The notes under the pieces were generated by a model. It was not told the DNA's origin and ran no database searches. It saw nothing but the letters and a program-made list of their open reading frames with translations. Positions 1-64,000 of a DNA stretch of 64,000 bases are shown here, in pieces. Both the position numbers and the translations under genes were made by a program. Origin of the DNA: Cellulosimicrobium marinum (GTDB taxonomy: Bacteria > Actinomycetota > Actinomycetes > Actinomycetales > Cellulomonadaceae). The stretch covers positions 748,108 to 812,107 of the forward strand of contig NZ_JAJBZH010000001.1 of NCBI RefSeq assembly GCF_020551945.1, read 5' to 3'. How positions within the stretch are numbered: position 1 is the stretch's first letter; each line of letters begins with the position of its first letter.

Positions 1-694
1 CGTGCTCGCGCTCGCGGTGACGGGCCTGCTGCTGGGCTGGCGGATCCTCGGCACGCTCGACGCGCTCGTGTCGACCGCCTACGGGCAGGCGCTGCTCGTC
101 AAGGTCGGTGTCGCGCTGTGCATCGTCGCCGTCGCGGCGTGGAACCGCTACCGGCTCGTGCCGTCGTTCGCCGCGCGCACGGAGCGCGGCACCGCCGGGA
201 CCGGCGGATCCGGAGCGGACGCCCACGCCTCGCACCGTCTCGGCCGGACCGTCGCGGTCGAGGCCGGCCTGCTCGTCGTCGTGCTCGCCGTCACCGGCGT
301 GCTCGTCTCGCGCAGCCCCGTCGACGGGACCGCGGCCGCGGCCCCGTCGGCCGAGGAGACCGCACCCGCCGGCGTCGAGGTCACCGAGCCGCTCGGGGAC
401 GGGACCGTGCAGGTCCGGGTCACACCGGGCGTCGTCGGGGTGAACGCTCTGGAGATCGTGCTGCTCGACGCCGACGGCGCGCCGCTCGAGCCGACCGCCG
501 ACCCGGTGGTCACGACGACCCTCGCCGAGCCGGCCCTCGGGCCGTTCTCGCACGAGCTCGTGAACACCGGTCCCGGCGCGTACGAGGCGCCGCTCGACCT
601 CCCGCTCGCCGGGTCGTGGACGCTGACCCTCAACGTCCGGACGTCGAAGTACGAGAGCCCCATCGTCGAGATCCCCCTGGAGGTGGCGTCGTGA
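1..694 (+). CDS. CopD-family copper resistance membrane protein, C-terminal part
   Basis: The gene enters from outside the window, so only about 230 C-terminal residues are visible. Two or three hydrophobic helices (near residues 1-18, 30-48 and 82-104 of the visible part) match the end of the CopD membrane domain. A non-membrane domain of about 110 residues follows, rich in beta-type sequence, which resembles the YtkA/FixH-like tails fused to actinobacterial CopC-CopD proteins. CopD proteins are thought to move or sequester copper across the membrane. The stop overlaps the GTG of the YcnI gene (GTGA), so the two are translationally coupled, as in known copC/copD/ycnI operons. Family assignment is fairly secure; metal and direction of transport are inferred. 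Confidence 0.75.
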   Translation, partial: VLALAVTGLLLGWRILGTLDALVSTAYGQALLVKVGVALCIVAVAAWNRYRLVPSFAARTERGTAGTGGSGADAHASHRLGRTVAVEAGLLVVVLAVTGVLVSRSPVDGTAAAAPSAEETAPAGVEVTEPLGDGTVQVRVTPGVVGVNALEIVLLDADGAPLEPTADPVVTTTLAEPALGPFSHELVNTGPGAYEAPLDLPLAGSWTLTLNVRTSKYESPIVEIPLEVAS

Positions 695-1305
695 CCCGGC
701 GTGCCACGCTGACCCGTGCCCTCGCCGTGGGCGTGCTCGCCGGGGGAGCGGTGCTCGCCACGGTCGCCCCGGCCGCGGCCCACGTGCTCATCGAGACCGT
801 CGAGCCGCTGGGGGACGGCACCGCGCGCATCACGTTCACGTTCGACCACGGGTGCGACGGCGAGCCCACCGACGCCCTGCGCGTCACGATGCCCGCCGGC
901 GTCGAGGCCCTCGCCGCCGACCAGCCGGACGACTGGACCTCGGAGCTCACCCCGGACGCCGTGGCGTGGGAGGGCGAGCCCGTGCCCGACGGCGACCGCG
1001 CGGCCTTCACGGTCGACGTGCGCGCAACCGGGGAGATCGGGCAGGCGTTCGTGTTCGTCGCCGAGCAGGAGTGCCCGTCCGGCGCGTCGTACACGTGGGA
1101 CGACACCGAGCCGTCGGGGGAGCGGCCCGCGCCGACGTTCGTCGCGACGGCCGCGACGCTGAGCCCCGCGGCGGCGGCGCCCGTGGCGGCCGGTGCCGAC
1201 CCGACGCCCCTCGCGCCGCTCGTCGCGGGGGTCGTCGGGGCCTCGGTGCTCGCGGGAGCGGGGGGTGCCTGGGCGGTCCGCGCGCGGCGTGCGGGCCAGG
1301 GCTGA
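691..1305 (+). CDS. YcnI-like (DUF1775) secreted copper-binding protein
   Basis: A protein of 204 residues with a Sec signal peptide ending in APAAA, so that the mature protein starts with His-Val. This N-terminal histidine is the copper-binding brace residue in the YcnI (DUF1775) family. The DUF1775 core spans about residues 31-150, with the conserved DW pair (DDWTSE) and a WDD segment. A Pro/Ala linker and one C-terminal helix anchor it to the membrane, followed by a basic tail. The GTG start overlaps the CopD stop by four bases. It probably works with CopD as an extracytoplasmic copper chaperone. The family call rests on sequence pattern; copper binding is inherited from characterised relatives. 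Confidence 0.85.
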   Translation: MTRRATLTRALAVGVLAGGAVLATVAPAAAHVLIETVEPLGDGTARITFTFDHGCDGEPTDALRVTMPAGVEALAADQPDDWTSELTPDAVAWEGEPVPDGDRAAFTVDVRATGEIGQAFVFVAEQECPSGASYTWDDTEPSGERPAPTFVATAATLSPAAAAPVAAGADPTPLAPLVAGVVGASVLAGAGGAWAVRARRAGQG

Positions 1306-1346
1306 GGTGTCCCCGGGCGTGCGGGCGCCCGCGCGCCGCGACATGA

Positions 1347-1362
1347 TGTGACGCAGATCACG
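1347..1362. promoter_or_regulatory. CRP/GlxR-like palindrome
   Basis: The 16-mer TGTGACGCAGATCACG matches the TGTGA-N6-TCACA pattern of CRP-family regulators at nine of ten arm positions. It lies 42 bases after the YcnI stop, with no gene start on either strand nearby (the next gene is convergent). It may therefore be an orphan or a chance site. Confidence 0.3.
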
Positions 1363-1446
1363 TCACGGAGATGTCCGGGTCCGGCCGCGCGCCCCTCGTT
1401 CGCAGGTGGGGGACGTCGTCGCGACGGGTCACGCGGCGACACCCGG

Positions 1447-1509
1447 ACCGGTGGCGGTCCGCGACGCGAGCTCGGCAGGGGGGAGCTCACGTGGCGGACC
1501 GCCACCGGT
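1447..1509. terminator. Large inverted repeat between convergent genes
   Basis: A perfect 15-bp stem: 1447-1461 pairs with 1495-1509 (arm ACCGGTGGCGGTCCG). The 33-base loop contains a second small palindrome formed by two GAGCTC copies. It lies between the end of the YcnI gene and the end of the COG0523-like gene, so a bidirectional terminator is the simplest reading. There is no clear T-tract. Confidence 0.5.
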
Positions 1510-1535
1510 TCGTCATTCGTGGACGGTTCGGCTGC

Positions 1536-2714
1536 TCACGCCGCGTCGGACCGGGCGCCGAGCCACGGCGCGAGGACGTCGTCGCGCCCGAGCCAGCGCA
1601 GCCCGCCGTCGGACAGCTCCTCGGGGGTGGCCAGCACCTCCCGGAACGCGGCGAGCAGGCGGTCGCGCTCGTCGTCGGCGTCCGGGTCGGTCACGCCGAT
1701 CATGACGATGCGGGTGTGCGGCTCGACGCGGTGGCCCTCGGCGGACGTCGCGTCGTCCCAGGTGCCGAGCCCGCCGATGCACAGCTGGCCGCCCGCACCG
1801 TCCCACGCGCACAGCGAGTCGGGGCGGTTCGCCACGTGGAAGACGCCGCGCGAGCGCAGGCGACCGGTCCCCAGGTCCTCGATGCGGGCGAGCAGCCGCT
1901 CGGGGTCGAACGGGCGCCCGGACCGCAGCTCGAGGGTCCAGCTCCGGTCGCCCGGTCGCCGCCGCGTGCCCCCGTGCCGTCCCGCACCCTTCGCGCCGAG
2001 CGGGTGCGCGCGCCGCTCCCCGAGGGCGGCGTCGTGGCGGCCGGCGGCCAGGTCCGCGGCGTCGAGGCCGTGCAGGCCGTCGAGGCGTCGGGTCCCCGCC
2101 CCGCGCAGGCGGTCCACGAGACCCGATCCCGTCGGGGCGGCGTCGGGCGACCCCGTGGTCACGACGAGGTCGGCGTGCTCGAGCTGCGCCGCCAGCACCT
2201 CGCCGACGGCGCGCTCGTCGTCGGGCGTCAGCGCGATGCCGCGCTCGTCGACCAGGTCGTCGCCGAGCAGGTCGTGCTCGACCGTCTCGACGTCGACCGC
2301 GGCGAGAACGGTCGCGAGGCGCAGCCGTTCGAGGTCGCCGCCCGGCGCGCTCGCCGCGGACAGCGCGCGCGTCACCGGGAGGGACTCGGCGGCCACGGGG
2401 AGCGCGAGCACGACGTGGTCCCAGCGCGCCTCCTCGGCGAGCCGGCGGAGCGTCGGCACGGCGTCCTCGCGGACCGCGCACGACAGGCACGCGTGCTCCA
2501 GCGGGACGCGGACGTCCTCGACCACGCCCGTGCCGTCGACGACGACGCGCCGCAGCTCGCCCTCGGACGCGTGGATGTCGTGGCGCAGCACCACGGTTCC
2601 CGCGCCGCCGACGGCGAGTCCGAACACCGCCGAGTCGCGCAGGACGGGGTCGGTGGTCGCGAGGACGCTGAGCGGCGTGCGGGGGTCGGGAGCGTGCGGG
2701 CGGTCGGTCGTCAT
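1536..2714 (-). CDS. COG0523/CobW-like protein with degenerate GTP-binding motifs
   Basis: A protein of 392 residues, divergent from the zinc-independent ribosomal protein operon and sharing its Zur-box promoter. Recognisable COG0523 features are the cysteine motif [10 protein letters not shown] (about residues 75-85), the following PTLRRLAEE...DHVVL segment, and a C-terminal CobW-C domain (about 270-390). The N-terminal P-loop normally found as GxxGxGKTT is missing: the equivalent stretch reads [16 protein letters not shown]. The NKxD motif is replaced by VTTGSPD. It is therefore probably not a GTPase, though it may still bind zinc through the CxxC. I chose ATG 2714 because an upstream in-frame start would run into the promoter. 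A role as zinc chaperone or scaffold during zinc starvation is inference. Confidence 0.75.
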
Positions 2715-2777
2715 GCGGAGGTCTCCAGTTCTCGCTCGCGGGAACATCCGGGCGGTGGGCGCGTTGCACTCTACATC

Positions 2778-2807
2778 TTGACGGGAATGGTTCTCACTAT
2801 CTACCGT
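2778..2807 (+). promoter_or_regulatory. Zur box inside a promoter (site 1)
   Basis: The 15-bp palindrome at 2782-2796, read on the minus strand as TGAGAACCATTCCCG, matches the actinobacterial Zur operator pattern. It lies between a -35 (TTGACG, 2778-2783) and a -10 (TACCGT, 2802-2807) separated by 18 bases and directed at rpmB. The same box is 68 bases from the divergent COG0523-like gene, so one site can repress both. Confidence 0.8.
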
Positions 2808-2834
2808 CGCGGGGTCGTCCAGAAAGGAACCACC

Positions 2835-3071
2835 ATGTCCGCCCACTGCCAGGTGCTCGGCACCTCGCCGGGGTTCGGCCACTCGATCTCGCACTCGCAC
2901 GTGCGGACCAAGCGGCGCTTCGACCCCAACATCCAGAAGAAGCGCTACTGGGTGCCCTCGCTCGGCCGCACCGTCACGCTGCGCGTGAGCGCCCGCGGCA
3001 TCAAGACCATCGACCGCACGGGGATCGACGTCGTCGTGGCGCAGATCCTCGCGAGAGGGGAGAAGCTCTGA
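2835..3071 (+). CDS. rpmB: Ribosomal protein L28, zinc-independent paralogue
   Basis: A 78-residue L28 with the signature [20 protein letters not shown] and the C-terminal [11 protein letters not shown] block. Only one cysteine (Cys5) is present, so the paired-Cys zinc ribbon of the C+ form is absent. In actinobacteria such C- paralogues replace the zinc-binding copies during zinc limitation and free zinc. It is the first gene of the rpmB-rpmG-rpsN-rpmE-rpmJ cluster behind a Zur box. ATG 2835 follows AGAAAGGA. The stop shares one base with the rpmG start. Family certain; condition-specific use is established for the type and inferred here. Confidence 0.95.
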
Positions 3072-3238
3072 TGGCTGCCCGACAGGACCTGCGTCCCGTG
3101 ATCAAGCTGCGGTCCACCGCAGGCACCGGGTACACGTACGTGACCCGCAAGAACCGGCGCAACGACCCCGACAGGCTCGTGCTCCGCAAGTTCGACCCCG
3201 TCGTGCGCCGGCACGTCGACTTCCGCGAGGAGCGCTGA
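3071..3238 (+). CDS. rpmG: Ribosomal protein L33, zinc-independent paralogue
   Basis: A 55-residue L33: [29 protein letters not shown] followed by the [12 protein letters not shown] tail (motifs shown in part: [29 protein letters not shown]). The protein contains no cysteine, unlike the zinc-ribbon form with two CxxC pairs. Start and stop each overlap the neighbouring genes (TGATG junctions), which indicates tight translational coupling in the operon. It replaces the zinc-containing L33 in the large subunit under zinc limitation, by analogy with known Zur-regulated paralogues. Confidence 0.95.
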
Positions 3239-3543
3239 TGGCCAAGAAGTCCACGATCGCCCGCAACGACCAGCGCGCGCTCGTCGTCGCCCGGTTCGCC
3301 GAGCGGCGTGCCGAGCTCAAGCGCGTGGTGGCGTCGCCGTCGTCCACGCCCGACGAGAAGGCCGCGGCCGTGCTCGAGCTGCAGCGTCAGCCGCGCGACG
3401 CGAGCGCCACCCGCCTGCGCAACCGCGACGTGGCCGACGGCCGCCCCCGCGGCCACCTGAGGAAGTTCGGCATCTCGCGCGTGCGGATGCGCGCGATGGC
3501 GCACCGCGGCGAGCTGCCCGGCGTCACGAAGTCCAGCTGGTAG
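3238..3543 (+). CDS. rpsN: Ribosomal protein S14, zinc-independent paralogue
   Basis: A 101-residue S14 of the long C- type, starting MAKKST and ending KSSW, with the conserved [17 protein letters not shown] block at about residues 69-85. It has no cysteine, while the zinc-binding S14 is short (about 61 residues) with a CxxC...CxxC ribbon. The ATG overlaps the rpmG stop. It acts in the head of the small subunit. Part of the Zur-type alternative ribosomal protein operon. Confidence 0.95.
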
Positions 3544-3601
3544 CCGGCGGGCGGCACGCCGCCTCGCACCCGGCACAGCACCAGCACGAAGGAGAAGCAC
3601 G

Positions 3602-3901
3602 GTGAAGAAGACCATCCACCCCGAGTACGGGCCCGTCGTCTACCGCGACAAGTCCGCCGACTTCGCGTTCCTCACGCGCTCGACCCTCGCGGGCGACCAC
3701 CCGCAGGGTCCGGGCGTGCCGCGCGAGACGATCACGTGGACCGACGGGAACACCTACCCCGTCGTCGACGTCGAGATCTCGAGCGCGAGCCACCCGTTCT
3801 ACACGGGCACGCAGCGCGTCGTCGACACCGCCGGCCGCGTCGAGCGGTTCCGCCAGCGCTACGGCACCCGCGGCGGCGTGCAGGACGGAGGTGCGCGATG
3901 A
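3602..3901 (+). CDS. rpmE2: Ribosomal protein L31 type B
   Basis: A 99-residue type B L31 ([39 protein letters not shown]). Type B lacks the CxxC zinc site of L31A and carries the longer C-terminal extension; no cysteine is present here. The start is GTG 3602, supported by the strong AAGGAGAAGCAC sequence just upstream. The 58-base gap after rpsN has no separate promoter that I can recognise. The stop overlaps the rpmJ ATG (ATGA). Confidence 0.95.
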
Positions 3902-4020
3902 AGGTCCGCGCCTCGCTGCGCTCGCTCAAGGACAAGCCCGGCGCCAAGGTCGTGCGGCGCCGAGGCAAGACGTACGTCATCAACAGGCTCAACCCGCGCT
4001 GGAAGGCGCGCCAGGGCTGA
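3898..4020 (+). CDS. rpmJ: Ribosomal protein L36, zinc-independent paralogue
   Basis: A 40-residue L36 ([20 protein letters not shown], then [19 protein letters not shown]). The usual CxxC...CxxxH zinc site of L36 is replaced by non-cysteine residues, as in the C- type. It is too short for ordinary ORF cut-offs but is clear by homology and by the ATGA overlap with rpmE2. It is the last gene of the operon, followed by a long hairpin. Confidence 0.95.
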
Positions 4021-4058
4021 GCCGGCGGCCGACCGGCCCGCCAGCGAGCGATGCACCA

Positions 4059-4098
4059 CGGCTCGAGCGATGCACCTCCGGGTGCATCGCTCGAGCCG
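4059..4098. terminator. Perfect 18-bp hairpin, bidirectional terminator candidate
   Basis: Positions 4059-4076 pair without mismatch with 4081-4098 around a TCCG loop. The flanks nearly extend it: GATGCACCACGG before and CCGTTCGTGCATC after are complementary except for a small bulge, giving an almost 30-bp stem. It lies between the convergent rpmJ and ABC ATPase genes. Confidence 0.75.
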
Positions 4099-4149
4099 TT
4101 CGTGCATCTGCGGGGACGCCACCGTGGCCTCGCGCCCGTCGCGGGACGC

Positions 4150-4938
<789 letters not shown>

Positions 4939-4939
4939 G

Positions 4940-5995
4940 TCAGCCCAGGTTCGCCACGGCCTGCTGGAGCCGCTCCAGCCCGGCGACGGACGCCGGCGAG
5001 GCGGTGGTCTCGTTCGCGGGGATCCCGACGACGCGACCCGCCTCCACGGCCTGGAGGTCGCTCGCCCCGGGCTCGGCGAGGAACCGGGCCTCGGCCTCCT
5101 CGAACGACTCTCCGTGCAGGCCGTACGCGAGGACGATCACCTCGGGGTCGGCGTCGAGCAGCGACTCGAGCGAGATCTCCAGGTACGTCTCGGGCTCGTC
5201 GGCGTACACGTTCTCCAGTCCCGCCTCGTCCATGAGCGACTGGATGATGCCCGCGCCCCCGTAGGTGCTCAGGGGCGAGCTGGACGAGAAGTAGTACACG
5301 GTGGCCGCCGAGCGCGACGTGTCGGGCCGCTCGGCCGCGACGGCGTCGAGGCGCTCGCGCAGCGCGTCCACCGACGCCGCGGCGGCTGCCTGCGTGTCGA
5401 ACACGGCGCCGAAGCGCTCGATGTCACCGAGGACGACGTCGAACGTCACGGGCTCGGGGGTCGTGCCGACGTCGTGCCCGCACTCGCCGGACACGGTGAG
5501 CGTGGGGATGCCGGCGTCTGCGAGCGCGGCGGGGTCGGCGTTGAAGAACCCGTACCCGACGACGACCTCGGCCCCGGCCCCGATGACCTGCTCGGTCGTC
5601 GGGTCGGAGGGGTCGACGACCGTCGCGTCCGTCGGGGGGTTCTCCAGGCCCTCGGGCAGCTCGGCCCCGAACTCGCCGGAGCGTGCCGTGACGCGGTCGG
5701 CCGCGCCCGCGGCGTCGAGCAGGGCGACGGCGTCGCTCCCGATGGTGAGGACGGAGCCGGGGGCGGCGTCGAACGTCACCTCCTCGCCGCAGTCCTCGAC
5801 GGTGACGGGGTAGGTCGTGGCGGCGGCGTCCGTGGTCCCGGACGTCGCGGACGGCTCCGCGTCGTCGGGAGCGCCGGCGTCGCTCGCGCTCGCGCAGCCC
5901 GCGAGGGCGAGCGTGCCGACGGCCAGCGAGGCGAGCGCGACGGCCGGGCGGCGTCGGGCGCGTCCGCGCGGGGTGCGGTGCAGGGAGGTGGTCAT
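4940..5995 (-). CDS. Metallophore-type ABC importer substrate-binding lipoprotein
   Basis: A 351-residue exported lipoprotein. The signal peptide ends with lipobox LAGC (Cys about 34), followed by a low-complexity linker. Two lobes of the FecB/BtuF fold follow, with segments such as VLTIGSDAVALLDAAG in lobe 1 and VIVLAYGLHGESFEEA in lobe 2. It is not His-rich like ZnuA and lacks the ZnuA-type loop, so it should bind a chelate rather than a bare ion. It sits between the permease and ATPase genes downstream of a Zur box. It may capture the product of the neighbouring RiPP genes; this is a hypothesis. Confidence 0.85.
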   Translation of the reverse strand: MTTSLHRTPRGRARRRPAVALASLAVGTLALAGCASASDAGAPDDAEPSATSGTTDAAATTYPVTVEDCGEEVTFDAAPGSVLTIGSDAVALLDAAGAADRVTARSGEFGAELPEGLENPPTDATVVDPSDPTTEQVIGAGAEVVVGYGFFNADPAALADAGIPTLTVSGECGHDVGTTPEPVTFDVVLGDIERFGAVFDTQAAAAASVDALRERLDAVAAERPDTSRSAATVYYFSSSSPLSTYGGAGIIQSLMDEAGLENVYADEPETYLEISLESLLDADPEVIVLAYGLHGESFEEAEARFLAEPGASDLQAVEAGRVVGIPANETTASPASVAGLERLQQAVANLG

Positions 5996-6058
5996 GAGGG
6001 TCCTCTCGGGATCGGTGGATGGGTGGGTGGTTCGGTGGGCCGGTCCGACGGCGGGCCG

Positions 6059-7126
6059 TCAGGCGGTGGACAGGCGGTGGACGAGGACGACGAGCAGCGG
6101 CGTCCCGAGGAGCGCGGTGAGCACGCCGAGGGGGAGCTCGGCGGGGGCGACGACGGACCGCGCGAGCGTGTCGGCCCAGACGAGCACGACGGCGCCGAGC
6201 AGCGCCGCGGTCGGGAGCAGCACGCGATGGGCCCCGCCGACGAGCAGGCGGGCGAGGTGCGGGACGACGAGCCCGACGAACCCGATCGCGCCGGACACGG
6301 ACACGGCCGTGGCGACGAGGAGGGCGACGAGCAGCGCCGCGGCGGCGCGGAACCGCGTGGGGTGCGTGCCGAGCGACCGCGCGGTGTCGTCGCCGAGCGC
6401 CATCGCGTCGAGGCGGCGCGACCAGGCCCAGAACACGACGACGGACACGGCGGTGACGATCCAGACCGGGCCGAGGACGTCCCAGCGGCTCTGGCCGAGC
6501 GACCCGAGGGTCCAGAACAGGACGGCGCGGACGCCGTCGCGCGAGTCGGCGAAGAACACCATGAGGTTGGTGAGCGCGCCGAGCGCGAGGCCGACGGCGA
6601 TCCCGGCGAACACGAGGCGGGACGGGACGAGGCGACCGCCGATCCGGGCGACGGCGAAGACGAGCACGATCGCGACGACGGCGCCGAGGAACGCGCTGCC
6701 GGCGAGCGCCGTCGCGCCGGTGACGGCGGCGAGCCCGAAGAGGATGTGGGCCGCCGCGCCCGCGGTGGCGCCGGAGGAGATGCCGAGCAGGTAGGGGTCG
6801 GCGAGCGGGTTGCGCACGAGGGCCTGGATGACCGCCCCGGCGACGGACAGCGCGGCGCCGACGGCGATGCCGGTGAGGACTCGCGGGGCGCGCAGGAGCC
6901 AGACGATGTTGTCCTCGGACGCGCTCCACCAGGGGTCGGTGGCGCCGACGCCGAGGTGGTGGGCGACGACGGCGAGCACGCGCTCGGGCGCGACGGCGAC
7001 GGAGCCGACGCCGACGCTGAGGACCGCCGTGGCGGCGAGCCCGACGGCGAAGGCGCCGAGCACGAGCGCGGACGCCCCTGGTCCGCGATGTCCGGTGCGC
7101 GCAATCCGGGTGACTTCGGTCGTCAT
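6059..7126 (-). CDS. Metallophore-type ABC importer permease (FecCD family)
   Basis: A 355-residue FecCD/BtuC permease with about ten hydrophobic helices. Typical segments are RAPRVLTGIAVGAALSVAGA (about 85-104), NPLADPYLLGISSGA (about 113-127) and IGFVGLVVPHLARLLVG near residue 275. It is the first gene of the operon. ATG 7126 lies nine bases from the Zur box at 7136-7150, so zinc-dependent repression is likely. A 63-base gap separates it from the lipoprotein gene. FecCD permeases import siderophores, heme, cobalamin and zincophore-like chelates. Confidence 0.9.
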   Translation of the reverse strand: MTTEVTRIARTGHRGPGASALVLGAFAVGLAATAVLSVGVGSVAVAPERVLAVVAHHLGVGATDPWWSASEDNIVWLLRAPRVLTGIAVGAALSVAGAVIQALVRNPLADPYLLGISSGATAGAAAHILFGLAAVTGATALAGSAFLGAVVAIVLVFAVARIGGRLVPSRLVFAGIAVGLALGALTNLMVFFADSRDGVRAVLFWTLGSLGQSRWDVLGPVWIVTAVSVVVFWAWSRRLDAMALGDDTARSLGTHPTRFRAAAALLVALLVATAVSVSGAIGFVGLVVPHLARLLVGGAHRVLLPTAALLGAVVLVWADTLARSVVAPAELPLGVLTALLGTPLLVVLVHRLSTA

Positions 7127-7128
7127 GG

Positions 7129-7158
7129 TTGCGAATGATAACCGTTCTTGGTTAGGGT
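7129..7158 (+). promoter_or_regulatory. Zur box in divergent promoter (site 2)
   Basis: The core TGATAACCGTTCTTG at 7136-7150 matches the other three Zur-like palindromes in the window. On the plus strand it lies between TTGCGA (7129-7134) and TAGGGT (7153-7158), spacing 18. It serves the exporter/RiPP operon rightward and, nine bases from its ATG, the importer operon leftward. Confidence 0.75.
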
Positions 7159-7166
7159 CCGTGACC

Positions 7167-7190
7167 ATGTCCGAGAGCGCACGACGATGA
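7167..7190 (+). CDS. Possible leaderless 7-codon mini-ORF coupled to the exporter gene
   Basis: ATG 7167 opens a seven-codon frame (MSESARR) whose TGA overlaps the exporter ATG as ATGA. The -10 TAGGGT ends eight bases before this ATG, so a leaderless transcript would begin close to it. It could be a coupling peptide for the exporter gene. The frame is very short and may be chance. Confidence 0.25.
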   Translation: MSESARR

Positions 7191-8935
7191 GGCCCGACTC
7201 CGTCCACCTCCGCCTGCTCGGCCTGCTGGGTCCGCTCCGCCGGACGCTGGTCGGGCCGTTCCTCCTCGGCCTGCTCGTCTCGTTCCTCCTGCTCGCGCAG
7301 GCGTACGCGACGTCGCGGATCTTCGTCGCGCTCTTCGCCGACCCGGTCGGCGAGACCGGGCCGTGGCTCGCGCTGCTCGTCGTGCTGCTCCTCGTGCGGC
7401 CCGGCGTCGCGATCGCCCGCGAGCGCCTGTCGGTCCTCGCGATGACGCGCGTGAAGTCCGACCTGCGCGCCCGGGTCCTCGACCGGCTCGCCGCGCGGGG
7501 GCCCGTGCCGCTCGCCCGCGAACGCACCGGGCACGTGCAGTCGCTCCTCGTCGACGGCGTGGAGAACCTCGACCCGTACTTCAGCCGGTACGTGCCGCAG
7601 GTCGGGATCGTCGCGGCGAACACGGTCGTCGTCGTCGCGATCCTGGCCGTCGTCGACCCGGTGGTCGCCGCCGCGGTCGGCGCGTGCGCGGTCGCGGTCC
7701 CCCTGCTCCCGCGGGCGTGGGACGCCGTGCTCGCGCAGCGCGGCCGGTCCCACTGGGAGGCCTACTCGGGCCTGCACGCCGAGTTCGTCGACTCCCTGCG
7801 GGCGATGACGACGCTCAAGGCGATCGGTGCGGTCGAGCGGCGTCAGGCCGCGCTCGGCGACGCGTCCCGGAGCCTGCTCGCGCGGACCATGACGCAGCTC
7901 AAGGTCTCGCTCGTGGAGTCCGGCATCTCGGCGTTCGCGCTCGTGCTCGGCCCGCTCGTCGCCGTCGTCGTGAGCCTCGCCCGGATCCGCTCGGGGGCGC
8001 TCGACCCCACGGACGTGTTCGTCGTCAGCCTCCTCACGTTCGAGCTGTTCCGCCCGTTCCGCGAGCTGTCCGCCCACTGGCACGCCGGGTACCTCGGGGT
8101 GTTCGCCGGGCAGCAGGTCCTCACCGTCCTGGACCAGCCCGCGGTCCCGGCGCCCGCGCGTCCCGCGACGCTGCCCGACGCGCCCGGCCTCGCCGTGGAG
8201 CTCGACGACGTCCGCTACACCTACCCCGACGCCGCCCGTCCCGCCCTCGACGGCGTCTGCCTCCACGTCCCCGCCGGGTCGACCGTGGCGCTCGTGGGAC
8301 CGAGCGGGTCCGGCAAGTCGACCGTCGCGGCGCTCCTGGCCCGGTTCGCGCTCCCGGACGCGGGGACCGTGCGCGTGGGCGGCGTCGCGACCGCCGACCT
8401 CGACCCGGCGACGTGCGTGCGCGCCGTCGGCCTCGTGCCCCAGACGCCCGTGCTGTTCCACGGCACGCTGCGCTCCAACCTGCTCGACGGCGCCCCCGAC
8501 GCGTCGGACGCGGACCTCGCCGAGGCGGTGGCCGTCACGGGCCTCGACCAGCTCGGCGACGGGGACGCGCTCGCCGCCCTCGACCGGTCGGTCGGGGAGC
8601 GCGGCGCGCTGCTGTCCGGGGGGCAGCGCCAGCGCGTCGCCGTCGCGCGCCAGCTCGTGCGCCGCACGCCCGTCCTCGTGCTCGACGAGGCGACGTCCGC
8701 CCTCGACGTGCGCGGCGAACGCACCCTGCTCGACGCGCTCGCCGCCGCCCGCCCCGCCCAGACGCGCCTCGTCGTCGCGCACCGGCTCGCCGCGGTGCGG
8801 GACGTGCCGACGATCGTCGTGCTCGCCGACGGCCGGGTCGCCGAGGTGGGCGACCACGACACCCTGCTCGCCGCGGGAGGGCGCTACGCCGCGATGTCCC
8901 GGCACCAGGAGCGATCCGTGGCGGTGGACGCATGA
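7187..8935 (+). CDS. CydD-like ABC exporter subunit (half-transporter A)
   Basis: A 582-residue half exporter: an N-terminal six-helix type-1 exporter domain (about 1-315) and a C-terminal nucleotide-binding domain with Walker A GPSGSGKST, signature LSGGQRQR, Walker B VLVLDEATSALD and switch VVAHRL. The closest pattern is CydD of CydDC, but there are no cydAB genes here. The next gene overlaps by ATGA and encodes the partner, then the peptide and YcaO genes follow. Export of the processed RiPP product is therefore the likely job. Thiol export as in true CydDC is the alternative. Confidence 0.85.
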   Translation: MRPDSVHLRLLGLLGPLRRTLVGPFLLGLLVSFLLLAQAYATSRIFVALFADPVGETGPWLALLVVLLLVRPGVAIARERLSVLAMTRVKSDLRARVLDRLAARGPVPLARERTGHVQSLLVDGVENLDPYFSRYVPQVGIVAANTVVVVAILAVVDPVVAAAVGACAVAVPLLPRAWDAVLAQRGRSHWEAYSGLHAEFVDSLRAMTTLKAIGAVERRQAALGDASRSLLARTMTQLKVSLVESGISAFALVLGPLVAVVVSLARIRSGALDPTDVFVVSLLTFELFRPFRELSAHWHAGYLGVFAGQQVLTVLDQPAVPAPARPATLPDAPGLAVELDDVRYTYPDAARPALDGVCLHVPAGSTVALVGPSGSGKSTVAALLARFALPDAGTVRVGGVATADLDPATCVRAVGLVPQTPVLFHGTLRSNLLDGAPDASDADLAEAVAVTGLDQLGDGDALAALDRSVGERGALLSGGQRQRVAVARQLVRRTPVLVLDEATSALDVRGERTLLDALAAARPAQTRLVVAHRLAAVRDVPTIVVLADGRVAEVGDHDTLLAAGGRYAAMSRHQERSVAVDA

Positions 8936-10749
8936 GCGCCACGACCGGCACCACCGCGACGACCGGCACGACCGCGACGACGTCGCGCGCGCTCGTCGCC
9001 GAGGTGCTGCGCCTGCGGCACCTGCTGTCCGGCCAGCGGGCCCTGTTCGTCGCGTCCGTCGCCCTGCTCGTCGCGATGCAGCTCTGCGCCGCCACGGTCT
9101 CCGTGCTCACCGCGTGGACGACGGCGCGGATCGCCGCCGACCACCTCGACTGCGTGACGCTCTGGCTCGTCCTGCTCGCGATCGCCGTCACGGGCCTCGG
9201 GGTGCTCACCTGGCTCGAGTCCTGGTGGTCCCACGTGCTCGCCTACCGCGTGCTGTCGACCATGCGCCTCGCGCTGCACGCCGCGATCGGCCGCATCGCC
9301 CCCGGCGGGCTCGCCGGCCGCCGCACCGGCGAGGTCGCGGGCGCGGCGATCAACGACGTCGAGCAGCTCGAGTGGTTCTACGCCCACACGGCGGGCGCGT
9401 CCGTCGCGGCGCTGCTCAGCCCGCTGGCCATGGTCGGGACCGCCGTCGCCCTCACGGGCCCGGCCGGGCTGCTCCCCGCCGCGGGCCTCGTCGTGCTCCT
9501 CGTGCCGCTGTGGTTCCTCGGCCCCGTGCAGGCGCGTCAGGGGGAGCGCGTGCGTGCCGAGCTGTCGGCGCTCAAGGCCGACACGCTCGAGGGCGCACAG
9601 GGCCTGCGCGACCTCCTCACCCTCGGCGCGGCCGGACGCCAGTCCGACGTCGTGCTGGAGCGCACCGCCGCCCTGCAGCGCGCACGGCTCACGTTCACGG
9701 TGCGCGCCGGGGCCGAGTCGGCGCTCGCGGACCTCGTCATGGCGTCGGTCAACGTCGGGATGCTCGCGCTGCTCGGCGCGCGCGTGCGCGACGGGTCCCT
9801 CGACCCCGTCGTGGTGCCCGTCGCCGTCGTGCTCGTGCTCCACACCTTCGCACCCGTCACGGGCGTGTACGCGATGTGGCAGCGGCTCGGCGAGATGGCC
9901 GCCGCGGCCCGCCGCGTCGACGACGTGAGCCGCGCGCCGTCGCCCGTCGACGACTCCGCGGCCACGTCGGAGCCGTTCGACGGCGCGGGCGACGTCGAGC
10001 TCGTGGGGGTCCGCGCGGGGTACGGCGACCGGGAGGTGCTGCACGACGTCGACCTGCGCGTCCCGCAGGGCCAGACCGTCGCGCTCGTCGGCGCGAGCGG
10101 CGCGGGGAAGTCGACGCTCGTGCACCTGCTCGTGCGGTTTGCCGAGGCCGACGCGGGCGTCGTGCGGGTCGGTGGGCGCGACCTGCGGACCGTCCCGGCC
10201 GACCGCGTGCGCGAGCGGGTCGTCCTCGTGCCCCAGACGTCGTACGCGATGCGCGCCACCCTGCGCGAGAACCTGCTCCTCGCACGCCCGACGGCGAGCG
10301 ACGACGACGTCCTGCGCGCCCTGCGGGACGCGGCCCTCGGCGACCTCGTCGACACGCTCGACGGCGGCCTCGACGCGCCGCTCGGGGAGGGCGGCGGCAC
10401 CCTGTCCGGCGGCCAGCTCCAGCGCCTCGCCATCGCCCGTGCGCTGCTGCTCGACCCGGCCGTCCTCGTCCTCGACGAGCCCGTCGCCCACCTCGACGCG
10501 CTCGCCGAGGCCGAGCTCAACGCGTCGCTGCGGCGCACGCGGCCCGGGCGCACCACGCTCGTCGTCGCGCACCGCGTCTCGACCATCCGTGCCGCCGACC
10601 GCGTCGTCCTGCTCGACGACGGCCGTGTCGTCGCCGACGGCACGCACGAAGACCTGCTGGCCACGTCGCCGGAGTACCGGCGTCTGGTCAGCGAGGAGAC
10701 CGCGACCCCGACCGGGGACGCGGACGCACCACAGCCGCAGAGGGGGTGA
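8932..10749 (+). CDS. CydC-like ABC exporter subunit (half-transporter B)
   Basis: A 605-residue half exporter and heterodimer partner of the previous protein. The N-terminus is an unusual Thr/Gly repeat (TTGTTATTGTT). A six-helix domain (about 30-340) and a nucleotide-binding domain follow, with GASGAGKST, LSGGQLQR, LVLDEPVAHLD and VVAHRVST. Both ATP sites look intact apart from conservative changes in the Walker B follow-on (PVAHLD for ATSALD). It starts in an ATGA overlap, and the peptide gene begins six bases after its stop. Position argues for export of the peptide product. Confidence 0.85.
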   Translation: MSATTGTTATTGTTATTSRALVAEVLRLRHLLSGQRALFVASVALLVAMQLCAATVSVLTAWTTARIAADHLDCVTLWLVLLAIAVTGLGVLTWLESWWSHVLAYRVLSTMRLALHAAIGRIAPGGLAGRRTGEVAGAAINDVEQLEWFYAHTAGASVAALLSPLAMVGTAVALTGPAGLLPAAGLVVLLVPLWFLGPVQARQGERVRAELSALKADTLEGAQGLRDLLTLGAAGRQSDVVLERTAALQRARLTFTVRAGAESALADLVMASVNVGMLALLGARVRDGSLDPVVVPVAVVLVLHTFAPVTGVYAMWQRLGEMAAAARRVDDVSRAPSPVDDSAATSEPFDGAGDVELVGVRAGYGDREVLHDVDLRVPQGQTVALVGASGAGKSTLVHLLVRFAEADAGVVRVGGRDLRTVPADRVRERVVLVPQTSYAMRATLRENLLLARPTASDDDVLRALRDAALGDLVDTLDGGLDAPLGEGGGTLSGGQLQRLAIARALLLDPAVLVLDEPVAHLDALAEAELNASLRRTRPGRTTLVVAHRVSTIRAADRVVLLDDGRVVADGTHEDLLATSPEYRRLVSEETATPTGDADAPQPQRG

Positions 10750-10754
10750 ATCAC

Positions 10755-10865
10755 ATGTCGATCGAGATCACGGAGGTCGTCGCGCAGGTCGAGGAGGACG
10801 CGATCCTCGCGCCGAACTCGCACAACCACGGCCACACCACGACCGTCTTCGCCTGGAACGCCTGA
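10755..10865 (+). CDS. Putative RiPP precursor peptide, His-rich, YcaO-associated
   Basis: A 36-residue ORF immediately upstream of two YcaO-family genes and downstream of an exporter pair. The first about 20 residues are acidic (EITEVVAQVEEDAILAPN), like a leader peptide. The tail reads SHNHGHTTTVFAWNA: His23, His25 and His27 form HxHxH, followed by Thr28-Thr30 and aromatic Phe32 and Trp34. There is no cysteine, so YcaO chemistry would have to act on Thr or Ser (methyloxazoline or oxazoline) or on the backbone. GAGGGGGTG upstream is a plausible ribosome site. A perfect hairpin follows it. I know no named family for it; its assignment comes from context, size and composition. Confidence 0.8.
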   Translation: MSIEITEVVAQVEEDAILAPNSHNHGHTTTVFAWNA

Positions 10866-10880
10866 GCCAGGTGACGACGG

Positions 10881-10923
10881 GGGTCGGGCTCGCCGCCGAC
10901 GCAACCGGCGGCGAGCCCGACCC
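10881..10923 (+). terminator. 18-bp hairpin between precursor and YcaO genes (partial terminator)
   Basis: Positions 10881-10898 pair perfectly with 10906-10923 (arm begins GGGTCGGGCTCGCCGCC) around a 7-base loop. It sits 15 bases after the peptide stop and 48 bases before the YcaO start. In RiPP operons such hairpins raise precursor mRNA above enzyme mRNA by partial termination or 3' protection; that function is inferred. Confidence 0.7.
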
Positions 10924-10971
10924 ACCCATCGTCCACCCGACCCGCACCACCGACCGCCCGGAGGGGCCGCC

Positions 10972-13209
10972 ATGACGACCACCACCCCCACGCCCGTCCG
11001 GACCGCGGTCGAGCTGCGCCCGCTGCCCGGCGGGCGCACCCTGCTCACGACGCCCGGCTCGCGCCACTTCACGCTCGGGACGAGCGCGGGCGACGCGCTG
11101 CGCCTGCTCGACGCCGCCGCGCACCCGGAGCGCGCCTCCGTCGCCCTCCCCGACGGGTGGCCCGAGGCGGCCCGCGCGATCGCGGGGCTCCTGGAGCGCG
11201 TCGGCACCGAGAGGGCCGACGGGGCCGACGAGAGCCCGGCCGACGTCGCGTCGGCGGAGGTCCCCGTCCGGCTCCCCGACGGCGAGCGCTGGGTCCTGTA
11301 CGGCGACGCGGGGGTCGTCGCGGCACTCGTGGCCGCGGTCGACCCCGCCGACCTCGGGGGTCCGGACCCGCGCGTCGAGACGGCGACCGGGGCCCTCCAC
11401 GAGGCGGTGCACCGCGCGTTCGCGCGCGGCGCCGTCCTGCTCGTCGCGCAGCGGGGCCACAGCGCGACGACGTTCGTCGCGGCCGACCGGGCGTGCGCCG
11501 ACGCGCGCGTGCCCTGGGTGCCCGTCGTGCTGGAGCGCTCGCGCGTCGAGGCCGGGCCGTGGGTCACGCCGGGTGTCGGAGCGAGCTACGAGGACTACCT
11601 CGCGCGCCGGATCGCCGCGGGCCCCGACGACGAGACCGAGCGCGCGCTCGTCACGCCATCCCTGACCGGCGACTGTGGCGCCGACCCCGAGGCGCTGCCG
11701 GCGGCGTTCGCGACCGTCGCCGCGCTCCTCGTCGGCGACGCGCGGGTGCGCGGCGGCGACACGGTCGTCGCGACGGGCCCCGGCGCGCCCGACGTCGAGC
11801 ACCACCCCGTCCTCCCGCTGCCCGGCCCGCGCCGCCACCACCGCGACCGGGCGCCGTCGGACCTCGCCGACCCGCTCACCGGGATCGTCACCCGGGTGCG
11901 CTCCATCACCCACCACCCGTCGGTGCCCGCGTCGCTCGCGACCGTCCAGGCCGACGTGTGCACCATGCGCCGCGTGTCGCGGTGGGCCAACAGCACGTCG
12001 TGCCAGGGCAGCGCGTTCGGCGACCCCGCGTCGGCGCGCGCCGCGGCCCTCGGCGAGGCCGTCGAGCGCTACTGCGGCAACATGCTCGACACGCTGCCCG
12101 TCGAGCACGGGTCGTGGACGGAGCTGTCCCGCCGCCCGGTCGGGCGCGTGCTCCACCCCGACGATCTCGTCCTCTACTCCGACGCGCAGCACGCCGCGCC
12201 CGGGTTCCCGTTCGTCCGGCTCACGCCCGACCTCCCCGTGCACTGGGTGCCCGGCCGGTCCCTCACGCACGACGAACCGGTCTGGGTCCCGGCCTCGCTC
12301 GTCTACGTCAACTGGTTCACGGCGGGCTACTCCGCCGCGCCCGTGACGAACTTCTGCCCGTTCGCGGGCATCGCGGCCGGCCCGACGTGGGAGTACGCGG
12401 TGACGAGCGCGCTCGAGGAGGTCGTCGAGCGGCACGCCACGATGGTGTGGTGGCTCAACGGGCAGCCGCTCGACGCCGTCGACCCCGGCCCGGAGCTCTC
12501 CGCGCTGTGGGACGACGTGCGCGGGCACGGCCAGCGCCCCGGCCTCGTCGCGCTCGACAACGAGTTCGGCATCCCCGTCGCCGCGGGAGTCCTGTGGAAC
12601 GACCACGACGACCTGCTCAACATCGGCTTCTCCGCGCGTGCCGACCTGCGCTCGGCCGCGCTCAAGGCCTGGACGGAGTCGCTCACCCTGCAGGAGGGGT
12701 CGCGCGACCTGCTCGCGCGCGACGGCCGGCACTGGGGCGCGATGCGCCGCGGCGCCCTCAACGGCCGGTCCTTCAAGCCGTGGCGTGCGGACCGCCGCTA
12801 CCTCGACGACTTCCGCGCCGACATGCACGACTGCGACGACCTCATGGTGCAGCAGCAGGTGCACCTCGACCCGCGCTCCCTCGACCGCGTCCGGCCGATC
12901 GTCGACACCCCCGTCCGCCGGACCCTCGACGACGTCCCGTCCCTGCCCGCCCGCTCCCTGGAGCACTACCTCGACCGGGTCCACGCGCTCGGTCACGAGG
13001 TGGTCGTCGTCGACATCACCTCGGCCGACGTCGCGGCCACCGGGCTGCGCGTCGTGCGCGTCGTCGTGCCCGGCACCGTCGGCAACGCGCCCGCCGCGTT
13101 CCCGTTCCTCGGCAAGGGCCGCGTGCAGGACCTCGCGGTCGAGCTCGGCTGGCGCGAGCGCGCCCTCGCCGAGGACGAGCTCAACGTCTTCCCCCTCCCG
13201 CACGCGTGA
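10972..13209 (+). CDS. YcaO-family cyclodehydratase fused to an E1-like leader-binding domain
   Basis: A 745-residue protein. Residues about 1-285 resemble the Ocin-ThiF/E1-like partner of azoline-forming systems, including the segment AGPWVTPGVGASYEDYLARR. Residues about 290-745 are a YcaO domain with ATP-site motifs SARAAALGEAVERYC (about 350-364) and ALEEVVERHA (about 480-489), and a further QEGSRD. The C-terminus ends FPLPHA, a reduced version of the Pro-rich tail of azoline-forming YcaOs. It should activate backbone amides of the peptide with ATP. Cyclodehydration of Thr is the likely outcome; no TfuA and no flavin dehydrogenase are seen, so thioamide and azole products are less supported. 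The downstream gene overlaps by GTGA. Confidence 0.85.
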   Translation: MTTTTPTPVRTAVELRPLPGGRTLLTTPGSRHFTLGTSAGDALRLLDAAAHPERASVALPDGWPEAARAIAGLLERVGTERADGADESPADVASAEVPVRLPDGERWVLYGDAGVVAALVAAVDPADLGGPDPRVETATGALHEAVHRAFARGAVLLVAQRGHSATTFVAADRACADARVPWVPVVLERSRVEAGPWVTPGVGASYEDYLARRIAAGPDDETERALVTPSLTGDCGADPEALPAAFATVAALLVGDARVRGGDTVVATGPGAPDVEHHPVLPLPGPRRHHRDRAPSDLADPLTGIVTRVRSITHHPSVPASLATVQADVCTMRRVSRWANSTSCQGSAFGDPASARAAALGEAVERYCGNMLDTLPVEHGSWTELSRRPVGRVLHPDDLVLYSDAQHAAPGFPFVRLTPDLPVHWVPGRSLTHDEPVWVPASLVYVNWFTAGYSAAPVTNFCPFAGIAAGPTWEYAVTSALEEVVERHATMVWWLNGQPLDAVDPGPELSALWDDVRGHGQRPGLVALDNEFGIPVAAGVLWNDHDDLLNIGFSARADLRSAALKAWTESLTLQEGSRDLLARDGRHWGAMRRGALNGRSFKPWRADRRYLDDFRADMHDCDDLMVQQQVHLDPRSLDRVRPIVDTPVRRTLDDVPSLPARSLEHYLDRVHALGHEVVVVDITSADVAATGLRVVRVVVPGTVGNAPAAFPFLGKGRVQDLAVELGWRERALAEDELNVFPLPHA

Positions 13210-15026
13210 GCCGCCACGCGCACGTCGCGGCGCTCGGCGACGGCCTCGTCGTCACCGTGGGGGAGCGGGTCGTGCGCGTCGCGGTGTCCGCCGCGCGGCT
13301 CGGCGACGACGGCGTGCGCGACGACGTGCGCGCGGCCCTCGAGGGCCGCCTCGGCCCCCTCGCGACGTGGCCGCCGGACGAGCCCTCCGAGGAGACCGTG
13401 TGGTGGTGGGGCGGGGCGTGGTACGCGTGCCGCGCCGCCGACGCCGACCTGGCGCGCCGGGTCGTGCGGACCGGCGCGCCCGACGCCGCCACCGCGCAGG
13501 CTTGGGACGCCCGCGCCCTCGATCTCGGACCGGACCTCGGACCGGACCTCGGCCTGCAGGTGCGGCCGGACCCGGACCGCGCGACGGCGCTCGCGGCCTC
13601 CCGGACCGTGGCGCCCGGGTCCGTGGTGCGGTGCGCGGACGGTCGCACGTCGCTCCACGCGGTCGCGCCGTGGCCCGACGTCGACCCGGTCAGCGGCGTC
13701 GCCCGTGCGGTCCTCGTCCGCCCGCACGACCTCGGACTGCCCACGGCGTTCCGGCACGTCCAGGCCGTGCTGCCGCGCACCGAGCTCGGCTGGCCGACCT
13801 GGCAGGCCGACCGCCTCGCGCAGACGGGCGTCCTCGTCGGGCCGGACGACGACGCCGGGCGGCTCGTCCACGACGCGGCGCTCGACGCGGCGGTCGCCCA
13901 CCTGGGCGGGCCGTGGACGGGCGCGGCGCCGGTGCGCACGGCGTCGGTCGCGGACCTGGCCGGGGCGGGTGAGCGGTTCGTCGCGCCGGAGCGGCTCGCC
14001 GTCGTCGACCCCGCGGTCGTCGCCGACCCCCGGTCACCCCTCGTCGCGCTCGACCCGGCGCGGCCGCTCGCGTGGGTGCGCGGGCACCGGGTGCGGGACG
14101 ACGCCCCGACGTGGGTGCCGCTCCGGTTCGCGCACACGGTGCACGGCGTCGTCGCGGACCAGCCGCCCTCGGCCTTCCACAACCTCGCAGGGGCCGCGGC
14201 CGCGACCACGCGCGACGAGGCCGTGCACCGGGCGCTCGGCCACGTGGTCTCGCACGACGCCGTCGCCCGGTGGTGGCGCCGCGCCGACGCCCCGCCGCCC
14301 GCGGAGATCGCCGTGCCGGACGCGCTGCTCCGGCTGTGGGACGACGCGACCGTCGAGCTCGCGCTCCACCGGCTCCCCGGGCCGCCCGGCTGGGACGTCG
14401 TCCTGGCCGTCGTGCGGGACACCGTCCGCGGGCTGCGCGGGCTGGGCCACGCTGCCGGTCCTCTTGCCGAACATGCAGCAGGTCCTGCGGGCGAGCACCG
14501 CGGGGCCGTGGACGTGGCCCGACGCGCGGCCGCCGACGCCCTCGTCCAGCTCACCTCGGCCCGCGACCTCGCGCGCGCGGACAGCCGCATCAGGAACGCG
14601 GTGGACCGTGGTCTCGGTGTCGTCGCCGGGCTGCTCGACCACCGCCCGTCCCGGGACCACCTCGACGACGTGCCGCTCCTGGACGACGTCGCGGGCGGAC
14701 GGGTCCGGCCCCGCGCGCTCGACCCGCTCGTGCACGTCCAGGTCGGCCTGGACCCGCGCGTCGTCGAGCACCTGGAGACCCGGCTCGGCCGTGGCCCGCG
14801 GGTTCCCGCAGGCGTGGCCCTGCCGGCCGGCGACGCGGCTCGCCCCGACGAGGCCGCCGACCCCGGCGAGGCCGTCCGCGTCGACATCGCGCCGCCGGTG
14901 CTCGGCCCCGGTCGGGCGGCCGTCCGGGTCCTGGTCGCGGGCGCGCTCCGGCTCGAACCGGCCGCGTTCCCGGTCGTGACGTCCGCCGAGGGTGTGCCGG
15001 AGACGGTGCCGTACCCCGGGTGGTGA
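13206..15026 (+). CDS. Divergent YcaO-like partner protein with degenerate ATP site
   Basis: A 606-residue protein that aligns with the YcaO domain of its neighbour. LAWVRGHRVRDDAPTWVP matches VHWVPGRSLTHDEPVWVP, and AVHRALGHVVSHDAVARWW matches AVTSALEEVVERHATMVWW. The catalytic acids are gone: ALEEVVERHA has become ALGHVVSHDA, and the first ATP motif AAALGEAVERYC has become DAALDAAVAHLG. It is probably a non-catalytic structural or substrate-binding partner, or it has another reaction. The GTG start overlaps the YcaO stop. The middle carries a short internal repeat (LGPDLGPDLG near residue 103). No symbol is warranted. Confidence 0.7.
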   Translation: MSRHAHVAALGDGLVVTVGERVVRVAVSAARLGDDGVRDDVRAALEGRLGPLATWPPDEPSEETVWWWGGAWYACRAADADLARRVVRTGAPDAATAQAWDARALDLGPDLGPDLGLQVRPDPDRATALAASRTVAPGSVVRCADGRTSLHAVAPWPDVDPVSGVARAVLVRPHDLGLPTAFRHVQAVLPRTELGWPTWQADRLAQTGVLVGPDDDAGRLVHDAALDAAVAHLGGPWTGAAPVRTASVADLAGAGERFVAPERLAVVDPAVVADPRSPLVALDPARPLAWVRGHRVRDDAPTWVPLRFAHTVHGVVADQPPSAFHNLAGAAAATTRDEAVHRALGHVVSHDAVARWWRRADAPPPAEIAVPDALLRLWDDATVELALHRLPGPPGWDVVLAVVRDTVRGLRGLGHAAGPLAEHAAGPAGEHRGAVDVARRAAADALVQLTSARDLARADSRIRNAVDRGLGVVAGLLDHRPSRDHLDDVPLLDDVAGGRVRPRALDPLVHVQVGLDPRVVEHLETRLGRGPRVPAGVALPAGDAARPDEAADPGEAVRVDIAPPVLGPGRAAVRVLVAGALRLEPAAFPVVTSAEGVPETVPYPGW

Positions 15027-15123
15027 CCGGCGGCAGCGGTCCCTCGTCAGCGTCCTCGGGGGCGGCTCGGTGCTCCTCGCCGTGGTCGTGGCCGCGCACG
15101 CGTGGGCGCAGTGGCGAGAATGA
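14992..15123 (+). CDS. Possible small one-helix membrane protein
   Basis: A 43-residue frame starting at GTG inside the end of the YcaO-like gene. It has a basic N-terminus (CRRRCR...DRRQR) and one hydrophobic helix (VSVLGGGSVLLAVVVAAHAW). Its TGA is the first base triplet of the Zur box at 15121. There is no good ribosome site, so chance is a real possibility. Confidence 0.2.
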   Translation: MCRRRCRTPGGDRRQRSLVSVLGGGSVLLAVVVAAHAWAQWRE

Positions 15124-15148
15124 GAATGATTCCAAGTTCTGTTACTGT
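15121..15148 (+). promoter_or_regulatory. Zur box upstream of AztD-like gene (site 3)
   Basis: TGAGAATGATTCCAA at 15121-15135 is the best match in the window to the classical Zur operator. A -10-like TACTGT lies at 15143-15148. It is directed at the AztD-like lipoprotein gene that starts at 15230. Confidence 0.8.
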
Positions 15149-15229
15149 CGAGAACGAGTCGCCTTCTCAGGCACCCGTCCCCCCGAAAGGAGTGGGCTCC
15201 GCCGCGCCCTGCGCGGGGCCCGACCACGC

Positions 15230-16618
15230 ATGCGCCACACCACCCGCACCCGTCGGCCGCTCGCGGCCGTGGGCCTCGTCCTCCCGCTCGCGCTCCTCGC
15301 GGCCTGCTCGGGCGGCGACCAGGCCGCCGAACCGTCGGCGAGCGAGACCACGACCGAGGCCGCGCCCACCGAACCGACCGAGGCGGCCGCGCGCAGCCCG
15401 CGCCTCGCCGTCACCTACGACGGCGGCATCCAGGTGCTCGACGCCCAGACGCTGGAGGTCGTCGGCGAGCTCGAGCTCGACGGTTTCAACCGGCTCAACG
15501 GCGCAGGCGACGGTCGTCACCTCTACGTCTCCACCACCGGCGGGTTCCAGGTGCTCGACGCGGGCGCCTGGGCCGAGCCGCACGGCGACCACGACCACTA
15601 CTACACGGCCGCCCCGCAGCTCACGGACGTGGTGGTCGACGCCGAGAAGCCCGGCCACGTCGTCGTGCACGGCGGCCGCACCGCGCTGTTCGACGACGGC
15701 ACGGGCCAGGTGACGGTCCTCGACTCGTCCGCGGTCGCCGACGACGCCGCCGAGACGCGCGAGCTCACCACCCCCGAGGCGCACCACGGCGTCGCCGTCG
15801 AGCTGTCCGACGGCACGCTCGTCGTCTCGGAGGGCACGGAGGACGCGCGGACCGGCATCCGGGTGCTCGACGCGGACGGCACCGAGACCGCCTCCTCGGA
15901 CGAGTGCCCCGGCGTGCACGGCGAGGCCGTGGCCGCCGACGAGGCCGTCCTCGTCGGCTGCGAGGACGGCGTCCTGATCGTCAAGGACGGCGCGATCACC
16001 AAGGTCGCGAGCCCCGACGCCTACGGCCGCATCGGCAACCAGGCCGGCAGCGAGGAGTCCACGGTCGTCCTCGGCGACTACAAGTCGGACCCCGACGCCG
16101 AGCTCGAGCGCCCGACGCGCGTCTCCCTCACCGACACCGCGACCGGCGAGCTCACCCTCGTCGACCTCCCGTCGTCGTACACGTTCCGCTCGCTCGCGCG
16201 CGGTGCCGAGGGCGAGGGCCTCGTGCTCGGCACGGACGGCCAGATCCACGTCATCGACCCGGCGACGAAGGAGCTCGTCCGGTCGATCCCGGTGATCGAC
16301 GCGTGGGAGGAGCCCGAGGAGTGGCAGTCGCCGCGCCCCGCGATCTTCATGCTCGACGGCTCGGCCTACGTGACCGACCCCGCGAACCGGGCGATCCACG
16401 CCGTGGACGTCGAGACGGGCGAGGTGTGGAACTCCGTCGAGCTCGAGGTGGAGCCCAACGAGATCAACGGCGTGTCCGGTGACGTCGAGCACGGCGAGGA
16501 CGAGCACGGCGAGGACGAGCACGCCCACGAGGACGAGGAGCACGCGGACGAGGAGCACGCGGACGAGGAGCACGCCCACGAGGGCGAGGAGCACGACCAC
16601 GAGCACGCCGACGAGTGA
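15230..16618 (+). CDS. aztD: AztD-like zinc metallochaperone lipoprotein
   Basis: A 462-residue exported lipoprotein with signal MRHTTRTRRPLAAVG and lipobox LAAC (Cys about 25). The body is a predicted beta-propeller with repeated strand-turn units such as RLAVTYDGGIQVLD. It carries a His/Asp zinc loop (EPHGDHDHYY, about residues 116-125) and a C-terminal tail of about 45 residues built of His-Glu-Asp repeats (HADEE, HGEDE). AztD proteins hold zinc outside the membrane and pass it to an importer. The Zur box 95 bases upstream fits. The ORF is open upstream, but ATG 15230 gives the signal peptide. It may receive zinc from, or deliver it to, the neighbouring metallophore importer. Confidence 0.85.
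   Translation: MRHTTRTRRPLAAVGLVLPLALLAACSGGDQAAEPSASETTTEAAPTEPTEAAARSPRLAVTYDGGIQVLDAQTLEVVGELELDGFNRLNGAGDGRHLYVSTTGGFQVLDAGAWAEPHGDHDHYYTAAPQLTDVVVDAEKPGHVVVHGGRTALFDDGTGQVTVLDSSAVADDAAETRELTTPEAHHGVAVELSDGTLVVSEGTEDARTGIRVLDADGTETASSDECPGVHGEAVAADEAVLVGCEDGVLIVKDGAITKVASPDAYGRIGNQAGSEESTVVLGDYKSDPDAELERPTRVSLTDTATGELTLVDLPSSYTFRSLARGAEGEGLVLGTDGQIHVIDPATKELVRSIPVIDAWEEPEEWQSPRPAIFMLDGSAYVTDPANRAIHAVDVETGEVWNSVELEVEPNEINGVSGDVEHGEDEHGEDEHAHEDEEHADEEHADEEHAHEGEEHDHEHADE
16486..16615 (+). repeat. His/Glu/Asp tandem codon repeats in the AztD-like tail
   Basis: Imperfect tandem units of GAGCACGCGGACGAG and GAGCACGGCGAGGAC type encode the acidic His-rich tail, with about a dozen histidines. 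Suitable for low-affinity zinc buffering. Confidence 0.8.
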
Positions 16619-16753
16619 CGCGCCGCGTCAGGTCGCGCGAAACTCCGCGTGTTCCCTAGTGTTGTCCCCGGTGCACGGCCTCGCGGCTGGCACACTGAGA
16701 CCGTGACGACGTGCGGTGACCACCGGGCGTCGTGAACCGAAGAAGGGATCCGC

Positions 16754-17035
16754 ATGTCGCTCAACAAGTCCGAGCTCGTCTCGGCCATCGCCAGCAAGTC
16801 CGGCCTGACCAAGGCCGACGCCGAGAGCGCCCTCAACGCGTTCCAGGAGGTCCTCGTCGAGTCGCTGGGCAAGGGCGAGGCCGTCAAGGTCACGGGCCTC
16901 CTGTCCGTCGAGCGCGTCGAGCGTGCCGCCCGTACGGGCCGCAACCCCCGCACGGGTGAGGAGATCTCGATCCCGGCCGGTTACGGCGTGAAGATCAGCG
17001 CCGGCAGCCTGCTCAAGAAGGCCGTCGCCAAGTGA
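16754..17035 (+). CDS. hup: HU-family nucleoid protein
   Basis: A 93-residue HU protein with the canonical N-terminal NKSELVSAIASKSGLTKADA helix pair and the ARTGRNPRTGEEI arm at about residues 56-68, ending KKAVAK. It lacks the long Lys/Ala-rich tail of HupB, so it is the short HU form. It dimerises and bends DNA. GAAGGGATCCGC supplies the ribosome site. A strong terminator follows. Confidence 0.95.
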   Translation: MSLNKSELVSAIASKSGLTKADAESALNAFQEVLVESLGKGEAVKVTGLLSVERVERAARTGRNPRTGEEISIPAGYGVKISAGSLLKKAVAK

Positions 17036-17073
17036 CGTCCCGCTGACCGCGCCCTCTCGGCCGGTCGGCGTGC

Positions 17074-17107
17074 CGAAGGCCCGGACCCATGAGGGTCCGG
17101 GCCTTCG
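17074..17107 (+). terminator. Rho-independent-type terminator after hup
   Basis: A perfect 15-bp stem, 17074-17088 with 17093-17107 (arm CGAAGGCCCGGACCC), and loop ATGA. The right arm ends GCCTTCG without a long T-run, which is usual in actinobacteria. It also serves the convergent gene at 17144. Confidence 0.85.
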
Positions 17108-17143
17108 TCGTCCTGGCAGGGCTCGTGGTGCTGTCCCGAGTGT

Positions 17144-17515
17144 TCAGGCGTGCACGACGTCCGCGAGGATCCCGGCCTGGGTGAGCCGCGTGCCGACGGC
17201 CTGGTCGACCTCGGCGAACACCGTGTTCGACCGCGAGACGCCGACGGCGCCCGCCATCGCGCCGTGGCCCGTGTCGCGCTGCACCCGGGCGACGAGGGAG
17301 TCGCCGTGCTGCATGAACGTCACGGTGAACTCCATGTGCTGGTGCTTGCCGGCGAACGCGCCGAGCCAGAACGTCCGCGTCTTGCTGCCGCGCGAGACCG
17401 TCCAGCGGCCGTCCGCGCCGGTCGCGATCGCGAAGCCCTGGTCGTGCAGCGCGGCGGCGAGCTCGTGGCGGGCGGCGTCGTGGTCGCCGGAGAGGAAGTA
17501 GTCGACGGTGGCCAT
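17144..17515 (-). CDS. Hypothetical 123-residue protein, divergent from L32
   Basis: A cytoplasmic protein without membrane segments, about 123 residues, starting MATVDYFLSGDHDAARHELA. The alternating pattern WTVSRGSKTRTFWLGAFAGK and HMEFTVTFMQ suggests a small alpha-beta fold. I do not recognise a family. Its start faces rpmF with the Zur box of site 4 about 97 bases away, so it may belong to the zinc response. Codon use and third-position G/C are normal for the window, so the ORF is likely real. Confidence 0.75.
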   Translation of the reverse strand: MATVDYFLSGDHDAARHELAAALHDQGFAIATGADGRWTVSRGSKTRTFWLGAFAGKHQHMEFTVTFMQHGDSLVARVQRDTGHGAMAGAVGVSRSNTVFAEVDQAVGTRLTQAGILADVVHA

Positions 17516-17610
17516 GGTGGCTCCTCGGGTGCGTGGGGCGCGGTGCGTCCGGACGGCGGCGTCGCGCGGGCGCGCGGCGAGGGGATGCTATCGCTCGACG
17601 GTCTCCCATC

Positions 17611-17639
17611 TTGATAACCGTTCTCGTTCTGCCTAGGCT
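17611..17639 (+). promoter_or_regulatory. Zur box and promoter of rpmF (site 4)
   Basis: TGATAACCGTTCTCG at 17612-17626 shares 13 of 15 bases with site 2. It overlaps the -35 TTGATA (17611-17616), with -10 TAGGCT at 17634-17639 and spacing 17. A bound repressor would block RNA polymerase. Confidence 0.8.
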
Positions 17640-17668
17640 GTCCTCCGACCCCTCCGGAAGGACCACCC

Positions 17669-17839
17669 GTGGCCGTGCCCAAGCGCAAGCTCTCCCGCTC
17701 CAACACCCGCGCCCGTCGCTCGCAGTGGAAGGCCCAGGTGCCCCCGCTCGTGACCGTCGTCGTCGACGGCCGCGAGGTCACCGTGCCGCGCCGCCTCGTC
17801 GCCGGTGTGCGGCGCGGGCTCGTCACGCCCCCGGAGTGA
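17669..17839 (+). CDS. rpmF: Ribosomal protein L32, zinc-independent paralogue
   Basis: A 56-residue L32: [20 protein letters not shown] then [20 protein letters not shown]. The CxxC...CxxC ribbon of ordinary L32 is missing and there are no cysteines. The GTG start follows GGAAGGACCACCC. It has its own Zur-type promoter, separate from the five-gene ribosomal operon at 2.8-4.0 kb, and completes a set of six zinc-free paralogues. Confidence 0.9.
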
Positions 17840-17891
17840 CCGACGGCGCGGGGTCGTCCGCGCGCACCCGTCACCGTGGCAGCATCGTCCG

Positions 17892-19166
17892 GTGACCGAA
17901 CCGACCACCCGGCGCGAGGCTCGTGACATGGCCCGCCGCAGCGGGCCCGGCCCCGTCCACGGGCACGCGCACGGCCCCGCCGCCCCGACGACGCGCCGCG
18001 TGCGCCTCACGCTCGCGGCGCTGCTCGTCCCGCTCCTGCTCGGCACGCTCGCCGGGCTCGTCGCGCTGTGGCCGGCCGCGGACGACGTCCCCGACCGCAT
18101 CCCCGTCGCCGCCGAGGGCAGCACGATCCTCCGCGGGACCGTCACCGGGCCCGTCGACGAGGCGACGTCGTCGGTGCCCGCACGGCTCGACGACGGGTCG
18201 CGCGCGGGCGGCGAGGACGTCGGCGGCGACGAGATCACCGTCCAGGCGCCGCCGGAGTACGTCGCGTTCGGGTTCGAGACCGGCGACCGCCTGCGCGTGC
18301 TCTACATCGAGGGCGCCGAGGCGGGCGGCGGCACCCCCTACGTGTTCCTCGACTTCGAGCGCGGTCTGCCCATCGGGATCCTCGCGGCGGCGTACGCGCT
18401 CGTCGTGCTCGCGGTCGCGCGGTGGCGCGGCCTCGCGGCGCTCGCGGGCCTCGCCGGGGCGTTCGCCGTCATCGGGTGGTTCACGCTCCCCGCGTTGCTC
18501 ACCGGCCAGGACGCGCTCGGCGTCGCGCTCGTCACGTCCTCGCTCGTCATGTTCGTCGTGCTGTACGTCGCGCACGGCTTCTCCGCCCGGACGTCGACGG
18601 CGCTGCTCGGCACCCTCATCGGCCTCGCCCTCACGGCGCTGCTCGGGTCGTGGGGGTCCGGGGCGTCGAACATCACGGGCCTGACGTCCGAGGAGTCGCT
18701 GTGGATCCCGCAGTACGCGCCCGCGCTCGACATCCAGGGCGTCGTGCTGTGCGGCATCGTCCTCGCCGGGATGGGCGTGCTCAACGACGTCACCATCACG
18801 CAGGCCTCCGCCGTGTGGGAGCTGCGCGCCGTCGCGCCGCACGCGAGCCGGTTCGAGCTCTTCACGCGGGCCATGCGCATCGGCCGCGACCACATCGCGT
18901 CGACGGTCTACACGATCGCGTTCGCCTACGTCGGCGCGGCGCTGCCGCTGCTCATGGCCGTCTACCTCTCCGACCAGGGCATCGCGACGAGCCTCACGTC
19001 CGGGGAGATCGCCGAGGAGGTCGTGCGCACCCTCGTCGGGTCCATCGGGCTCGTGCTCGCCATCCCCGCGACCACGGCCATCGCCGCCGTGACCGTCCCC
19101 GGCGCGACGGCCGCGGCGCCCGTCCTCGTCGGCACGGTGGAGGTCCCGTCGCGCCCCGGTCCGTGA
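17892..19166 (+). CDS. YibE/F-family membrane protein
   Basis: A 424-residue integral membrane protein. One N-terminal helix (about 36-58), an extracytoplasmic domain of about 100 residues, then about seven helices with the YibE/F signature GMGVLNDVTITQASAVWEL (about residues 295-313) and the DHIASTVYTIAFAYVGAALP block. Function of the family is unknown; some members are linked to transport. GTG 17892 is used; ATG 17928 is a possible alternative. It lies 52 bases after rpmF, so it may be transcribed from the same Zur promoter. Confidence 0.85.
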   Translation: MTEPTTRREARDMARRSGPGPVHGHAHGPAAPTTRRVRLTLAALLVPLLLGTLAGLVALWPAADDVPDRIPVAAEGSTILRGTVTGPVDEATSSVPARLDDGSRAGGEDVGGDEITVQAPPEYVAFGFETGDRLRVLYIEGAEAGGGTPYVFLDFERGLPIGILAAAYALVVLAVARWRGLAALAGLAGAFAVIGWFTLPALLTGQDALGVALVTSSLVMFVVLYVAHGFSARTSTALLGTLIGLALTALLGSWGSGASNITGLTSEESLWIPQYAPALDIQGVVLCGIVLAGMGVLNDVTITQASAVWELRAVAPHASRFELFTRAMRIGRDHIASTVYTIAFAYVGAALPLLMAVYLSDQGIATSLTSGEIAEEVVRTLVGSIGLVLAIPATTAIAAVTVPGATAAAPVLVGTVEVPSRPGP

Positions 19167-19252
19167 GCCACGCCGGACCCTTCACGGGACCGCCACGCGA
19201 CCCCCTGTGGACACCGGCCCGCCGCGCGCCGGTCTCCGCCAGGATGTGCCGC

Positions 19253-22200
19253 ATGAGAGAGCCGTGGGTCGACGCCGCACTGGTGCGGCTGCCCGACACC
19301 CGTTCGTGCCCCGCGTGCGCCGCGCCACTGCGCTCGACCCGGTGCGACCGGTGCCGGCTGGACCTCACCGGTCCGCTCGCGTTCGAGGTCGCCGACGCGT
19401 CGACCGACGCCGTCGAGGCCCTGGCCCGCCGACAGCAGGCCCTCGACGCGCTCCGCGCCGCGCAGCCCGACGCCGCGGCGTGGGCCGCCGCTCCGCCGCC
19501 CCCTCGTCCGGCCCACCCCCGTCCGCTGCAACCGCGCCCACCGCACCTTCCTCCGCCGCACCCCGGTGCGTACCGCCCCGGTCCGCCGCCGCGACCCGTC
19601 GGCCCTGCCCGGAGCGCGACCGGGGTCGCAGCGCCCGCTCGGAGCGCGGCCGGGACCGGGACCGGGACCGCGGTGCCCGCCCCGAGCGTCGGGCTGCAGC
19701 CGGTCCTCGCCGCCGCGGGCGCCGGCCTGCTCGCCGTCGCCGTCGTGGTCTTCGTCTTCTTCACCTTCGGGGACGCGCTCGCGCTGCGGGCGGTCGCCAC
19801 GGGCGTCGTCACCGTCCTCACGGTCGCGGCGGCGGTCGGGCTGCGTCGCGCCGGGCTGAGGTCGTCCGCCGAGGCGGTCGCCGCCCTCGCCGTGGTCCTC
19901 GCCCTGGTCGACGCCGAGCTCGCGCTGCAGGCGGGTCTGCTCGCCGGGGCCGACCCGGTGCTCGCCCGTTCGGTCACCCTCGGCGTGGTCCTCGTCCTGC
20001 TCGGCGTCGCCGGGGACCGGGCGCGCGTGCGTGCCTGGGTGGCGGCCGCCGTCGTGCTCGCCCCCGTGGTGCCCCTCCTCGCGGGGGCCGCGGGCGGGCG
20101 CGCGTGGTCGTGGACGCTCGGTCTGCTGGCGGCGGCGCTCACCACGTGCCTGGGCGACGCCGTCGCCCGGCGGGCCGCACCCCGGGTCGGGCGCGAGCTC
20201 GCCCGCGAGCGTGCCGCCGCCGTGGTGTGGCGTGCGGTCCTGCTCCCCGTCGCGGTGGTCGTCGCGCTCGGCGCGCCCTCGCCCGGGACCGACACGCGGG
20301 TCGTCGCGGCCGGCCTCCTCCTCGCGTGCGCCGTGACCGCCGCGACGCTGCGCGTCGTCACGCACGAGCGGCCCTGGGTCGCGGCGACCGGCGTCACCGC
20401 CGTCCTCGCGGGCGGGCTCGCCGGCGCCACGGCGAGCGCGTGGTGGGTCGCGCTCGTCCCGGCGGGAGCGCTGCTCGCCTGGGCCGCGGTCGTCGGCCTG
20501 AGCGGACCGCGCGCCGTGGTGGCGCTCCGTCGCGGGGCGCCGCTCGCGGCCCGGACCCGCACCGACCTCGTGCTGGGCGGCCTGGCCGTCCTCGGCGTGC
20601 TCGGTCTGCCCGCCGTGTCCGGCCTCGCGGCGCGCGTCCTCGACGTGCTCGCCGGGTCCCTCACGGGCACGACGGCGACCCTCGGCCCGGCCCCGCTCGG
20701 CACCGGGGCCGCGTGGGCCCTGCCGGTCGGCGGCGTCGGTTCCCCGCCGAGCGCCGTCACGGCCGTGCACCTCGGCCTCGTCGTGCTGGTCGCGGCCTCG
20801 GTGGTGGCGGGGCGGACGCGACTCGGGGTCGTGCGCGCCGTCGGACGGGGCGCCGCGCCCTGGCTCACCCTCGCCCTGCTGCTCGGGCTCGTGCTCGACC
20901 CGCGGCTCGCCGGCGTCACCTCGCTCGTCCTCCTCGTCGTGCTCGCCGTCGCGGCCCTGGTCGGCGCGACCCGGGGCCCCGTCGCGCGCGCCGCGGCGGG
21001 GTCCGGTTTCGTGCCCTGGCGGGCGGCCGCGGTCACCGGCACGTTCGTCGCGACCGGTCTCGTCCTCGCCGGGTCGTGGACGTCGCGGCCCACCGCCCTG
21101 CTCGGCGGCGTCGCCGTCGGCGGTCTCCTGCTCGCCGCGCGGGCCGCCGTGCCGCGCGCCGCGCACGCACCGCTCGTCGGTGTCGCGTACGGGTACGCGC
21201 TCGTCGTGCTCGGCGTCGGGCTCGGCTGGGCCGGGTTCACGGGCGTCGCGGCGTCGTGCACCGTCGCCACGGTCGCGGCCCTGACCGCGCTCGTCGTGAC
21301 CCTCGCCCGACGCGTCGGGACCACGACCTGGTGGGCCGTCCTCGGGGTCACGGCCCTGCCGTTCGCGCTCGGCGTCGCGACCGTCGTCGTGGAACGGAGC
21401 TGGTGGTCCGTCGTGGCGTGCGCCGCGATGATCGGGCTCGAGGCGGTCCTCGTGCTGACCCGTCGTGCGGGTGCGGTCCCGGCGCTGCGCGTCCTCGCGG
21501 CCGGGCTCGCGCTGCCCACCGCGGCCGTCGCCGTCGTGAGCGCCGGGGCGATGCTCGTCCCCGGCAGCGGGTCGCCCGTCGTCCTGCCGGTGGTCGCCGC
21601 GCTCGTGGCGGCCGTCGCGGCGTCGGCCCGGGGCGTCGGGGAGGCCGTCGGCACGCGCGCCGCGACGGCTCCCGGGCCCGTCCGGGTCGTGCTCGAGACG
21701 AGCGCCGCCGTCACCGGGGCGATCGCCGTCGGGCTCGCCTACGGGCGGCCTGCGGCCGGGCCCGAGGTCGCCGTGGCCGTCCTGCTCCTCCTCGCCGCGG
21801 GCGCGGGCGTCGTCGCCCGCAACCCCGACCGTCGCGCCGCGTGGTGGCTCACGGCCTCCCTCGCCACGGTCGCCACGTGGACGGCGCTCGGCGCTGCGGG
21901 CGTCGGCGTCGTCGAGGCGTACACGGCACCGCCCGCTCTCGCCGCGGTGCTCGTCGGGACGCTGCTCGTGCGTCGCGCGGCGAGGGTGCGCCGCGCCCTC
22001 GACCTCGCGACGGCGGGCGCCGTGCTCCTCGTCGCGCCCTCGCTGCTCGTGCTCGCCGCGACCGACCGTGCCGGTGACGTGCGGGCCACGCTCCTCGTGA
22101 GCACGGCGGGCGCGACCGTCCTCCTCGCGGCGCTCGCCGCCCGGTCGCTCCCCGTCCCGCCCGCCACGGCGCGCGTCGTCGTGCTGCGCCTCGCCGTCCT

Positions 22201-23146
22201 CGCCGTCCTCGCCGGGGCGGCCGGGACGGTCGAGGCCGTCCACGTCGCCGGCCTTCCCGGCGGCGGTGCCGTCTTCGCCCTCGGGGCGGCATGGTCCTTC
22301 GCCGGTGGTGCGGTGGCCGGGGGCGCCGGGCTCCTCGCGCAACGGACCGCGACCCCGCGGTGGCGCCCCGGGCTGCACCGCTGGGCGCTGGCACCGGCGC
22401 TCGTGCTCGTCGTCGTGGGGGTCGTCGTCGGCGTGCGGCCCGTGTGGGGAGCGATCGCGACGGTGTGGGCCCTCGAGGTCGCGCTCCTCGTGCTCCTGGT
22501 CCTCTGGGTGCGTCGCGCGCTGCGCGGCGTGGCCGACCTGCCGCCCGCCTGGTTCACGTGGCTCCTCGCGCTCGTCGCCGCGATCGGCGCGTGGTCCCCG
22601 CGCGAGCTGCGCGTCGAGGTGTTCTCCCTGCCGCTCGGCGCGGGGCTGGTCCTCGCGGGCTACCTCGCGCTCGTCGCCCACCCGGCGACCACCGGCGCGA
22701 CACCTCCGGCGGGCCACGACGCGCCCCGGCCGGGGTCGGCTACCGGGCCGGGTAGCGGGCTGCGGCCCGGCCCGTGGCCGCTCGGGCGGGTCGGTTCGTG
22801 GGCGCTGCTCGCGCCGGGCATCCTCGCGACCCTCGGCCCGTCGGTCCTCGCCACGTACACCGACGCGCGGACCTGGCGCGCGATGCTCGTCGTCGTGCTC
22901 GCGCTCGCCGCCGTCCTGATCGGCACCCGCAAGCACCTCGCCGCGCCGTTCCTGCTCGGCGTGGCGGTACTCCCGGTGGAGATCCTCGTCGTGTTCGTGT
23001 CCCAGCTCGGGACGCGCATCTCGGCGGGGCCGTGGATGCTCACGCTCGCCGCCGCGGGCGGTCTGCTGCTCATCATCGCGACGTACTACGAGCGACGGAT
23101 CTCCGCGTTCGGCGGCGCGGCGGCGTACGTGCGCGACCTGCGCTGA
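19253..23146 (+). CDS. Giant polytopic membrane protein with N-terminal zinc ribbon (SCO7613-like)
   Basis: A 1297-residue protein. Residues about 18-35 form a zinc ribbon (CPAC then CDRC). A Pro-rich linker (about 75-135) is followed by some 35-40 hydrophobic segments to the end with no soluble domain of any size. The layout resembles the SCO7613 C-terminal-domain family of streptomycetes, whose function is unknown. It could be a cell-envelope scaffold or transporter, but nothing catalytic is visible. An in-frame ATG at 19244 is an alternative start. It stands alone: convergent with the AsnC-type gene downstream and 86 bases after the YibE/F gene. Confidence 0.8.
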   Translation: MREPWVDAALVRLPDTRSCPACAAPLRSTRCDRCRLDLTGPLAFEVADASTDAVEALARRQQALDALRAAQPDAAAWAAAPPPPRPAHPRPLQPRPPHLPPPHPGAYRPGPPPRPVGPARSATGVAAPARSAAGTGTGTAVPAPSVGLQPVLAAAGAGLLAVAVVVFVFFTFGDALALRAVATGVVTVLTVAAAVGLRRAGLRSSAEAVAALAVVLALVDAELALQAGLLAGADPVLARSVTLGVVLVLLGVAGDRARVRAWVAAAVVLAPVVPLLAGAAGGRAWSWTLGLLAAALTTCLGDAVARRAAPRVGRELARERAAAVVWRAVLLPVAVVVALGAPSPGTDTRVVAAGLLLACAVTAATLRVVTHERPWVAATGVTAVLAGGLAGATASAWWVALVPAGALLAWAAVVGLSGPRAVVALRRGAPLAARTRTDLVLGGLAVLGVLGLPAVSGLAARVLDVLAGSLTGTTATLGPAPLGTGAAWALPVGGVGSPPSAVTAVHLGLVVLVAASVVAGRTRLGVVRAVGRGAAPWLTLALLLGLVLDPRLAGVTSLVLLVVLAVAALVGATRGPVARAAAGSGFVPWRAAAVTGTFVATGLVLAGSWTSRPTALLGGVAVGGLLLAARAAVPRAAHAPLVGVAYGYALVVLGVGLGWAGFTGVAASCTVATVAALTALVVTLARRVGTTTWWAVLGVTALPFALGVATVVVERSWWSVVACAAMIGLEAVLVLTRRAGAVPALRVLAAGLALPTAAVAVVSAGAMLVPGSGSPVVLPVVAALVAAVAASARGVGEAVGTRAATAPGPVRVVLETSAAVTGAIAVGLAYGRPAAGPEVAVAVLLLLAAGAGVVARNPDRRAAWWLTASLATVATWTALGAAGVGVVEAYTAPPALAAVLVGTLLVRRAARVRRALDLATAGAVLLVAPSLLVLAATDRAGDVRATLLVSTAGATVLLAALAARSLPVPPATARVVVLRLAVLAVLAGAAGTVEAVHVAGLPGGGAVFALGAAWSFAGGAVAGGAGLLAQRTATPRWRPGLHRWALAPALVLVVVGVVVGVRPVWGAIATVWALEVALLVLLVLWVRRALRGVADLPPAWFTWLLALVAAIGAWSPRELRVEVFSLPLGAGLVLAGYLALVAHPATTGATPPAGHDAPRPGSATGPGSGLRPGPWPLGRVGSWALLAPGILATLGPSVLATYTDARTWRAMLVVVLALAAVLIGTRKHLAAPFLLGVAVLPVEILVVFVSQLGTRISAGPWMLTLAAAGGLLLIIATYYERRISAFGGAAAYVRDLR

Positions 23147-23163
23147 CCGGGGGTCGGCGGCGA

Positions 23164-23637
23164 CTACCGGGCCCGGCGCTGCTTCTCGATGAGCGGTCGC
23201 AGCCGGTAGGGGATGAGCTCGCCCATCGACAGCGACGTCTCGGTGCGCTCGACGCCGTCGATCGCGAGGATCGCCGCGTCGATGCGGAACAGGTGGTCGG
23301 TGTCGCGGCACGCCACGGTGACGCGCAGGTCCGCCGTGCCGCTGCGCCCGTGGGCCTGCACGACCTCGGGGATGCGCGCGACGTCCTCGACGATGCGGGC
23401 GAGCTCCTTCTGCCGCACCTGCACCTCGACGAACGCGGTGAGCGGGTGGTCGAGCACGTGCGGGTCGATGCGGCGGTCGAGCGCGAGGAACGCCCCCTCC
23501 GCCTCGAGGCGCGCGAGCCGTGCGGCGACGGTGTTCCGGGAGATCCGCAGCCGGTCCGCGAGGGCGACGGTCGTCGCCCGCGGGTCGTCGGCGAGCGCGA
23601 GGAGGAGGTCGAGGTCGACAGCGTCGGCGCTGTGCAT
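23164..23637 (-). CDS. Lrp/AsnC-family transcriptional regulator (likely BkdR-type)
   Basis: A protein of about 157 residues: N-terminal helix-turn-helix (about 8-55, with ALADRLRISRNTVAARLARLE) and a C-terminal RAM ligand domain (about 65-145). Divergent from the branched-chain dehydrogenase E1a gene, it is likely its amino-acid-responsive regulator, as BkdR in other bacteria. ATG 23637 is preferred; an in-frame GTG lies nine bases further upstream. Confidence 0.9.
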   Translation of the reverse strand: MHSADAVDLDLLLALADDPRATTVALADRLRISRNTVAARLARLEAEGAFLALDRRIDPHVLDHPLTAFVEVQVRQKELARIVEDVARIPEVVQAHGRSGTADLRVTVACRDTDHLFRIDAAILAIDGVERTETSLSMGELIPYRLRPLIEKQRRAR

Positions 23638-23665
23638 GCTGCGCACCCTAGCATCGTGACGCCGG

Positions 23666-23681
23666 TCACACTGCGCAACGT
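23666..23681. promoter_or_regulatory. Imperfect palindrome, possible AsnC-type operator
   Basis: In the 147-base divergent intergenic region, the stretch around TCACACTGCGCAACGTGTC is a near-palindrome centred on TGCGCA. It is placed suitably for autoregulation and control of the E1a gene. The evidence is position and symmetry only. Confidence 0.35.
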
Positions 23682-23784
23682 GTCGGGCGTCGGTGGAGCC
23701 ATGTGCCAGGCCGGGGCTACGTTCGCCCTACCCGGTCCTCGACGGTGAGGTCCGGCTCCCAGCGGTACTCGAAGGCGAGGTGGC

Positions 23785-25116
23785 ATGGTGGCCAGCGAAC
23801 CTGCGGTGCGGACCGGTGCGACGGTGGAGACCCTGCCGGAGCAGCGAAACGGTCATCGGGCGGAGACCCCGCGCGACGCACGAGCAGAGCGGTACGAGCA
23901 GGACGGGGTGCCCACGGTGCGCCTCGTCGACGAGGACGGCGTGCGCCGCCCGGACCCGGAGCACGACCGGTGGCTCGCGGACCTCGACCCGGGCTCCGGC
24001 GACGAGGACGCCCCCGCCGCGGCGCGCACCGCGCTCCTGCGGCTCCACGAGGACATGGTCGTGGCGCGGCGTCTCGACGCCGAGGCGACCGCCCTGCAGC
24101 GGCAGGGCGAGCTCGCGCTGTGGCCGCCGCTGCTCGGTCAGGAGGCGGCGCAGGTCGGGTCGGCGCGTGCGCTGCGCGACGACGACTTCGTGTTCTCCAC
24201 CTACCGCGAGCACGCGGTCGCGTCGGTGCGCGGCGCGTCCCCGGTCGACCTCGTGCGCGTGTGGCGCGGCGTCACGGTCTGCGGGTGGGACCCGTACGCG
24301 ATCGGCATGGCGTCGCCGCAGGTCATCATCGGCGCGCAGGCCCTGCACGCGACCGGCTGGGCGATGGGCGTGCAGCTCGACGTCGACGCCGGCCGCGTGG
24401 ACCCGGCCGACCTGCCCGTGGGCGTCGCGTACGTCGGCGACGGCGCGATGAGCCAGGGCGACGTCAACGAGGCGTTCGTGTTCGCCGCGACCTACCGCTC
24501 CCCGGTCGTGTTCGTGTGCCAGAACAACCAGTGGGCCATCTCCGAGCCCGTCGCGCTCCAGTCGCGCGTCCCGCTCGTGCAGCGGGCGAGCGGGTTCGGC
24601 ATGCCGGGCGTGCGCGTCGACGGCAACGACGTGCTCGCCGTCCTCGCCGTCACCCGCGCGGCCCTCGACCGGGCGCGGCACGACGGCGGCCCCACCCTGG
24701 TCGAGGCCGTCACCTACCGCATGGGCCCGCACACCACCGCCGACGACCCGACGCGGTACCGCGACGCCGCCGAGCTGGAGGCGTGGACGCGCCGCGACCC
24801 CGTGGCCCGGTTCGAGGCGTACCTGCGCGGGGCCGGGGTCCTCGACGACGCCGCGGCCGAGCAGGTGCGCGCCGTCGCCGACGCGGCGGCCGCCGCGCTG
24901 CGCGCCGGGTGCGTCGCGCTCGACGACCCGCCGCCGCTGTCCCTGTTCGACCACGTCTACGCCGAGCCGCACGCGCCCCTCGCGCGCGAGCGCGCCGCCT
25001 ACGGCCGCTACCTCGCGTCGTTCGAGGAGCCCGGGGACGACGGCGGCGCCGCGGACGACCCCGGCGACCGGGCGGCGTCGGGCACGGCGGGCTCGCCGGA
25101 AGGAGCGGTGCGATGA
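23785..25116 (+). CDS. bkdA: Branched-chain 2-oxoacid dehydrogenase E1 alpha
   Basis: A 443-residue E1 alpha. The thiamine diphosphate motif GDGAMSQGDVNEA (about 218-230) ends at NNQWAIS (about 248-254). The preceding STYREHAV and GWDPYAIGM segments and the YRMGPHTTADDPTRYR phosphorylation-loop region fit. Order E1a-E1b-E2 next to acyl-CoA carboxylase and acyl-CoA dehydrogenase genes points to branched-chain 2-oxoacids (Leu/Ile/Val) rather than pyruvate. The C-terminal 25 residues are low-complexity Gly/Ala/Asp. E3 is not in the window. The next gene overlaps by four bases. Confidence 0.9.
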   Translation: MVASEPAVRTGATVETLPEQRNGHRAETPRDARAERYEQDGVPTVRLVDEDGVRRPDPEHDRWLADLDPGSGDEDAPAAARTALLRLHEDMVVARRLDAEATALQRQGELALWPPLLGQEAAQVGSARALRDDDFVFSTYREHAVASVRGASPVDLVRVWRGVTVCGWDPYAIGMASPQVIIGAQALHATGWAMGVQLDVDAGRVDPADLPVGVAYVGDGAMSQGDVNEAFVFAATYRSPVVFVCQNNQWAISEPVALQSRVPLVQRASGFGMPGVRVDGNDVLAVLAVTRAALDRARHDGGPTLVEAVTYRMGPHTTADDPTRYRDAAELEAWTRRDPVARFEAYLRGAGVLDDAAAEQVRAVADAAAAALRAGCVALDDPPPLSLFDHVYAEPHAPLARERAAYGRYLASFEEPGDDGGAADDPGDRAASGTAGSPEGAVR

Positions 25117-26144
25117 CGACGACGCTCACGCTCGCGAAGGCGCTCGGCGCGGGGCTGCGCCGCGCGATGACGGACGACGACCGGGTCGTCGTCATGGGGG
25201 AGGACGTCGGCCGGCTCGGCGGCGTCTACCGCGTGACCGACGGCCTGCAGGCCGAGTTCGGGCCGCGCCGCGTGCTCGACACGCCGCTCGCGGAGTCGGG
25301 GATCATCGGGACGGCGGTCGGGCTCGCGATGCGCGGGTACCGGCCGGTGTGCGAGATCCAGTTCGACGGGTTCGTGTTCGTCGCGTTCGACCAGATCGTG
25401 TCGCAGCTCGCCAAGATGCACGCCCGGACCGGCGGCCGGGTGCGGCTGCCGATCACCATCCGCATCCCCGTGGGCGGCGGGATCGGCGCGGCGGAGCACC
25501 ACTCGGAGTCGCCCGAGGCGCTGTTCGCGCACGTCGCGGGCCTGCGGGTCGTGTCCGTCGCGAACCCGCAGGACGCGTCCACCGTGCTGCGGCAGGCGAT
25601 CGCGTGCGACGACCCGGTGATCTTCTTCGAACCGAAGCGCCGCTACCACCTCAAGGGCGAGGTCGAGGAGATGCCGCTCGCGCTCGCACCGCCGATGGAC
25701 CGCGCGCACGTCGTGCGCGAGGGCCGCGACGTCACGCTCGTCACGTGGGGCGGGCTCGTCGGCACGGCCCTCGACGCCGCCGTCGCCGCGTCCGACGAGG
25801 GCGTGTCCGTCGAGGTGATCGACCTGCGGTCGCTCTCGCCCATGGACCACGACACCGTGGCGGCGTCGCTGCGCCGGACCGGGCACCTCGTCGTCGCGCA
25901 CGAGGCCCCCGGGCACGCCGGGCTCGGCGCGGAGATCGCCGCGACCATGACCGACCGGTGCTTCGAGTACCTCGAGGCACCGCCTGTGCGGGTCACCGGG
26001 CACGGCATGCCGTACCCGCCCGCCCGCTCGGAGAAGCACTACCTGCCCGACCTCGACCGGATCCTCGACGGCGTCGACCGCGTCCTCGGGCGCGGCGCGC
26101 ACGCCCCGGCGGGGACGCTCGTGGGGGAGGGGGTGGCCCGGTGA
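25113..26144 (+). CDS. bkdB: Branched-chain 2-oxoacid dehydrogenase E1 beta
   Basis: A 343-residue E1 beta: MGEDVGRLGGVYRVTDGL near residues 28-45, DTPLAESGIIGTAVGLAMRG, then the transketolase C-terminal domain with EVIDLRSLSPMDHDTV and THE catalytic-type HEAPGHAG. It forms the alpha2-beta2 E1 with the previous protein. It starts after the ribosome site GGAAGGAG in an ATGA overlap, and the E2 start overlaps its stop. It is normal in length and composition. Confidence 0.9.
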   Translation: MTTTLTLAKALGAGLRRAMTDDDRVVVMGEDVGRLGGVYRVTDGLQAEFGPRRVLDTPLAESGIIGTAVGLAMRGYRPVCEIQFDGFVFVAFDQIVSQLAKMHARTGGRVRLPITIRIPVGGGIGAAEHHSESPEALFAHVAGLRVVSVANPQDASTVLRQAIACDDPVIFFEPKRRYHLKGEVEEMPLALAPPMDRAHVVREGRDVTLVTWGGLVGTALDAAVAASDEGVSVEVIDLRSLSPMDHDTVAASLRRTGHLVVAHEAPGHAGLGAEIAATMTDRCFEYLEAPPVRVTGHGMPYPPARSEKHYLPDLDRILDGVDRVLGRGAHAPAGTLVGEGVAR

Positions 26145-27727
26145 TGGCGACACGCGAGTTCCGTCTCCCCGACCTCGGCGAAGGGCTCACCGAGTCCGAC
26201 ATCGTCGTGTGGCACGTCGCCGCCGGCGACCGGGTCGAGCTCAACCAGGTCATCGCCGAGGTCGAGACGGCCAAGGCGCTCGTCGACCTGCCGTCCCCGT
26301 ACGCGGGCGTCGTCGCGACGCTCCACGCGGTCGAGGGCCAGACGGTCAGCGTCGGCGACCCGATCGTCACGTTCGAGGTCGACGACCCGGCGGCTGCTGG
26401 GGCGGAGCCCCCACCTGCCGAACCCGGGGTTGCTCGGCAGGATCCGTCGTCGGTGCCGGGCAACCCGGGGTTCGGCGACGTCGTCGAGACGGACGTGCGC
26501 GACGTCGTCGAACCGAACCTCGTCGGGTACGGCGCGCAGCCGGACAGCACCGGCCGCCCGGCGCGGCGACGCCGCGCGCCCGCGCCGGTCCGTGCCGAGC
26601 CCTCGCGGGGCGACACCCCAGGTGCCGAACCCCGGGTTGAACGTCACGCAGGGTCCGTTCTGCCGAACAACCCGGGCTTCGGCGGCGAGGGCGCGCCCCC
26701 CGTGCCCGACGCCGCGCGCGAGCGTCCGCGGTCCACCCCGCCCGTGCGGGCTCTCGCCAAGAAGCTCGGCGTGCACGTCGAGCGTGTCGAGGGCACCGGG
26801 CCGGACGGGCTCATCACCCGCGCGGACGTGCTCGCCGCGGTGAGCTGCCACCGCGACGTCGGCCCGACCCGGCCCTCCGCACCGCCCGCAGCGCGGCCTG
26901 ACCGACCCGTTCCCGTCGACGAGCGACGCCCCGACGGCGTCGAGCGCGTCCCCGTGCGCGGCGTGCGCAAGCACACCGCGGCGGCGATGGTGAGCAGCGC
27001 GTCCACGGCACCGCACGCGACGGTGTTCCTCACCGCCGACGTCACGCGCAGCGTCGAGCTGCTCGACCGCCTGCGCACGCACCGCCTCGCGCGCGGCACC
27101 CGGGTCACGGTCCTCGCGCTCGTCGCCCGGGCGCTGTGCGTCACGCTGCCGCGCCACCCCGACCTCAACGCCGCGTGGCACGACCTGCCCGACGGCTCGG
27201 CCGAGATCTGGCGGCACGAGCGCGTGGACCTCGGGATCGCGGTGGCGTCGGAGCGCGGGCTCGTCGTGCCGCACGTGCCCGACGCGTCGAGCCTCGACCT
27301 CGTGGCGCTCGCGGACGCGCTCGCGGACCTCACGGCGACGGCCCGCGACGGCCGGACCGCGCTCGAGCGGCTGTCGGGCGGCACGATCACGATCACGAAC
27401 GTCGGGGTGTTCGGCGTGGACTCGGGCACGCCGATCCTCGTGCCGGGGGAGGCGGCGATCCTCGGGCTGGGTGCGGTGCGCCGTCGGCCCTGGGAGCTGG
27501 ACGGCGAGGTCGCGCTGCGCGACGTCGTGACGCTGAGCCTGTCGTTCGACCACCGGGTCGTCGACGGGGAGCAGGCCGCGCGCTTCCTCGCGGACCTCGG
27601 CGCCCTGCTGGAGGACCCGGCGCTCGCGCTCCTCGCGCAGCCCGCGCGCCGAGCCCCGGGTTCGTCGGCAGACGGGCCGGATCCTGCCGAGCGACCCGGG
27701 GTTCGGCAGGACGGGGTGACCGCGTGA
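26144..27727 (+). CDS. bkdC: Branched-chain 2-oxoacid dehydrogenase E2 with three translated palindromic repeats
   Basis: A 527-residue acyltransferase. Lipoyl domain residues 1-80, lipoylated Lys44 in VETAKALV. E3-binding domain about 200-235 ([20 protein letters not shown]). Catalytic domain to the C-terminus with DHRVVDG. Two copies of the 60-nt family B palindrome lie in the linker between lipoyl and E3-binding domains (26417-26476 and 26624-26683), encoding AEPGVARQ...NPGFG and AEPRVERH...NPGFG. A third (27648-27707) encodes part of the C-terminal tail in a different frame. GTG 26141 directly precedes ATG 26144, and either may initiate. Confidence 0.9.
26417..26476 (+). repeat. Family B palindromic repeat, copy B1 (60 nt, in-frame)
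   Basis: Arms of 23 bases (GCCGAACCCGGGGTTGCTCG... and ...GGCAACCCGGGGTTCGGC) around a 14-base centre. It is translated in the frame that gives AEPGVARQ...PGNPGFG, in the E2 linker. Confidence 0.9.
26624..26683 (+). repeat. Family B palindromic repeat, copy B2 (60 nt, in-frame)
   Basis: The same 23-14-23 layout and frame as B1, encoding AEPRVERH...PNNPGFG. It is the second copy in the E2 linker, 147 bases after B1. The two differ mainly in the central segment. Confidence 0.9.
27648..27707 (+). repeat. Family B palindromic repeat, copy B3 (60 nt, other frame)
   Basis: The third copy in E2, at the C-terminus, has the same length and arms (GCCGAGCCCCGGGTTCGTCGG... and ...ACCCGGGGTTCGGC). It is read in a different frame, giving APGSSADG...AERPGVRQ. 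That argues the DNA element, not the peptide, is what is conserved. Confidence 0.85.
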
Positions 27728-29339
27728 CCGTCCTGACGACCGCCGTCGACCCGGGCTCGGGGACCGCCCGGGCGAACGACGCCGCGCAGCGCGCCCTCGC
27801 CGACGACCTGCGCGAGCGCACCGCGACCACCGCGAGGGGCGGTCCGGCGTCGGCGCGCGACCGGCACGTCGCGCGCGGCAAGCTCCTGCCGCGCGACCGC
27901 GTCGACCGCCTGCTCGACGAGGGCAGCCCGTTCCTCGAGATCGCACCCCTCGCCGGTCACGGCGTGGACGACGGCGCGTGGCCCGCCGCGGGCGTCGTCG
28001 CCGGGATCGGCGTGGTCAGCGGCCGGCAGGTCATGGTCGTGTGCAACGACGCGACCGTGAAGGGCGGTACGTACCACCCGCTCACGGTGAAGAAGCACCT
28101 GCGCGCGCAGGAGGTCGCGCTCGAGAACCGGCTGCCGTGCGTCTACCTCGTCGACTCGGGCGGCGCGTTCCTGCCGCGTCAGGCCGAGGTGTTCCCCGAC
28201 CGCGACCACTTCGGGCGGATCTTCTACCACCAGGCCCGGCTGTCGGCGGCGGGGATCCCGCAGATCTCCGCGGTGCTCGGGTCGTGCACCGCGGGTGGCG
28301 CGTACGTGCCCGCGATGAGCGACGAGACCGTGATCGTGCGCGACCAGGGCACGATCTTCCTCGGCGGCCCGCCGCTCGTGAAGGCGGCGATCGGCGAGGT
28401 CGTCACGGCCGAGGAGCTCGGCGGCGGCGAGCTGCACGCCCGCCGCAGCGGCGTCGTCGACCACCTCGCCGAGGACGACGACGACGCGCTCGACACCGTG
28501 CGCCGCATCGTCGCGACGCTCCCGCCCGACCCCGCGCCCGCGTGGGACGTCGCGCCGGGCGAGCCGCCCGCCGTCGGGCAGGAGACGCTGTACGGCGCCG
28601 TCCCGACCGACGTCCAAGCCCCCTACGACCCGCGGGAGATCGTCGCGCGCCTCGTCGACGGCAGCCGCTTCGACGAGTTCAAGCGCGAGTACGGCGACAC
28701 GCTCGTCACCGGGTTCGCGCGCCTCCACGGCCACCCCGTGGGGATCCTCGCCAACCAGGGCGTGCTGTTCGGCGCGTCCGCGCTCAAGGGCGCGCACTTC
28801 GTCGAGCTGTGCGACCAGCGCGGCATCCCGCTCCTCTTCCTCCAGAACATCTCGGGCTTCATGGTCGGCACCGACGCCGAGGCCGGGGGCATCGCGAAGG
28901 ACGGCGCGAAGATGGTCACCGCCGTCGCGACCACCCGCGTCCCGAAGCTCACCGTGATCGTCGGCGGGTCGTTCGGGGCGGGCAACTACTCGATGTGCGG
29001 GCGCGCGTACTCCCCGCGGTTCCTCTGGTCGTGGCCCGCCAGCCGCATCTCCGTCATGGGCGGCCCCCAGGCCGCGTCCGTCCTCTCGACCGTCAAGCGT
29101 GACCAGCTCGCTGCCCGCGGCGAGACGTGGGACTCGGCCGAGGAAGCCGCGTTCGCCGACGGGATCCGCGCCGACTACGACGCCCACGGAAGCCCCTACT
29201 ACGCCACCGCCCGCCTCTGGGACGACGGCGTCATCGACCCCGCCGACACGCGCCGCGTCCTCGGCCTCGCCCTCGGCGTGTGCGCCCGCACACCCCTCGC
29301 CCCGCTCGACACCGGCCCCCGGTTCGGGCTCTTCCGGAT

Positions 29340-29343
<4 letters not shown>
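27724..29343 (+). CDS. Acyl-CoA carboxylase beta subunit (methylcrotonyl-CoA type)
   Basis: A 539-residue carboxyltransferase: N-half with [20 protein letters not shown] and [17 protein letters not shown] (about residues 180-196), and C-half with [20 protein letters not shown] and [16 protein letters not shown]. SxxMxG patterns match the methylcrotonyl/geranyl-CoA beta subunit rather than propionyl-CoA. It carboxylates 3-methylcrotonyl-CoA in leucine breakdown. The GTG start overlaps the E2 stop and the alpha gene overlaps its own stop, so the operon is tightly coupled. Confidence 0.85.
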
Positions 29344-31720
<2,377 letters not shown>

Positions 31721-31724
<4 letters not shown>

Positions 31725-32896
31725 TCGAGGTCGACGCCCTGCTCACCGACGAGCAGGCCAAGCTGTACCAGGTCGTGCGGGACTTCGCCGACGACGTCGT
31801 CGCGCCCGCCGCCTACCGGTACGACACCGAGCGGCGCCTGCCCGTCGAGATCATCGCGCAGATGGGCGAGCTCGGGCTGTTCGGGCTCCCGTTCCCCCGT
31901 GACGTCGGGGGGCAGGGCAAGGACTACGTGTCGCTGTGCCTCTCCGTCGAGGCGCTCGCCCGGGTCGACCAGTCGATCGCGGTGACCCTCGAGGCCGGGG
32001 TGGGGCTCGGCGTCGTGCCGATCTACCGGCACGGGACGCGCGAGCAGCAGGAGCGCTGGTTGCCCGACCTGCTCGCCGGGCGCGCGCTCGCGGCGTTCGG
32101 GCTCACGGAGGCGCAGGCCGGGTCCGACGCGGGCGGCACCCGGACGACCGCGCGGCTCGACGGCGACGAGTGGGTGATCGACGGGTCGAAGCAGTTCATC
32201 ACCAACTCCGGCACGCCCCTCACGAGCCTCGTGACGATCACGGCGGTCACGGGGGAGTCCGAGGGCCGGGACGGCGAGGTGCGCAAGGAGCTGTCCAGCA
32301 TCATCGTGCCCGCGGGGACGCCGGGGCTCGACGTCGGGCCGGCGTACGACAAGGTCGGGTGGCACACGTCCGACACGCACCCGCTCACGCTCACCGACGT
32401 GCGCGTGCCCGAGGGCAACCTGCTCGGCGAGCGCGGGCGCGGGTACGCCAACTTCCTGCGCGCGCTCGACGAGGGCCGCATCGCGTTCGCCGCGCTCGCG
32501 ACCGGCGCCGCGCAGGGCTGTCTCGAGGAGGCGCTGCGGTACGCCCGCGAGCGCGTCGTGTTCGGGCGCGCGATCGGCGAGAACCAGCACGTCGCGTTCA
32601 CGCTCGCGCGCATGCAGGCCCGCGTGCACACCGCCCGCCTCGCGTGGCTCGACGCCGCGCACAAGCTCGTCGCGGGCAAGCCGTTCAAGGCAGAGGCGTC
32701 CGTCGCGAAGCTCGTCGGCGCCGAGGCGGCGATGGCGAACGCGCGTGACGCGTCGCAGGTCTTCGGCGGGTACGGCTTCCTCAACGAGAACGCCGTCGCA
32801 CGGCACTACCGTGACGCGAAGGTGCTCGAGGTCGGCGAGGGCACCACCGAGGTGCAGCTCATGATCATCGCGAGGAACCTGGGCCTGGAGGCCTGA
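31721..32896 (+). CDS. Acyl-CoA dehydrogenase (isovaleryl/branched-chain type)
   Basis: A 391-residue FAD enzyme: N-terminal helical domain with [16 protein letters not shown], middle domain [19 protein letters not shown] (about 126-144) and [14 protein letters not shown], and C-terminal domain with [19 protein letters not shown] and [13 protein letters not shown]. It oxidises short branched acyl-CoAs; its place after the carboxylase genes fits leucine catabolism. ATG 31721 overlaps the carboxylase stop. A family A repeat follows its stop. Confidence 0.9.
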
Positions 32897-32906
32897 CGGG
32901 CCCCTC

Positions 32907-32987
32907 GCCGAACACGAGGTTGCTGACGTTATCCGGGGCAGAACGACATCAACCTCGTGCTCGGCAGCGAGCAAGGTCGTGTTCGGC
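32907..32987 (+). repeat. Family A palindromic repeat, copy A1 (81 nt)
   Basis: Left arm GCCGAACACGAGGTTGCTGA... (24), centre 11, right arm ...CATCAACCTCGTGCTCGGC (24), then a third partial copy ending GTCGTGTTCGGC (22). It starts ten bases after the acyl-CoA dehydrogenase stop and runs in the sense direction. It may act as a terminator or mRNA 3' end. Confidence 0.9.
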
Positions 32988-33016
32988 GGGTCCATCGACG
33001 AGGAGGAACGGACGAC

Positions 33017-33628
33017 ATGCGCGAGGTGGTCCAGCGGGGCCTGTACTACGACGAGCTGGAGACCGGCGTGGTCTACCGGCACCGGCCCGGGCGGACGCTC
33101 ACCGAGGCCGACGACGTGGTGTTCTCCACCCTGACCATGAACCACCAGGCGCTCCACCTCGACGCCGCGTGGGCCGCGACGCAGCCGTTCGGGCAGCGGC
33201 TCGTCAACTCGATGATGACGCTGTCCACGCTCGTCGGGCTGTCCGTCGGGCAGGTCACGCAGGGCACGATCGTCGCGAACCTCGGGTTCCGCGAGGTCGA
33301 GTTCCCCAAGCCGCTGTTCCACGGCGACACGCTCTACGCCGAGACGGAGGTCGTGGAGAAGCGGCCCTCCGCGTCGCGCCCCGGGCAGGGCGTCGTCACG
33401 CTCGAGCACCGCGGCCTCAACCAGGACGGCGTCCTCGTCGCGCGCGCCGTCCGCTCCGCCCTGTTCTGGACGCGCGCCGCCCACGAGGCGGCCGTGCCCG
33501 ACGCCGCGGGGTCACCCCGGTCTGCCGAACCCCGGGTTGCCCGGCAGAACGAGCCCGATCTGCCGGACAACCCGGGGTTCGGCGGCGAGCCGACGCTGCG
33601 CACGGGCGACGAGGACGGCGCGTGGTGA
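33017..33628 (+). CDS. MaoC-family dehydratase
   Basis: A 203-residue hot-dog enzyme. Residues about 1-150 hold the fold with [12 protein letters not shown] (catalytic Asp/His type hydratase-2 motif) and [21 protein letters not shown]. The C-terminal 50 residues are a linker-like tail containing an in-frame family B repeat (33524-33583) that reads AEPRVARQ...DNPGFGG. The start ATG follows GAGGAGGAACGGAC. Next gene overlap is GTGA. It is likely an enoyl-CoA hydratase in the same branched-chain pathway. Confidence 0.85.
33524..33583 (+). repeat. Family B palindromic repeat, copy B4 (60 nt, in-frame)
   Basis: GCCGAACCCCGGGTTGCCCG... and ...GACAACCCGGGGTTCGGC around a 14-base centre, in the same frame as B1, B2 and B5. 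It encodes the disordered C-terminal part of the MaoC protein. Confidence 0.9.
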
Positions 33629-34518
33629 GCGGCGGCGTCGGGCACGGCGGCGTCGAGCACGGCCCGTTCCCGCTCGGTCCCGCCCTGCTGTTCTGCCCCG
33701 CCGACCGCCCGGACCGGTACGCCAAGGCCGCCGAGCGTGCCGACGCGGTCATCCTCGACCTCGAGGACGCCGTCGCCCCCGCCGCCAAGGACGCCGCCCG
33801 CCGAGCCGTCGTCGAGGCGTCGGCGACGCTCGACCCCGCGCGGACGGTCGTGCGGGTCAACGCCGTCGGCACGGCCGCGCACGCGCTCGACGTCGCCGCG
33901 CTCGCCGACACCCGGCTGCGGACCGTCATGGTCGCCAAGGCCGGACCCGAGCTGCTCGACTCCCTCCCCGCGCTCGCGGCGACCCTGCCCGGCGTGCGTG
34001 TCGTCGCGCTGTGCGAGACGGCGGCGGGCGTCCTCGCGGCCCCGGAGCTGGCTCGGCGGGCGGAGGTCGTCGCGCTCATGTGGGGCGCCGAGGACCTCGT
34101 CGCGTCGCTCGGCGGGACGTCGAGCCGCCGCGCCGACGGGACGTACCGCGACGTCGCCCGGCACGCCCGCGCGTCGGTCCTGCTCGCGGCGGGCGCTGCC
34201 GGGAAGGCGGCCGTCGACGCCGTCCACGTCGACATCGCCGACCTCGACGGACTGCGGGCCGAGGCCGAGGACGCCGCCGCGAGCGGGTTCACCGCCTCGG
34301 CGTGCATCCACCCCAGCCACGTGCCCGTCCTCCGCGAGGCTTACGCCCCCACCGCCGAGCAGGTCCGTGACGCCCGCGCCCTGCTCGACGCCGCGGTGTC
34401 GAACCCGGGCGGGCCGGACGCCGTCTTCACGCTGGACGGCCGCATGGTCGACGCGCCTGTGCTCCGGCACGCCGAGTCCGTGCTGCGCCGGGCCGGCCGG
34501 GGGCCCGCAGGGCCCTGA
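33625..34518 (+). CDS. CitE-like CoA ester lyase
   Basis: A 297-residue HpcH/HpaI-fold protein: [16 protein letters not shown] (about 18-33), [11 protein letters not shown] with the metal-binding acid, [22 protein letters not shown] and [13 protein letters not shown]. CitE-like proteins without other citrate-lyase subunits act as 3-hydroxyacyl-CoA lyases; the mycobacterial homologue in the same gene order is linked to leucine catabolism. GTG 33625 overlaps the MaoC stop. It ends eight bases before the end of the convergent pntB. Confidence 0.85.
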
Positions 34519-34559
34519 CCTCGGTACTACCTCGCGGGACCTCGGTACTCCCTCGCGGG
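34518..34559. repeat. 21-nt tandem duplication containing the pntB stop codon
   Basis: Two tandem copies of ACCTCGGTACTNCCTCGCGG differ at one base. On the minus strand the first reads AGGGAGTACCG and the second AGGTAGTACCG, so the copy difference GAG/TAG creates the pntB stop. Confidence 0.8.
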
Positions 34560-35963
34560 GTCCGGGGCGTTCACGCGCAGGTGCGCGACGATGTCCTCGA
34601 CGCGCTCCTTCGCGTCGCCGAACAGCATGGACGTGTTCTCGCGGAAGAACAGCGGGTTCTGCACGCCCGCGTACCCCGTGGCCATGGAGCGCTTGAACAC
34701 GACGACGTCGCGCGCCTCCCACACGTGCAGCACGGGCATGCCGGCGATGGGGGAGCCGGGGTCGTCGAGCGCGGCGGGGTTGACGGTGTCGTTGGCGCCG
34801 ATGACGAGCACGACGTCGGTGTCGGTGAACCGGTCGTTGACCTCGTCCATCTCGAACACGATGTCGTAGGGGACGCGCGCCTCCGCGAGCAGGACGTTCA
34901 TGTGCCCGGGGAGGCGGCCGGCGACGGGGTGGACGCCGAACCGGACGTCGGCGCCCCGTTCGCGCAGCAGCGCGACGAGCTCGGCGACGGGGTACTGCGC
35001 CTTGGCGACGGCCATGCCGTACCCGGGGGTGAGGACGACGCTGCGCGCGTCGCCGAGGAGGCGTGCGACGTCGTCGGCCCGCGTCTCGCGGTGCTCGCCC
35101 TGCTCGCCCGTGCCCGACGGCGCGGCGGCGCCCTCGTCCGCGCCGAACCCGCCGAGGATCACGGACACGAACGACCGGTTCATGGCCCGGCACATGAGGT
35201 ACGACAGGATCGCGCCGGAGGAGCCGACGAGCGCCCCGGTGACGATGAGCAGGTCGTTGCTCAGCATGAAGCCCGCCGCGGCGGCGGCCCAGCCTGAGTA
35301 CGAGTTGAGCATGGACACGACGACGGGCATGTCGCCGCCGCCGATGGACGCGACGAGGTGCCAGCCGAGGGCGAGCGCGACGACCGTCATGAGCAGCAGG
35401 GGCCACACGGACGGGGCGGCGACGAACCAGCCGAGCAGCACGACGCTCGCGACGAGCGCGGCGAGGTTGAGCAGGTTGCGGCCGGGGAGCCGGAGCGGGG
35501 CCGACCGGGTGCGGCCGGACAGCTTGAGGTAGGCGACGACGGAGCCGGTGAACGTCACCGCGCCGACGAGCACGCCGAGGTAGACCTCGACGAGGTGGGC
35601 GACGTCGTGCCCTTCGGTGAGGTACGAGTTGTACCCGACGAGGACGGCCGCGAGACCGACGAAGCTGTGCAGCATCGCGATGAGCTCGGGCATCTGCGTC
35701 ATCTCGACGCGGCGTGCGCGCCACGTCCCGACGACCGCCCCGACGAGCAGCACGCACGCGATGAGCAGGCCCGTGACGAGGACGGGGCGTCGGCTCGTGT
35801 CGAGCGCGAGGACGATGGTCGCGCCGAGCGCGAGGACCATGCCGACGGCGCCCGCGACGTTTCCGCGCCGCGCCGTCTCCTGGCGCGAGAGGCCGGCGAG
35901 GCTGAGCACGAACAGCAGGGCCGCGAGCAGGTAGACGGCCTGGGCGACGGACGTGGCGGTCAT
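34527..35963 (-). CDS. pntB: NAD(P) transhydrogenase subunit beta
   Basis: A 478-residue protein. About nine N-terminal helices (residues 1-265) are followed by the NADP-binding domain III with [32 protein letters not shown] and [11 protein letters not shown]. It couples hydride transfer between NADH and NADP to proton movement. It overlaps the pntA stop (ATGA) and is normal in length. The last residues lie in a short tandem duplication, noted separately. Confidence 0.95.
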
Positions 35964-37606
35964 CGGGCGGCCCCCGTCGTCGTCGGCACGGTGTCGCGGC
36001 GGAACATGCGGATCATGCGGTTCGCCACGAGGAACCCGCCGAAGATGTTGATGCTCGCGACGGCCGCGGCGACGCACGCGAGCGTGGTGACGAGCCAGTC
36101 GTCGGAGCCGATCTGCAGGAGCGCGCCGACGAGGATGATGCCGGAGACCGCGTTGGTCTGCGCCATGAGGGGCGTGTGCAGGGAGTGCGTGACGTGCGAG
36201 ATGACGTAGTACCCGACGACCACGGCGAGCGCGAACACCGTCATGTGACCGACGAGCGACGGCGGCGCGAACGACAGCGCGAGCGTGACGAGCACCGCGG
36301 CGAGCGCGGCACCGACGAGCCGTTGTTGACCGCGCCGGGCCCGGCGCTCGGCCGCGGTCTCCGCGCCCTCGGCCGTCCCTCCCGGACCCGTGCCCGACGG
36401 CGCGTCCCTGCCCCGCGACGTCGTCCCGCCCGACGGCGCGGGCTCGCCCGGTGGTGCGGCCGGTGATGTGCCCGGTGCCGCGCTCACGGCGACGGGCGGG
36501 GGCGGCCACAGCACCTCGCCCGCCCGGGCGACGGTCATGCCGCGCTGCACGGGGTCGTCGAGGTCGAGCGCCACGACGCCGTCCTTCGCGGGGGTGAGGA
36601 GCTCCAGCAGGTGCACGACGTTCGTGCCGAGGAGCTGCGACGTGTGCTGCGGCAGGCGGCCCGCGAGGTCGGTCCAGCCGAGGACGACCACCCCGCCGTC
36701 GGTGACGACCCGTTCGCCCGGCACGGTGAGCGCGCAGTTGCCCCCGCCGGACGCCGCGAGGTCGACGACCACGCTCCCGGGTCGCATCCCGGCGACGGCC
36801 TCCGCGGTCAGGGTGCGCGGCGCGCGACCCCGGACGAGCGCCGTCGTGACGACGACGTCGGCGTCGGCGGCCTCGCGGGCGTACGTCGCGAGCGCGGCGA
36901 CCTCCTGCTCGGGCGTGAGCGGGCGCGCGTAGCCGTCGGCGTTCATGTGCTGCTGCGCCTCGGGCGCGAGGACCGCGGTCCCGCCCATGGACTCGATCTG
37001 CTCCGCCGCCTCGGTGCGGACGTCGAACGCGCGCACCTGCGCACCGAGGCTCGCGGCCGTCCCCACGGCGGCGAGGCCCGCGACGCCGCCGCCGATGACG
37101 AAGACCTTCGCGGGCGGCGTCTTGCCCGCGGCGGTCACCTGGCCCGCGAACATCCCGCCGTACTCGGCCGCGGCCTCCACGACCGCCCGGTACCCCGCGA
37201 CGTTCGACAGCGTGCTCAGCACGTCGAGCGACTGGGCGCGCGAGATGCGCGGCACGGCGTCGAGCGCGAGCGCGGTCACCCCGGCCGCGGCGAGCCGCTC
37301 GACCAGGTCCGGCCGGCTGCCCGGGTAGAGCATCGCGACGAGCGTCGCGCCCGGGCGCAGCGCGGCGACCTGCGCGTCGGTCGGCGCGTTCACGGCGACG
37401 ACGACGTCGCTCGCCCACACCGCCGCGGCGTCGCCCACGGCGGCACCTGCCTCGGCGTAGGCGGCGTCGGCGAACGTCGCGCGCTCCCCGGCACCGTGCT
37501 CCACCACCACGTCGAACCCGAGCGCCCGCAGGCGCTCCACCGTCCGCGGCGTCGCGGCGACGAGCCGCTCCGCGTCCGCGGCCTCGCGGGGGACACCGAT
37601 CCTCAC
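35960..37606 (-). CDS. pntA: NAD(P) transhydrogenase subunit alpha (fused PntAA-PntAB)
   Basis: A 548-residue protein. NAD-binding domain I about 1-365, with [17 protein letters not shown] loop and [21 protein letters not shown] Pro/Gly/Ser linker (about 380-430) follows, then three or four helices (about 440-530) with [22 protein letters not shown] segments. Alpha1 and alpha2, separate in some bacteria, are fused here. I chose GTG 37606 (MRIGVPREA) because GAGGAGCCCGCAC sits just upstream and it matches the usual N-terminus; ATG 37633 and GTG 37636 are in frame too. Confidence 0.9.
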
Positions 37607-37830
37607 GTGCGGGCTCCTCACGTCGTCGAGCATCACCGCCCCCGCCGGGCGGGCCGACGGGTGCGCCGCGAGCCTACCGAGCCCATCCCCGCGCGCACCC
37701 GGGCCCTTCGTCCTGTCCGCGCCCCGGACCGGGCGCAGGGGAGTTCTCCCCGTGGGACACGGTGGCGCCGGGAGCCGCAGGTCCGCGAGGATCGGGTCCG
37801 GCCATCACGCGCATCGACCGAGGGGAAACC

Positions 37831-38169
37831 ATGCACCGCTCCACGACCGCCCGCCACGCCCGCCGCACGACGCTCGTGCTCGGCGCCGCGCTCACCGCCG
37901 CCGCCCTCGGCGCGTGCTCCGTCAGCGCCAACCTCACCGTCCCCGCCTCGAAGATCGCCGAGGACGCCGAGCGGGCGCTCGCGGAGATCGGCGAGGCGGA
38001 CGTCGACTGCGGCGACGAGGCCGTGGACCTCGTGAACGACGAGGTCGTCGAGTGCGAGCTCACCGACCCGGCGACGGGCACGGTGTTCGACACGACCGTC
38101 ACCCTGTCCGAGGTGGACGGCACGGACTACCACGTGGACGTCAAGGTCGCGGAGACCCCGAAGTCGTGA
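37831..38169 (+). CDS. DUF4333-type lipoprotein
   Basis: A 112-residue lipoprotein: basic N-terminus, lipobox LGAC (Cys about 29), then a mature domain of about 80 residues with two cysteines (VDCGDEAVDL and VECELTDPATGTVFDTTVT) typical of DUF4333 in actinobacteria. No function is known. It has a good ribosome site (GAGGGGAAACC) and stands alone between divergent pntA and a convergent membrane protein gene. Confidence 0.8.
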   Translation: MHRSTTARHARRTTLVLGAALTAAALGACSVSANLTVPASKIAEDAERALAEIGEADVDCGDEAVDLVNDEVVECELTDPATGTVFDTTVTLSEVDGTDYHVDVKVAETPKS

Positions 38170-38175
38170 TCCGCG

Positions 38176-38203
38176 GGGTCGGGCCCTCACGGGGGCTCGA
38201 CCC
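38176..38203. terminator. Hairpin between convergent genes
   Basis: GGGTCGGGCCC (38176-38186) pairs with GGGCTCGACCC (38193-38203), ten of eleven pairs, loop of six. It lies between the DUF4333 stop and the end of the convergent flippase-like gene. Confidence 0.6.
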
Positions 38204-38205
38204 GG

Positions 38206-41004
38206 TTACAGGTCGCCCTTCTTCTGCAGGTAGCGCATCGCCGCCCAGCCGAACGGGATGCGGCCCCAGTAGGTCGCGACGCGGAAGAGCACGGTGGCGG
38301 ACGTCGCGAGGGCGACGGGCACGCCCGCGGCGGTCAGTCCCGCGGTGAGGGCGAGCTCGATCGTGCCGAGGCCACCAGGCGTGGGCACGGCGGCACCGGC
38401 GGCGTTGCCGACCAGGTAGATCACGGCGACGTCGACCAGCGACAGCGACTGGCCGAAGGCGGCGAGCGCGGCGTCGAAGGCGAGGACGTAGCCGAGGGTC
38501 ATGACGACGTTGCCGCCGAACCCGACCGCGAGACGGCCGGGCTGGCCCAACAGCTCGGACAGGCGGGGCCACACCTGCTGGACCGTGGGCCGGATCTTCG
38601 CGAGCACCCAGGTGCGCACCGTCGGAACGAGCAGGGTCGCCAGCACCGCGAGCGCGACGCCGCCGATCGCGAGCAGCACGGTCGTCGACGGGAGGGCGAC
38701 GAGGCCGCCGTCGCCCGTGAAGATCGACAGCACCACGAGCAGCAGGATCGTCACGACGAACTGCGACACCTGCACCAGGCCGACCGTCGCGACGGCGACG
38801 GGGGTCGAGACGCCGCGCTTCTGCAGCATCCGGAGGTTTAACGCGGCAGGGCCGATGCCCGCGGGGGCGGCGAGCGCGACGAACGACCCGGCCGCCTGCG
38901 TGAGCGTCGCGCGGACCATCGGCAGCCTGACCGGCGAGAACGCGACGAACGTGAGCGCCGCGCCCACCCAGGTGAGGACACCGAGGAGGAACGAGACGAC
39001 CGCCCACCAGGGGTTGGCCTCCGAGACCGCCTCGGTGATGTCGTCGAAGTTGATGGTGGTCACCACGACGGTGACGGCGACGATCGTCAGGGTGAGGGTG
39101 ACGATCGTGCGGGCGCCGAACCGGGTGATGCGCTGCGGCTCGACGTCGGCCTCGGGCAGCCGTTCGACGAGCGCGGCGCGCAGCTCCTTGAGCAGCTCCT
39201 TGTCCTGCCGCATCTCCTCGCGCGTGCTCGGCGGGAGCGCGACGGACTGCAGGAGCGGGCCGATGGCGGCGATGTCCTCGTCGGGCAGCACGCTCACGGC
39301 GGACTCGACGGCGCGCCGGGCCCCGACGCGCAGGGCGAGCAGCGCGACCATCTGCGCGAGGTCCATGCGGCGGGCCAGCTCCGACGACGCGATGTCGCCC
39401 TGCTCCCAGCCGGTGAGCCAGAGCGCGGGCCCGCCCGTCCCGGGGTCGCGCGAGACGAGCATGACGTCGGACGTGAGGGCGCGGTGCGCGATCCCTGCGG
39501 TGTGCGCGAGCGTGAGCTGGCGCCACGCCTCGCCGAGCACGGCGTCGGTGAGCTCGTCGGCGGGCAGGTCGCGCAGGGACACGGCGCCCGTCGCGTGCTC
39601 CTGGACGAGCACCATCGAGTCGGCCGACTCGGCGACGGCGAGCAGGCGGGGCGTGCGGACGCCCGCGGCGCGCGCGGCGTAGGCGAGCAGGGCGGTGCGC
39701 TCGGCGGCGGCACGCAGCGAGATCGCCGTGCGGCCCTCGATCCCGCGCAGCCGCAGGGACCGCCAGAACCGGGTGAGGAAGCCGACGACCTGCCGGTCGC
39801 CGTCGAGCACCACGACGTCGCGGCGCGTGCCGTCCTCGGCGAGCATCGCGTAGACGCGGTTGTCGCCCGCGCGCGTGAGCGCGATCGCCGCGGGGTCCGA
39901 CGGCGCGCCCTCGCCCGGGTCGGTGCCGTCGCCGGGTCCGGCGGGGGCGTCCGACGACGCGGGGACGGGCCGCGCGAGGTGGCGCCGGGCGAGGGTGGCG
40001 TCGGCCGTGAGGACGGTGCCGGCGTCGTCCAGCGCACCGGGGGCGCGCAGCACGCCCACGTGCACCTCGGAGGTGATGTGGCCCTCGGCGTCGACCTCGG
40101 TGATGGGGTCGTCGGCGGCCTCGGCGAGCTCCTCGTCGTCGGTCACGTCGCGCACGCGCACGAGCGCGACGGGGGAGAAGCCCGCGCGGCGCACCCCGGC
40201 GACGAGGTCGGGCCCGTAGGCGCGCTCGCTGCGGACCCCGGAGGCGTAGCGGACCGCGAGCCCGGCGATGCGTCCGAGCAGCAGGGTGATGCCGATGCCG
40301 GGGATCGACACCTGGCCGGTCACGAGCACGACGCCGAGCGCGACGAACAGCACGTTCCACGACCACGCGACCGTGCGGCGTCGGGTCCGCGTCCCGGCCG
40401 CCGTCAGCAGGCCGCCGATCGCGGCGACGTAGCCCGGGATCGACAGCTGCCACCCGCCCTGGGTGAACACGGACAGGCCGCGCACGAGCTCGTCCGACCC
40501 CCAGACCTGCACGGCGAGCACGGTGAGGACGGCGAGGACGAGGCCGAGGGCCGCGGCGATGATCGACTCGACGACCTGACGGCCGAGGCGCCGGATCCCC
40601 AGCTCGATGAGCACCGCCGTCGGGACGAACAGGGTGACGAGCCCTTCGAGCACCGCGACCGGGATGAACAGGACGAGGGCGAGGACGTCGGAGAAGTTCC
40701 GCACGTCCTCCGCGACGCCCTCCGTGGTGCCGTGCGCGTACACCGACAGGAGCATGAGGAGCGCGACGCCCGCCGCGCACAGCACGAGGTTGACGAGGTC
40801 GCTGGGGTGCCTCACGCGCGGCTCGGCGGTGTCGACCACGCGGACCGTGCCCGCCGGTTCGGGCGTCGGGCGGGACAGCAGGGCCTCGAGCGCGCCGGTC
40901 TGCGGCCGTGGCGGGGGCGAGGGTGGTGTCGCGAGGCTGCCGACCTCCACGACCGGCCCGGTGGCCGGGTGGCCCTCGGACGGGTCGCGGACAGGGCTCG
41001 ACAT
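38206..41004 (-). CDS. Flippase-like (LPG synthase TM domain) protein with kinase-like middle domain
   Basis: A 932-residue membrane protein. N-terminal helices about 70-260. A soluble part about 265-620 has a kinase-like core: HTAGIAHRALTSDVMLVSRD resembles an HRxxxxxN catalytic loop with the Asp missing, and LWLTGWEQGD stands where DFG should be. C-terminal helices (about 640-930) form the lysylphosphatidylglycerol-synthase transmembrane domain, with PAGIGPAALNLRML and VPTPGGLGTIELALTAGL. Such proteins may move lipids or lipid-linked sugars; the pseudokinase may regulate. No tRNA-dependent aminoacyltransferase domain is seen. Confidence 0.8.
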   Translation of the reverse strand: MSSPVRDPSEGHPATGPVVEVGSLATPPSPPPRPQTGALEALLSRPTPEPAGTVRVVDTAEPRVRHPSDLVNLVLCAAGVALLMLLSVYAHGTTEGVAEDVRNFSDVLALVLFIPVAVLEGLVTLFVPTAVLIELGIRRLGRQVVESIIAAALGLVLAVLTVLAVQVWGSDELVRGLSVFTQGGWQLSIPGYVAAIGGLLTAAGTRTRRRTVAWSWNVLFVALGVVLVTGQVSIPGIGITLLLGRIAGLAVRYASGVRSERAYGPDLVAGVRRAGFSPVALVRVRDVTDDEELAEAADDPITEVDAEGHITSEVHVGVLRAPGALDDAGTVLTADATLARRHLARPVPASSDAPAGPGDGTDPGEGAPSDPAAIALTRAGDNRVYAMLAEDGTRRDVVVLDGDRQVVGFLTRFWRSLRLRGIEGRTAISLRAAAERTALLAYAARAAGVRTPRLLAVAESADSMVLVQEHATGAVSLRDLPADELTDAVLGEAWRQLTLAHTAGIAHRALTSDVMLVSRDPGTGGPALWLTGWEQGDIASSELARRMDLAQMVALLALRVGARRAVESAVSVLPDEDIAAIGPLLQSVALPPSTREEMRQDKELLKELRAALVERLPEADVEPQRITRFGARTIVTLTLTIVAVTVVVTTINFDDITEAVSEANPWWAVVSFLLGVLTWVGAALTFVAFSPVRLPMVRATLTQAAGSFVALAAPAGIGPAALNLRMLQKRGVSTPVAVATVGLVQVSQFVVTILLLVVLSIFTGDGGLVALPSTTVLLAIGGVALAVLATLLVPTVRTWVLAKIRPTVQQVWPRLSELLGQPGRLAVGFGGNVVMTLGYVLAFDAALAAFGQSLSLVDVAVIYLVGNAAGAAVPTPGGLGTIELALTAGLTAAGVPVALATSATVLFRVATYWGRIPFGWAAMRYLQKKGDL

Positions 41005-41196
41005 GGCTGCGAGTCTAGGGCCGGGCCACCCCGGAGGCGCGGTATTTGGCCGATTCCTCCGGGCGATTCGACCCTTTCGTCCGGGCTGCTGGCGTTCCTG
41101 CGCGTCGTTTCGGCGCGCGAGCGTGAGCAACGCCTCCCTAGCATGGGGGGCGTCCGGCCGGGCGGACCGGCGAGCGGGCGAGACCGGGAGGTCGGC

Positions 41197-42174
41197 ATGG
41201 CACGCGACACCACGGGCCGAGGCGCACGGGCCGACGACGCCCCGACCGCCACCGACGACGGCGCCGCCACCGCGCCGCAGGACCGGAACCCGTTCCGCCG
41301 GGTCTGGTGGCTCCCCGTGGTGCGCGGGATCCTGCTCGTCGTCCTCGGCCTGCTCCTCATGATCGAGCCCTTGGAACGGCTCGAGACCCTGCGGGTCGTG
41401 CTCGGGGCGTTCCTCGTGGCCGACGGCGTGCTGGTCGCCGTGCAGGGGTTCGTCCACCGGCGCCAGGTGGGGTCGGCGTGGTGGCTCGCCCAGGCGGGCG
41501 TCAACGTCGTGTTCGGCGTCGTCGTGGCGCTGTGGCCCGACCTCACCCCCACGGCGCTGTACTACGTCCTCGCCGTGTGGGTGCTCGTGCTCGGCATCAC
41601 CACCATCGCCGGCGCCGCGGCGCTCGCCCGCAACCGCGACCTCGGCTGGGCGTGGATGCTCACGTTCGGCATCACGTCCGTGCTGTTCGGCATCCTCCTC
41701 GTGACCCGCCCCCTCGACGCGTTCGACGTGCTCCGCCTCGTCACCGTCGTGTTCGCGCTCTACGCGTTCGTCGCCGGGTCGATCCACGTGGTCTCCGGCT
41801 TCGCCGTGCGGGCCGTGGCCCGCGAGCTCGCGGACCTGCGCGCGCAGGCCGTTGCGGCGGGCGTCGTCGTGACCGGCGGCTCGGTGCTGGGCGCGGCCGC
41901 AGCACGCCCCGACGTCGGCCCTCCGGTCGCGAGCCCCGCACCGGACAGCCCGCCCCCGGCCGCTCAGGCCGGGCCGGCGGTCGAGCCGACGCCGGAGCCC
42001 GCGACGCTGCCGGACCCGGAGCACGAGCCCGCGACGTTGCCGGACCGGGACGGCGCGGCCCGTGCGGACGGTGCCGACGGTGCCGAACCCCGGGTTGCTC
42101 GGGAGGAACCGCCGTCCGTGCCGAACGCCCCGGGGTTCGGCGACGTCGGTGACCCCCGTCGCGACGTTCGGTGA
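41197..42174 (+). CDS. DUF308 (HdeD-like) membrane protein with family B repeat in tail
   Basis: A 325-residue protein. Six helices (about 37-205) with the DUF308 pattern VVRGILLVVLGLLLMIEPLE and GWAWMLTFGITSVLFGILLV. The C-terminal 110 residues are a disordered Pro/Ala/Glu tail with two PEPATLPDP-like repeats and an in-frame family B palindrome (42082-42141). HdeD relatives are linked to acid stress; nothing here confirms that role. ATG 41197 follows GGGAGGTCGGC. Confidence 0.85.
   Translation: MARDTTGRGARADDAPTATDDGAATAPQDRNPFRRVWWLPVVRGILLVVLGLLLMIEPLERLETLRVVLGAFLVADGVLVAVQGFVHRRQVGSAWWLAQAGVNVVFGVVVALWPDLTPTALYYVLAVWVLVLGITTIAGAAALARNRDLGWAWMLTFGITSVLFGILLVTRPLDAFDVLRLVTVVFALYAFVAGSIHVVSGFAVRAVARELADLRAQAVAAGVVVTGGSVLGAAAARPDVGPPVASPAPDSPPPAAQAGPAVEPTPEPATLPDPEHEPATLPDRDGAARADGADGAEPRVAREEPPSVPNAPGFGDVGDPRRDVR
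42082..42141 (+). repeat. Family B palindromic repeat, copy B5 (60 nt, in-frame)
   Basis: GCCGAACCCCGGGTTGCTCG... and ...ACGCCCCGGGGTTCGGC around a 14-base centre. It encodes AEPRVARE...PNAPGFG in the DUF308 tail, the same frame as B1, B2 and B4. Confidence 0.9.
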
Positions 42175-42237
42175 AGATCCGGGTGAGGTTCCGGTGCACG
42201 GCGAGCGGACCGTGCCGCGGCGCGTCAGACTCGCCGC

Positions 42238-42870
42238 GTGGGGACACAGGGGGACTCAGTCACGCCGGAGGCGCAGGACGGGGGCACGTCGCCGCTCGCG
42301 CGAGCACTGACGGGCGTGGTGGTGGGGGTCGTCGGCCTGGGGCTCGTCGGCCTCATCGTCGTCGTGCTGGCCTACCACCTCATGGTCGAGGGGTGGGCGC
42401 AGCAGCGGGACGCGTCGGCGAGCGGATCGCCCGCGGCCACCGAGGAGCCGGCAGTCGCTGAGGAGCCGGGCGTCGCTGAGGAGCCGGGCAGCGCGACGTC
42501 CGACCCCGCGCACCTGGCGCCCGAGGGTCTGGACGGATCCAACGAGGCGTACCGGCAGCGGCTCGGGTCCGCCGAGGAGAACGCGCTGGCCGCGGAGTCG
42601 CTGGCCGACGTCCGGGCGGTGCTCGACGACCTCGCGGCATCGGGACCGGTGGAGCGTGACGACGCGGTGGCCGCGCTCGGCTCCGCGGGGTTCGACGCGG
42701 TCCAGGTGACCCCGGAGGTGTCCCCGCTCGGGACGCGGAGCGCGGCGTTCGGGATCGGTGTGTCGGTGCCGGGCGGGTGCGTGTTCGGCGAGGTCGACGC
42801 CGGGACGGTCACGCTGGAGGCGGGCGGCCCGATCGCGGACGGCGGCTGCCTGGCGATGCCCGCGCACTGA
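42238..42870 (+). CDS. Small membrane-anchored secreted protein (possibly DUF6993)
   Basis: A 210-residue protein with one N-terminal helix (about 25-48), a repeated acidic linker (EEPAVAEEPGVAEEPG) and a C-terminal domain of about 110 residues with two cysteines (GGCVFGE and GGCLAMP). I think it belongs to the DUF6993 group but cannot confirm this. GTG 42238 is the start used. It stands alone upstream of the sulfur-type operon. Confidence 0.7.
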   Translation: MGTQGDSVTPEAQDGGTSPLARALTGVVVGVVGLGLVGLIVVVLAYHLMVEGWAQQRDASASGSPAATEEPAVAEEPGVAEEPGSATSDPAHLAPEGLDGSNEAYRQRLGSAEENALAAESLADVRAVLDDLAASGPVERDDAVAALGSAGFDAVQVTPEVSPLGTRSAAFGIGVSVPGGCVFGEVDAGTVTLEAGGPIADGGCLAMPAH

Positions 42871-42905
42871 GGGGTCGTTCACGTCCTCCCGCATGGCGAG
42901 ACGTC

Positions 42906-42932
42906 GTCCAGAAAATCTGGACTGAATCAGTC
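42906..42932. promoter_or_regulatory. Two overlapping perfect palindromes in the sulfur operon promoter
   Basis: GTCCAGAAAATCTGGAC (42906-42922; arms of 7) overlaps GACTGAATCAGTC (42920-42932; arms of 6). The region lies about 22-48 bases before the leader peptide ATG, over the likely -35. Two repressor or activator sites are probable; the regulator is not in the window. Confidence 0.55.
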
Positions 42933-42953
42933 GGGATACGTAGCGTGGCGCCC

Positions 42954-43034
42954 ATGGTCACCCGCACCGCCCCGCGCGGTCCCCGCCCGGTCCGGCGCTC
43001 GCCGCACCGCGCCGGGTGCTGTCGTCGCCCCTGA
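42954..43034 (+). CDS. Leader peptide with Cys-Cys, probable cysteine-responsive attenuator
   Basis: A 26-residue ORF rich in Arg and Pro, with Cys22-Cys23 four codons before the stop (GCCRRP). It lies between the sulfur-operon promoter and the first structural gene. Short uORFs ending in consecutive cysteine codons are known upstream of sulfur genes in actinobacteria, where ribosome stalling at low cysteine alters downstream translation. ATG 42954 has little 5' leader space, so a leaderless transcript is likely. Family recognised from composition, position and length. Confidence 0.75.
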   Translation: MVTRTAPRGPRPVRRSPHRAGCCRRP

Positions 43035-43112
43035 GACCCGGACCCGTCCCCGAGGCCGACGACTCGCGCCTGTCGCGCCCCCGTCGCCGACCGCGACCTC
43101 AGGAAGCCCCCC

Positions 43113-44933
43113 ATGACCCCTCCCACCGGCGTGCCCGCACACCCGGCGGCGGCCGAGCCGCGCACCGCCGACCCACGCACCGCGGACCCACGCACCGCCG
43201 AGCCGCGCACCGCGGACCCACGCACCGCCGACCCACGCCCGACCCGCGCCTCCCGGCCGCGCGCCGTCGTCCCCCGCGCCCCGCGCCCCGAGGTCCGCAC
43301 CGACGACGCGGACCGCCTCGTCCTCGCCGCCGACGTCCTCGTGCTCGGCGGCGGGCCGGCCGGCACCTGGGCCGCGATCGCCGCGACCGAGGCCGGCGCG
43401 CGCGTCGTCCTCGCCGACAAGGGCTGGTGCGGCACCAGCGGCGTCGCGGCCACCGCCGGCGTCGCGCACTGGCTCGTCCCGCCCGACCGTGCGACGCGCG
43501 ACGCCGAGATCGGTGTGCGCGAGGCGCAGGGGGGCCACCTCACCGACCGGGCGTGGACCGACGCCGTGCTCGACGAGACCTGGGCGCGCACCGACCTCGT
43601 CGACGGCTGGGGGTACCGCCCCGCGGCCCCGCCCCCGCCTCGCGCCGCAGGGCCCGACCGGCGCACCTTCGCCGGCACCGCCCCCGACTACCTGCGCTTC
43701 CTGCGGGGGCGGACGCGGCGCGGCGGCGCGACGATCCTCGACCACAGCCCCGCCCTGGAGCTCCTCGTCGACGCGGCGGGCCGCGTGTCCGGTGCGCGCG
43801 GCCACCAGCGCCAGCTCGGCCGCCCGTGGACGGTCACCGCGGGCGCCGTGGTCCTCGCGACCGGCGGCACCACGTGGAAGAGCAGGTCGCTCGGCGGGGA
43901 CGTCGACACCGGCGAGGGGCACCTGATGGCGGCCGAGGTCGGCGCGCACCTGTCCAGCATGGAGTTCTCGAACTTCTACGGGATGGTTCCCCTCGGCACG
44001 TCGATGGACAAGAACGGGTTCCTCGTCGCGGCGTCGTACTGGGACCACACCGGCCGCCCGCTCACCTACCGCAACCTGCACGTGTCCCGCACCGAGCTGC
44101 TCTCCGCCTCGCTGCGCGGCACCGTCACGGCACGGCTCACCCAGTTCCCGCCCACGGCCCGGCCCGCCGCGCGGGCCGCGATGCCGAACTTCTTCATGGT
44201 CACGGACAAGCTCGGCGTGGACCCCTTCACGGAGCGCTTCCCCGTCGACTGGGTGCAGGAGGGCACCGTGCGCGGCACGGGCGGGCTGCACCTGCTCGAC
44301 CGCGACGCCTGGACGGGCGTCACCGGCCTGTACGCCGCGGGCGACGTCGCCGCGCGCGACCGCGTCGTCGGCGCCGCGACCGGTGCGGGCGGCCCCAACC
44401 TCGCGTGGGCCGTCGCGTCGGGCACCTGGGCGGGCCGTGCCGCCGCCGTCCACGCGGGAGGTCGCGCGCCCGACGACGTCGCCCACCTCGCCGGGTCCGG
44501 CGACCGCGGCCTCGTCGGCGGGCCCGTCCCACGGCGACCCGGCCCGGCAGGGTCGTGGCGCGAGGTCGTCGCCGCGGTGCAGGGCGAGATGCACCCCGTC
44601 GAGAAGGCCGCGTTCCGCTCCGCGGACGGCCTCGCCGTGTCCGCGACCGTGCTCGACGCGCTCTGGGAGCAGCCCGACCTCCTGCGCCCCGCCCCCGGAG
44701 CCGACGCCGCGGAGGAGATCCGCACCCGGGAGGCCGCCGGGATGCTCGCGACCGCGCGCTGGGTCGTGCGCGCCGCCGCCCGGCGCACCGAGACCCGCGG
44801 CATGCACACCCGCGTCGACCACCCCGACACGGACCCCCTCCAGGCCCACCGGCTGCTCGTCGGCGGGCTCGACGAGACCTGGGTCGAGGTCGACCCCGAC
44901 CGTCCCGCACCGACCCCCGAGGAGACCTGGTGA
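43113..44933 (+). CDS. AprA/fumarate-reductase-type flavoprotein (sulfur metabolism)
   Basis: A 606-residue FAD protein. Residues about 68-95 give the dinucleotide motif VLVLGGGPAGTWAAIAATEA; SGVAATAGVAHW and later GLYAAGDVAARDRVVGAATGAG complete the FAD domain. It resembles adenylylsulfate reductase alpha and fumarate reductase flavoproteins. The N-terminal 45 residues are a low-complexity repeat (ADPRT). A ferredoxin gene overlaps by GTGA, so an AprAB-like pair is likely. Linked to an alkanesulfonate-type importer, it may release sulfur from an organic substrate; no substrate is known. Confidence 0.8.
   Translation: MTPPTGVPAHPAAAEPRTADPRTADPRTAEPRTADPRTADPRPTRASRPRAVVPRAPRPEVRTDDADRLVLAADVLVLGGGPAGTWAAIAATEAGARVVLADKGWCGTSGVAATAGVAHWLVPPDRATRDAEIGVREAQGGHLTDRAWTDAVLDETWARTDLVDGWGYRPAAPPPPRAAGPDRRTFAGTAPDYLRFLRGRTRRGGATILDHSPALELLVDAAGRVSGARGHQRQLGRPWTVTAGAVVLATGGTTWKSRSLGGDVDTGEGHLMAAEVGAHLSSMEFSNFYGMVPLGTSMDKNGFLVAASYWDHTGRPLTYRNLHVSRTELLSASLRGTVTARLTQFPPTARPAARAAMPNFFMVTDKLGVDPFTERFPVDWVQEGTVRGTGGLHLLDRDAWTGVTGLYAAGDVAARDRVVGAATGAGGPNLAWAVASGTWAGRAAAVHAGGRAPDDVAHLAGSGDRGLVGGPVPRRPGPAGSWREVVAAVQGEMHPVEKAAFRSADGLAVSATVLDALWEQPDLLRPAPGADAAEEIRTREAAGMLATARWVVRAAARRTETRGMHTRVDHPDTDPLQAHRLLVGGLDETWVEVDPDRPAPTPEETW
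43152..43241 (+). repeat. 15-nt tandem repeat at the flavoprotein N-terminus
   Basis: Six tandem units of GCCGACCCACGCACC type encode a five-residue repeat (A-D/E-P-R-T). It precedes the FAD domain and probably varies in copy number. Confidence 0.85.
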
Positions 44934-45340
44934 TCGAGGTGATCGACCCCGCGCGCTGCACGTCCTGCGACGTCTGCGTCCGGGTGTGCCCCACCAACGT
45001 GTTCGACGCCGTCGAGGGCGGCCTGCCCGTCGTCGCACGCCAGTCCGACTGCCAGACGTGCTTCCAGTGCGAGGCCTGGTGCCCGGCGGACGCGATCTTC
45101 GTCGCGCCGTCCCGCACGCCCGAGCCCGAGGGGTCGCCCCTGCGCGACGCCGCGGCCCTCGCCGAGCGCGGCTTCCTCGGCCTGTACCGGGCCCGGGTCG
45201 GCTGGCGGCGCGGCGACGACCCCGGCACCACGGACACCCACGACGCCCGCGACGCCCCTGGCGCTCCTGACGCCGGACAGACCAGCGAGCCCGCCCCGGA
45301 CGACCTCGTCCCGGGCACGACCCCGAGGAGACCCGCATGA
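44930..45340 (+). CDS. 4Fe-4S ferredoxin partner of the flavoprotein
   Basis: A 136-residue protein. Residues about 10-20 hold CTSCDVCVRVCP and about 41-52 hold CQTCFQCEAWCP, the two 4Fe-4S sites. A C-terminal tail of about 75 residues is Asp/Pro-rich and disordered. GTG 44930 overlaps the flavoprotein stop. Electrons for the flavoprotein probably pass through it, as in AprB with AprA. It is followed at once by the importer lipoprotein gene. Confidence 0.85.
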   Translation: MIEVIDPARCTSCDVCVRVCPTNVFDAVEGGLPVVARQSDCQTCFQCEAWCPADAIFVAPSRTPEPEGSPLRDAAALAERGFLGLYRARVGWRRGDDPGTTDTHDARDAPGAPDAGQTSEPAPDDLVPGTTPRRPA

Positions 45341-46359
45341 CCACGCACCGACCGTCGTCGACCACCCGCCGCCCGCACGGCCTGCTCACCGCCGCCGCGG
45401 CCCTGCTGCTGCTCGCCGGCGCGTGCGCCGCACCGACGGCGTCCGGGACGGGCGCGCCCGACGACGCGGGCGGCCTCGTGCCGCTCACCGTCGGTGCGCC
45501 GTGGAACGGGACGGCGGGCAAGACGCCGACCGACACCGGGCCCTTCGGGTACGCCGTCGCGGAAGGGCTCGCGGACGAGATCCTCGCCGAGCACGGGTTC
45601 GAGTACGCCGGGTTCGTCGGGTTCTCCAACGGGCCGCCCGTCGTCCAGGCCCTGCAGACCGGCGACGTCCAGGTGGGCCTGATCGGCGACACGCCCGCCG
45701 TGCAGGCGCGCGCCAGCGGCATCGACGTCCCGGCGCTCGCCGTGGCACGGCCGACGTCGGACATCTGGTTCCTCGGCCGCGAGGGCGGGGTGAGCAGCCT
45801 CGCCGAGCTGGAGGGGAAGACGGTGGGGCTGCAGTTCGGCTCGAACTTCGACAAGTACGGTCGGGCCGCGCTGGAGCGCGCGGGCGTCGAGGACGTCGAG
45901 CTCGTCAACCTCCTCTTCGCCGACGCGCTGCCCGCCCTGCAGCGCGGCGAGGTCGACGCCGTGCCCGTGCCCGCGACGACCGCGGGGATCTGGCGGGTGC
46001 AGAACGACTTCCCCGTCCTGTCCCGGGCGAGCGAGGACGACCCCGACCTCCTCGCGACGTCGGTCGCGCTCACGTCCCGCGAGACGGCCGACGCCCACCC
46101 GGGTCTCGCCGACGCCGTGTGGGAGGTCCTCCGGGCGGGGGCCGACGCGATCGACGCCGACCACGACGCGTACGCGGCGTGGGTGGAGGAAGCGTCGGGC
46201 GCGCCCGCGGCGGTGGTGCTCGAGGCGAACTTGTGGCGGTACGGCACCGAACGGGTCGACCCGGAGGGCCTGGAGACGGTCCGCACGACGCTCGACTTCC
46301 TCGTCTCCGCGGGCACCGCGACCGAGGAGTTCGACGTGACCACCTGGGCGGTGCCGTGA
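45337..46359 (+). CDS. Sulfonate/taurine-type ABC substrate-binding lipoprotein
   Basis: A 340-residue lipoprotein: signal with lipobox LAGAC (Cys about 31), then the two-lobed SsuA/TauA fold, with FVGFSNGPPVVQALQTGDVQVG and GKTVGLQFGSNFDKYGRAAL. It binds a small organosulfur or related compound outside the membrane. The start overlaps the ferredoxin stop, and permease and ATPase follow with four-base overlaps. The substrate is not clear from sequence. Confidence 0.85.
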   Translation: MTTHRPSSTTRRPHGLLTAAAALLLLAGACAAPTASGTGAPDDAGGLVPLTVGAPWNGTAGKTPTDTGPFGYAVAEGLADEILAEHGFEYAGFVGFSNGPPVVQALQTGDVQVGLIGDTPAVQARASGIDVPALAVARPTSDIWFLGREGGVSSLAELEGKTVGLQFGSNFDKYGRAALERAGVEDVELVNLLFADALPALQRGEVDAVPVPATTAGIWRVQNDFPVLSRASEDDPDLLATSVALTSRETADAHPGLADAVWEVLRAGADAIDADHDAYAAWVEEASGAPAAVVLEANLWRYGTERVDPEGLETVRTTLDFLVSAGTATEEFDVTTWAVP

Positions 46360-47294
46360 GCGCCGGGGCCGTGCCCCGCACGGTGTCCGGCGTGCCCCCG
46401 GCCGCACCCGCCGGGCCTGTCACTCCCGCCGGGCCCGTCACTCCCGCCGAGCCTGTCACTCCCGCCATCTCGGACCGGCGGGCGGGCGCGACGGGTCGGC
46501 GGACGACGCGCCGTCGTACCGGGCCAGGAGGGCGCGTGCTCGACGGGACGCTGCGCGTCAGCGTCCCCGTGCTCCTTCTCGTGGCCTGGGCGACGGGCTC
46601 CGCGACGGGCGCCGTCGACCCCAAGGTCTTCCCCGCGCCGTGGGAGGTCGTGGACGCGTTCGTCGAGCTCGTCCGCACGGGCGTGCTGTGGGAGAACCTG
46701 TCGGTGTCCGTCGGCCGCGTCGCCGTCGGCTTCGCGATCGGCGCGACCCTCGGCCTCGTCCTCGGGACGGTCGCGGGGCTCGTGCGCCTCGGCGACCAGC
46801 TCCTCGACCCGACGCTCCAGATGCTGCGCACGATCCCGTTCCTCGCGATCACGCCGCTGCTCATCCTGTGGTTCGGCATCGACGAGCGCCCCAAGATCAT
46901 CATCATCGCCGCGGCCGCGCTGTTCCCGCTCTACCTCAACACCCACTCCGGGGTCCGCAACGTCGACCGGAGGATCCTCGAGGCCGGGCGGGTGTTCGGG
47001 CTGCGCGGCGCCGCTCTCGTGCGGCAGGTGGTGCTCCCGGAGGCGATCCCGTCGATCCTCGTCGGGCTGCGCGTCTCCCTCTCCACGTCCCTGCTCGCCC
47101 TCATCGTCGCCGAGCTCACCAACGCACCCCGGGGCCTCGGTTTTCTCATGACCAGCGCGCAGCAGTACTTCCAGACCGACGTGCTCGTCGTCGTCGTCGC
47201 CCTGTACGCCCTCTGGGGCCTGTCCGTCGACCTGATCGTGCGCGGCCTCGAACGGGTCCTCCTGCCCTACAAGCATCTCGGGAGGTCCGCATGA
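46356..47294 (+). CDS. Sulfonate/taurine-type ABC permease
   Basis: A 312-residue permease with about six helices after residue 65. The EAA-type loop reads EAGRVFGLRGAALVRQVVLP (about 208-227). The N-terminus has a translated 18-nt repeat. GTG 46356 overlaps the binding-protein stop. SsuC-like by position and pattern. Confidence 0.85.
   Translation: MSAGAVPRTVSGVPPAAPAGPVTPAGPVTPAEPVTPAISDRRAGATGRRTTRRRTGPGGRVLDGTLRVSVPVLLLVAWATGSATGAVDPKVFPAPWEVVDAFVELVRTGVLWENLSVSVGRVAVGFAIGATLGLVLGTVAGLVRLGDQLLDPTLQMLRTIPFLAITPLLILWFGIDERPKIIIIAAAALFPLYLNTHSGVRNVDRRILEAGRVFGLRGAALVRQVVLPEAIPSILVGLRVSLSTSLLALIVAELTNAPRGLGFLMTSAQQYFQTDVLVVVVALYALWGLSVDLIVRGLERVLLPYKHLGRSA
46413..46466 (+). repeat. 18-nt tandem repeat in the permease N-terminus
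   Basis: Three units of GGGCCTGTCACTCCCGCC type encode a repeated GPVTPA hexapeptide before the first helix. Confidence 0.8.
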
Positions 47295-48001
47295 GCGGGG
47301 TCCGCACGACCGGCGTCGTCAAGCGGTTCGGCGACCGCGCCGTCCTCGACGGCTTCGCCCTCGACGTCGCGCCGGGGGAGTTCGTCGCCCTGCTCGGCGG
47401 GTCCGGCAGCGGCAAGACGACCTTCCTGCGCATCCTCGCGGGCCTGGAGCAGCACGACGACGGGACCGTCGAGACGCCCGGGCAACGCACCGTCGTCTTC
47501 CAGGAGCCGCGGCTCGTCGCGGCGAAGCGGGTCCGCGACAACGTGCTGCTGGGGCAGCGGGCCACGGCCGCGACGCGGCGCGCGGCGTCGGCGGCGCTCG
47601 CGGAGGTGGGGCTCGCGGGCCGGGAGCGCTCGTGGCCCACGACGCTGTCCGGCGGCGAGGCGCAGCGCGTCGCGCTCGCCCGGGCGCTGGTGCGCGAGCC
47701 GCGGCTGCTGCTGCTCGACGAGCCGTTCGCGGCGCTCGACGCGCTCACGCGCATCCGCATGCAGGCTCTCGTGGCGCGGCTCGCGCGCGTGCACCGGCCC
47801 GCGGTGCTCCTCGTGACGCACGACGTGGACGAGGCGATCCTCCTCGCGGACCGCGTCGCGGTGCTGCGCGACGGGAAGGTCGGTGCGGAGGTCGAGGTGC
47901 CGTTCGCGCGGCCCCGCCGCCGCGGCGTGCCGGGGTTCGGGGACCTGCGCCGCGGACTGCTCGCCGAGCTCGGGGTCGAGGAGGCGATCGGCGTGGCCTG
48001 A
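47291..48001 (+). CDS. Sulfonate/taurine-type ABC ATPase
   Basis: A 236-residue ATPase: Walker A GGSGSGKTT (about 35-43), QEPRLV Q-loop, LSGGEAQR signature, LLLLDEPFAALDALTRI Walker B, and THDVDEAI switch. SsuB/TauB type. ATGA overlap with the permease. It ends the operon before a strong hairpin. Confidence 0.9.
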   Translation: MSGVRTTGVVKRFGDRAVLDGFALDVAPGEFVALLGGSGSGKTTFLRILAGLEQHDDGTVETPGQRTVVFQEPRLVAAKRVRDNVLLGQRATAATRRAASAALAEVGLAGRERSWPTTLSGGEAQRVALARALVREPRLLLLDEPFAALDALTRIRMQALVARLARVHRPAVLLVTHDVDEAILLADRVAVLRDGKVGAEVEVPFARPRRRGVPGFGDLRRGLLAELGVEEAIGVA

Positions 48002-48005
48002 GCCG

Positions 48006-48041
48006 CTCGCCGGTCGCGGACCGCGCGCCGCGACCGGCGAG
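48006..48041. terminator. Terminator hairpin between convergent genes
   Basis: A perfect 14-bp stem: 48006-48019 (CTCGCCGGTCGCGG) with 48028-48041, loop of eight bases. Ends the sulfur-type operon and the convergent CPBP gene. Confidence 0.8.
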
Positions 48042-48048
48042 GAGGCCG

Positions 48049-48873
48049 TCACGCGAGGCCCAGCGACTGCTTCCACTCGGCGGGCAGGAGGGCGTACCCG
48101 ACGAACGCGACGACGTCGAGCAGGGTGTGGGCGATCACGAGCGGCATGACGCGGTGCCGGCCCCAGCGGGACGTGTACCACCACGAGAACAGGACGCCCA
48201 TGACGACGTTGCCGAGGAACGGGCCGATGCCCTGGTACAGGTGGTAGGCGCCGCGCAGGAGCGAGCTCGCGACGACGAACTTCACGCGCCCCCAGCCGAG
48301 GTCGCGCGTGCGCTCGTACAGGTAGCCGACCGCGATGACCTCTTCCAGCAGCCCGTTCTGCAGGGCGGCGAGGACGAGCACGGGCACGGTCCACCAGGCG
48401 GCGTTCAGGGCGGCGGCCTGGACCTCGACGGTGATGCCCATCGCCCGGCCCGCGAGGTAGAACGCGAGGCCGGGGATCCCGACGGCCGCGGCGAGCGCGA
48501 ACCCCCAGCCGACGTCGCGGAGCGGCCGCGCGCCGTCGAGCCCGATCGCGCGGACCGCGGACCGGCCGCGCGCGCTGAGCAGGTACAGCGCCAGCGCGAC
48601 GGGCAGGACGGCGAAGAAGATCCCGACGAGCTGGTACGTGAGGTCGAGGTACGGGCGCGTCGACTGGCTGACGTTGAGGCTCGCCGACTGGTCCCGCAGC
48701 GGTGTGTCGGCGGTGAGGCGCGCGACGATGCTGATGATCGCGTACACGGCCGACTTGCCGAGGCTCAGGCCGAGGACGATCCAGATCTCCGCGCCGATGC
48801 GGCGCCGGGTCGCGCGGTCGGGCGCGGGCGTCGCGGGACCGGCGGCGGTCGCGGGGGAGGGCTGGTCGGGCAC
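48049..48873 (-). CDS. CPBP-family intramembrane protease-like protein
   Basis: A 274-residue membrane protein with about eight helices. The CPBP motifs are LLEEVIAVGYLYER (residues about 170-183), GAYHLYQG and IAHTLLDVV. The usual EExxxR has Val in place of Arg (EEVIAV). His residues of motifs 2 and 3 are kept. GTG 48873 is preferred: a -10 TATAAC lies six bases upstream (48885-48880), so the mRNA is probably leaderless. Function may be processing of small peptides or immunity; not shown here. Confidence 0.8.
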   Translation of the reverse strand: MPDQPSPATAAGPATPAPDRATRRRIGAEIWIVLGLSLGKSAVYAIISIVARLTADTPLRDQSASLNVSQSTRPYLDLTYQLVGIFFAVLPVALALYLLSARGRSAVRAIGLDGARPLRDVGWGFALAAAVGIPGLAFYLAGRAMGITVEVQAAALNAAWWTVPVLVLAALQNGLLEEVIAVGYLYERTRDLGWGRVKFVVASSLLRGAYHLYQGIGPFLGNVVMGVLFSWWYTSRWGRHRVMPLVIAHTLLDVVAFVGYALLPAEWKQSLGLA

Positions 48874-48905
48874 CGTCCGGTTATAGCACCGCCACCGGGG
48901 AACAG

Positions 48906-48986
48906 GCCGAGCACGAGGTTCCTCGCCGTCGAGCACGAGGATGCTGTCGTTCTGGGACGGTTGGCGGCAGCAACCTCGTGTTCGGC
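48906..48986 (-). repeat. Family A palindromic repeat, copy A2 (81 nt)
   Basis: Read on the minus strand: GCCGAACACGAGGTTGCTGC..., centre, ...AGCATCCTCGTGCTCGAC, then a third arm ...AACCTCGTGCTCGGC. It begins one base after the RHH gene stop on the same strand and extends into the CPBP promoter region. Confidence 0.85.
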
Positions 48987-48987
48987 G

Positions 48988-49275
48988 TCAGGGGGTGCGC
49001 GGCGGGCGGCCGGGTCGCCGGGCGGGGCGGACGTCGCGCGGGAGGCGCCCGGCGTCGTCGAGCGCGCGGCGCAGCAGCATCTCCATCTGCGCGTTGACGC
49101 TGCGCAGGTCGTCCGCGGCCCAGCGGGCGAGCGCGTCGTGCAGGGCCGGGTCGAGCCGCAGCAGCACGGACTTGCGCTGCGCCCGGCGCGGGGGCGCGCC
49201 GTCGTCCTCGGGCGCGCCCGTGCCCGACGACGGCCGGTCGCCGTCGCCGGGCACGTCCCTCTCGGACGGGGTCAC
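48988..49275 (-). CDS. Ribbon-helix-helix DNA-binding protein
   Basis: A 95-residue protein. The RHH core is RKSVLLRLDPALHDALARWAADD followed by LRSVNAQMEMLLRRAL (about residues 35-72; both parts shown in short form), with the Arc/CopG pattern. The N-terminus is a disordered acidic stretch and the tail is Arg/Pro-rich. GTG 49275 overlaps the SPFH stop (GTGA), so it is co-translated with the SPFH gene and may autoregulate. No toxin gene is adjacent. Confidence 0.75.
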   Translation of the reverse strand: MTPSERDVPGDGDRPSSGTGAPEDDGAPPRRAQRKSVLLRLDPALHDALARWAADDLRSVNAQMEMLLRRALDDAGRLPRDVRPARRPGRPPRTP

Positions 49276-50240
49276 TGGTAGAGAGAGCCCGTGTTCACGA
49301 CGGGGGAGACGCGGCTGTCCCCGCACAGCACGACGAGGAGGTTCGAGACCATCGTGGCGCGGCGCTCGTCGTCGAGCGCGACGATCTGGTCGGCCTCCAG
49401 GCGCGAGAGGGCGTCCTCGACCATCGAGACCGCACCCTCGACGATGCGCGACCGCGCGGCGATGATCGCGCCCGCCTGCTGGCGCTGGAGCATGGCCTGG
49501 GCGATCTCCGGGGCGTAGGCGAGGTTGGAGATGCGCGCCTCGATGACCTCGACGCCCGCGACGACGACGCGCTCCGCGACCTCGGCGGCGATCTCGGCGG
49601 AGACGAGCTCGGTGGCGCCGCGCAGCGACTCCTCGCCGGCGTCGGCGTCGTCGTACGGGTGGGACATCGCGACGTGGCGCAGCGCGGACTCGGCCTGGAC
49701 CACGACGAAGTCGTCGTAGTCCTCGACGGCGAAGCTGGCCTTGGCGGTGTCGGCGACCTGCCACACGACGATCGCGGCGATGTTGATGGGGTTGCCGTCG
49801 GCGTCGTTGACCTTGAGCTCGCTGGTCTCGAAGTTGCGCACGCGCACGGACACGCGGCGGCGCGTGCTCAGCGGCACGGTGGCGACGAGGCCGGTGCGGC
49901 GCACGGTCCCGAGGTAGCGGCCGAAGAACTGGACGACGAGCGTCTCGCCCGGATTGATCACGGAGACGCCCGTGGGGACGAGGACGCCGACGAGGAACAG
50001 CAGGACGCCGAGGGTGATGAGGACGCCGGGGTTCCCGGCCTCTGCCGCCGCGGCGACGACGAGGCCCGTGCCGCCGAGGAGCAGGATCACGGTGAGGGCG
50101 ATGACGCCCGCGGCCCCGCCGGCCCCGAGCGACCACGCCGGGCGTTCGGTGACGTCGACGCGGGTGCCGTCGTGCCCGACGGGGCGGCCCGTCGGCTCGC
50201 CGCCCACGGACTCCTGCGGCGGTGTGGCGGTCTCGGTCAT
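49272..50240 (-). CDS. SPFH/Band-7 membrane protein
   Basis: A 322-residue protein with two N-terminal helices (about 38-92) and an SPFH domain (about 95-285), containing NPGETLVVQFFGRYLGTVR, VRVRNFETSELKVNDADGNP and ERVVVAGVEVIEARISNLAYA. A short C-terminal tail follows. SPFH proteins assemble into membrane rings or scaffolds. It precedes the RHH gene by four-base overlap. Promoter contains a palindrome (below). Confidence 0.9.
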   Translation of the reverse strand: MTETATPPQESVGGEPTGRPVGHDGTRVDVTERPAWSLGAGGAAGVIALTVILLLGGTGLVVAAAAEAGNPGVLITLGVLLFLVGVLVPTGVSVINPGETLVVQFFGRYLGTVRRTGLVATVPLSTRRRVSVRVRNFETSELKVNDADGNPINIAAIVVWQVADTAKASFAVEDYDDFVVVQAESALRHVAMSHPYDDADAGEESLRGATELVSAEIAAEVAERVVVAGVEVIEARISNLAYAPEIAQAMLQRQQAGAIIAARSRIVEGAVSMVEDALSRLEADQIVALDDERRATMVSNLLVVLCGDSRVSPVVNTGSLYQ

Positions 50241-50287
50241 GGCGCGGTCCTCTTCTCCGGCCGCTGCGGCGGCCTGTCGACGTATAG

Positions 50288-50297
50288 CAAAGTGATA
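50288..50297. promoter_or_regulatory. GTGATATCAC palindrome upstream of the SPFH gene
   Basis: A perfect 10-bp palindrome about 50 bases upstream of the SPFH start, within TATAGCAAAGTGATATCACA. It may be the operator for the RHH protein encoded by the same operon. Confidence 0.4.
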
Positions 50298-50302
50298 TCA
50301 CA

Positions 50303-51517
50303 TTACGCCGCGGCGCGGCGCGCGTAGAGTCGCGCCCCCGGGGCGGCCGTCACGCCGTGGACGACGGTGCTCGCCACGACCACGAGCACCCCCGCCGCGA
50401 AGACCTGCGGGTCGGTGACACCCTCGTCGCGCGCATGGGCGAGGTAGAACACCGCGGAGACGCCCATCGGCCCGAACCAGCCCGCGAACACGGCGTCGCG
50501 GCGCGAGAGGCCGAGCGCGGGCGCCAGCGCCAGCACGACCGGCAGGCGTCGCACCAGCAGCGCGCCGACGACGAGCACCACGCCGCCCCAGCCCAGGGCC
50601 GCGATGTCCGCCCACGGCAGCGCGGCCCCGACGATCGCGAAGAACGGCACGACGGCGTACCGGTTCACCGCCTCGTCGACCGTGTCCTGGCGCTCGCGGG
50701 TCGCCGCGTCGGTCCGCGCCCCGTACGCGATGCCGGCGACGAAGACGGCAAGGATGCCGTCGGTCTGCGCGACCCGTGCCACGCCGAGCACGAAGAGGGC
50801 GAGCAGGAGCGTGAGCACGAGGGCCGGGCCGTCGGCGAGGTCGTGGCGGCGCGTCGCTGCCCGCCGTCCGGCGGCGGTGGCGAGGCCGAGCGCCGCCCCG
50901 ATCGCGACGGCGCCGCCGACCTCCCACGCCACGCGCACGAGCTCGTGGCCGGTGTCGCGACCGGGCAGGGCGAGCGAGACGGTGATCGCGACGAGGGGGA
51001 GCGCGAGCCCGTCGTTGGCGCCGCTCTCGGCGGTGAGCGCGGTGCGCAGGCGGCCCGGCAGCGTGCGCTCGGCGACGTCGCCGGAGACGACCGACGCGGC
51101 CAGCACCGGGTCGGTCGGGCTCAGGCACGCCCCGACGACGGCCGCGAGCGCCAGAGGGAGCCCGACGGCGAGGGCCAGCGCCCCCGAGATCGCGGCGGCG
51201 GCAGGCATGACGACGAGCAGGAGCCACACGACGGGGCGCCACACCTCCCGGAGCCGGGGCGTGGGGAAGCGGAGCGCGGCGGCCATGACCGAGGCGGCGA
51301 GGAGCAGCCGGGACGACTCGAGGAGCAGCAGGTCGCGCTGGCTGTCGTCCCAGCCTGTCTCGCCCGCCCCGCCGAGGACGCCGAGCCGGCCGAGGATCAC
51401 CCCCAGGAGGAGCCCGATCAACGGCTCGGACACCGGCCATCCCCGGACCCGGCGGCTCAGCAGGGCCAGCACGACGGTCACGACTCCCACCGCCGCGTAC
51501 ACGAGGGCGATCTCCAC
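50303..51517 (-). CDS. Cation:proton antiporter (CPA1/NhaP type)
   Basis: A 404-residue antiporter with about twelve helices, with GLLLGVILGRLGVLGGAG near the N-terminus, ACLSPTDPVLAASVVSGDVAER (about 125-146) holding the conserved TDPV motif, and TAESGANDGLALPLVAI with the ND site. GTG 51517 is chosen because GAGGAGGGAGCC sits upstream. It exchanges Na+ or K+ for protons; ion not predictable. Convergent with nothing; divergent from the 51.7 kb operon. Confidence 0.85.
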   Translation of the reverse strand: MEIALVYAAVGVVTVVLALLSRRVRGWPVSEPLIGLLLGVILGRLGVLGGAGETGWDDSQRDLLLLESSRLLLAASVMAAALRFPTPRLREVWRPVVWLLLVVMPAAAAISGALALAVGLPLALAAVVGACLSPTDPVLAASVVSGDVAERTLPGRLRTALTAESGANDGLALPLVAITVSLALPGRDTGHELVRVAWEVGGAVAIGAALGLATAAGRRAATRRHDLADGPALVLTLLLALFVLGVARVAQTDGILAVFVAGIAYGARTDAATRERQDTVDEAVNRYAVVPFFAIVGAALPWADIAALGWGGVVLVVGALLVRRLPVVLALAPALGLSRRDAVFAGWFGPMGVSAVFYLAHARDEGVTDPQVFAAGVLVVVASTVVHGVTAAPGARLYARRAAA

Positions 51518-51656
51518 GAGGCTCCCTCCTCGAGTCGGCGGTCGGGTCTCTCGACGGTAGGGCGTGCGGGAGCGGCCCGCAGTGGTTGCCAGGCTCCACG
51601 CACTGGTGCAGGATGGCAACGACTTTGTATCGCAAACCACTTTGCCGAGGAGCACC

Positions 51657-52352
51657 ATGAGCGGGCATCGCCCCGACGAACCGTTCGACCCCGCCGCCTC
51701 GCTGCGGCTCATCCGCGAGCAGCAGGACCGCGCCCGGGCCGCCACCGAACCCTCCGGTGCCCTGCTGTACCTCGCGTGGGGCCTCGCCTGGGGCATCGGT
51801 TACGTGTGCCTCTACGTCGGCGTCGACGCCGCCGGGCAACCGGCGCCGTGGGCGTTCTGGGTGTTCTTCGGCGCGATCGCCCTCGCCGTCGCGTTCACCG
51901 TCGTCCACACCGTCACACGTTCCGCCGGCACCCGCGGCGTCAGCGCCCGGCAGGGCGTGATGTACGGGTGGGCGTGGATGCTGGGCTTCGTCACCTACGG
52001 CTTCGTCCTCGGCGGGCTCGCGCGGGCCGGTGCGCCGGACGAGGTCATGGCCCTCGCGAGCAACGCGTTCGCGTGCGTCGTCGTGGGTCTGCTCTACCTT
52101 GGCGGCGCCGTCGCGTTCGGGGCGCCGCGGCTCTACGTCGTCGGTGTGTGGATCCTGCTCGTCGCCGGGGTCGCGACGTCCGTCGGCGTCCCCCACACCT
52201 ACCTCGTCATGGCGACGCTCGGCGGTGGCGGGTTCCTCCTCATGGCCGGCGTCGAGCACGTCCTGGCCCGACGGCGCCGGGTCGGCTCCCGCACCCCGGT
52301 CGCCCGGCCGGGCCCCGCGGCCGCGTCGGGGACGGGGGCGAGAGGTGCCTGA
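51657..52352 (+). CDS. Six-helix membrane protein, first gene of an ABC operon
   Basis: A 231-residue protein with six helices (about 38-58, 67-91, 100-122, 128-150, 155-172 and 178-197) and short loops. I do not recognise the family. It overlaps a winged-helix regulator gene, followed by an ABC exporter pair, so it may sense a signal in this operon. ATG 51657 follows GAGGAGCACC. CACTTTG/ACTTTGTATC repeats upstream may be an operator. Confidence 0.75.
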   Translation: MSGHRPDEPFDPAASLRLIREQQDRARAATEPSGALLYLAWGLAWGIGYVCLYVGVDAAGQPAPWAFWVFFGAIALAVAFTVVHTVTRSAGTRGVSARQGVMYGWAWMLGFVTYGFVLGGLARAGAPDEVMALASNAFACVVVGLLYLGGAVAFGAPRLYVVGVWILLVAGVATSVGVPHTYLVMATLGGGGFLLMAGVEHVLARRRRVGSRTPVARPGPAAASGTGARGA

Positions 52353-52650
52353 CGCCGCGCTCGACCCGGTCATCCACGCCCCCGCCCGGCTGCGCGTCGT
52401 CGCGACGCTCGCCGCGCTCGGCGAGGGCGACGAGCTCTCCTTCCCCAGGCTGCAGAAGCTGCTCGACATGACCGCGGGCAACCTGTCCACCCACCTGCGC
52501 AAGCTCGAGGACGCCGGGTACGTGCGCGTCGTCAAGACCCACGAGGGCCGGACACCCGCGACCTACCTCGCGCTGACGACCCGCGGGCGCGGCGCGTTCG
52601 AGGACTACACCGCCACCCTGAGCACCCTCCTGAGAGGAGCCGGAGCATGA
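52345..52650 (+). CDS. Winged-helix transcriptional regulator
   Basis: A 101-residue DNA-binding protein. Winged helix residues about 15-80 with LQKLLDMTAGNLSTHLRKLE, VKTHEGRTPATYLALT wing and a C-terminal helix. It overlaps the upstream stop by eight bases and the ABC ATPase gene by four. Probably a repressor of this operon, responding to an unknown signal. Confidence 0.85.
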   Translation: MPDAALDPVIHAPARLRVVATLAALGEGDELSFPRLQKLLDMTAGNLSTHLRKLEDAGYVRVVKTHEGRTPATYLALTTRGRGAFEDYTATLSTLLRGAGA

Positions 52651-53627
52651 GCACCGCGCACGCCGTCCCGGACGGCGCCCCCCACCGCGACCACGCGCCG
52701 TCGGGCACCACGCTCGGCACCGTGGACGACGGAACCGTCGTCGCGGTGGACCACGTGACCCGCCGCTTCGGCAGCGTCGTCGCGCTCGACGACGTCTCCC
52801 TCACCGTCGGGCCGGGCGAGCTCGTCGGGATGCTCGGCCCGAACGGCGCCGGGAAGTCGACCCTGCTGTCGCTCGTCAGCGGGCAGCGCAAGCCCGACAC
52901 CGGGACCGTGCGCCTGTTCGGCGGCGACCCGCGCGACGCCCGCAGCCGGGTGGCGCTCGGCCTCACCCCGCAGGAGACCGGGCTGCCCGCTACGCTCAAG
53001 GTCCGCGAGGTCGTCGACTTCGTCGGCGGGCACTACCCCGACCCCGTCCCCACCGCGGACCTGCTCGACCAGTTCGGCCTCACCGACCTCGCGGGCCGGC
53101 AGACGGGCGCCATGTCCGGCGGGCAGAAGCGCCGCCTCGCCGTCGCGCTCTCCCTCGTCGGACGCCCGCGCGTCGTCCTGCTCGACGAGCCCACCACCGG
53201 GCTCGACGTCGGCGCCCGCCAGGCCCTGTGGGACGCGATCCGCGCCTACCACGCCGGCGGCGGCACCGTGCTCCTCACGAGCCACTACCTGGAGGAGGTG
53301 CAGGAGCTCGCGCAGCGCGTCGTCGTCATCGACCACGGCGTCGTCAAGGCGGACGACTCGCTCGGCGCGATCCTGCGCCGCGTGGCCCTGCGTCGCGTCG
53401 TCGCGCACTCCTCCGCCGACCTCGCGCACCTGCCGGGCGTGGTCCGCGCGGAGCGGCGCGGCGACGGCTCGCAGGAGCTCTACACGCCCGACGCCGACGC
53501 TCTCGTCCGCGAGCTCGTCGCCTCGGGCGCCGACTTCCACGACCTGGAGATCCGCGGCGCGAGCCTCGAGGAGGCGTTCGCGCAGATGGTCTCCGGCGCC
53601 GACGACCCGACGGAGGACGCACGATGA
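52647..53627 (+). CDS. ABC exporter ATPase (drug/daunorubicin type)
   Basis: A 326-residue ATPase: Walker A GPNGAGKST (about 71-79), MSGGQKRR signature, VVLLDEPTTGLDVGAR Walker B, TSHYLEEV switch. A C-terminal domain of about 90 residues follows, typical of DrrA-like exporters. Start overlaps the regulator stop. Pairs with the permease that follows at GATGAG. Confidence 0.9.
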   Translation: MSTAHAVPDGAPHRDHAPSGTTLGTVDDGTVVAVDHVTRRFGSVVALDDVSLTVGPGELVGMLGPNGAGKSTLLSLVSGQRKPDTGTVRLFGGDPRDARSRVALGLTPQETGLPATLKVREVVDFVGGHYPDPVPTADLLDQFGLTDLAGRQTGAMSGGQKRRLAVALSLVGRPRVVLLDEPTTGLDVGARQALWDAIRAYHAGGGTVLLTSHYLEEVQELAQRVVVIDHGVVKADDSLGAILRRVALRRVVAHSSADLAHLPGVVRAERRGDGSQELYTPDADALVRELVASGADFHDLEIRGASLEEAFAQMVSGADDPTEDAR

Positions 53628-54427
53628 GCACCACCGCCCCCACCACGGGACCCCGTCGCCCCGGCGCCGCGCTGCCCGGGCCGCTGCGGCTCACATGGCT
53701 CCACCTGAAGTACCAGTTCCTCGAGACCGTGCGCGTGCCCGTCGCGGTGCTCGGCAACCTGCTGTTCCCGGCGCTCGCGATGTTCTTCTTCGTCGTGCCG
53801 CAGGAGGCCGTCGCGCGCGACCCCCTGGCGGCCACCACGGCCGTCGCGTCCCTCGGGCTCTTCGCCGTCTGCTCCGCCAGCCTGTTCACCTACGGGCTCG
53901 GGGTCGCGGAGGACCGCCAGCTCCCGTTCGACCCGTTCGTGCGGTCCCTGCCCGCCGGGCCCGGGCCCCGCATGGCAGGGCGGGTGCTCAACGGCGGCAT
54001 CTTCTCGCTGTTCGGCGTCGTGCCGCTCGTGATCATCGCGTGGCTCTTCACCGACGCGAGCGTCACCTGGTCGCAGCTGGCCGCCGGCGTCGGGACCGTG
54101 CTGCTCGTCTCCGTCCCGTTCGTGCTGCTCGGCATGGCCATCGGGTACTCCCTGTCCGCCAAGGCCGCGCTGCCCGTCGTGCAGGTGATCCTCTTCCCGC
54201 TCGCGTTCGCCGGCGGCCTGTTCCTCCCGCCGTTCCTCTTCCCCGACTGGCTCGACACGATCTCGATGGCGACACCCACGCGCGCCGGCCGCGACCTGCT
54301 CGTCCAGGCGCTCACCGGCGAGCCGGCGTACGCCCTCGCGTGGCCCGTGCTCCTCGGGTGGACGGTCCTGTTCGCCGCCCTCGCCGTCGGGGCGTACCGC
54401 CGCGACGAGGGTCGCCGCTTCCGCTGA
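53624..54427 (+). CDS. ABC-2 type exporter permease
   Basis: A 267-residue membrane protein with six helices of the ABC-2 type, including LLFPALAMFFFVVPQEAV and PTRAGRDLLVQALTGEP near the C-terminus. ATG 53624 overlaps the ATPase stop. Works with the ATPase to export lipid or drug-like compounds; substrate unknown. A family A repeat follows after 36 bases. Confidence 0.85.
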   Translation: MSTTAPTTGPRRPGAALPGPLRLTWLHLKYQFLETVRVPVAVLGNLLFPALAMFFFVVPQEAVARDPLAATTAVASLGLFAVCSASLFTYGLGVAEDRQLPFDPFVRSLPAGPGPRMAGRVLNGGIFSLFGVVPLVIIAWLFTDASVTWSQLAAGVGTVLLVSVPFVLLGMAIGYSLSAKAALPVVQVILFPLAFAGGLFLPPFLFPDWLDTISMATPTRAGRDLLVQALTGEPAYALAWPVLLGWTVLFAALAVGAYRRDEGRRFR

Positions 54428-54462
54428 CGCGCTTCCCGCCGAGCCGGTCGAGCACCCGACCT

Positions 54463-54543
54463 GCCGAGCACGAGGTTGATGTCGTTCTCCGGCGGATGAC
54501 GACATCAACCTCGTGGTCGGCGGCGAGCAACGACATGGTCGGC
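54463..54543 (+). repeat. Family A palindromic repeat, copy A3 (81 nt)
   Basis: GCCGAGCACGAGGTTGATGT... pairs with ...CATCAACCTCGTGGTCGGC, followed by GGCGAGCAACGACATGGTC as partial third arm. The best-preserved copy; its left and right arms pair with few mismatches over 24 bases. Downstream of the exporter operon, in sense orientation. Confidence 0.9.
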
Positions 54544-54612
54544 GACCAGGACGGTAGGGTCGGGCGCCGCCGTCGTACCGGGGCGGGAGCACGACGGACG
54601 AAGGAGCGCGGC

Positions 54613-55155
54613 ATGGCCTGGTGGGACGACGAGAAGCGCCCGACCCTCGCGGACCAGCTCGCGGACACGAGCCGCCCGGTGAGCACCCCGCCGCCCGACG
54701 ACGACGCGTCGGCCGGGTGGGCGGCGATCCCGCTCTGGCTGCTGCTCGGCGCGGCCCTGGTCGCCGGGGGCGTCGCGCTGGCGGCGGCCCGCATCGCCTT
54801 CGGGCTCACCGCGATCGGTGCCGGTGTCGTCGCGTGGGGCGGCTATCTCCTCAGCCAGTTCGGCGTGCTCGGCTGGTACGCCCTGCGCGTCCCGCGCCTG
54901 CGCGCCGAGCGGGTCGCCGCGGCGGACCGCGGCGACCCCGACCCGGCGCTCACCGACCTCGACGTGCGCTCGTGGCGCGTGCCGGTGACGTGGGCGTACG
55001 GCCGGCTCCAGGTCGGGCTCCTCGGCCCCGGCGACGGCGCGGCGCCCCGGGCGCTGCGGGTCGCACGCGTCGTCGGCGGCTGGTGCGCCGGCCTCATGCT
55101 CGGGCTCCTCGTCCTGGGCGGCGCCGCTCTCGCGCTCTCGCGCGCCGGAGCCTGA
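54613..55155 (+). CDS. Three-helix hypothetical membrane protein
   Basis: A 180-residue protein. Helices at about 36-60, 63-83 and 155-177, with a short cytoplasmic N-terminus (MAWWDDEKRPTLADQL). The middle stretch is soluble. No family recognised. It is convergent with copA, and its ATG follows AAGGAGCGCGGC. No operon partner. Confidence 0.7.
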   Translation: MAWWDDEKRPTLADQLADTSRPVSTPPPDDDASAGWAAIPLWLLLGAALVAGGVALAAARIAFGLTAIGAGVVAWGGYLLSQFGVLGWYALRVPRLRAERVAAADRGDPDPALTDLDVRSWRVPVTWAYGRLQVGLLGPGDGAAPRALRVARVVGGWCAGLMLGLLVLGGAALALSRAGA

Positions 55156-55203
55156 GCCCCGCCCGAGCCCCGCCCGAGCCTGAGCCGCGTCCGCCGCGGG
55201 CCG

Positions 55204-57984
55204 TCAGCCCGCGCGGCGCAGCCGCAACGAGTTCCCGACGACGAGCACCGAGCTCGCCGCCATCGCCGCCCCCGCGATCATCGGGTTGAGCAGACCCGCC
55301 GCCGCGAGAGGGATCGCCGCCACGTTGTACGCGAACGCCCAGAACAGGTTCTGCTTGATCACCCGCAGCGTCCGGCGCGAGAGCCGGATCGCCGTCGCCG
55401 CGCTGCGCAGGTCGCCGCGCACGAGGGTGAGGTCGCTCGCCTCGATCGCCACGTCCGTGCCCGTGCCCATCGCCAGACCCAGGTCGGCGGTCGCGAGCGC
55501 GGCGGCGTCGTTCACGCCGTCGCCGACCATCGCCACCACGCGACCCTCGCGCTGGAGGCGCGCGACGACGTCGACCTTCTCGTGCGGGAGCACGCGGGCG
55601 ACCACGTCGGCGTCCGCGATGCCGACGGCGCGCGCCGCCTCCCGGGCCGACCCCTCGCCGTCGCCCGTGAGCAGGTACGGGCGCAGGCCCAGCTCCCGCA
55701 GCTCGCGCACCGCCTCCGCCGACGTCGGCTTCACCGGGTCGCGCAGCACGAGCACCGCGCGCGCGGCACCGTCCCACGCGACGACGACGGCGCTCGCGCC
55801 GGTGCGCTCGGCGGCGCCGAACGCGTCCGCCAGGGCGGCGTCGGTCGTCACGCCCTGCCCGGCGAGCCACGACGGCTGCCCGACGAGCACGCGACGCGCC
55901 GTCAGACCCCCGCCGTCGAGGGACAGGCCGGAGTGCGCCTGCCGCACCACCGCCTCGACCCCGCCGCCCGGCGTGCTCGCGAAGTCGAACGCCTGCAGCG
56001 AACCGACGCGGACGCCGTCGGCCCCGACACCCCCCGACCTGTCAGCACCCGGCCCGCCCCCGGACCCCTGGGGTGCTGACAGGTCGCGCGCCGCCGCCGC
56101 GATCGCGCGCGCGATCGGGTGCTCGCTGAGCGCCTCCACCGCCCCCGCGTGACGCAGTGCGTCCCCGGCGCTCCCCGACGTGTCAGCGCCAGGCCGGTCC
56201 CCAGGGCGACCCGGTGCTGACAGGTCCTCGACCGCCACCGTGCCCGACGGCGTCGCCACCGCCTCCAGCGCCATCGCCCCCTCGGTCACGGTGCCCGTCT
56301 TGTCCAGCACGACCGTGTCCACGCGTCGCGTCGACTCCAGGACCTCCGGCCCCTTGATGAGCACCCCGAGCTGCGCACCCCGGCCCGTCCCGACGAGCAG
56401 CGCCGTCGGCGTCGCCAGCCCCAGCGCGCACGGGCACGCGATGATGAGCACCGCCACCGCCGCCGTGAACGCGAACTGCGTGCCAGCCCCCGCGAGCAGC
56501 CAGCCCACGAGCGTGAGCGTCGCCAGCACGAGCACGACCGGCACGAACACCGCCGAGATCCGGTCCGCGAGACGCTGCACCGGCGCCTTGCCCGTCTGCG
56601 CCTGCGTGACCAGCCGACCGATCTGCGCGAGCGTCGTCTCCTCGCCCACCCGCGTCGCCCGCACCAGCAGGCTGCCCGACGTGTTCACCGTCGCGCCCGT
56701 CACGTCGTCGCCCGGGCCCACGTCCACCGGCACCGGCTCACCGGTCAGCAACGACGTGTCGACCGCGCTCGACCCCTCCAGCACCACCCCGTCCGTCGCG
56801 ACCGTCGACCCCGGCCGCACCACGAACACGTCCCCCACCACGAGCGCGGCCACCGGCACACGCTCCGTGACGCGCGCACCGTCGGGCCCGGTCAGCGGGC
56901 CCCCGTCCGGGGCGAGCAGCACCCGCTCCGCATCCTTCGCCCCCAGCTCCAGCAACGACCGCAACGCGTCGCCCGCCCGCCGCTTCGACCGGTGCTCCGC
57001 GTACCGGCCCGCGAGCAGGAACGTCGTGACCACCGCCGCGACCTCGAAGTAGAGCTCCGGTGCCCCCATTTCGTCGCGCGACGGGATGAGCGTCGGCTGC
57101 ATGCGCATGCCGATCTCGCCCGCCCCGCCGAGCAGCAGCGCCCACAACGACCACACCGACGCCGCGACCACCCCGATCGACACCAACGTGTCCATCGTCG
57201 ACGCGCCGTGCCGTGCCGCACGGAACGCCGCCCGGTGGAACGGCCACGCAGCCCACGTCACCACGGGCAGCGCCAGCACCGCGACGACCCACTGCCAGCC
57301 CGCGAACTGCACCGCAGGGACCATCGACAGCACGACCACCGGCACCGTGAGCACCGTCGCGACGCGCAGGCGGTGCAGCAGGTCGGTTCCGCGGTCGCGC
57401 GCGCCGTCGGGGTTCCGCTCGGGTTCGGCGGCGGGGCGGCAGCTGGGTTCGGCGGCGGGGCGGCCGGAGGTGCTCGGGCTACCATCCGCGTCGCTCGTTC
57501 CTCGCGCCGCTCCCGCCAGGCCCGCCACGCCCGTCGCACCCTCCGGCCGCCCCGCCGCCTCGGTTGCCGTCTCGCCTTCGATTGCCGACGTAGAACCCTG
57601 GTTTGCCGAGGTAGAACCCTGGTCGGCCGAGGTAGAACCCTGGTTTACCGAGGTAGAACCCTGGTCGGTCGAGGTAGAACCCTGGTTCGCCGAGGCAGAG
57701 CCCTGGTGCGGTGGGGGCGGGGTGCGGCGGGTGGTGACGCGGGCGGTGTAGCCCGCCTTCTCGACGGCGGCGACGAGGTCGGCGTCGTCGACGGTCGTCG
57801 CGAGGACGACGTGCGCGTTCTCCAGCGGGAGGTTGACGGTGGCGGTGACGCCGTCGAGGCGGTTGAGGCGCTTCTCGACGCGCGCGACGCACGACGCGCA
57901 GGTCATGCCCTCGATGGCGAGGTCGACCTCGGCGAGCGGCACCGGCGGGTGGCCGGTCGTCCCGGGGGCGGGGGTGGTGGGCAT
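55204..57984 (-). CDS. copA: Copper-transporting P1B-type ATPase with repeat insertions
   Basis: A 926-residue Cu+ exporter. HMA domain about 18-85 with GMTCASC. A disordered spacer (about 90-200) holds six heptapeptide repeats (QGSTSxx). Eight helices carry CPC (IACPCALGL), DKTGT, SEHPIARAI and GDGVNDAA. Two family C palindromes (56035-56086 and 56176-56227) are translated in or near the nucleotide-binding domain as DLSAPQGSGG...GADRSG and DLSAPGRPGD...GADTSG. ATG 57984 follows CCAGGAGTCACC. It is the third gene of csoR-copZ-copA, though separated from copZ by 324 bases. Confidence 0.9.
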   Translation of the reverse strand: MPTTPAPGTTGHPPVPLAEVDLAIEGMTCASCVARVEKRLNRLDGVTATVNLPLENAHVVLATTVDDADLVAAVEKAGYTARVTTRRTPPPPHQGSASANQGSTSTDQGSTSVNQGSTSADQGSTSANQGSTSAIEGETATEAAGRPEGATGVAGLAGAARGTSDADGSPSTSGRPAAEPSCRPAAEPERNPDGARDRGTDLLHRLRVATVLTVPVVVLSMVPAVQFAGWQWVVAVLALPVVTWAAWPFHRAAFRAARHGASTMDTLVSIGVVAASVWSLWALLLGGAGEIGMRMQPTLIPSRDEMGAPELYFEVAAVVTTFLLAGRYAEHRSKRRAGDALRSLLELGAKDAERVLLAPDGGPLTGPDGARVTERVPVAALVVGDVFVVRPGSTVATDGVVLEGSSAVDTSLLTGEPVPVDVGPGDDVTGATVNTSGSLLVRATRVGEETTLAQIGRLVTQAQTGKAPVQRLADRISAVFVPVVLVLATLTLVGWLLAGAGTQFAFTAAVAVLIIACPCALGLATPTALLVGTGRGAQLGVLIKGPEVLESTRRVDTVVLDKTGTVTEGAMALEAVATPSGTVAVEDLSAPGRPGDRPGADTSGSAGDALRHAGAVEALSEHPIARAIAAAARDLSAPQGSGGGPGADRSGGVGADGVRVGSLQAFDFASTPGGGVEAVVRQAHSGLSLDGGGLTARRVLVGQPSWLAGQGVTTDAALADAFGAAERTGASAVVVAWDGAARAVLVLRDPVKPTSAEAVRELRELGLRPYLLTGDGEGSAREAARAVGIADADVVARVLPHEKVDVVARLQREGRVVAMVGDGVNDAAALATADLGLAMGTGTDVAIEASDLTLVRGDLRSAATAIRLSRRTLRVIKQNLFWAFAYNVAAIPLAAAGLLNPMIAGAAMAASSVLVVGNSLRLRRAG
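56035..56086 (-). repeat. Family C palindromic repeat, copy C1 (52 nt, in copA)
   Basis: Perfect 16-base arms CGACCTGTCAGCACCC and GGGTGCTGACAGGTCG with a 20-base centre. In copA it falls in the loop before the conserved HP-domain core and is read in frame without a stop. Confidence 0.85.
56176..56227 (-). repeat. Family C palindromic repeat, copy C2 (52 nt, in copA)
   Basis: Arms CGACGTGTCAGCGCC and GGTGCTGACAGGTCC, same length and centre size as C1, 89 bases away. Together they add about 40 residues to the copA nucleotide domain. Confidence 0.8.
57421..57464 (-). repeat. 20-nt direct repeat in copA
   Basis: GGGTTCGGCGGCGGGGCGGC occurs twice, separated by AGCT, encoding RPAAEP twice. It lies in the disordered spacer of copA. 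Confidence 0.8.
57584..57709 (-). repeat. 21-nt tandem repeat, six units, in copA spacer
   Basis: Six units of GCCGAGGTAGAACCCTGGTNN on the plus strand, encoding on the minus strand a heptad QGSTS plus two variable residues. Each unit contains AACCAGGGTT on the coding strand, a palindrome. Confidence 0.85.
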
Positions 57985-58131
57985 CGGGTGACTCCTGGTG
58001 GTCGGTCGGAGGTCACCGGCGAGGGTCCGGGGTGTCGGCCGTCGCGGCGGGCGCCGTCGCGTGCGGAGGCGCGGCGCGGACGGTCCGGGGCCGCCCGGGG
58101 GCGGCGGTTCGGCGGAGGGTCCGCGGGATGC

Positions 58132-58184
58132 TGCCCGACGGCGGGGCGAGCGCGGGTGCGCGAGGTGCGCCCCGCCGTCGGGCA
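58132..58184. terminator. 17-bp hairpin between copZ and copA
   Basis: TGCCCGACGGCGGGGCG (58132-58148) pairs perfectly with 58168-58184, with a further GCGC...GCGC in the 19-base loop. It is a likely attenuator or terminator after copZ. Confidence 0.7.
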
Positions 58185-58190
58185 CGGGGA

Positions 58191-58242
58191 CGAGCTGTCA
58201 GCGCCCCACCGGTGCGGGGACCGGTGCGCTGCTGACAGGTCG
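58191..58242 (-). repeat. Family C palindromic repeat, copy C3 (52 nt)
   Basis: CGAGCTGTCAGCGCC and GTGCTGACAGGTCG-type arm (GCGCTGCTGACAGGTCG), same total length as C1 and C2, in the copZ-copA gap. Confidence 0.8.
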
Positions 58243-58251
58243 CGGGGTGCG

Positions 58252-58303
58252 GCACGTGTCAGCGAGAGGTCGACCTGGAGGTCGGTGGGGTGCTGACAGG
58301 TCG
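58252..58303 (-). repeat. Family C palindromic repeat, copy C4 (52 nt)
   Basis: GCACGTGTCAGCG and GGGGTGCTGACAGGTCG, ending five bases from the copZ stop. Its centre contains a further palindrome, GAGGTCGACCT. Confidence 0.8.
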
Positions 58304-58308
58304 AGAGG

Positions 58309-58653
58309 TCAGGCCGACGGGGCCTGGAAGTCGGCGGCGCGCTCGGAGAACGTGGCCGCGGACCGGTCGTGCGCGGCCTGCTTCTCGGGGGCCTGCTCGG
58401 CGTACTGGGCGGCGAGCGCGTCCTGCTGCACGTCGACGGACTCGACGGCGTAGCCCGCCTCGTCGACCGCGGCGCGCAGGGCCGCCTCGTCGAGCGGCTC
58501 GTCGGAGAACACGCTGACCTCGGACGTGCCGCCGTCGTGCAGCTCGATGCTGACGTTCTCCACGCCCTCGACCTTCTCGACCTCCTCGGTGACGCTGGCG
58601 ACGCAGTGCGCGCAGGTCATGCCGGTGACGCCCAGGGTGGTGACGGTGCTCAT
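58309..58653 (-). CDS. copZ: Copper chaperone CopZ-like HMA protein
   Basis: A 114-residue protein. HMA domain residues 1-70 with GMTCAHCVASV (metal-binding CxxC) and a typical beta-alpha-beta pattern. A C-terminal tail of about 40 residues is Ala/Gln/Glu-rich, longer than in minimal CopZ. It carries Cu+ to copA. It lies 55 bases after csoR on the same strand. Confidence 0.9.
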   Translation of the reverse strand: MSTVTTLGVTGMTCAHCVASVTEEVEKVEGVENVSIELHDGGTSEVSVFSDEPLDEAALRAAVDEAGYAVESVDVQQDALAAQYAEQAPEKQAAHDRSAATFSERAADFQAPSA

Positions 58654-58708
58654 GGTGCTCCTCGGGTGGGTCGTGCGGCCGCGCGGTGCGGCTCGACGGG
58701 TCGGTGCC

Positions 58709-59014
58709 TCAGCTGCGGACGAGGCGGGCGATGGCGTCGGCGGCCTCCTTGACCTTGGCGGCGCCCTCGTCGTCGGACCTCTTGGCCGCGTCGACGACGC
58801 AGTGGCCGAGGTGGTCCTCGACGAGGCCGATGCTCACGGCCTGGAGCGCCTTGGTCACGGCGGAGACCTGCGTGAGGATGTCGATGCAGTAGACGTCCTC
58901 GTCGATCATGCGGGCGATGCCGCGCACCTGTCCCTCGATGCGGCGCATGCGCTTGAGGTAGGCCGCCTTGTCGGAGGCGTACCCGTGCGGTCCCTCGTGG
59001 TCGGTGACGCTCAT
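58709..59014 (-). CDS. csoR: Copper-sensing repressor CsoR
   Basis: A 101-residue CsoR: YLKRMRRIEGQVRGIARMI (about 20-38), Cu-binding Cys in VYCIDIL, and the His-x-x-x-Cys pair in EDHLGHCV. It represses the operon until Cu+ binds. A perfect CsoR-type operator lies 12 bases upstream of ATG 59014, so it is autoregulated. Confidence 0.95.
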   Translation of the reverse strand: MSVTDHEGPHGYASDKAAYLKRMRRIEGQVRGIARMIDEDVYCIDILTQVSAVTKALQAVSIGLVEDHLGHCVVDAAKRSDDEGAAKVKEAADAIARLVRS

Positions 59015-59025
59015 ACGACCGACCA

Positions 59026-59040
59026 TACCCCTAGGGGGTA
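59026..59040. promoter_or_regulatory. CsoR operator
   Basis: TACCCCTAGGGGGTA is a near-perfect palindrome of the known CsoR type (TACCCC-N-GGGGTA). It is immediately upstream of csoR. Confidence 0.85.
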
Positions 59041-59147
59041 CCCGTGACAACCCGTGCCGCTCCCCCGACGTCACGGCCACGTCACGACGACATCACGATC
59101 CGGCGCTCGTCGCGCGACCCGTCGCCCCGCGACCTAGCCTGCCGAGC

Positions 59148-60254
59148 ATGAGGACTCGCACCGGTGCCGCCTCGACCCGGTGGGCGCGACCCGCGCTCGT
59201 CGGCTCGCTCCTGGCCGGTGCCCTCGTCGCCGCCGCACCACCGGCGCAGGCCTGCGCGTGCGGAGCCCTCGTCGACGGACCCGCCTACGAGACGTCCGTC
59301 GACGCCGAGACCACCCTGCTCCAGTGGGACGGCACCACCCAGACCCTGCTGCTCGAGCTCGACACCGTCTCCACCGCGCCCGAGGTCGGCCTCCTCCTCC
59401 CGACACCCGGACCCGCCGAGGTCGCGCTCGCCGACCCCGAGATCTTCCGCGAGCTCGACGACCTCACCGCGCCCCAGGCCGTCGTCAGCGAGGTCCGGTG
59501 GTGGCCCGAGCTCGGGCTCGGCGGAGACGACGACGGGGCCGGTGCGGGCGGCGGGGTCGACGTCCTCGGGACGGTCCGGCTCGGCCCCCTCGAGGTGACC
59601 ACGCTCGCCGCGACCGACGCCGCCGCGCTCGACACGTGGCTCACCGAGCGCGGCTTCCAGCTCCCCGGCAGCATCCGGACAGCGCTGAACCCGTACGTCG
59701 ACGCCGGGTGGTCGTACGTCGCGGCGCGCGTCGCCCCCGAGGAGGCGCCCACCTTCGACGGCACCCTCCAGCCGTTGCGCGTCACCTTCGACACGCCCAG
59801 CCTCGTCCAGCCCATGCGCCTGGCCGCTCTCGCCGACGGCACGCAGCGGCTGCGCACCTACGTCCTCGCCGACCAGCGGATGGCACGGGACGACCCCTCC
59901 GCCGAGGTCGCCCCGCCGTCGTTGCGGTTCGCCGGCCGGGTCGACCCCGCCGACGTGAGCACCGCCGAGCTCGCCGAGCTCCTCGCCGCCGGGAGCTACG
60001 TCACGGCCTACGACCAGACGCTCACCGAGCCCGGCGAACAGGTCGTCTCCGAGTTCACCTACGCCCCCGCGGGCGACGACACGACCTTCACGGCCTCGTA
60101 CGCCGTCGTCGCGGACAAACGGATCGGCCCGTTCTTCGCCGGCCCCGTCCTCGCCTTCGCCGGCGTCCTCGCCCTGTCCGTCCTCGTCGTGTGGGCTGCC
60201 CGACGGCGCCGCGCACCCGCGCCCCTGCGCGTCACCCGGCCGGCCCGCGCCTGA
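59148..60254 (+). CDS. DUF2330-type secreted membrane-anchored protein
   Basis: A 368-residue protein with a signal peptide (about 1-36), the motif CACGALV at the mature N-terminus, and a DUF2330 domain (about 36-325) with ETTLLQWDGTTQTLLLELD and YVAARVAPEE. One C-terminal helix (about 335-355) and a basic tail follow. Function is unknown; the Cys-x-Cys start may bind metal, and it lies beside the copper genes. ATG 59148 used. Confidence 0.8.
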   Translation: MRTRTGAASTRWARPALVGSLLAGALVAAAPPAQACACGALVDGPAYETSVDAETTLLQWDGTTQTLLLELDTVSTAPEVGLLLPTPGPAEVALADPEIFRELDDLTAPQAVVSEVRWWPELGLGGDDDGAGAGGGVDVLGTVRLGPLEVTTLAATDAAALDTWLTERGFQLPGSIRTALNPYVDAGWSYVAARVAPEEAPTFDGTLQPLRVTFDTPSLVQPMRLAALADGTQRLRTYVLADQRMARDDPSAEVAPPSLRFAGRVDPADVSTAELAELLAAGSYVTAYDQTLTEPGEQVVSEFTYAPAGDDTTFTASYAVVADKRIGPFFAGPVLAFAGVLALSVLVVWAARRRRAPAPLRVTRPARA

Positions 60255-60392
60255 GCCGCCGCGCGCCGCGTCCCGCACGCCCCGTCCCGCACACCGCTCT
60301 GCGCGTTCCGCGCGACACGGGCCTGGCCCGGGTGTTTCATGAGGGACGACACGCCACCGATCCGAGCCGACACTCCCGCGAGGTGCGACCCC

Positions 60393-60992
60393 ATGTCGAT
60401 CCCCGACCCGATCCTCTCCGCCTTCTCCCGGACGGCACGCCAGGTCTGGTACTGGCCCGTGCTGCGCGGCGTCCTCGCCGTCGTGCTCGGCGTCGTCGCC
60501 ATCGCCTGGCCGCAGATCACCGCGGCAGCGGTCATCTGGGTGATCGGCATCTTCGCGCTCGTCGACGGGATCGTCGAGATCGTCGAGGGCGTCCGACGAC
60601 GCGGGAGCGGCAGCGGGACGGCGCTGCTCGTGACGATGGGCGTGCTCAGCGTCGGCGTCGGCGTCGTGCTGCTCGCATGGCCGGGCAAGACCGCCGTCGT
60701 GCTCGCGTGGATCATCGGGTTCTGGGCCGTGGTCTACGGCATCTTCCAGACCGTCGCGAGCCTCGACCTGCGCAAGGTCAGCGGCAGCGGGTGGTGGTGG
60801 GGGGTCATCGCGGGACTGCTCGCCCTCGTGTTCGGTCTGCTCGTCCTGTTCAACGTGAACGCGGGCCTGGTGTCGATCGTGTGGATCATCGCGGTGTTCG
60901 CGATCCTCTGGGGCGTCATGCTCATCGCCTTCGGCTTCCAGATCCGCAGCCTCGGGAAGCAGGCGGGCAAGGCCGCAACCGCTCCCTACTGA
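60393..60992 (+). CDS. DUF308 (HdeD-like) membrane protein
   Basis: A 199-residue protein with six helices: WYWPVLRGVLAVVLGVVAIA, ALVDGIVEIVEGVRR, VMSVGVGVVLLAW-like and WWWGVIAGLLALVFGLLVL. The second DUF308 member in the window (compare 41.2 kb) but without the long tail. ATG 60393 is chosen for its GCGAGGTGCGACC ribosome site; an in-frame ATG at 60339 is less likely. Family A repeat A4 touches its stop. Confidence 0.85.
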   Translation: MSIPDPILSAFSRTARQVWYWPVLRGVLAVVLGVVAIAWPQITAAAVIWVIGIFALVDGIVEIVEGVRRRGSGSGTALLVTMGVLSVGVGVVLLAWPGKTAVVLAWIIGFWAVVYGIFQTVASLDLRKVSGSGWWWGVIAGLLALVFGLLVLFNVNAGLVSIVWIIAVFAILWGVMLIAFGFQIRSLGKQAGKAATAPY

Positions 60993-61071
60993 CGAGAACG
61001 GGACTGCTCGCCGTCGACCACGAGGTTTGTGCCGCTATCTGACCGATAACGGCACCAACGTCGTGTTCGGC
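60991..61071 (-). repeat. Family A palindromic repeat, copy A4 (81 nt)
   Basis: On the minus strand: GCCGAACACGACGTTGGTGC..., then ...GCACAAACCTCGTGGTCGAC and a degenerate third arm. It lies between the convergent DUF308 and hemL genes, 20 bases downstream of the hemL stop in its sense orientation. Confidence 0.8.
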
Positions 61072-61091
61072 GCGGGGCGTTCGGCGCGGCG

Positions 61092-62495
61092 TCAGGCGGG
61101 CGTCGCGGCCGCGGCGGCGCGAGCCGCGGCCGGGAACGCGTCGAGGACCCGCGCGACGGCGGCGTCGTCGTGGGCGGCCGAGACGAACCACGCCTCGAAG
61201 ACCGACGGCGGCAGGTTGACGCCCTGGTCGAGCATCGCGTGGAAGAACGCGCGGTACCGGAACGTCTCCGCCGCCTGCGCCTGCGCGTAGTCGCGCACCC
61301 CGGCGCGTGCGGCGAGGTCGCCGAAGAAGACGGAGAACAGCGACCCGGCGCGCTGGACGCGGTGCGGAACGCCCGCGGCGTCGAGCGCCTCCCCGACGGC
61401 CGTGGACAGGGTCGAGGACACCTCGTCCACCCGGGAGTACACCGCGTCGTCGGCCAGGCGGAGCGTCGCGAGGCCCGCCGCGACGGCGACCGGGTTCCCG
61501 GAGAGCGTGCCCGCCTGGTAGACGGGGCCGAGCGGGGCGAGGTGGTCCATGACGGTGGCGGAGCCGCCGACCGCCGCGACCGGCATGCCGCCGCCCACGA
61601 CCTTGCCGAACGTGAACAGGTCCGGTGTGAACCCCTGACCGCCCTGGCCGCGCAGCACGTCGTTCTCGAGCCCCCACCAGCCGCTCGGGCCGACGCGGAA
61701 CCCGGTGAGCACCTCGTCGAGGACCAGCAGCGCGCCGTGCTGCGCGGTGATGCGCCGCAGACCCTCGTTGAAGCCCTCCGCCGGCGGCACGACGCCCATG
61801 TTCGCCGGGCTCGCCTCCGTGATGACGGCCGCGATCTGCGACCCCCGCTCCGCGAACGCCGCCTCGACCGCCGCGAGGTCGTTGTACGGCAGGACGAGCG
61901 TCTCGGCCGCGCTCGCCTCGGTCACCCCCGCGGACCCGGGCAGCGCGAGCGTCGCGACGCCGGAGCCCGCCTCGGCGAGCAGGGCGTCGACGTGCCCGTG
62001 GTAGCAGCCCGCGAACTTCACGACCACGTCGCGCCCGGTGACGCCGCGCGCGAGACGGATCGCCGTCATCGTCGCCTCCGTGCCCGTGGACACGAGGCGC
62101 ACGCGCTCCGCCGCGGGGACCCGACGCCGGATCTCCTCGCCCAGCTCGACCTCGCCCAGCGTCGGCGCGCCGAACGACAGGCCGCGCGCCGCGGCGTCCT
62201 GCACCGCCGCGACGACCTCGGGGTGCGCGTGGCCCAGCAGCGCCGGACCCCACGAGCACACGAGGTCGACGTACTCGCGCCCCGCGACGTCCGTCACGTA
62301 CGCCCCCCGCGCCGACGCGAGGAAGCGCGGGTCGCCGCCCACCGACCCGTACGCGCGCACCGGCGAGCTCACCCCGCCCGGCAGCACCGCCTGGGCGCGC
62401 ACGAACGCGCCGTGGTTGTCGGTCGCGATCGCTCCCGGCGCGGCGTGCTCCGCCTGCGCGGCCGCCGCCACCCCGAACCCGGTCGACTCCGTCAT
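61092..62495 (-). CDS. hemL: Glutamate-1-semialdehyde 2,1-aminomutase
   Basis: A 467-residue PLP enzyme: [19 protein letters not shown] (about 185-203), [11 protein letters not shown], and Schiff-base Lys298 in [17 protein letters not shown]. It makes 5-aminolevulinate in the C5 pathway of heme and siroheme synthesis. Its ATG shares one base with the hemB TGA stop. Slightly longer at the N-terminus (a short Ala-rich lead) than average. Confidence 0.95.
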
Positions 62496-63541
62496 CAGCG
62501 CGTCCCTCCGAACGTCTCGTCGTGCAGCCAGCCCGCGATCTCGGCGGCCCAGTAGGTGAGGATCACGTCGGCGCCCGCACGCTTGATGCCCAGCACCGAC
62601 TCCAGGACGGCGCCGCGCCGGTCGATCCACCCGTTCGCCGCGGCGGCCTCGATCATCGCGTACTCGCCCGACACCTGGTACGCCGCCACCGGCACCGGCG
62701 ACATCTCCGCGACCCCGGCGAGCACGTCGAGGTACGACCCCGCGGGCTTCACCATGACCATGTCGGCGCCCTCGGCGAGGTCGAGGTCCGCCTCGCGCAG
62801 CCCCTCGCGCGCGTTGCCCGCGTCCATCTGGTACGTCCGACGGTCGCCCTGCAGCGCCGAGTCGACCGCCTCGCGGAACGGCCCGTAGAACGCGCTCGCG
62901 TACTTCGCCGAATAGGCGAGGATCCCGACGTCGGCGAACCCCGCCGCGTCGAGCGCCTCGCGGATCACACCGACCTGGCCGTCCATCATGCCCGACGGCG
63001 CCACGACGTCCGCGCCCGCGCGCGCCTGCGCGACCGCCATCGACGCGTACCGCTCCAGCGTCGCGTCGTTGTCGACCACCACGACCTCGCGCTCGCCGTC
63101 GTGCTGCCGCGTGATCACACCGCAGTGCCCGTGGTCGGTGAACTCGTCGAGGCACGTGTCGACCATGACGACGGGCGCGCGCCCGCCCGCGCCCTCGACC
63201 TCGCGCACGACGTCCCGGGCGGCCCGCGTCGCACGCTGCAGGATCCCGTCCTCCGCGTCCGCCGCGCTCCCCGTCGCGTCCCGCTCCGCCGGGATGCCGA
63301 ACAGCATCACGCCCCCGAGACCCGCACGGGCGGCGTCGCGCACCGCGTCCACGAGCGTCGCCTCCGAGTGCTGCACCACACCCGGCATCGAGGAGATCGC
63401 GTGCGGCTCCGACAGGCCCTCCTTGACGAACAGCGGCAGCACGAGGTCGGCCGCGTGCAGGCGGGTCTCGCTCACGAGACGCCGCACGCGCGGGGTCGTG
63501 CGCAGCCGCCGAGGGCGGTGGTGGCCGGGGGAGAGGGTCAC
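62495..63541 (-). CDS. hemB: Delta-aminolevulinic acid dehydratase
   Basis: A 348-residue porphobilinogen synthase: [28 protein letters not shown] (active-site metal region), [23 protein letters not shown] with Schiff-base Lys, and a tail NGWIDRR. The zinc-type CxC...C motif is changed to C-x-D...C (CLDEF...HCG), a partial zinc site. The GTG start overlaps the hemD stop. Second step of tetrapyrrole synthesis. A basic N-terminal extension of about 20 residues is present. Confidence 0.95.
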
Positions 63542-64000
63542 GAGAGGCCTCCTTCGCTGGTGCCGGTGCGACACAGGACGGTGGTGAGGGCGGCGGCCAG
63601 CGCGTCGTCGGCGGCCCGTTCCGCCACCGCGTCCAGCCGCAGCCCGACGGCGCGCGCCGCCCGCGCGGTCGGCTCGCCGATCGCGACGCCCGCGACGTCG
63701 TCCCGCGGCCCGAGCTGCCGCGCGACCTCGCGCGCCACGCTGCCCGACGTCAGCACGACCGCGTCCACCTCTCCCGCGCGCCACGCGGCGACGACCGCGG
63801 GGTCGAGGTCGTGCGCGACCGTGCGGTACACCGTGACGACGAGCGGGTCGTACCCGAGCCCCCGCAGACCGTCCGCCATCGTCGCGGCGGCGAGGTCGCC
63901 CTGCGGGAGCAGCACGGTTCTCGGGCCGGCCGTCGGGTCGGGTCCGGCGGCGGGGGCGACGTCGGTGCTCGGGCTGGCCGCGCCGTCGCCCTGGTCGGTC
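63538..64000 (-). CDS. hemD: Uroporphyrinogen-III synthase, C-terminal part
   Basis: About 153 C-terminal residues are visible; the N-terminus lies beyond the window. Recognisable HemD segments are [29 protein letters not shown] and [19 protein letters not shown]. It closes the hydroxymethylbilane ring to uroporphyrinogen III. The visible part of the linker before VLLPQGD is Ala/Pro/Asp-rich. It overlaps hemB by four bases, so hemD-hemB-hemL is one operon. Confidence 0.9.

Follow-up and report, generated by a model that had tools for sequence, protein, structure and literature searches.

Gene content of the cluster

The window is a 64,000-nucleotide stretch of the genome of Cellulosimicrobium marinum. 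An earlier note on this DNA described an importer that diverges from a CydD/C-like exporter, a 36-residue peptide, and two YcaO-type genes, and every named part is present in the sequence. The features are:

2782..2796, no strand: Zur-like box CGGGAATGGTTCTCA upstream of the L28 paralogue (pattern match)
2835..4020, plus strand: Cys-poor paralogues of ribosomal proteins L28, L33, S14, L31, and L36 (context; named from sequence)
4150..4938, minus strand: importer ATPase (profile searches)
4940..5995, minus strand: importer lipoprotein, a siderophore/cobalamin-type binding protein (PF01497)
6059..7126, minus strand: importer permease, FecCD family (PF01032, E = 7.3e-89)
7136..7150, no strand: Zur-like box TGATAACCGTTCTTG, within the 60-bp gap (7127-7186) that separates the importer operon from the exporter operon (pattern; related loci have boxes in the same gap)
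7187..8935, plus strand: exporter half, CydD-like (below the CydD cut-off)
8932..10749, plus strand: exporter half, CydC/CydD-like (below the CydC and CydD cut-offs)
10755..10865, plus strand: 36-residue precursor peptide MSIEITEVVAQVEEDAILAPNSHNHGHTTTVFAWNA (sequence, and homologues 5' of Y1)
10972..13209, plus strand: Y1, fused leader-binding/E1-like and YcaO cyclodehydratase, a predicted azoline-former (TIGR03604, SagD type)
13206..15026, plus strand: Y2, degenerate YcaO paralogue whose end carries a conserved P[YWF]PGW (PF02624, 66 bits)
15121..15135, no strand: Zur-like box TGAGAATGATTCCAA upstream of aztD (pattern match)
15230..16618, plus strand: AztD zinc chaperone, a regulon neighbour (NF038015, 473 bits versus a cut-off of 400)
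17612..17626, no strand: Zur-like box TGATAACCGTTCTCG upstream of the L32 paralogue (pattern match)
17669..17839, strand not given: L32 paralogue (context; named from sequence)

The ribosomal setting is also as the earlier note described it: judging by the sequence and its translations, the paralogues of L33, S14, L31, L36, and L32 lack Cys altogether, and the L28 paralogue contains one. Both halves of the exporter score below the CydD and CydC cut-offs, so we dropped the identification as CydDC and call it CydDC-like only. We also considered whether the importer might be an F420-0 transporter, and dropped this idea given scores of 125, 282, and 237 bits against cut-offs of 392, 437, and 372 (TIGR03868, TIGR03869, and TIGR03873). 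The lipoprotein is of the siderophore/cobalamin kind, not the ZnuA kind that binds free zinc; two proteins of the ZnuA kind are encoded elsewhere in the genome. Because the genome also contains znuACB, the cluster is not its sole route for zinc.

The precursor peptide and its enzymes

Comparison with related loci indicates that the 36-residue peptide is a real gene and not a chance open reading frame, because a homologue lies directly 5' of Y1 in 22 of 25 of them; the remaining three end at contig ends. P20, H25, F32, and W34 are invariant in an alignment of 21 peptides. The peptide of Oerskovia flava, a non-pathogenic carrier, is 92% identical to that of the window. The predicted core, residues 21-36 (NSHNHGHTTTVFAWNA), follows Pro20; it is rich in His and strongly conserved across the aligned peptides. 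Its calculated [M+H]+ is 1793.81 when unmodified, 1775.80 with one azoline, and 1757.79 with two. At least two His lie close together in the core of 61 of 64 peptides like those of the window-type (type A) loci, and some cores of the wider loci (AAPQGPGTNALVHNPFV) have just one His. Ser22 is replaced by Ala in 16 of the 64, so azoline formation there is not obligatory.

Y1 scores 243 bits against the SagD-type model (cut-off 219), and the Glu, Arg, and Gln positions that bind ATP in YcaO proteins of this type are invariant in 25 aligned rows. Its E1-like part matches TIGR03882 weakly (20 bits versus a cut-off of 37), and its predicted fold aligns along the length of LynD and MusD. As in azole- or azoline-containing RiPPs (TOMM/LAP), a precursor with a Ser/Thr/Cys-bearing core adjoins the enzyme. 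By both sequence and fold, the closest solved relatives of Y1 are TruD, LynD, and MusD, which serve cyanobactin-type products. Like these heterocyclases, Y1 has a Pro-rich end, but it reads FP[LIM]PHA instead of PxPxP, and Y1, unlike them, sits with a metal importer.

The earlier note listed Y2 as a second YcaO-like protein. That it works as a second YcaO was not borne out: the ATP-binding Glu and Arg are lost in 16 of 16 sequences. No SagB-like gene was seen in the type A loci or in the Actinomycetaceae-type (type B) loci, and type A clusters contain no protease gene. A prolyl-oligopeptidase-type (S9) enzyme is encoded in related loci and is absent from the window's cluster. Thioamide or amidine chemistry may be an alternative modification; the profile searches for TfuA covered ten proteins from the window.

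Co-inheritance of importer, exporter, and YcaO

The importer, exporter, peptide, and Y1 occur together in 22 of the 25 related loci (contig ends cut the other three). Among 149 relatives, orthologues of the lipoprotein and of full-length Y1 are found in the same 4 genomes, and no importer orthologue was seen without Y1. Across the class, a FecCD gene lies within the stretch around YcaO in 30 of 31 genomes that have the YcaO family, where 1.1 would be expected. Thus, the importer and YcaO genes, whose consistent separation in related genomes would have counted against the inference of the earlier note, were found to travel together. As expected for a metallophore system, biosynthesis, export, and dedicated import are encoded and inherited together. 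In the L108 genome, FecCD is about 16 kb upstream of YcaO, beyond the stretch that was read.

AztD does not share this pattern. The earlier note listed it with the cluster, and in an AztABCD system it would be consistently encoded with the importer, but it adjoins the cluster in none of the 25 related loci, so we rejected it as part of the system. Ribosomal paralogues near the relatives were compared using L33, S14, and L31 as queries; S14 and L33 are beside the cluster in L132. A COG0523-like GTPase is beside the cluster in L123, L128, and L130.

Zur-like operators

The Zur-like boxes reported at 7136 and 15121 both exist, and there are two further boxes, at 2782 and 17612. With up to two mismatches, the pattern TGANAAYSRTTNTCA has 29 forward matches in 3.83 Mb, compared to 3 for a reversed-pattern control. 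Four of the 29 fall in the cluster's 15 kb, and the box at 17612 is the only match with a single mismatch. However, the pattern was composed after the window's boxes were known, so those four matches are no independent test. An independent match lies 20 bp upstream of znuA in the same genome. By itself, the box at 7136 is weak: it agrees with the published consensus at 8 of 14 positions, and there are 39 such scores across the 64 kb.

A Zur-like palindrome of at least 10/14 is found in 17 of 19 type A loci and in 28 of 29 wider loci, and 0 of 104 scrambled half-sites reached either count. At 12/14 or above, the type A count is 2 of 19, which one scramble equalled. The counts leave out L101 and L102, whose genomes are already represented by L001 and L025; L008, L014, and L024, which are truncated at contig ends; and L108, L138, and L139 (FecCD absent from the stretch). 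For some of the wider loci (e.g., L003, L111, L121, and L128), the highest score belongs to a site outside the cluster promoter. Together, the promoter box at 7136, weak alone, and the recurrence of such putative sites are consistent with membership in a Zur regulon.

An iron-boxed branch in the Actinomycetaceae

A near-perfect DtxR/iron box is present in all 9 Actinomycetaceae-type loci, versus 0 of 48 others, and the core of this type contains Cys (PHCHH). We sought Zur control of this branch and rejected it: its palindrome scores were equalled by 85 of 104 scrambles at a threshold of at least 10 and by 17 of 104 at a threshold of at least 11, and the promoters carry DtxR boxes. Given the DtxR box and the Cys-containing core in these nine loci, the scaffold appears to have switched metal, zinc versus iron. 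Because these relatives carry sites like those of the iron repressor instead of Zur-like sites, the comparison points to a single peptide scaffold in use for both metals. In L155, which was labelled "Fe" by hand in the tree and has a very long branch, the DtxR-like box matches at only 12 of 18 positions. The Cys-His, iron-boxed branch was not noticed in the earlier reading.

A proposed metallophore pathway

We propose that the cluster probably makes, exports, and retrieves a YcaO-modified ribosomal peptide that supplies zinc in times of shortage, as a variant of the RiPP metallophores. This proposal builds on the observed gene content, co-inheritance, core conservation, and operator-like sequences: since a His-bearing peptide, a YcaO protein, an exporter, and an importer are encoded near sites like those of the zinc repressor, zinc scavenging and re-uptake are likely. 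The zincophore interpretation of the earlier note is partly supported: the support extends to one linked, co-inherited system in which precursor and YcaO accompany an exporter, a metallophore-type importer, and Zur-like operators, but not to AztD or to Y2 as a working YcaO.

We infer all of the chemical steps. When zinc is short, a Zur-type repressor is expected to dissociate from the operator at 7136, which would free both divergent operons. Y1 would bind the leader and convert one or a few Ser/Thr of the core to azolines, with Thr30 as the best single candidate; Y2, as a catalytically dead paralogue, would assist it. Cleavage of the leader is predicted after the conserved Pro20 and, because the window's cluster has no S9 enzyme, either an unlinked protease or Y1 itself is proposed to perform it. 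The product would be released via the CydDC-like exporter, would bind zinc through imidazoles and an azoline nitrogen, and would return as a complex through the lipoprotein, FecCD permease, and ATPase. In the Actinomycetaceae branch, the same scaffold, with its Cys-His core and DtxR/iron box, is predicted to supply iron.

Alternatively, the peptide might be an antimicrobial that is induced by zinc starvation and exported against competitors, with the nearby importer having a separate zinc or immunity function. Y1 does belong to a family that makes azole bacteriocins, and relatives are called "bacteriocin biosynthesis docking scaffold" in some sources. But the YcaO is accompanied by the importer in 4 of 4 genomes, with none lacking it, and in 30 of 31 across the class; no immunity gene is apparent within the window's cluster; and the operator becomes an iron box in step with the Cys-His core. 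Also, antibacterial cores usually diversify, while these are His-rich and strongly conserved. We consider an antimicrobial role unlikely. Other FecCD importers take up foreign metallophores, so this one might import those or unbound metal, with the modified peptide acting as an intracellular or cell-surface buffer or sensor for zinc. This seems quite unlikely, as the peptide is always accompanied by the exporter (22 of 22 uncut loci) and the importer was not seen without Y1 among the 149 relatives. Finally, it is very improbable that the peptide is a partner or cofactor of the AztD surface zinc-chaperone pathway instead of a diffusible carrier: aztD is directly downstream and has its own Zur-like box, but it adjoins the cluster in the window only, whereas the importer is constant.

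Turning from the metallophore proposal for this cluster to the family, we see roughly even chances that these loci form a large actinobacterial family of ribosomally encoded, YcaO-built metallophores, with one gene kit for making and recycling them and a change of metal during evolution. The Zur-boxed branches, with His-rich cores, would be for zinc, and the Actinomycetaceae branch, with its DtxR iron box, PHCHH core, and prolyl oligopeptidase, would be the first ribosomal siderophore. Within this reading, a single species, Actinomyces gerencseriae, may have a separate system for zinc and for iron.

Relation to known systems and significance

The RiPP metallophores methanobactin, bufferins, and captophorins are likewise ribosomal peptides matured for metal binding, but they bind copper, whereas the loci described here combine YcaO with zinc or iron operators; bufferins and captophorins are made by MNIO enzymes instead of YcaO and are described for copper stress. 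To our knowledge, opine-type zincophores and coelibactin are non-ribosomal and involve no YcaO, and the zincophores and siderophores known to us are products of dedicated synthases or NRPSs. Opine-type zincophores (PMC7438024) and coelibactin (PMC3430247), a predicted zincophore of Streptomyces, are described as small zinc scavengers under a zinc-starvation response; the proposed product resembles both in these respects.

We found no functional description of this family in the open-access literature. However, part of it has probably been seen already as mobilisin, an orphan azole-peptide (TOMM) group with B, C, and D proteins, for which the relevant section gives no function and no automatically found precursor (Cox et al. 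2015, PMC4603692). This match is by organism and description only: like our family, mobilisin has a fused cyclodehydratase, from Mobiluncus and other Actinobacteria, and an adjoining short peptide poor in Cys, Ser, and Thr, and one type B locus, L018, belongs to Mobiluncus mulieris, which also has a second peptide (P0185). The description of mobilisin in that section mentions no importer or metal regulator.

If our proposal is correct, then the ligand is encoded by a gene of 36 codons, and the choice of metal would be readable, and changeable, at single codons. The natural split between zinc and iron within one enzyme family offers matched sets of cores, operators, and importers for questions about metal specificity. 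The proposal would also explain what orphan azole-peptide clusters like mobilisin are for, and it would add a further route by which soil and host-associated actinobacteria cope with shortages of zinc and iron.

Anatomy of the cluster

The earlier note had read part of the window as a Zur-controlled YcaO peptide cluster, for a possible zincophore, with a FecCD importer and AztD nearby. Re-reading the genes, together with model matches, bore out its gene anatomy.

Genes of the cluster and its surroundings in the window
1536-2900, minus strand: COG0523/CobW-type GTPase, divergent; best NCBIfam match, ribosome-hibernation-recruiting GTPase (MRF), 113/375 bits, under the cut-off
4150-4938, minus strand: importer ATPase
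4940-5995, minus strand: importer lipoprotein, PF01497
6059-7126, minus strand: importer permease, FecCD
10755-10865, plus strand: 36-residue precursor peptide
10972-13209, plus strand: Y1, predicted fusion of a leader-binding/E1-like part and a YcaO protein
13206-15026, plus strand: Y2, degenerate YcaO paralogue

The plus-strand operon starts 60 bases from the permease gene and encodes two ABC exporter halves, the 36-codon peptide, Y1, and Y2. The reading frames of the two exporter halves share 4 bp, as do those of Y1 and Y2. AztD lies 203 bp downstream of the operon with its own Zur-like box and is followed by HU and L32 paralogues, and cysteine-poor paralogues of L28, L33, S14, L31, and L36 precede the importer. 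The GTPase is likely a further gene of the Zur regulon.

Co-inheritance and layouts

Scanning one genome per bacterial or archaeal species with Y1 gave 25 loci, all with actinobacterial names except for one labeled Tissierella. The importer, exporter, and peptide surround Y1 in 22 of them; the other three (L008, L014, and L024) are truncated by contig ends. In the type A layout (13 uncut loci and the window), the exporter, peptide, and Y1 genes diverge from the importer, and Y2 follows Y1. In the type B layout (n = 9), the peptide, Y1, and exporter genes share one strand and the importer lies on the opposite strand after an S9 peptidase gene, which is present in 8 of the 9 loci; Y2 was sought in all nine and found in none. 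Type B is carried by Varibaculum, Mobiluncus, Arcanobacterium, Trueperella, and the record labeled Tissierella, and the Mobiluncus locus has its exporter and FecCD match elsewhere within the same 22 kb. The Tissierella (Bacillota) locus, L022, is nearly identical to that of Varibaculum, and its genome is probably mislabeled or contaminated. A single contig of Mobilicoccus massiliensis appears to contain two oppositely oriented copies of the cluster (L008 and L009), perhaps an assembly artifact.

Some YcaO match was found in 17 of 149 relatives of the window's genome, but only four carry full-length Y1, and exactly these four also carry the lipoprotein orthologue (E < 1e-90). A Y1 match is missing from each of the genus's 16 other listed genomes (two of them less than 90% complete), which makes the cluster sporadic.

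Zur-like and DtxR-like operators

The published actinobacterial Zur operator is TGAAAATGATTTTCA within a 21-bp palindrome (PMC2823685). Across the divergent gaps of the window and the 13 type A loci, the best Zur-like site scored 8 to 12 of 14, and in 11 of these 14 gaps it was unmatched by any equal or better site in the sequence examined; the exceptions were the window (score 8, with 39 such sites), L003 (3), and L013 (16). Over whole loci (about 12-23 kb), a palindrome of at least 10 of 14 was present in 17 of 19 type A-like loci and in 28 of 29 wider loci (L109-L137), where the score is that of the best site anywhere in the locus and some sites lie outside the cluster's promoter (e.g., L003, L111, L121, and L128). 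At this threshold, both counts exceeded those of all 104 scrambled half-sites, which averaged 2.4 and 4.6; AAATGAT came closest (16 and 26) and is the palindrome itself in a shifted register. At 12 of 14 or more, the type A count was just 2, which one scramble equaled. A further match to the Zur-like pattern in the window's genome lies 20 bp upstream of the chosen start of znuA. An ATPase gene and genes of a ZnuB-like permease and a FUR-family regulator follow znuA; we identified znuACB-zur from this gene order.

The published DtxR operator is TTAGGTTAG(G/C)CTAACCTAA (PMC1382209). A DtxR-like box precedes the peptide in all nine type B loci (14 to 17 of 18), and none of 48 other loci reached 14 (best, 11 in type A and 12 in the wider set). 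Shuffled DtxR half-sites scored at least 14 in 0.7 of the nine type B loci on average (maximum, 5). In the midpoint-rooted Y1 tree, the nine type B rows form a single, fully supported branch next to type A rows; other rows with Zur boxes lie outside these (enclosing forks, 98/95 and 90/86). The simplest reading of these sequences would be a single switch from a zinc to an iron regulator.

The genome of Actinomyces gerencseriae carries two paralogous systems: L011, which has a Zur-like box, and L155, whose peptide, which includes LAPNSNHHPAVLPTSAFQLSADEEI, starts about 58 bp after a DtxR-like box scoring 12 of 18.

Precursor peptides and predicted product

P20, H25, F32, and W34 are invariant in an alignment of 21 peptides. 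A profile search for the peptide gave 71 related clusters: 64 type A-like ([LR]AP[NST]) and 7 type B (VPHC). Among the 64, two histidines lie at most one residue apart in 61 (as HxH in 54), a threonine stands two positions before Phe/Ile in 60, and 44 have Ser and 16 have Ala at position 22. All seven type B peptides have HCHH and a Ser/Thr immediately before Phe/Ile. P0189, among the weakest of the 71, resembles a frame-shifted read. Database records of Mobiluncus mulieris include both a VPHCHH peptide and a LAPNSNHHPGPHPTT peptide (P0176 and P0185).

In all 29 wider loci, the expected gap contains a candidate precursor. These, like those of the nearer relatives, were chosen by eye, as short open reading frames with a ribosome-binding-like site, so individual ones may be wrong.

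Candidate precursors of nearer relatives (L104-L107) and of wider loci
L104-L106: APHNHA[VT]TA[AG]SFHWS
L107: LAPNSNHHSHSTVGISFSWAL
L109, L115, L116: PTTHALVQ[NS]PFAWD
L110, L117-L120: VHS[SN]NH[AS]T...AWR or VVWR
L111, L121-L123: PGTNALVH[NS]PFV, two copies in one open reading frame
L112-L114, L124, L126-L137: HSNALVENPFD type; variant in L125

Ten HSNALVENPFD-type loci contain a SagB-like dehydrogenase, and L113, L126, L129, and L131 have two tandem leader-core units in one precursor reading frame.

Genes of the S9 prolyl-oligopeptidase family occur in type B (where the GMSHG motif was read from the sequence) and in several wider loci. Because of these genes, and because a conserved proline directly precedes the core, the sequences suggest leader cleavage after Pro20. 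The window's product would then be NSHNHGHTTTVFAWNA with one or more azolines.

The enzymes Y1 and Y2

Y1 scores above the cut-off of the SagD-type model. Among solved structures, the closest to it in sequence are TruD, LynD, and MusD, and the closest in fold is LynD (E = 6.5e-34; predicted model pLDDT, 83). The motif FP[LIM]PHA closes every one of the 26 Y1 rows (25 loci plus the window) and lines up with NPTPMP, the terminal motif of TruD and LynD; in more distant members the ending is WPIPHA, VPLPHT, PIPHV, PPPH[ML], or similar. A proline-rich end of this sort is required for cyclodehydration. The title of the MusD structure entry names ATP-dependent peptidase activity, so Y1 might cleave the leader as well.

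In its predicted model, Y2 still has the YcaO fold, with MusD as the best match (E = 3.0e-14; pLDDT, 77). Residues conserved in Y1 (E362/E365/R366 and E483/E486/R487), which hold ATP-Mg in YcaO enzymes, are lost in all 16 Y2 proteins, and all 16 retain a P[YWF]PGW end. We read Y2 as a putative dead paralogue that may be retained as a structural or allosteric subunit.

The wider YcaO-FecCD family

Of 394 genomes sampled from the class, 31 matched the Y1 profile (A1, E ≤ 1e-80). We examined the surroundings in 30 of these (besides the window) and in 9 loci from the relatives search, with YcaO homology as the sole criterion. A FecCD match lies inside 36 of the 39 stretches (exceptions: L108, L138, and L139), and therefore in 30 of the 31 class genomes, window included. 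These 31 genomes average 11.8 FecCD matches each, so by chance about 1.1 of 31 stretches of that size would hold one; in one class genome (G232), the cluster's match is the only one in the entire genome. Some clusters have zinc-type neighbors: S14 and L33 in L132, and a COG0523-like GTPase in L123, L128, and L130. In many wider loci (L112, L113, and similar), a protein that we label beta-propeller-like lies upstream of the S9 peptidase; no NCBIfam model matched it.

Prior descriptions and overall reading

Mobilisin, as named by Cox and others, is an orphan group of azole peptides from Mobiluncus, Rhodococcus, and further Actinobacteria; automatic detection missed its precursor, and by hand they noted a short peptide containing little Cys, Ser, or Thr (PMC4603692). 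The Mobiluncus locus here fits that description, so part of the family was probably already seen as mobilisin, without a function. Y1 has 313 database relatives, and the 120 of them that were listed bear source names of the kinds "YcaO-like family protein," "TOMM precursor leader peptide-binding protein," and "bacteriocin biosynthesis docking scaffold." Within the open-access literature, we found nothing joining YcaO with a zincophore or Zur with RiPP, zinc, and YcaO, and six core strings were absent from its text; subscription papers and most preprints lie outside it, and a report may exist there.

Overall, the finding is real and larger than first reported. A predicted zincophore is, with reasonable confidence, the best explanation of the cluster, and there is about an even chance that the family as a whole is a metal-switching one.
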